Source: Chloroflexota bacterium
GTDB taxonomy: Bacteria; Chloroflexota; Dehalococcoidia; Dehalococcoidales; UBA3254
Assembly (NCBI GenBank): GCA_017860765.1
Contig: JAGDMY010000003.1
Span: 1-18,612, forward strand
Direction of reading: 5' to 3'
Length of the DNA: 18,612 nucleotides
This document shows positions 1-18,612 of this stretch, piece by piece (position 1 is the stretch's first letter; each line of letters starts with the position of its first letter). The position numbers were made by a program, and so were the translations under genes. Below the pieces are notes generated by a model. The model made no database searches. It was not told where the DNA came from and saw only the letters and a list, made by a program, of their open reading frames with translations.

Positions 1-1528
1 AGTCTGCAGCAGTACAACCGAAGGCCGAAAAGGCCGCTGCCCAGGGGACGGTAAACACTCCTTTAAAAGGGATCCCTGCAGTGTAACCGGACAGGAACAT
101 GGGGCCGGCACCGCCATAACCGATCAGAGCATAATCGCTGGGGGAATAGCCCCTCACGGACAGGACTGTCAGGATATGGTCTCTCATCCTGGTATTGATC
201 AGATCAATTACGCCTTCCGCAAACTGGTAAGGGTCGACTCCCAGCGGGACGGCGCATTTTTCTTGAATGGCTTTGAGAGCCAGGTCTTTGCGCAACTTCA
301 CCTTGCCGCCCAGGTAATATTCCGGATTAAGGATGCCCAGAATCACCACGCAATCCATGACGGTGGGAATGTCATTCCCGGTATTATAACAGACCGGACC
401 CGGCTCAGAGCCGGCGCTTCCCGGACCGATATCCACCCGTTTTGATTCAGGGTCGATGCTGAGGTATTGGCCGGCCCCCGCACCAATCGAATCAATGACC
501 AGGGTGGGAATATTCAAGACCGAACGCCCGAGCTCGACTTCGCGCTGCAGAATCGGTTCACCACCCATAATCAATCCAACATCAAAACTGGTTCCGCCCA
601 TATCTGTGCAGACCAGGTTGGGAATATCCATAATCCTGGAGAGATACCTTCCACCGAGAATGCCGCCGATGGGGCCTGAGAAACAGCCTTTAAATAAAGG
701 CGGATATTTAATATTTGCAATGCCACCGTCAGCCAGCATAATTTGCAAAGGATATTTATAGCCGATATCCTGGAGGTCCTTTTCGATCTTTTGCAGATGT
801 TTTCTAACAGGCTCGGCACCGTAGGCCTGGAGGACCAGTGCGTTCAAGCGCGGACCTTCCCGGGTGATGGGGACTAATTCGCAGGAAAGGTACAGAGGGA
901 CCTGCTTGCCCCGGGCCTGCATGACAGCCCGGGCGATTCCCGCTGCCGTCAACTCGTGGACGGGATTGAGGTAGGAGAAGAGGAACATGATGGCGATACC
1001 CTCGACATCCCTTTCCAACAGGTCCAGCACCGCCCCCTGGACCTCATGTTCATATAGCGGAATCACCTGCTCCCCGAACATACTGACTCTCTCGGTGACG
1101 CCCCGGATGAGTTTTCTGGGGACAAAGGGCTCATTATGGACATGAGCTACCTTGTGCATCTTATCCTGAAAACCGTACCCGGCATGGACGCCGCCGCCGC
1201 GCTCATGCAACAGGGTATCCTCAAACCCCTTGGTAATAATAATCCCGACTTTTCTGCCGGTCCTGGTGAGAAGGGAATTCAGCATTGTAGTGCCTGAATA
1301 GACTGCTGCCAGGACTCCCGGGAAGATATTTTTGGCGTCCCTGTCCCAATCAAGTTCCCAGCGCTCAAAGGCATCTTTGATGGAATTCACGAAACCGATT
1401 GATTCGTTGGTATGCGTGCTGGAGGCTTTGCCGACCACGAAATCACCGGCGTTATCGACCAGTATCATATCCGTCATAGTGCCACCGGCGTCGCTCCCCA
1501 ATAAAACCACTTTTCTTGAATCTCCCAT
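1..1528 (-). CDS. Hydantoinase/oxoprolinase (HyuA) family ATPase subunit, partial (C-terminus off window)
   Basis: The reading frame is open from an ATG at 1528 to the left edge, about 509 codons. The start is preceded by a strong GGAGG ribosome binding site. The protein reads as a HyuA/AcxA-type ASKHA-fold ATPase. It has an N-terminal GSDAGGTMTD phosphate loop, a GTTMLNSLLTRTG segment, SYLNPVHE near the middle, a second phosphate loop DMGGTSFDVG, then GPGSAGSEPGPVCY, GYGGAGP and AAFSAFG at the window edge. Family members hydrolyse ATP to activate hydantoins, 5-oxoproline or, in acetone and acetophenone carboxylases, a ketone or bicarbonate. Family length is about 680-720 residues, so roughly 180-200 residues lie outside. 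It follows the PlsY-like gene by 93 bp in the same direction and probably shares its promoter. A HyuB-type partner is not visible. The exact substrate is not inferable. Confidence 0.88.
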   Translation of the reverse strand, partial: MGDSRKVVLLGSDAGGTMTDMILVDNAGDFVVGKASSTHTNESIGFVNSIKDAFERWELDWDRDAKNIFPGVLAAVYSGTTMLNSLLTRTGRKVGIIITKGFEDTLLHERGGGVHAGYGFQDKMHKVAHVHNEPFVPRKLIRGVTERVSMFGEQVIPLYEHEVQGAVLDLLERDVEGIAIMFLFSYLNPVHELTAAGIARAVMQARGKQVPLYLSCELVPITREGPRLNALVLQAYGAEPVRKHLQKIEKDLQDIGYKYPLQIMLADGGIANIKYPPLFKGCFSGPIGGILGGRYLSRIMDIPNLVCTDMGGTSFDVGLIMGGEPILQREVELGRSVLNIPTLVIDSIGAGAGQYLSIDPESKRVDIGPGSAGSEPGPVCYNTGNDIPTVMDCVVILGILNPEYYLGGKVKLRKDLALKAIQEKCAVPLGVDPYQFAEGVIDLINTRMRDHILTVLSVRGYSPSDYALIGYGGAGPMFLSGYTAGIPFKGVFTVPWAAAFSAFGCTAAD

Positions 1529-1621
1529 TTCCCCTCCTTTTTTAGTCCCCTGTAAATACCGCATTACCGCTGCCTTCGCAGCAGTTTTCCACATTATCTG
1601 AGCCGTGATCAAGCCGGCACT

Positions 1622-2212
1622 TTAGCATATTTTGGTTATTCCGATGGACCTGCGCCGGGGACCGTCGATGACCATTTTCACTGCCACAAAGAGAAGTACA
1701 ATGATGGCGTATGCCAGGAACACCCAGTTTTGCGAAAGACCCAGCATCAGAGCGATAGCTGCTCCACCCGTACCGGCGGCAATATTCGAGCTCTTAACTA
1801 ATAAAAAGCTTATTCCATAGACCGATATCCCGACCAGGGCCGCTAAGGGGAACAACACCGCCATGGTCCCGAAGCTGACCGCGAGGCCCTGTCCACCCTT
1901 GAAATTAGCCCAAACGGGAAAATCGTGGCCTAAAATAGCCAGTATCGCGGCTAAGATCTGCCAGCTTAGATCCAAACCTGGAACCCGGGCTAAACACACT
2001 GCCAGAGCTCCCTTGGCAACATCCAGGAGGGCAACTATCAGGCCGAATTTGGGGCCGACCTCGTGAAAGGTATTGTGCGCACCCATGTTGCCATCGCCTA
2101 CGCAGCGAATGTCTACCTTTTTTATTTTTCGGGACACGACGAGCGCAGTGGGAATCGCACCCAGAACGTAGGCACAAATTAAAATGGTCGCTATCACGGT
2201 ATAGTGCAGCAT
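1622..2212 (-). CDS. PlsY-family integral membrane protein with degenerate acyltransferase motifs
   Basis: This is a 196-residue, very hydrophobic protein with about five membrane segments, the length and layout of PlsY (acyl-phosphate:glycerol-3-phosphate acyltransferase, first step of phospholipid synthesis). Recognisable motifs are GDGNMGAHN (residues 39-47) and GHDFPVWANFKGGQG (95-109). In true PlsY motif 1 reads roughly GSGNxGATNxxR and motif 2 ends FKGGKG. Here the Ser is Asp40, the Thr is His46, the Arg is His50 and the motif-2 Lys is Gln108. The C-terminal motif (RxxNIKRLL-like) is reduced to an Arg-rich tail. Fold membership is clear, but classical GPAT activity is doubtful. It is the first gene behind a strong regulated promoter and is followed by the HyuA-type gene. 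No obvious ribosome binding site precedes the ATG. Confidence 0.8.
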   Translation of the reverse strand: MLHYTVIATILICAYVLGAIPTALVVSRKIKKVDIRCVGDGNMGAHNTFHEVGPKFGLIVALLDVAKGALAVCLARVPGLDLSWQILAAILAILGHDFPVWANFKGGQGLAVSFGTMAVLFPLAALVGISVYGISFLLVKSSNIAAGTGGAAIALMLGLSQNWVFLAYAIIVLLFVAVKMVIDGPRRRSIGITKIC

Positions 2213-2256
2213 CTATTTAACTTGTTGATCCGGCAGTCATCGCTTAGTTCCTGGAA

Positions 2257-2294
2257 TACCTAGAGATCCAAAGTACCTAGATTGACTAGGTATT
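2257..2294. promoter_or_regulatory. Palindromic operator with three TACCTAG half-sites
   Basis: TACCTAG occurs at 2257-2263 and 2274-2280, and its inverse CTAGGTA at 2286-2292. The second and third copies form a perfect inverted repeat with 7-bp arms and a 5-bp spacer (2274-2292). The first and third share 9-bp arms (AATACCTAG and CTAGGTATT). The repeat overlaps the -10 box and covers the predicted transcription start of the minus-strand promoter, the usual place for a repressor site. The cognate regulator is not identified. Confidence 0.7.
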
Positions 2295-2320
2295 ATAAAG
2301 TCCTTAAAGGGAATTGTCAA
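2292..2320 (-). promoter_or_regulatory. Consensus sigma-70 promoter for the PlsY-like/HyuA operon
   Basis: Read on the minus strand there is a perfect -35 TTGACA (2315-2320), a 17-bp spacer and a perfect -10 TATAAT (2292-2297). Transcription should begin near 2285 inside the operator, giving a leader of about 70 nt before the ATG at 2212. Confidence 0.85.
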
Positions 2321-2509
2321 TAGACGAATTAATACACCTGATTACGCCTGATAAGCTGAATTACACAGAAGAAAAATGGAAGGACAGGAACCCCCTTCCG
2401 GGGGAAAGCCCCGGGCTGGCCAATTGACTGCAAGAGATAAGATAAAAACTGGTATCATATTAGGAAGTTGCCAGTGGGCAAAAAAAGGCTGAAATAAGGA
2501 GAAGTACAT

Positions 2510-2929
2510 TTGGATAAAATAGTTGATCATATCGAAGAAGTGGTGATGGTGGTAAAAAATCAGGATGAGGCAGTGGCTTTATATGAAGATTTATTTGGTT
2601 TCCAATTCGACCGCAGCTGGGATATGCCGCCTTATGAGATGAAAGTCAAGTCAGCCATGGTTGGTCAGACCCAGTTTCACATCCTTGGCTCTACCAATCC
2701 GGCTCCGGAAGCCTTCCTCAATAAGTTTATTGAGAAAAAGGGGGAAGGGATCCATCATATCGCATTTAGCGTCAACCATCTGGGTAAAACCGTGGCCAGG
2801 CTCAGGGCCAAAGGGGTCCGGATAATTCCGGGGGGAAAAACCAATGTCGGAGGCGAGGAGGTAGACTTCCATTTCGTTCATCCGGGGTCTACCCATGGTC
2901 TGCTTATTGAACTGGTCGGCCGGAAGTAG
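2510..2929 (+). CDS. VOC-family protein, methylmalonyl-CoA epimerase-like
   Basis: This 139-residue protein starts at TTG and is preceded by AAGGAG at 2496-2501 with 8-nt spacing. Two beta-alpha-beta-beta-beta modules of the vicinal oxygen chelate fold are visible. The expected metal ligands are His7 (VDHIEE), Gln55 or nearby in GQTQFHIL, His82/His83 (GIHHIAF) and Glu134 (GLLIEL). The segment DFHFVHPGSTHGLLIEL matches the methylmalonyl-CoA epimerase ending (FLHPKSTGGVLIEL type), and Glu43 is a candidate catalytic acid. Epimerases interconvert (R)- and (S)-methylmalonyl-CoA in propionate metabolism. The length equals the family's usual 135-150. It is the only plus-strand gene, and mutase genes are absent from the window, so a different VOC substrate is possible. 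Confidence 0.8.
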   Translation: MDKIVDHIEEVVMVVKNQDEAVALYEDLFGFQFDRSWDMPPYEMKVKSAMVGQTQFHILGSTNPAPEAFLNKFIEKKGEGIHHIAFSVNHLGKTVARLRAKGVRIIPGGKTNVGGEEVDFHFVHPGSTHGLLIELVGRK

Positions 2930-3145
2930 ATCACACGGCCTTATCCGATCCGCGAATTCACCAGGCCATAACCACCCGCACCCCGAAACGGCACCGCGCC
3001 GATAGAAACACAGCAATATGCGCCACTTCCCTCAATCGGGCGGCGAAAAATACTCTATCCAAATATTTCTTTATTTAGGAGTATGGCCTGTTTTTAAAAT
3101 TGGTTTTTGCGGGCGCTATAGAATTGGGGTGCGCCGGGTAGGCCT
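2930..3145. other. Convergent intergenic region without a gene
   Basis: This stretch lies between the ends of the plus-strand epimerase gene and the minus-strand DUF5679 gene. I see no coding frame with family-like content. There is AT-rich sequence around 3046-3105 with a weak ATACTC/GAGTAT inverted repeat, and no convincing intrinsic terminator. Confidence 0.5.
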
Positions 3146-3286
3146 TTAAGCTTTGCCAATCCGGAATACTTTATTTCCGCAAATCGGGCAAGTCCCCTGC
3201 GTAGCAGGGCGCCCGTTCTTCATCGTTATCGATTTGGGGTTTTTGATCTCAACCATTTTTCTGTCTTTAACGCAATACGCCTGCAT
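3146..3286 (-). CDS. Small DUF5679-like zinc-ribbon protein (46 aa)
   Basis: The protein starts MQAYCVKDRKMVEIK, contains TMKNGRPATQGTCPICG and ends FRIGKA, the typical layout of the DUF5679 family of tiny, probably zinc-binding proteins of unknown function. The start is set by GAGGAG seven bases upstream of the ATG at 3286. A longer in-frame extension to 3367 is open, but it contains the likely promoter at 3317-3345, so it is probably not translated. Family members usually have two CxxC knuckles. Here the C-terminal CPIC is intact, while the N-terminal one is CVKD, with Asp in place of the second Cys. Asp may still coordinate zinc, or the site may be lost. The gene appears to be its own transcription unit. 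Confidence 0.8.
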   Translation of the reverse strand: MQAYCVKDRKMVEIKNPKSITMKNGRPATQGTCPICGNKVFRIGKA

Positions 3287-3316
3287 TTTGGCCTCCTCGC
3301 ACATATTCCCAGCAAA

Positions 3317-3345
3317 AGAATAGCACAAAGCCTGCTCCTCTTCAA
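3317..3345 (-). promoter_or_regulatory. Putative promoter for the DUF5679 gene
   Basis: On the minus strand TTGAAG (3340-3345), 17 bp, then TATTCT (3317-3322) with an upstream TG that makes an extended -10. The predicted start site lies about 25 nt before the ATG at 3286 and supports the short 46-residue gene model. The match to consensus is moderate. Confidence 0.5.
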
Positions 3346-3462
3346 ATCCATCATCAGGAGCGTACAAACCGATTGGATTGGCAAGACCTCCAGAAGGAAA
3401 TTTGGGGTTGGGGGCGGAAGGACCAGGGAAGCTTCATCTATGGCCGGCGGAAAAAGGTGATG

Positions 3463-4167
3463 TTAGCAGCGCGCTAAAAGTTGTCCGTAACCGGGAATAC
3501 TATCGTTGATGCCGGCAATTCGGAGCAAATTCCACATGGTCGCCTGGTTGCTGGAAATAACCGGCTTTCTGAGATCACCCTCGAGTTTTTCCAGGATGTC
3601 AATGGTGTGCCAGCCTGTGCAGGGGAGGAAGATTGCCTCACTTTCCGGGGTATCGACTGCTCTGGCCAGCCCATATATTTTTCCACGCGAGACCTGGGCC
3701 GGGTTTTCGTTGAGCCATTTTTGCTTCAATACCCGGATCCCGCTTTTTTCGACAAATTTTACCGCCGCTTTGGCTACTTCTTCACTGTAAGGCATTGCCA
3801 TGGATATATTCTTGACTCCCAGTTTGTAAAGCGCTTCAATCGCTGAGCTGGAGGTGGTCGTGGTCGGCAAATTGCGGTTTATTTTCTTCATCTTTGCTAT
3901 CATTTTCCGGTCATATCCATATCCTCCGGCAAAGCTGACCCCGGTGCCGGTCAGGGCCATGGCCGCAGGTCCAACGTGCAGGATAATCCTGGTGGCCTCC
4001 GCTAATCCTTCCTCGACCTTCTTCAGGCTCTCGATCCCTCCTCCCTGGAAGGAAATGCGATGATAGTGGCAGGAGACCCCTTCCGGAGTCATTCTGGCGA
4101 ACTCCGGCTCTGTAGCCAGGATACCCGAGGGGACCAGCACTCCCAGTCTGGCACGCCATCCATACAT
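3463..4167 (-). CDS. Arylmalonate decarboxylase-like protein of the Asp/Glu racemase / maleate isomerase superfamily
   Basis: This 234-residue protein begins MYGWRARLGVLVPSG, the usual opening of the maleate cis-trans isomerase/arylmalonate decarboxylase (AMDase) family. Racemases and maleate isomerase use two cysteines. Here the N-terminal position is Gly74 in ALTGTGVSF and only the C-terminal one remains, Cys183 in FLPCTGWHTID. This Gly74 plus single-Cys arrangement is the one known from Bordetella AMDase (Gly74, Cys188), and the local contexts match: MGTSLSF and LLSCGGLLTLD there, as well as VVSSSPAGFW compared with VISSNQATMW here and a shared PGYG near the end. A cofactor-free decarboxylation of a disubstituted malonate or related acid is therefore more likely than racemisation, though the substrate is unknown. 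It lies 16 bp after the MFS gene and ends the long operon. Confidence 0.82.
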   Translation of the reverse strand: MYGWRARLGVLVPSGILATEPEFARMTPEGVSCHYHRISFQGGGIESLKKVEEGLAEATRIILHVGPAAMALTGTGVSFAGGYGYDRKMIAKMKKINRNLPTTTTSSSAIEALYKLGVKNISMAMPYSEEVAKAAVKFVEKSGIRVLKQKWLNENPAQVSRGKIYGLARAVDTPESEAIFLPCTGWHTIDILEKLEGDLRKPVISSNQATMWNLLRIAGINDSIPGYGQLLARC

Positions 4168-4183
4168 TTTGCTGACCTCCTTA

Positions 4184-5404
4184 TCAACGCTGACTGCCGC
4201 GAAAAAAGAATGCCGAAATCAGGGTCACTGCCAGCATTGAGATGCCGGCGATATTGAAACAGGCTTGAAAGCCCCATTTATCTATTATCTGGCCCATGGT
4301 GGGAGCAAATATGGCCCCGGTCCCACCCATAGTAAAATAGTATATTCCATAGATGGTTGAACGATTGCGTAGTGAAGTCTGTTCAATGATAAAAGCCTCA
4401 GCTACGGGCAAGCAGAGGGTACTGCTGATGCCCAGGAATAATAGCAGTATTATATACTGGGGTCCCCAGGCGGTATAACTCAACAGGACAACCAGACCAC
4501 CCCGGACTAAAAAACTTATTATTATCACCGGGGCCCGGCCTAACCTGTCTGAGATATAGCCTCCGATAGGACCAGACCACAGCCCTGTCGACCATATAAT
4601 AGAAAGAAGTGAGGCTGACAGCTGCTCGCTAAGCCCGAACTGGTCCACCGCGTAGAGCGGTAAAAATGAGGTTACGGACCAGGCGGCTCCTCCTGCCAAA
4701 GTGTTGAGTGCTAACATGGCAGCTATCCGGCGTTTATAACCGGGCGCCGGCGGCGCCTCCTCAAGATAGCCTCTTTCAGCCTTACTCTGACTCATCGAGG
4801 ATCGCCTGCTGAGAAAAAGGACAAAGATAACACCAAAGATAGCAGTGGGAATTGCCAGTCCGATAAATGAAGCGTGCCAGCCCCAGGCACCTGCAATGGC
4901 GCCCGCAATTAGAGGTGCCAGGAAAAAGCTGGCGTTTCCACCGATAAGATGAATACCCAGTGCCCTTCCACGCTGTTGCGGTTCGACAGAGGAGGCAATC
5001 AGGGGGGTGGCTGCCGGGTGATAGCCGCCCGCCAGCAAACCCATTATTATTAAGAAGACCAGCATCAGGGTGTAGTTCTGTGAAATTCCCACCAAAAGAC
5101 CGGCGATAGCTACGCCCAGGATTCCTAAAGTGATCAGGATGCGCGGTCCCACCCGGTCGGCCAACCAGCCTCCGGGAAGCTGACTGAAGGCATTAGCCAA
5201 AGAAAAAGCGGAAGTTACAAAGGCTGATTGGGTATAGCTCAAATTGAATTGATCGCGAATAAAAGGCAGCAGCGGTATCGGTATCGCGGTAAGAAGGTGA
5301 TGAAAACAGTGAGCTACGACAAACAGAGGCAACGTTGTTAAGAAAAACGAACGGCCCTTCAATTGTGGATTACCACCCTGGCTGGCTGGTTCCGCTATGC
5401 TCAT
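4184..5404 (-). CDS. Major facilitator superfamily transporter (12 membrane segments)
   Basis: This 406-residue protein has about twelve hydrophobic segments and a hydrophilic central loop at residues 200-226. The MFS motif A is visible in both halves: GGWLADRVGPR at 78-88 and GGYISDRLGR at 281-290. GGYHPAATPL at 126-135 and the RGRALGIHLIGGN segment resemble the fosmidomycin-resistance/NarK-like and sugar-acid porter groups. Its place between redox enzymes and a decarboxylase-like enzyme suggests uptake of the pathway substrate or export of a product. The ATG at 5404 lies 30 bp after the preceding stop and has no clear ribosome binding site, so the start is less certain than the body. Confidence 0.88.
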   Translation of the reverse strand: MSIAEPASQGGNPQLKGRSFFLTTLPLFVVAHCFHHLLTAIPIPLLPFIRDQFNLSYTQSAFVTSAFSLANAFSQLPGGWLADRVGPRILITLGILGVAIAGLLVGISQNYTLMLVFLIIMGLLAGGYHPAATPLIASSVEPQQRGRALGIHLIGGNASFFLAPLIAGAIAGAWGWHASFIGLAIPTAIFGVIFVLFLSRRSSMSQSKAERGYLEEAPPAPGYKRRIAAMLALNTLAGGAAWSVTSFLPLYAVDQFGLSEQLSASLLSIIWSTGLWSGPIGGYISDRLGRAPVIIISFLVRGGLVVLLSYTAWGPQYIILLLFLGISSTLCLPVAEAFIIEQTSLRNRSTIYGIYYFTMGGTGAIFAPTMGQIIDKWGFQACFNIAGISMLAVTLISAFFFRGSQR

Positions 5405-5434
5405 ATCAATCAGTAATCGTCTGTATTATACCAA

Positions 5435-7111
5435 CTAAACCTCCCCAGCAGTATTTTTTGGCTCCAGCGTTACGTAGTAGGTGTCCCCAGTGTGGTTGGG
5501 GTTAAGAAACTCTCTGATTTTCCACTGGTATTCAAATACTAATGGCTGGGGGAAAGCTGCGGCCTTTTTCTCATGCTCTTCTTTAGTCAAACCATAGCCA
5601 TCATCCCGCCTGGAGATAGCATACATTCTCTCCATCGCACCCAGGCCATGCTCCCGGCCAAATTTGGATGATAGTTCAAAGTATTCATGGGTTTCCGTCA
5701 CCGAGCGCCTATCATGGGAATCAAAATGGGTGAAGTTCTCCCAGGCGGTCACCCCTCCCCCGCCGATTCCCGCCATACCTCCCATCATGGTGTCCCCACC
5801 CGCCGCCACGAAGGAGTCATGCTCCTTTTCCCACTTGCGCTTGAATTCCGCGGCCAATTCAACTCTCGGACATGAATAGTCCGGACATCCCCCTATCCCG
5901 AAAGCCCCTTCATAACCCCCGGCAAAGACGAAATTCAGGTTTTTATGTCCCAACCTCAGCAGGAACAGCAGGCTCCAGTCCTTGATATCCGGGTCTTCCA
6001 TTAAGGAGGCTTTCCATCCACCGGTCTCGGCTAATATTTTATCCAGCACTTTTTCCTGCCAGTCGATATCCCTGGGCGTCATGCCTGCCAGTATAAGCTG
6101 GAAATCACGTTTCATCTCCTCATTTTGCCTCAGAGTTTCGGGATCCTTCAGCAGCCATTCGAGATCATTGAGGGTCTTGTTCGGGTCAGCCAGTATCTTA
6201 ATCATAGCGGCCTTCAGGTCCCGGCCGAACATAGTGTACTGGCGGTGAGAATAATAACCGCTAATACCGCTATCCCAGATCCGGTAAAGGCCGTTGGCAT
6301 AGGCTTCCCAGGAAGGCCAGGCTACCGTATGCCCGACAATATTGGGCGGCAGCACGGATTTATATGCCGGGATAATCCCTTCACTGGGAAAGTCGGGAGG
6401 CCCGGGCCAGGGGAACAGTTTGATGGCGCATTTGGTAAAGACACCCATGGCTCCCATGGCTCCCGAACCGCCCATGATCAAGCCCCGCAGGCCCGGCCCC
6501 GGCCCGTCATCGCAGAACCAACCCAGTCCGGAACCCAATGATCCGGAACGCAGAATTTCACCGTCCGGCATGACCCATTCAAAGGCCAGCAGGTTCTCAC
6601 GGGTCAGACCGCCAAACATGGCGAAAGGTGAAGGCCCGCCGTTGCAGCAGGCGCTGGCCAGGGGTGAACAACTGGAGCCGGCGCCGATAATGGTGGTGTT
6701 GAGTCCCAACTTCATGGCTTCAGCCTGAAGAGTAGCGCCGATGACGTAAGGCTCGATTACCGCATACTGGTTCTTCTCGTTGATTTCCAGGATACGGTCC
6801 ATGCGTTTCATATCCAGCGTGATGGCCTTATCATCGCAAATGTTGGCCCGTGAGGTCCAGAACGTGCTGGCGGCGTGGAATTTGATTTGATACTTATTAC
6901 ACAGTTTGACCACTGACTGCACTTCCTCCGTGCTTCCCGGCAGAACGGCGGCCAGGCCTCTGGGGGTGAATACGTTGTAGACCGGCCCCATATGGTGCTG
7001 GGACTGGGCCATTGAGGTGGCGTAGCTATCCAGGACTGCGGGATCATCCGAGATATTGTCCGGCCCGACTATATCTTCAAATTGCTGGTAGACTTCCCTC
7101 GCTAATGCCAT
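5435..7111 (-). CDS. FAD-binding oxidoreductase (GlcD / VAO-type, large)
   Basis: This 558-residue protein has an N-terminal FAD_binding_4-type domain. The region around residues 51-75 holds the entry element (RGLAAVLPGSTEEVQSVVKL). YAVIEPYV (116-123) and MGVFTKCAIKLFPWPG (222-237) correspond to the VAO-fold segments that line the FAD. The substrate domain is unusually long and rich in glycine and aromatic residues, and a Cys cluster GSSCSPLASACCNGG lies at 145-159. The usual C-terminal FDPxGxxNPGK motif is absent. The family oxidises 2-hydroxy acids or phenolic side chains. AAGGAG precedes an ATG at 7111. A GTG one codon upstream is the other possible start. The Fe-S protein gene ends 14 bp upstream, so the two are probably co-translated partners passing electrons from flavin to iron-sulfur clusters. 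Confidence 0.85.
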   Translation of the reverse strand: MALAREVYQQFEDIVGPDNISDDPAVLDSYATSMAQSQHHMGPVYNVFTPRGLAAVLPGSTEEVQSVVKLCNKYQIKFHAASTFWTSRANICDDKAITLDMKRMDRILEINEKNQYAVIEPYVIGATLQAEAMKLGLNTTIIGAGSSCSPLASACCNGGPSPFAMFGGLTRENLLAFEWVMPDGEILRSGSLGSGLGWFCDDGPGPGLRGLIMGGSGAMGAMGVFTKCAIKLFPWPGPPDFPSEGIIPAYKSVLPPNIVGHTVAWPSWEAYANGLYRIWDSGISGYYSHRQYTMFGRDLKAAMIKILADPNKTLNDLEWLLKDPETLRQNEEMKRDFQLILAGMTPRDIDWQEKVLDKILAETGGWKASLMEDPDIKDWSLLFLLRLGHKNLNFVFAGGYEGAFGIGGCPDYSCPRVELAAEFKRKWEKEHDSFVAAGGDTMMGGMAGIGGGGVTAWENFTHFDSHDRRSVTETHEYFELSSKFGREHGLGAMERMYAISRRDDGYGLTKEEHEKKAAAFPQPLVFEYQWKIREFLNPNHTGDTYYVTLEPKNTAGEV

Positions 7112-7125
7112 CACTACTACTCCTT

Positions 7126-8400
7126 CTAAATTGCTTGTTGTACCAATTCGATAATGTCCAGGACCTTCATCTTCTGCCCGGTAGCTTTTATGGAATCCAG
7201 GAAATTATGCTCGCACCAGGCACAGGCGGTTACGATGGCCTCCGCCCCGGTGGCGGCCGCCTCTGTAATCCTTTCCCCGGCAGTCCAGGCCGAAAATTCG
7301 GGGTAAGCGTCGCTGCAGCCCCCACCCGCCCCGCAGCACCAGGAATACTCCCGTATCCTTTCCATCTCCACCAGCTGCAAACCTGGAATGCTCTTCAGCA
7401 CTTCTCTGGGCGGATCATACATCCCTCCGGCCCCATTATACCTGGGTTTCGGCGGATCATAGATTACCACCTGATTCAGGATTTTCCTTTCCTTGCCGCT
7501 CCAGGGTAGATACGGTTCCCCCTGCCTCCCCAGATGGCAGGGGTCATGATAGGTCACCTTCATCGGAATGTCTTTCCGCGGTTGTACTTCACCCCGCTGG
7601 ATCAAGCGGTTGATGAGCTCCACGGTATGCAGCACCTCAATATTGGAGCCAAGTTGAGGATAGAGACGCTTGAAAGCAAAATAGCAGTCCGCACAGGAAG
7701 TGACGATAGCTTTAATCCCTGCGGTCTTCCAGAGCTGGATATTATTTTCCGCAAATTTTACGAATTCTCCCCGGTAGCCCATCTGGTAAGCGCGGCTGCC
7801 ACAGCAGCTTTCATTTTTCCCCATAATGCCGATATCAAGGCCGGCTTTCCTGAATAAGCTGATGGCTGCCCGCGGTACCTTTTGCAATTCCTCATCATAA
7901 CTGAACCGGCAGCCCGCAAAAAAAACGAATTCGGCTTTCTCCTGGGTAATATCCTTAACATCCAGTCCATCGGCCCACCGGCCACGCTTGTCCCGGACCA
8001 TCCCCAGCATCATCGTGTCCTCTTTCCGGAGGTTGTCGATGAAGGGCATGTGCTGAGGCAAGAGCTGACCGTCGGTTACGGCCCTGGCTTTTAACTCCAG
8101 CAGGTTTTCCAGCGGCTCCAAATTGTAGCGACAGACTTTATCGGTTACCGAGCAATTACCGCAGGCCAGGTCTTTGTAGATGATATCCAGCACTCTATCG
8201 GTATATTCGATCTTTCCATCCAGAAGTGATCGGGCGACTGAGTAGCGCCCGCGTGCCGAGTAGGCATTGAAATTGCTGTAAGCTATGCTGGGGCAGCCTT
8301 TGGCGAAGCGCCAGCTTTTTATTTTGTCCTGGGGAATCCACTTGCAATAGGAACACAGGCTGCATCTTTCCTGGTCGGGTCGATAGTCTTCCAGGGCCAT
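7126..8400 (-). CDS. Iron-sulfur protein with two CCG domains (GlcF / HdrD-like)
   Basis: This 424-residue protein has an N-terminal ferredoxin-like part with Cys13, 16, 19 and 36 and then Cys80, 83 and 90. It is followed by two cysteine-rich CCG domains: Cys164, Cys199-Cys200-Gly and Cys236-x2-Cys239 in the first, and Cys288, Cys355-Cys356-Gly and Cys393-x2-Cys396 in the second. CCG pairs bind noncubane [4Fe-4S] or similar clusters in heterodisulfide reductase HdrB/HdrD and act in electron transfer in GlcF and LutA/E-type proteins. The second ferredoxin motif shows only three Cys, so one N-terminal cluster may be altered. There are no membrane segments. AAAGGAG precedes the ATG at 8400. It sits between two FAD oxidoreductase genes and is presumably the shared electron acceptor. 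Confidence 0.9.
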   Translation of the reverse strand: MALEDYRPDQERCSLCSYCKWIPQDKIKSWRFAKGCPSIAYSNFNAYSARGRYSVARSLLDGKIEYTDRVLDIIYKDLACGNCSVTDKVCRYNLEPLENLLELKARAVTDGQLLPQHMPFIDNLRKEDTMMLGMVRDKRGRWADGLDVKDITQEKAEFVFFAGCRFSYDEELQKVPRAAISLFRKAGLDIGIMGKNESCCGSRAYQMGYRGEFVKFAENNIQLWKTAGIKAIVTSCADCYFAFKRLYPQLGSNIEVLHTVELINRLIQRGEVQPRKDIPMKVTYHDPCHLGRQGEPYLPWSGKERKILNQVVIYDPPKPRYNGAGGMYDPPREVLKSIPGLQLVEMERIREYSWCCGAGGGCSDAYPEFSAWTAGERITEAAATGAEAIVTACAWCEHNFLDSIKATGQKMKVLDIIELVQQAI

Positions 8401-8418
8401 TTTCTCACTCCTTTTGTT

Positions 8419-9888
8419 CTAAAAACACAACTTCCCCGGATTCATTATTCCCCTGGGGTCGAACACTTTTTTAATATTCCTCAGCAAGGCGGCGGATTGC
8501 CGGTCCCGACTGAAGGCCATATTGGACCAGATTCCGTATGGCCGTGAAAAGAACGCCCCCTGATTCAGCAGGGTATCGCTGGCCCGGGCATATAGTCCCC
8601 GGATATGGGACACTTCCTCGGCACTCTCGGGGTCGTAGGGCAGATTGAACTCGCAATGGCAGTTAACTCCCTGGTGCCGCGGCTGTATGTATACACCCAT
8701 GTCTGAGACCGGGTAGCCGTTGGTCTGTGACACCGAGGACATGCCCCTGACCATTTCAGGAGTCCTGTCCAGGGTGGTGATAAAAAAGACCTCCTGACAG
8801 CCGCCCTTGTAGGCCAGTTTCCAGTAGGGCTCCCCTGAAGGCCTGGTGATAATCTCCAGGGCCTGGTCACCTGTGGCTCCCGAAACCTCCGATCTGAGCT
8901 CCAGACCGAACTGGCCGGCGATCTCCCGGATATCCTTTTCCTGGAACTCCACCCTTTCGGCGGGCAACTCTTCCCGTCCCGCGATTCCCACCACAACCAC
9001 CCAGGGCGGAAGAGCGTCCTTTAAGGATTTCACCTGAACGGGGCTCTCTCCCAGAGCATAGGCCAGATTAATATTGTTCATCAGAAAAAGCTCGTCAGCA
9101 TAGCGGAACTTTAAAATCCGGTAAGTGAAATCCAACAAATCGTTCAGACCGTCAGAAGGAACAAAGAAAAGCCGGTGTAGCTGGGGCAAGACCTCGCATT
9201 TTACCGACGCCCAGGTCGCAATGCCTATACTACCCTGAGCAGCAGTCAGGAACCTGTAGAAATCAGTTTGCGCGGGACCAGCCGGGTCTACCTGCCTTTT
9301 TTCCTGGTCCCACTGCTCTTCCAGGTCCATGACGTCATATCCGGCCGTTCCGGACCACAGCTTGTTTCCGTCGCCCCAGATTATCTCCAGACAGCGCAAA
9401 GGGTCGAGTGATGACCACTGGTAGCGGCAATTCAATCTGGGCTCTCTTTCCAGAAGGCTGGCTATTACTGATTTGTTGGCCCGGGGAAGCAATGACGTCG
9501 AGAGCCGCATTCCTTTCTCGGCCAGGGCCGGTTGGAGTTCACCATAGGTCACCCCCGGCTCTATGACAGCCATGCGGTTGCGGCGGTTGATATCGAAAAT
9601 TTTCTTCATGCCGCTCAGGTCTAAAATCACCGCCCCGGGTACGGACGGCACCGTATCGCCGTGAAAATGGGGCGGACCGGAGCTAACCGGAACCAGCGGG
9701 GTATCGGTCTGATTGGCCCACCTGACTACCTTTTGAACTTCATCCACGTTCCCGGGTCTCACCACCAGGCGAGGTTTTAAGGCCCGGGTGAAACTGTGGT
9801 CCCGGGAATACTCCTCCAGTATTTCGGGACTGTCTAAAACATTTTCAGGGTTGACCAGTGGTATTAGCCCGGTTTTCGGATCGCTCAT
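8419..9888 (-). CDS. FAD-binding oxidoreductase (GlcD-like) with atypical FAD-binding loop
   Basis: This 489-residue protein shows the FAD_binding_4 entry strand and helix (LVVRPGNVDEVQKVVRWAN, 41-59), AVIEPGVTYGELQPAL (107-121), GSIGIATWASVKC and, at the C-terminus, VFDPRGIMNPGKLCF, the standard ending of FAD-linked oxidase C-domains. The pyrophosphate loop, normally Gly-rich, reads SGPPHFHGD (70-78), and the usual GG-containing segment after the first FAD domain is replaced by a charged stretch. FAD may be bound differently, or this may be a structural second subunit as GlcE is to GlcD. I chose the ATG at 9888 because it follows a purine-rich AAAGGGGG site and leaves 25 bp after the HEAT gene. 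A longer frame to 9972 would overlap that gene. The Fe-S protein gene follows 18 bp later. Confidence 0.83.
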   Translation of the reverse strand: MSDPKTGLIPLVNPENVLDSPEILEEYSRDHSFTRALKPRLVVRPGNVDEVQKVVRWANQTDTPLVPVSSGPPHFHGDTVPSVPGAVILDLSGMKKIFDINRRNRMAVIEPGVTYGELQPALAEKGMRLSTSLLPRANKSVIASLLEREPRLNCRYQWSSLDPLRCLEIIWGDGNKLWSGTAGYDVMDLEEQWDQEKRQVDPAGPAQTDFYRFLTAAQGSIGIATWASVKCEVLPQLHRLFFVPSDGLNDLLDFTYRILKFRYADELFLMNNINLAYALGESPVQVKSLKDALPPWVVVVGIAGREELPAERVEFQEKDIREIAGQFGLELRSEVSGATGDQALEIITRPSGEPYWKLAYKGGCQEVFFITTLDRTPEMVRGMSSVSQTNGYPVSDMGVYIQPRHQGVNCHCEFNLPYDPESAEEVSHIRGLYARASDTLLNQGAFFSRPYGIWSNMAFSRDRQSAALLRNIKKVFDPRGIMNPGKLCF

Positions 9889-9913
9889 TTTAAGGCCCCC
9901 TTTACCTATCTCC

Positions 9914-10666
9914 TTAAGACCGCAGTTTTGCAAGGGCGACAGCAGCCATTTCACGCAGGGTTTTATTTTCATTCACCAGGACTTCTTCAAGTTGTGATAC
10001 AGCCTGACTGTCGCCCAGATACCCTAAAGAGGAAGCCGCTATTATGCGGACCGTTTGGCTATCATCATTTAAAGCTTCTATTAATCGTGGCACTGCTTGC
10101 TTATTGGCAATCAAGCCCAGCGATGAAGCTGCAATCGCCCGCAAACATTCGTCATCGTCCCCCATCAGGTCGATTAAAGGAAGGACCGCTTTTTCGATGC
10201 GCATTTCACCGAGCGCCAGAGCGGCATTTCGTTTGACCTGCTTATCAGGATTTTTCAGTGCCCGGAGCAAGGCCGGAACGGCTTTCGGGCCGCCGATAGC
10301 TCCCAGCACCTTAATGGTGACGGCATGCACCTCTAGCTTGCCCCTGTCCTCGAGAATCCCTTCAAGATAGGGAATGGCTTGCTCGCATTTTAGGTCGCCC
10401 AGAGCTAAAATAACGGCCCGGGATACCAGAAGGCTATCCTCCTGCAGCGCCTTGATAAGCTGCGGTACAACTTGTTCAGAGGGAATTCTACCCAAGGCGA
10501 TAGCCGCGCACGCTCTCAACCACTCGGGTTCGTTCCTGGCCTCCAGTATCCGGATCAAATAGCCGGCGCCATTGGGGTCCCCTGTTTTACCCAGGGCGAT
10601 GATACCGGCTGCCCTGACTATCAGATCGCTGCTATTCAAATCATCCAGGTAACTGCTCAGGTCCAT
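9914..10666 (-). CDS. HEAT-repeat (PBS-lyase-type) protein
   Basis: The 250-residue protein consists almost wholly of about eight 31-residue HEAT-like repeats. Each has a VRxxAAxALGxLG-type first helix and a xAVPxLIxAL-type second helix, for example VKRNAALALGEM, LRAIAASSLGLI and VRIIAASSLGYL. There is no catalytic motif, signal peptide or membrane segment. Such proteins act as scaffolds, binding partners or chaperone-like factors, and PBS-lyase-type repeats are also known in phycobilin lyases and archaeal/bacterial redox operons. A GAGGAAGG stretch lies just before the ATG. It sits between the regulator and the FAD/Fe-S/FAD genes with short spacing (38 bp and 25 bp), which suggests a role in assembling or holding that complex. 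That is inference. Confidence 0.88.
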   Translation of the reverse strand: MDLSSYLDDLNSSDLIVRAAGIIALGKTGDPNGAGYLIRILEARNEPEWLRACAAIALGRIPSEQVVPQLIKALQEDSLLVSRAVILALGDLKCEQAIPYLEGILEDRGKLEVHAVTIKVLGAIGGPKAVPALLRALKNPDKQVKRNAALALGEMRIEKAVLPLIDLMGDDDECLRAIAASSLGLIANKQAVPRLIEALNDDSQTVRIIAASSLGYLGDSQAVSQLEEVLVNENKTLREMAAVALAKLRS

Positions 10667-10704
10667 GGGCCTTCCTCATCCGCGCGATAAAGTGATGCCG
10701 GAAT

Positions 10705-11454
10705 TTAATGCAGTAAATTATTCGAAATACGCCTGGCGCTGGCGATAATTTCTGGCAAAAGCTCGGCCGTCCGGGGTTCGAGCCGGGACTGAACCCCTAA
10801 AACCGTTAAAGCTGCGGGAAGATGGTAACCTTGAATTGCGGCTGAAATTGCCACTGCCCCGGCAATTCTTTCCCCCCTGCTCATAGCATAGCCCTGCTTC
10901 CTTATCTGATTTAATTGTGTGATAATAGCCGTTTTTCCCGGTGCGGAATTCCCGGTCGTATTCTCCGCCATAAGATAATTAATAACCGAGGCCAATTCCC
11001 TGCGGTCGAGTTGTGATAGCAGCGCTTTTATCGCCGCTCCCTGGAAATTCAGGCTGGTTAAATCATAATTTTCGTCATAAACTCGGATGTCATGGACGCT
11101 GGGTATCATGTGCAGGCGGACATTGCGAATTCCGATCAGAACATCTAAAACCACGGTCTCCCCGCAGATTTTTGACAGGTGATTCATTTCACCGACCGAT
11201 AGGGTAATTAAATTAAGGTGAGTCGTTTTGGGATTTGCCACAAGGCGATTTAAAAGATATCCCAGGAAATATTGGCGATGAAGGGGGTCTCGAATCGCCA
11301 GATTCGATTGTTCCAGGGCTGAGAGCAGTCTACTCACTGTTGATTTGCTTAGTTCACAATACCGGGCAATCTCGGTCACGGAATTCCTCCCGTCACTCAG
11401 ACAGGAAAGAATTTTAGCGGCGCGGGAAATTGACTTATAGGCTGTGCTTGTCAC
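10705..11454 (-). CDS. IclR-family transcriptional regulator
   Basis: Starting at GTG 11454 the protein has 249 residues, the family's usual length. The N-terminal winged helix-turn-helix is clear (YKSISRAAKIL, then SVTEIARYCELSKSTVSRLLSALE), followed by the IclR effector-binding domain with GETVVLDVL, IRNVRLHMIPS, a GYAMSRGER element and VAISAAIQG near the end. The GYAxxxGER and AISAA(I/V) elements are typical. An in-frame TTG at 11487 would add 11 residues but would leave a leader of only about 18 nt. GTG was preferred because it begins just ahead of the conserved helix, although its ribosome binding site is weak (AAGAAG). IclR regulators usually bind a small aromatic or organic acid. It heads the unit with the HEAT, redox, transporter and decarboxylase-like genes and probably controls it, itself, and perhaps the upstream unit. 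Confidence 0.9.
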   Translation of the reverse strand: MTSTAYKSISRAAKILSCLSDGRNSVTEIARYCELSKSTVSRLLSALEQSNLAIRDPLHRQYFLGYLLNRLVANPKTTHLNLITLSVGEMNHLSKICGETVVLDVLIGIRNVRLHMIPSVHDIRVYDENYDLTSLNFQGAAIKALLSQLDRRELASVINYLMAENTTGNSAPGKTAIITQLNQIRKQGYAMSRGERIAGAVAISAAIQGYHLPAALTVLGVQSRLEPRTAELLPEIIASARRISNNLLH

Positions 11455-11470
11455 GTTATTGGCTTCTTTT

Positions 11471-11513
11471 TTCAATTTATGCAACAAATATTTTCAATTT
11501 TGCAATAATTGAA
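11471..11513. promoter_or_regulatory. Putative IclR operator: palindrome plus repeated half-site
   Basis: An inverted repeat with 7-bp arms TTCAATT (11493-11499) and AATTGAA (11507-11513) flanks the 7-bp centre TTGCAAT. A related half-site TTCAATTTATGCAA starts at 11471, exactly 22 bp (about two helical turns) from the first. The palindrome covers the predicted start of the IclR transcript, a position suited to autorepression. Confidence 0.6.
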
Positions 11514-11521
11514 TTATAACA
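11513..11521 (-). promoter_or_regulatory. Extended -10 promoter of the iclR unit
   Basis: The minus strand reads TGTTATAAT: a consensus TATAAT at 11513-11518 with a TG one base upstream. No good -35 lies at 17 bp, which extended -10 promoters tolerate. A TTGACA at 11526-11531 is too close to pair with it. It could instead act with a weak TTATTG 17 bp downstream, inside the operator. Confidence 0.5.
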
Positions 11522-11635
11522 TATCTGTCAATCCCCTGAACCAGAAGAAGGCACCTGGCGTTAAGCACTTTGAAGAAACATTTGCGGATTATGAAAAGGG
11601 CACCATCTCGGCCGGGGCTTCGCTATTTGCATAAA

Positions 11636-13981
11636 TCAGGCCTGCTTTATAGCCTGCAACACCCTCTCGGGCGTCATCGGCAAATGGAAGACCCGCACTC
11701 CTGTGGCGTTGAAGATCGCGTTGGCGATTGCCGGAGCGGTCGGGTTCATCGCGGCTTCGCCCATCCCCTTGGCTCCGTAGGGTCCTTCTTGATGGGGGTC
11801 CTCGATTATGAAGGTGGCCTGTTTATTTCCGCTGGGCACATCCGCCGCAGTGGGAATTTTATAATCATGAAAATTCGGATTGAGCATAACGCCCTTATCG
11901 CTGAAAACGAAGCCTTCAAAAAGGGCCGAACCGATGCCCATCCCCATCCCACCATCGATCTGCCCTTCGACCAGCTTGGGATTAATGGGGCACCCGCTGT
12001 CGAAAGCAGAAGCAAACCTGAGGACCTTCACCACACCTGTCTCAACATCAACCGCTACTTCAACTGCCTGAGCGCCGTAGCAATAGCTGACTGTTAGTTT
12101 GCTCCCCTGACCTGTCTCATAATCTTCGGGGCTGGGATGGCCCCAGAAGCTGCCTTTGCCGATGATTTCAGCTCCTTCCGGCAAGCATCGGGCCCTTTTC
12201 AGCTGTCCGCGGGCTTCCGGCTGGGCTCCTAAAAAGAGGTCGCCGATAGGAATGGACTGCGAAGGTTGATCCTTGATATAGATCCTGCCTCTGGCGGTCC
12301 GCAGGTTTTCCGGCCTGGCTGCCAATCGCGGGGCCGCCAATTCAAAAAGTTGGCGCTTGGCGTCATCGCAGGCCTTAAGGATGGCATTGCCAACGTAGAG
12401 GGTGCTGCGGCTTGAGGCCGCCCCGTAATCATAGGGGCTGATGAAAGAGTCGCCCCAAAACATTTTGACCTGGTCCAGCGGGATTTGAAATGATTCACCG
12501 ACCATCTGCGTGAAGATTGTGTTGCACCCCTGGCCGCACTCGTCAGTGCCGTGGTAGACCTCCACTTTTCCGTTATAACGCACCTTGACGATGGCCGACG
12601 ATGCGGTGTCGGAGATGGTGTATTTACTACCCAGGGCGACTCCTCTGCCAATTTTTATATGCGGTCCCGATCCTCGATCCGGGGGTTGGGAATTCAGCCA
12701 GGCTACCGCCTTCTTCAAGGCCTCCTTGGCCCCGATACTGTGAACTACTTCGCCTCTGACGTTAATTTCTCCCTCGTCCGGAGTATTTTTGAGACGATAT
12801 TCCGCCGGACTGATCCCCATCCGGCAGGCCGTAATGTCCATTTGCTGTTCAGTGGCCCAGAGGATCTCGGCACTGCCAAAACCGCGCAGAGGACCACAGG
12901 CCGGTTCATTGGTGTATACACCATAGGCATCCCACCTGTAATTGGGCAGGCGGTACTGGGAGGCGTGAAAAGATCCATTGCGGATGGTCATCGGGGCCAG
13001 GTTCGTGTAACCGCCGGTGTTGACGATGACTTTGATCTCCCGGGCCAGAAGGATGCCGTCCCGGGTTACGCCGTCTTTGATATAGGTGACAGTCGGCAGG
13101 CGGTTCAGGCCGTCCAGAAAACATTCTTCGCGGGAGTAGACCATCTTCACGGGTTTGCCGGTCTTCAGGGCTATCAGCAGCGCAAACCTCTCCGGCCTGG
13201 CTACTATACCAAACATACCTCCCACGTAGGTCGCTCTCATCCTGAGCTTATCGGCTGGCAGATGAAAAGCCTCCGCCGTCGGCCAGAGGTTCTCGTAAAC
13301 CCGGCCGGAGGTCCACATGGTGAACGTGCCATCCGGTTCGGGGTAGCAAACACAATTGTAGGGTTCCAACTGACAGTGGGTCATACGGTCATTCTGAAAT
13401 CGATTCTCAACAATTAAAAAGGCCTCTTTGAAGGCTTCTTCAGTATCGCCTTTACGCACTTTATGGTGGGTATGGACATTCGGACCGGGAAGGTCTTGGC
13501 CCAGGTATTCATAAAAGGCCCTTTGATAATGAGCTAAATCCGGATGAAGTACTACAGGACAGTCTGGCTTCATGGCTTCTTCAACATCAAAGATGGCCGG
13601 CAATTCTTCGTATTTGACATCTATTAGATCAACGGCTTCCTCTGCCGCTTCGAGCGTATCGGCGGCGACCAGGGCAACCGCATCTCCGGCGAACCGCACT
13701 CTTTCCCGGCACAACACATGACGGTCGTTGAGAAGTATGCCTGTCCTGAATTCCGGGGCGTCCCCACCGGTATAGACGGCTTTCACCCCCGGGACTCTCT
13801 GAGCCCGTGAAGTATCGATACTCCGAATTAAAGCATGGGCCAGCGGGCTGCCCAACATTTTGGCGTAAAGCATCCCGGGATACCGCAGGCCTTCATCGGC
13901 GGTAAACCTGGCCGAACCCGTTGCTTTAGCCCGGGCATCCACCCTGGGGAGGCTTTGCCCGATGTAATTAAATTCATTCAC
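11636..13981 (-). CDS. Molybdenum hydroxylase, molybdopterin-binding large subunit (xanthine dehydrogenase / CoxL family)
   Basis: This 781-residue protein matches the undivided molybdopterin subunit of xanthine dehydrogenase, CO dehydrogenase and 4-hydroxybenzoyl-CoA reductase (about 770-800 residues). It has the N-terminal a/b-hammerhead domain (VDARAKATGSARFTAD), GGMFG at 254-258, RGFG at 366-369, ECGQG in the second half and GAKGMGE with Glu742, the conserved active-site base. These enzymes hydroxylate heteroaromatic rings with water, or reductively remove phenolic OH from aryl-CoA. The start is GTG, overlaps the end of the 2Fe-2S subunit gene by 8 bp and has AGAGGA upstream, so translation is coupled. 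The Mo ligand (Se, S or O) cannot be told, and the substrate is unknown. Confidence 0.93.
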   Translation of the reverse strand: MNEFNYIGQSLPRVDARAKATGSARFTADEGLRYPGMLYAKMLGSPLAHALIRSIDTSRAQRVPGVKAVYTGGDAPEFRTGILLNDRHVLCRERVRFAGDAVALVAADTLEAAEEAVDLIDVKYEELPAIFDVEEAMKPDCPVVLHPDLAHYQRAFYEYLGQDLPGPNVHTHHKVRKGDTEEAFKEAFLIVENRFQNDRMTHCQLEPYNCVCYPEPDGTFTMWTSGRVYENLWPTAEAFHLPADKLRMRATYVGGMFGIVARPERFALLIALKTGKPVKMVYSREECFLDGLNRLPTVTYIKDGVTRDGILLAREIKVIVNTGGYTNLAPMTIRNGSFHASQYRLPNYRWDAYGVYTNEPACGPLRGFGSAEILWATEQQMDITACRMGISPAEYRLKNTPDEGEINVRGEVVHSIGAKEALKKAVAWLNSQPPDRGSGPHIKIGRGVALGSKYTISDTASSAIVKVRYNGKVEVYHGTDECGQGCNTIFTQMVGESFQIPLDQVKMFWGDSFISPYDYGAASSRSTLYVGNAILKACDDAKRQLFELAAPRLAARPENLRTARGRIYIKDQPSQSIPIGDLFLGAQPEARGQLKRARCLPEGAEIIGKGSFWGHPSPEDYETGQGSKLTVSYCYGAQAVEVAVDVETGVVKVLRFASAFDSGCPINPKLVEGQIDGGMGMGIGSALFEGFVFSDKGVMLNPNFHDYKIPTAADVPSGNKQATFIIEDPHQEGPYGAKGMGEAAMNPTAPAIANAIFNATGVRVFHLPMTPERVLQAIKQA

Positions 13982-14462
13982 GGTCTTTATCCTCTGCCAT
14001 CCTGTCTGCGGCAGCCATCACCGCTTCAATAATTTTCACGTACCCCGTGCAGCGGCACAGGTTGCCGCTCAACCACCTTTTGACTTCATCCTCGGTTGGC
14101 CTCGGATTCACATCCAGGAGAGCTTTAGCGGCCAGTATCATGCCGGGGGTACAGTACCCGCATTGCGAAGCAAAATGGTCGATGAAGGCCTGTTGAATCG
14201 GATGCAGCCTGCCGTCCCCCTTTTGGAGCCCTTCAATCGTGGTAATCGCCTTTCCTCTTGCTTTCATAGCCAGCATGAGGCAGCTTTTTACTGCTTTACC
14301 ATCGACCAGGACAGTGCAGGTGCCGCAGTCTCCTTCTTCGCAGCCAGCCTTAACCCCGATGAGCCCCAATTCCTGCCGCAGCACCCGGGCCAGATTCCAC
14401 CAGGGTTCAATATGGACCCTTTCCTTCTCGCCATTCACTTCCAGCACAATCGCCTGTTTCAT
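13974..14462 (-). CDS. Molybdenum hydroxylase, [2Fe-2S] small subunit (CoxS / HcrC type)
   Basis: The 162-residue protein carries both expected clusters. A plant-type [2Fe-2S] site uses Cys41, 46, 49 and 61 (GCEEGDCGTC pattern), and the helical-domain cluster uses Cys101, 104, 136 and 138 (QCGYCTPG and CRCTGY). All eight ligands are present. The protein passes electrons from the Mo site to FAD in the large complex. It lies between the FAD subunit gene (30 bp upstream) and the large-subunit gene (8-bp overlap). A TAGGAG site lies just before the ATG at 14462. Length and motifs are fully typical. Confidence 0.95.
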   Translation of the reverse strand: MKQAIVLEVNGEKERVHIEPWWNLARVLRQELGLIGVKAGCEEGDCGTCTVLVDGKAVKSCLMLAMKARGKAITTIEGLQKGDGRLHPIQQAFIDHFASQCGYCTPGMILAAKALLDVNPRPTEDEVKRWLSGNLCRCTGYVKIIEAVMAAADRMAEDKDRE

Positions 14463-14492
14463 AGGTCTCCTAAGATCAAAATAACCTTCCTG

Positions 14493-15344
14493 TCAAGTTA
14501 TTAAAGTCTTCAGGGCCCTCCGGGTAAAGACCTCCACCATCTCCTGGCGATATCCGGACGAGCCGCGGACGTCAGTAATGCAGCGCGATTCTCCGGCGGC
14601 AATCGCGGCAACTCTCTTTATCAGGGATTCAGTGAGGACCTGCCCCCGAATTGCATCCTCAGCCTGACGGGCTCTCAATGGCGTGGGGGCCACTGCTCCC
14701 AGGGCAAGGCGTATATCTTTTACAGTCCTGCCCTCCATAACCGCGGCGACGGCCACCCCCACTACTGCCAGGTCCATGGCACCGCGGGGGCTGTGTTTAA
14801 TATAAACTGCCCTGGTGTCAGGTTGAGGAGGAGGCAGCGCTATTTCGACCAGAATCTCACCTTTTTCCAGGCAAGTCAGGCCCGGGCCCAGGAAAAAGCA
14901 CTCTAAAGGTATGATTCTCTCGCTTTCCCGCGCCCTGGTCCTGGCACTGGCCTGCAAACAAATCAGGGCGGGGACTGTATCCGCTGAGGGTGCCGCGTTG
15001 CAAACATTGCCTCCCAGAGTGGCTAAATTTCTAATGGCTATCGAGCCGATCTGGCCGGCAGCATAAGAGAGGACCGGGTAATATTTCTTTAGAAGGGGGG
15101 AGTATTCAAGGGCGCTGATTTTGGTTAGAGCGCCGATCGTTAGGCCGCTTTTCGGTGAATATTTTATCGAGTCGAGATTGGGAATCCCCTCCAGATCAAT
15201 AACGTAGTCCGGGTTGAGAATCTTGCGCTTCATCTTCACTATGAGGTCGGTACCCCCGGCCACCAGCGAGGCTTGATTCCCATACTTTTCGAGGAAAGCA
15301 GATGCCTGTTTGAGAGTTCTGGGCTCCAGATATTGGAAATGCAT
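14493..15344 (-). CDS. Molybdenum hydroxylase, FAD-binding medium subunit (CoxM / XdhB type)
   Basis: The 283-residue protein has the two FAD motifs of the family: VAGGTDLIV at 28-36 and TLGGNVCNAAPSAD at 109-122. It also has GSIAIRNLATLGGN context and the C-terminal CO-dehydrogenase flavoprotein domain (LALGAVAPTPLRA). It takes electrons from the 2Fe-2S subunit and passes them to NAD+, ferredoxin or another carrier. The extra [4Fe-4S] insertion found in the HcrB subunit of 4-hydroxybenzoyl-CoA reductase (324 residues) is missing, so this is unlikely to be a true dehydroxylating HCR. The order FAD, 2Fe-2S, Mo subunit is the common CoxMSL order. A run of G precedes the ATG at 15344. Confidence 0.93.
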   Translation of the reverse strand: MHFQYLEPRTLKQASAFLEKYGNQASLVAGGTDLIVKMKRKILNPDYVIDLEGIPNLDSIKYSPKSGLTIGALTKISALEYSPLLKKYYPVLSYAAGQIGSIAIRNLATLGGNVCNAAPSADTVPALICLQASARTRARESERIIPLECFFLGPGLTCLEKGEILVEIALPPPQPDTRAVYIKHSPRGAMDLAVVGVAVAAVMEGRTVKDIRLALGAVAPTPLRARQAEDAIRGQVLTESLIKRVAAIAAGESRCITDVRGSSGYRQEMVEVFTRRALKTLIT

Positions 15345-15394
15345 GATTCCCCCCGACCGGTCACCCCAACCATTTAATGATAAGTGTGTTCATC

Positions 15395-15417
15395 GTCCGG
15401 ATAAGGGCCCTCCGGAC
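15395..15417. other. Perfect hairpin between the hydratase and Mo-hydroxylase genes
   Basis: GTCCGGA (15395-15401) and TCCGGAC (15411-15417) form a 7-bp GC-rich stem with a 9-nt loop inside the 100-bp gap. No T-run follows on the minus strand, so it is not a classical terminator. It may be an RNA stabiliser, a processing site or a protein-binding palindrome. Confidence 0.5.
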
Positions 15418-15444
15418 TTCTTTCATCAGTAGATAAAAGGGATG

Positions 15445-15954
15445 TCATCCGTCTTTCCCGGGCCTGTCCGCTAACTTCCTCTGGGCATATTCGATGAGGC
15501 CACCTGCGGCTATCAGTTCTCTGATGAAGTCCGGGTAAGAAGCTGCCTGGAATATACTGTTCTTGGTGAGGTCCTTGATTTCACCTGAAGATAGATCAAT
15601 TTGAAGGGTATCCCCGCTTTCAATATTTTCTGCCGCTTCAGGGCACTCCAATAAAGGCAGCCCGATATTTATGGCATTCCGGAAGAAAATTCTGGCAAAT
15701 GTTTTAGCGATCACGCAGGAAATCCCTGCGCCTTTGATTGCCAGAGGGGCAAATTCCCTGGAGGACCCGCAGCCAAAGTTGTCGGTGGCCACGATTATAT
15801 CTCCTCTCTGCACCCTCCCGGGGAAATCAGGGTCTATGTTTTCCATACAATGCCTGGCTAAATCTGATGCTTCCGATAAACCGGAGTAACGACCGGCAAT
15901 GATGGCGTCAGTGTCAATATTGGCGCCGAATTTATGGGCCCTGCCCTGGATCAT
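15445..15954 (-). CDS. Aconitase-family small subunit (LeuD / DmdB-type hydro-lyase)
   Basis: This 169-residue swivelling-domain protein has the [12 protein letters not shown] entry motif near residues 12-23 and the conserved [13 protein letters not shown] loop, which contributes the substrate-binding and catalytic Ser-Arg, plus [22 protein letters not shown]. It pairs with the large subunit to hydrate or isomerise a branched unsaturated diacid. Length equals the archaeal-type IPMI small subunit (about 165). The loop after RY, which reads YL-type in 3-isopropylmalate and homoaconitate enzymes and sets substrate choice, here reads [11 protein letters not shown], so a non-leucine substrate is plausible. 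The ATG overlaps the large-subunit stop by 4 bp and a GAGGAGG site lies within the end of the large-subunit gene, so translation is coupled. Confidence 0.9.
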
Positions 15955-17210
15955 TTCTTTGCCACCTCCTCTGGACCGGTGATTCTGCCGGTGATCGCAG
16001 TGGCGGCAGCTACGGCCGGGTTGGCCAGATAGACTTCAGATTGCGGGCTTCCCATTCTACCTATAAAATTACGGTTGGTGGTGGAAAGGCAGCGTTCGCC
16101 GGCGGCCAAAACGCCCAAACAGGCCCCCGGACAGGGGCCGCACACCGGTGGACCGACCAGCGCACCCGCTCTGAGAAACAGTTCAATCAAACCCTCTGAC
16201 AAAGCCTCGAGATATATTTTCTGGGTAGCCGGGATGATAAGGCAGCGCACCCTGGGGTGTACCCTTCTCCCTTTTAATATTTGACCGGCTACCCGCAAGT
16301 CTTCGAGGTGACCGTTGGTGCAACTGCCAATAAAAACCTGGTCAACCTCGATATTGCCGAAGCGGGAGACCGGCCCGCTATTCGCCGGAGAGTGGGGAGC
16401 AGACACTTGAGGTTCAAGACTTGAGACATCGTACTCAATTATCCTGGCGTATTCGGCGTCATTATCCGTGGTATAAACCGCATAGGGGCGCGGAGGGAAT
16501 TGATTGATAAAATCCCGGGTTTTTCTATCCACGTTCATGATGCCGGTCTTGGCTCCGGCTTCCACCGCCATGTTGGCCATGGTAAATCGGCTGCTCATGG
16601 AGAGAGAGTCGATGCCCTCTCCGCAGAACTCCATGGCCGAGTATAATGCCCCATCTACACCCATATCGCCTATGGTATAAAGTATCAGGTCCTTCCCGCT
16701 TACCCATCTGGATAGCTTGCCGCGATAGGCTATTTTAATTGTCGGCGGGACTTTCAGCCAGATTTCCCCGGTGGCCATAGCGTAGGCGATATCAGTCGAC
16801 CCCATTCCCGTAGATAGAGTGCCTAAAGCTCCGCCGGTACAGGTATGTGAATCCGCCCCCACGACAATATCACCGGGGAATATTAGACCTTTCTCCGGCA
16901 TCAGGACATGCGCAATACCCCCCTGGCCCAACTCAAAGTAGCGGGTCCCCTGCTCGCAGGCGAACTCCCGCAGTTGCCTGGCCTGCTCTGCCGAAGCCAG
17001 GTCCTTGTTGGGCACAAAATGGTCCGGTATCAGCACTATTTTAGAGGGATCAAAAACCTTGTCCACACCGATGCGCCGGAACTGTTTAATGGCCAACGGC
17101 CCGGTGCAATCGGTAGCCATCACCAGGTCCACCTTGACGCTTACAAACTCCCCCGGGCTGACCTTTTTTTTGTCACAATGGGCCTGAATTATTTTCTCGA
17201 CTATGGTCAA
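15951..17210 (-). CDS. Aconitase-family large subunit (LeuC / DmdA-type hydro-lyase)
   Basis: The 419-residue protein matches the archaeal-type isopropylmalate isomerase/homoaconitase/dimethylmaleate hydratase large subunit (about 420). The three [4Fe-4S] ligands are Cys297 (GSCTNGH), Cys357 and Cys360 (CGPCPGACLG). GADSHTCTGGALG (118-130) and PDHFVPNKD (62-70) are also conserved. The start is TTG with AAGGGG upstream. It lies 24 bp after the lyase gene and overlaps the small-subunit gene. No other leucine genes (LeuA, LeuB) are present. Next to an isocitrate-lyase-type enzyme the pair looks like 2,3-dimethylmaleate hydratase DmdAB of nicotinate fermentation, but methylaconitate-type or citraconate substrates cannot be excluded. 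Confidence 0.9.
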   Translation of the reverse strand: MTIVEKIIQAHCDKKKVSPGEFVSVKVDLVMATDCTGPLAIKQFRRIGVDKVFDPSKIVLIPDHFVPNKDLASAEQARQLREFACEQGTRYFELGQGGIAHVLMPEKGLIFPGDIVVGADSHTCTGGALGTLSTGMGSTDIAYAMATGEIWLKVPPTIKIAYRGKLSRWVSGKDLILYTIGDMGVDGALYSAMEFCGEGIDSLSMSSRFTMANMAVEAGAKTGIMNVDRKTRDFINQFPPRPYAVYTTDNDAEYARIIEYDVSSLEPQVSAPHSPANSGPVSRFGNIEVDQVFIGSCTNGHLEDLRVAGQILKGRRVHPRVRCLIIPATQKIYLEALSEGLIELFLRAGALVGPPVCGPCPGACLGVLAAGERCLSTTNRNFIGRMGSPQSEVYLANPAVAAATAITGRITGPEEVAKK

Positions 17211-17234
17211 TCTGCTTACCCCTTAAAGATCCGC

Positions 17235-18107
17235 CTATTTATATTTTTCTTCCATAGCCCTGATTTGGGGCACACCGATAATCTCATTAAATTCTGACCA
17301 GGTGGTCAAATCGTTCATATATCCCTGCGGCGAATTGGTCTTCTTCAAGATTTCCAGCGCCCGGGAAACAGCCCTGGTAGCTACTAAGAGGGTAGTCAGG
17401 GGGAAACAAACGAATTTAAAACCAATTTCCTGAGCTTGTTGGGCATCAATTAAAGGAGTCCTTCCACCCTCAATTAAATTTAGCATTAAAGGTTTTTTGA
17501 CCTCTTTGACGGCCCGTTTCATCTGGTCGACGGTCTCGTAGGCTTCAATAAAAACAAAGTCCACCCCGGCTTCAGCATATAAATTGCCCCGCCTGAGGGC
17601 CTCTGCGAACCCATCGGTGGCAATGGCATCGGTGCGAGCGCCAACCACGAAATCCGGATCATATTCATTCCTGGAATCTATGGCGGCCTTAATCTTGCCG
17701 ACCATTTCATCAGCCGGGATGATGCGCTTGCCGGCCATATGGCCACACCTCTTGGGCCAGACCTGGTCTTCAATGAATAGTCCGGCGGCGCCCCCGCCGA
17801 TGTACTCTTTGACTGTCCGGTAGACATTGATCGGATTCCCGTACCCGGTATCGGCATCGGTCATAAGAGGAATATTCACAGCCCGGGCGATTGAGGTTAC
17901 CCTGTCACACATTTCTTTGAAAGAGACCAGCCCGACGTCTGGCATGCCAAGCAGGCTGGCAGCAGTGCCATACCCCGTATGAGTAATAATATCGAAACCG
18001 GCCCTCTCTGCCAGGACGGCCGTCAGGGCATCATAAACGCCGGGCATAAAGACCGTTCCCGGCTCATTTAACATCTTCCTGTACAGGGCTGACATTTTGG
18101 TACGCAT
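17235..18107 (-). CDS. Isocitrate lyase/PEP mutase-family lyase (2,3-dimethylmalate lyase or 2-methylisocitrate lyase type)
   Basis: With the ATG at 18107, preceded by AGGAG, the protein has 290 residues, the size of PrpB and of Eubacterium 2,3-dimethylmalate lyase (289-296). The frame stays open to 18254, but the extra N-terminal residues are unlike the family and overlap the preceding gene. Key motifs are HTGYGTAAS, DADTGYG (84-90, metal-binding Asp residues), KRCGH (119-123, catalytic Cys121 found in lyases but not in PEP mutase), ARTDA (157-161) and FIEAYE with Glu188. The reaction is probably a retro-aldol cleavage to pyruvate plus a carboxylic acid. The adjacent hydratase pair favours dimethylmalate lyase (propionate plus pyruvate). 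Methylisocitrate lyase would need citrate-synthase-like partners that are not seen here. Confidence 0.88.
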   Translation of the reverse strand: MRTKMSALYRKMLNEPGTVFMPGVYDALTAVLAERAGFDIITHTGYGTAASLLGMPDVGLVSFKEMCDRVTSIARAVNIPLMTDADTGYGNPINVYRTVKEYIGGGAAGLFIEDQVWPKRCGHMAGKRIIPADEMVGKIKAAIDSRNEYDPDFVVGARTDAIATDGFAEALRRGNLYAEAGVDFVFIEAYETVDQMKRAVKEVKKPLMLNLIEGGRTPLIDAQQAQEIGFKFVCFPLTTLLVATRAVSRALEILKKTNSPQGYMNDLTTWSEFNEIIGVPQIRAMEEKYK

Positions 18108-18137
18108 AGGTTCACTCCTGTCGTATTTCCAATTAAA

Positions 18138-18153
18138 ATCAATTTGCTTTGAT
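18138..18153. promoter_or_regulatory. Putative operator upstream of the lyase gene
   Basis: The 16-bp sequence ATCAATTTGCTTTGAT is an inverted repeat with perfect 5-bp arms (ATCAA/TTGAT), in the leader between the predicted promoter and the ATG. It shares the TCAATTT-TGC core with the palindrome upstream of iclR, so the IclR protein could bind both. Short arms make this tentative. Confidence 0.35.
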
Positions 18154-18201
18154 AAGGACCTGTCGTTTTGATGGGTGGAGTGGGATAGGTCTATGTTAAT
18201 A

Positions 18202-18230
18202 AATATATAGCTTGCCAGTGAGATATTCAA
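18202..18230 (-). promoter_or_regulatory. Putative sigma-70 promoter of the lyase/hydratase/Mo-hydroxylase unit
   Basis: On the minus strand TTGAAT (18225-18230), 17 bp, then TATATT (18202-18207): two mismatches and one mismatch to consensus with ideal spacing. The -35 box overlaps the stop codon of the upstream peptidase gene. The leader would be about 90 nt. Confidence 0.5.
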
Positions 18231-18612
18231 GGCACCGGTAGATCGCTCCGGCACGCTGTAGAGGCTACCGTCTCAATTGCGATGGCAGCCAGGGCAGACC
18301 CGTAGTCCAGATCTATATTTTCCAGAGTATCCTTCATATCGTGGTAGCCGCTGCGATTGATATCGTAATTCTCCATAAATAGCACCACGGGTATTCCACA
18401 GTCAGAAAAGATCTGCCCGTCGGTATTAAATAAGGAACTGCGGGGGTCTTCGTTGAGCCGGACTTCACCCTGCAGATATATGAATTTGGCTATCTCCGGA
18501 ATTTGTGAGCCATCACTCCGCTGGCTGCGGCCCCTGCCCTTCCTTTGCGGACTTTGATTCCACTCGGAGGCCCCCATGTTCCAGAGGGCATTGGCGATAT
18601 GCGCCTCGCGGG
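18227..18612 (-). CDS. M28-type peptidase, C-terminal fragment (N-terminus off window)
   Basis: The frame is open from the right edge to a stop at 18227, about 127 residues. The C-terminal part reads FSDCGIPVVLFMENYD, then SGYHDMKDTLENIDLDYG, closely following the end of M28 zinc aminopeptidases (GIPxxxF, the YHTxxDTxxxID element with the last zinc-ligand His). The preceding region is polar and rich in Arg, Gln and Ser and I do not recognise it. The in-frame Met at 18577 is unlikely to be the true start, because a coding-looking frame (REAHIANALWN) continues upstream. It appears unrelated to the catabolic cluster and to mark its boundary. Confidence 0.7.
   Translation of the reverse strand, partial: REAHIANALWNMGASEWNQSPQRKGRGRSQRSDGSQIPEIAKFIYLQGEVRLNEDPRSSLFNTDGQIFSDCGIPVVLFMENYDINRSGYHDMKDTLENIDLDYGSALAAIAIETVASTACRSDLPVP

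What the first reader, a model, noticed from the sequence alone, without database searches (positions are those of the whole stretch)
11636..18107. Lyase, aconitase-type hydratase and molybdenum hydroxylase in one unit: a possible heteroaromatic or branched-diacid pathway
Six genes run in one direction from one putative promoter: a PrpB/dimethylmalate-lyase-type enzyme with KRCGH, a LeuCD/DmdAB-type pair and a complete CoxMSL-type hydroxylase. In Eubacterium barkeri nicotinate fermentation a Mo hydroxylase acts first, and dimethylmaleate hydratase and dimethylmalate lyase act last. The middle enzymes (enamidase, methyleneglutarate mutase, methylitaconate isomerase) are not visible. The unit may be a variant nicotinate route or a new pathway that ends in pyruvate plus propionate or another acid.
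Basis: partly seen in the sequence, partly recalled or inferred. Interest (0 to 1): 0.72.

Follow-up and report, generated by a model that had tools for sequence, protein, structure and literature searches.

The report
Branched-diacid breakdown operon with molybdenum hydroxylase
An uncultured bacterium carries, side by side, genes resembling the last two steps of a rare oxygen-free breakdown of a ring-shaped vitamin and a molybdenum enzyme of an uncharacterised branch, which suggests a related but unknown pathway.

Summary
The six genes are real and lie at the stated coordinates. They fall with relatives that sit beside a 3-methylitaconate-isomerase-like gene in two Deltaproteobacteria (isomerase-LeuC-LeuD-lyase, L001, L002), not with PrpB or leucine-operon LeuCD. 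Clade support is 100/99 (lyase) and 100/98 (LeuC+LeuD). The LeuD recognition loop has Ser/Ala where 19 of 21 homologues beside leuA/leuB-like genes have Leu. The genome of L002 also carries a nicotinate dehydrogenase-enamidase-reductase-like cluster. The nicotinate reading of the window itself is not supported: its molybdenum hydroxylase lies outside the nicotinate dehydrogenase clade, and no enamidase, reductase, mutase or isomerase was found in the window. My reading: hydratase and lyase turn a dialkylmaleate (2,3-dimethylmaleate or a near homologue) into pyruvate plus a short acid, and the hydroxylase acts upstream on another, probably cyclic, substrate. Seven same-strand genes directly downstream (IclR to an arylmalonate-decarboxylase-like protein) probably belong to the same island, and a truncated hydantoinase/lactamase-family gene lies at the window edge. 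The hydroxylase's substrate and the middle steps stay open.

The parts
17235..18107 (-). PEP mutase/isocitrate lyase superfamily C-C lyase, dimethylmalate-lyase/petal-death-protein-like
   Evidence: tree; ATG at 18107 chosen from alignment A1
15951..17210 (-). LeuC/DmdA-type [4Fe-4S] hydratase large subunit (GSCTNG and CGPC cysteines present)
   Evidence: trees
15445..15954 (-). LeuD/DmdB-type small subunit; recognition loop GRYSGLSEA instead of the common ARYLNxS
14493..15344 (-). CoxM-type FAD subunit of molybdenum hydroxylase
13974..14462 (-). CoxS-type [2Fe-2S] subunit
11636..13981 (-). CoxL-type molybdopterin subunit; GAKGMGE (catalytic Glu) and CGPLRGFG read in the translation, no CODH AYRCSFR motif seen there (motif meanings recalled)
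10705..11487 (-). IclR-family regulator
9914..10666 (-). HEAT/PBS-lyase repeat protein
8419..9888 (-). fad1, FAD_binding_4 oxidoreductase (probable start 9888; mechanical ORF starts 9972)
7126..8400 (-). feS, cysteine-rich (CCG) Fe-S protein, TfrB/GlpC-like
5435..7114 (-). fad2, FAD_binding_4 oxidoreductase, VAO/p-cresol methylhydroxylase/glycolate oxidase superfamily
4184..5404 (-). MFS transporter
3463..4167 (-). Arylmalonate decarboxylase/maleate isomerase superfamily, single-Cys (decarboxylase-like) pattern

Best explanation
The unit is a catabolic operon of an uncultured, probably anaerobic bacterium. The LeuCD-type pair adds water to a small cis-dicarboxylate with alkyl groups on the double bond, most likely 2,3-dimethylmaleate or a near homologue such as 2-ethyl-3-methylmaleate or citraconate. 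The PEP-mutase-superfamily lyase then splits the resulting 2,3-dialkylmalate into pyruvate (or another 2-oxo acid) and a short-chain acid such as propionate, without CoA or ATP. The CoxMSL enzyme is a hydroxylase using water-derived oxygen that acts earlier on a different, probably cyclic or N-heterocyclic, substrate. Its product reaches the dialkylmaleate through steps encoded elsewhere. Shown here by sequence: family, clade membership, loop change, linkage of close relatives to a 3-methylitaconate-isomerase-like gene. Inferred: the substrates, the order of steps, and the link between hydroxylase and cleavage enzymes (adjacency only).
For: Close relatives of the three lower-pathway genes form one block with a PrpF-family protein in two Deltaproteobacteria: LeuC 64/65%, LeuD 71/68%, lyase 70/66%. 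In L001 that protein scores 344.8 bits against 3-methylitaconate isomerase (3g7k) and 217.0 against the best PrpF chain. Lyase tree of 38 rows: window, L001, L002 and L009 form a 100/99 clade; PrpB (1mum) sits with CPEP mutase in another branch. LeuC+LeuD tree: the window with four copies in catabolic-looking contexts (two isomerase-linked, two TRAP-transporter-linked) at 100/98. This holds with the loop columns removed (100/98), and grouping the window with five Chloroflexota-side leucine-operon rows is rejected (p-AU 0.009). The LeuD loop, reported to set substrate preference in isopropylmalate isomerases (PMC7308503, abstract and passages), has Ser in the window and Ala in L001, L002, L161. 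In rows beside leuA/leuB-like genes it has Leu in 19 of 21. Homoaconitase 2pkp has YLRT; the window has no Arg there, which argues against a third carboxylate. The best PDB matches of the lyase are petal death protein (242 bits) and dimethylmalate lyase (196), ahead of CPEP mutase (187) and PrpB (181). Genome G002, which holds L002, also holds an NDH-enamidase-Hnr-like cluster.
Against: LeuC alone does not resolve the window (polytomy), and Chloroflexota-side leucine-operon LeuC is nearly as similar (59-64%). The two TRAP-linked members of the clade have no lyase or Mii within the 20 kb fetched. A lyase beside a Mii/PrpF-like gene in G355 (L205/L223: lyase 44%, isomerase 48%) groups on the PrpB/CPEP side (94/90), so such linkage is not exclusive to the window's clade. 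NCBIfam's best model for the L001 isomerase is 4-oxalomesaconate tautomerase (325.5 bits, below its cut-off 440), above prpF (250.7). Archaeal lyase-linked LeuD (L005, L007, L008) keeps Leu in the loop, and isopropylmalate dehydratase small subunit 1v7l has Y-N-L, so the loop rule is not universal. L009, the lyase's closest genome relative, sits by acyl-CoA dehydrogenase-like genes, not LeuCD. No Mii is in the window. I found no second locus that joins this lyase/LeuCD type to this CoxL type.
Confidence: 0.55

Rival explanations
1. Complete E. barkeri-type nicotinate fermentation, with CoxMSL as nicotinate dehydrogenase and the middle genes elsewhere in the genome.
For: Relative G002 carries an NDH-enamidase-Hnr-like cluster (L075) on one contig and isomerase-LeuCD-lyase genes on another (L002), so scattered genes are possible. 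G467 carries both an enamidase cluster (L239) and a window-clade LeuCD (L160).
Against: Window CoxL scores 211+174 bits against the two halves of NDH 3hrd, while the enamidase-linked CoxL of L075 scores 415+284. In the tree NDH and L075 share a clade of 6 rows (SH-aLRT 100) that excludes the window. Enamidase occurs in 2 of 4 genomes with window-clade LeuCD and in 4 of 20 other genomes of G002's phylum sample, which is no clear association.
Confidence: 0.12
2. Methylcitrate-type ending: LeuCD acts as 2-methylaconitate hydratase and the lyase as 2-methylisocitrate lyase, giving pyruvate and succinate.
For: NCBIfam's best hit for the lyase is prpB (267.3 bits, below its 354.4 cut-off). PrpF-family proteins also serve methylcitrate clusters, such as prpC-acnD-prpF-dml in Variovorax (PMC9804861, one passage seen). 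A lyase beside a Mii/PrpF-like gene in G355 falls on the PrpB side.
Against: The window lyase groups away from PrpB, no prpC or AcnD was recognised in the window, the LeuD loop lacks the Arg of homoaconitase, and the isomerase linked to the closest relatives scores 128 bits higher with 3-methylitaconate isomerase than with PrpF.
Confidence: 0.12
3. Leucine biosynthesis: LeuCD is the isopropylmalate isomerase, and the neighbours are coincidental.
For: LeuC passes TIGR02083 (LEU2, 611.5 vs cut-off 610.65). Chloroflexota-side leucine-operon LeuC is 59-64% identical.
Against: LeuD falls below TIGR02084 (215.5 vs 245.85) and passes only the broader LeuD/DmdB model TIGR02087, the loop differs, p-AU is 0.009 against grouping with five leucine rows, and no leuA/leuB was recognised in the window.
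Confidence: 0.08
4. Citraconate/citramalate use: LeuCD hydrates citraconate and the lyase splits citramalate into pyruvate and acetate; CoxMSL belongs to a neighbouring but separate pathway.
For: The best PDB match of LeuC is an isopropylmalate/citramalate isomerase. Small loop residues fit a small side group. A 100-bp gap separates leuD from coxM.
Against: The linked isomerase in L001 is closest to 3-methylitaconate isomerase; no direct evidence for C5 acids.
Confidence: 0.2

Closest known systems
E. barkeri nicotinate fermentation, last steps (Mii, DmdAB, Dml; pathway recalled, Alhapel et al. 2006 not held)
   Same: Same pair of enzyme types, adjacent; close relatives are joined to a 3-methylitaconate-isomerase-like gene.
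   Different: Mii, mutase, enamidase and reductase not seen in the window; its Mo hydroxylase is of another branch.
2,3-dimethylmalate lyase (3fa3) and petal death protein (1zlp)
   Same: Best PDB matches of the lyase, catalytic KRCGH/KKCGH loop kept.
   Different: Tree places the window in a separate bacterial/archaeal clade.
Isopropylmalate isomerase LeuCD / homoaconitase
   Same: Same family, GSSRE motif and Fe-S cysteines.
   Different: Loop YSGL instead of YLNT/YLVY/YLRT; separate clade with copies in catabolic-looking contexts.
Nicotinate dehydrogenase (3hrd) and 4-hydroxybenzoyl-CoA reductase (1rm6)
   Same: Same xanthine-oxidase superfamily architecture.
   Different: CoxL is unsplit and in another clade; CoxM is 283 aa (that the 4-HBCR beta subunit has an extra Fe-S insert is recalled).

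Membership tests
Dimethylmalate lyase (Dml) | Lyase branch of PEPM/ICL with K-[KR]-C-G-H | tested here: met
Dimethylmalate lyase (Dml) | Phylogenetic separation from PrpB and linkage to Mii/DmdAB in relatives | tested here: met
   linkage not exclusive (L205/L223)
Dimethylmalate lyase (Dml) | Cleaves (2R,3S)-2,3-dimethylmalate | not testable with these tools
   needs enzyme assay
Dimethylmalate lyase (Dml) | Grouping with E. barkeri Dml itself | not tested
   E. barkeri Dml sequence not obtained
Dimethylmaleate hydratase (DmdAB) | Aconitase-type [4Fe-4S] heterodimer outside the leucine-operon clade | tested here: met
   (LeuC alone unresolved)
Dimethylmaleate hydratase (DmdAB) | Grouping with E. 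barkeri DmdAB | not tested
   sequence not obtained
LeuCD isopropylmalate isomerase | Beside leuA/leuB | tested here: not met
   and family scans 3, 4, 69, 86 (window only; the rest of the genome is not held)
LeuCD isopropylmalate isomerase | Leu after the loop Tyr/His (common, not universal: 1v7l has Asn) | tested here: not met
PrpB methylisocitrate lyase | Score above the TIGR02317 cut-off / PrpB clade / prpC nearby | tested here: not met
Nicotinate dehydrogenase (E. barkeri type) | Molybdopterin subunit in the NDH clade | tested here: not met
E. barkeri nicotinate pathway | Enamidase and 6-hydroxynicotinate reductase present | tested here: inconclusive
   not seen in the window; flanking genome not held
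Aerobic CO dehydrogenase | AYxCSFR active-site loop (recalled) | tested here: not met
   CGPLRGFGS read in the CoxL translation; below the TIGR02416 cut-off

The most novel reading that the evidence does not exclude
A new anaerobic ring-degradation pathway that ends in a dialkylmaleate, for example from methylated or ethylated pyrroles, maleimides or pyridines released from tetrapyrroles in sediments. The CoxMSL enzyme hydroxylates the heterocycle to a lactam, an ATP-dependent hydantoinase/lactamase-family enzyme (a truncated gene of that family lies at window 2-1612) opens it, and the DmdAB/Dml-like pair finishes the alkylated maleate to pyruvate plus propionate or butyrate.
Probability: 0.2. 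Interest if true: 0.75.

Novelty: new variant of a known kind. Interest (0 to 1): 0.5.

Why it matters
As far as I recall, dimethylmaleate hydratase and dimethylmalate lyase are known as a pair from one anaerobic pathway. Finding likely relatives in Deltaproteobacteria and in an uncultured lineage, next to an uncharacterised molybdenum hydroxylase, gives a genetic handle on anaerobic breakdown of alkylated heterocycles. It also suggests a residue marker (the LeuD loop), to be used with a tree, for telling catabolic hydratases from leucine enzymes.

Tried and rejected
Searching the window's own genome was not possible. Searches for close CoxL relatives in genomes gave nothing above 49% identity over full-length matches: 8 of 400 genomes of the phylum of G003 (E<=1e-150), 5 of 395 of the phylum of G002 (E<=1e-180), 1 of 2 (E<=1e-180), 6 of 156 of the order of G919 (E<=1e-150), and 6 of 11 handles at E<=0.001 with at most 39% over full-length matches. 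In the rows shown at most two candidates per genome were scored, so these are lower bounds. The contigs of the 60-77% CoxL relatives could not be reached with the tools left. L072 (LeuC 48%, lyase 41%, CoxL 35%, CoxS 53%, CoxM 41%) looked like a second instance, but its lyase groups with PrpB/CPEP, so I do not count it. Enamidase co-occurrence was tested and is not informative. The promoter scan was at chance level; Rfam found nothing at gathering threshold. CO dehydrogenase and 4-HBCR were considered for CoxL and dropped. No structure prediction was run. Literature searches for the pathway terms gave no paper I could use on this gene combination; searches returned 0 papers, the others were seen as listings only, apart from the passages named in the report and passages of PMC8184944, PMC5746545 and PMC10331938 that added nothing used here.
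Full report
Names. The organisms of PDB chains (E. barkeri for 3g7k, 3hrd and 2vun; A. niger for 3fa3; E. coli for 1mum) and the E. barkeri pathway are recalled; the calls give only the molecule names.

Observation. The window holds a same-strand run of six genes at 18107-11636: PEP-mutase-superfamily lyase, LeuC, LeuD, CoxM, CoxS, CoxL, with family assignments confirmed by NCBIfam and Pfam. Overlaps at leuC/leuD (4 bp) and coxS/coxL (8 bp) and short gaps elsewhere suggest co-transcription, with one larger gap (100 bp) between leuD and coxM. The promoter claim is not supported beyond chance (6 sites, 6.3 expected). Seven more genes continue on the same strand: IclR regulator, HEAT-repeat protein, fad1, feS, fad2, MFS transporter and an arylmalonate-decarboxylase-family protein. 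At the far edge, beyond plsY, a truncated Hydantoinase_A-family gene runs off the window (2-1612, - strand; Pfam 248 bits, best NCBIfam model caprolactamase alpha at 302 bits, below its cut-off of 1000).

Lyase. By sequence the best solved relatives are petal death protein (242 bits), 2,3-dimethylmalate lyase (196), CPEP mutase (187) and then PrpB (181). A pattern scan of the species-genome collection gave 44 loci, of which L001-L015 are 56-70% identical. In a tree of 38 rows, window, L001, L002 and L009 form a clade with 100/99 support, and PrpB joins CPEP mutase in another branch. Of 51 loci meant for that tree 19 are not in it: 15 lactic-acid-bacterial rows that I removed and 4 (L017, L021, L026, L032) lost by the ORF filter.

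Linked genes in relatives. In L001 and L002 the order is PrpF-family protein, LeuC, LeuD, lyase, with 64-71% identity to the window for the last three (in L002 the PrpF-family gene is cut by the contig end). The PrpF-family protein of L001 matches 3-methylitaconate isomerase (3g7k) at 344.8 bits, against 217.0 for the best PrpF; NCBIfam, in which no 3-methylitaconate isomerase model appeared among the hits, ranks 4-oxalomesaconate tautomerase first at 325.5 bits, below its cut-off of 440. This is the Mii-DmdA-DmdB-Dml set expected for the last steps of nicotinate fermentation. A lyase (44%) and a Mii/PrpF-like protein (48%) are also neighbours in G355 (L223), but that lyase falls on the PrpB/CPEP side of the tree (L205, 94/90). 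L009, the closest genome relative of the lyase, is beside two acyl-CoA dehydrogenase-like genes instead (read by eye).

Hydratase. LeuC identity alone is undecided: 64-65% to the isomerase-linked copies, 57-64% to the closer copies beside leuA/leuB-like genes, and the LeuC tree of 55 rows leaves the window in a polytomy. LeuC plus LeuD places the window with L001, L002 and two copies inside or beside TRAP-transporter genes (L160, L161) at 100/98, in a tree of 30 rows chosen from those with both subunits at hand. With 14 residues around the recognition loop removed (27 rows) the clade stays at 100/98, and forcing the window with five Chloroflexota-side leucine-operon rows lowers the log-likelihood by 14.8 (p-AU 0.009). 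That group was named after the first tree was seen, so the p-value is indicative.

Loop. The small subunit's recognition region sets substrate preference in isopropylmalate isomerases (PMC7308503: abstract and passages seen). The residue after the loop Tyr/His is Leu in 19 of 21 LeuD rows whose locus also holds a leuA- or leuB-like gene by BLAST and in 16 of 19 rows without a telling neighbour (60 loci less 13 duplicates, plus the window; several rows are close kin, so they are not independent). The two exceptions among the 21 (L096, L097) are distant copies whose neighbours may be isocitrate-dehydrogenase-like. In the window clade the residue is Ser (window), Ala (L001, L002, L161) or shifted Ala-Val (L160). 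Against a simple rule: lyase-linked archaeal LeuD (L005, L007, L008) keep Leu, and solved isopropylmalate dehydratase subunit 1v7l has Y-N-L. Homoaconitase carries YLRT (2pkp), so the missing Arg in the window argues against a substrate with a third carboxylate such as 2-methylaconitate.

Hydroxylase. The CoxL is a full-length xanthine-oxidase-family subunit. Among the 120 relatives listed, those at 62-77% carry, where named, names of MAGs or unclassified bacteria (Chloroflexota, Chloroflexi, Thermodesulfobacteriota, Deltaproteobacteria, Proteobacteria). In G002, which also holds L002, another CoxL sits beside an enamidase (496 bits to 2vun), a 501-aa ferredoxin-type protein that I take for 6-hydroxynicotinate reductase (recalled; NCBIfam sees only the ferredoxin part), a PRK04334-type protein and an aldehyde dehydrogenase (L075). 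That CoxL scores 415+284 bits against the two halves of nicotinate dehydrogenase; the window's scores 211+174. In a tree of 44 rows (quick method, no bootstrap) NDH and the L075 CoxL share a clade of 6 rows with SH-aLRT 100, and the window is elsewhere with P0122, P0125 and others. So the window hydroxylase should not be called nicotinate dehydrogenase.

Genome context tests. Enamidase was found in 7 of 37 genomes (E<=1e-30): 2 of the 4 with window-clade LeuCD (G002, G467; not G001, G466), 4 of 20 other genomes of G002's phylum sample (G417, G420, G422, G430), and 1 of the remaining 13 (G853). G001 is only 1.4 Mb and may be incomplete, so this neither supports nor excludes the nicotinate link. 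Close CoxL relatives were not found in sampled genomes. The fad2 protein is 80% identical to one in G919 and has a relative (84%) named Dehalococcoidales bacterium, so the source may be a Chloroflexota bacterium, though the nearest named lyase is from a Deltaproteobacteria MAG (80%). G919 has no lyase match at E<=1e-40.

Mechanism. Most likely: import by the MFS protein; hydroxylation by CoxMSL, and perhaps oxidation by the fad1-feS-fad2 set, of a ring or side chain; unknown ring-opening steps; then hydration of a dialkylmaleate by LeuCD and cleavage of the dialkylmalate by the lyase to pyruvate and a short acid. The last two steps are supported by clade, loop and linkage; everything before them is inference from adjacency.

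Verdict. The finding stands as an unusual gene combination whose lower half is most likely of the DmdAB/Dml kind and whose upper half is not the nicotinate enzyme. It is a new variant of a known kind, with a moderate chance of being a new pathway.

Noticed in passing
window 2-1612 (- strand, runs off the window): Truncated Hydantoinase_A-family gene (caprolactamase/acetophenone-carboxylase-like, below NCBIfam cut-offs), same strand, separated from the cluster by plsY; a possible lactam-opening enzyme. L229 likewise has a HyuA/HyuB-like pair near a lyase-LeuC-TRAP set.
   Followed up: partly
L075 (G002:C34), L239 (G467:C45), L240 (G422:C12), L241 (G417:C20): A conserved cluster of NDH-like CoxL, enamidase and a DUF1185-like gene (name recalled) in four genomes of G002's phylum; the Hnr-like and PRK04334-type genes are seen in L075, L240 and L241 but not in L239: an E. 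barkeri-type upper nicotinate pathway in that phylum. A paper search for it gave 0.
   Followed up: partly
L242 (G002:C240): A second, diverged CoxL-Hnr-enamidase set (38-45% identical) in the same genome, perhaps for another N-heterocycle.
   Followed up: no
window 5435-9888; L195-L204: FAD/Fe-S/FAD oxidoreductase trio in the same order in all 10 loci fetched around fad2 matches (two with fad1 cut by the contig end), out of 11 and 18 genomes with matches; near an aldehyde dehydrogenase (BLAST) in three and UbiX/UbiD-like genes (read by eye) in four, hinting at aromatic compound metabolism.
   Followed up: partly
window 3463-4167: Arylmalonate-decarboxylase-family protein with Gly at the first and Cys at the second active-site position, the pattern of the decarboxylase and not of two-Cys maleate isomerases (alignment; residue roles recalled).
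   Followed up: partly
L003, L005-L008: Archaeal lyase loci with LeuC (42-51%), LeuD where the contig reaches it (40-46%) and a small protein ending in FPRGSC, several with a sodium-symporter-like gene (read by eye): a different lyase/hydratase pairing, probably another substrate.
   Followed up: no
L001 5041-7737 and L073 9549-12313: DUF2848, carbon-nitrogen hydrolase and PreA-like genes occur as a block beside the isomerase-LeuCD-lyase genes in L001 and beside CoxLMS in L073.
   Followed up: partly
L160 12281-15363: LeuCD pair placed inside a run of TRAP transporter genes in G467, a likely catabolic dicarboxylate hydratase.
   Followed up: no
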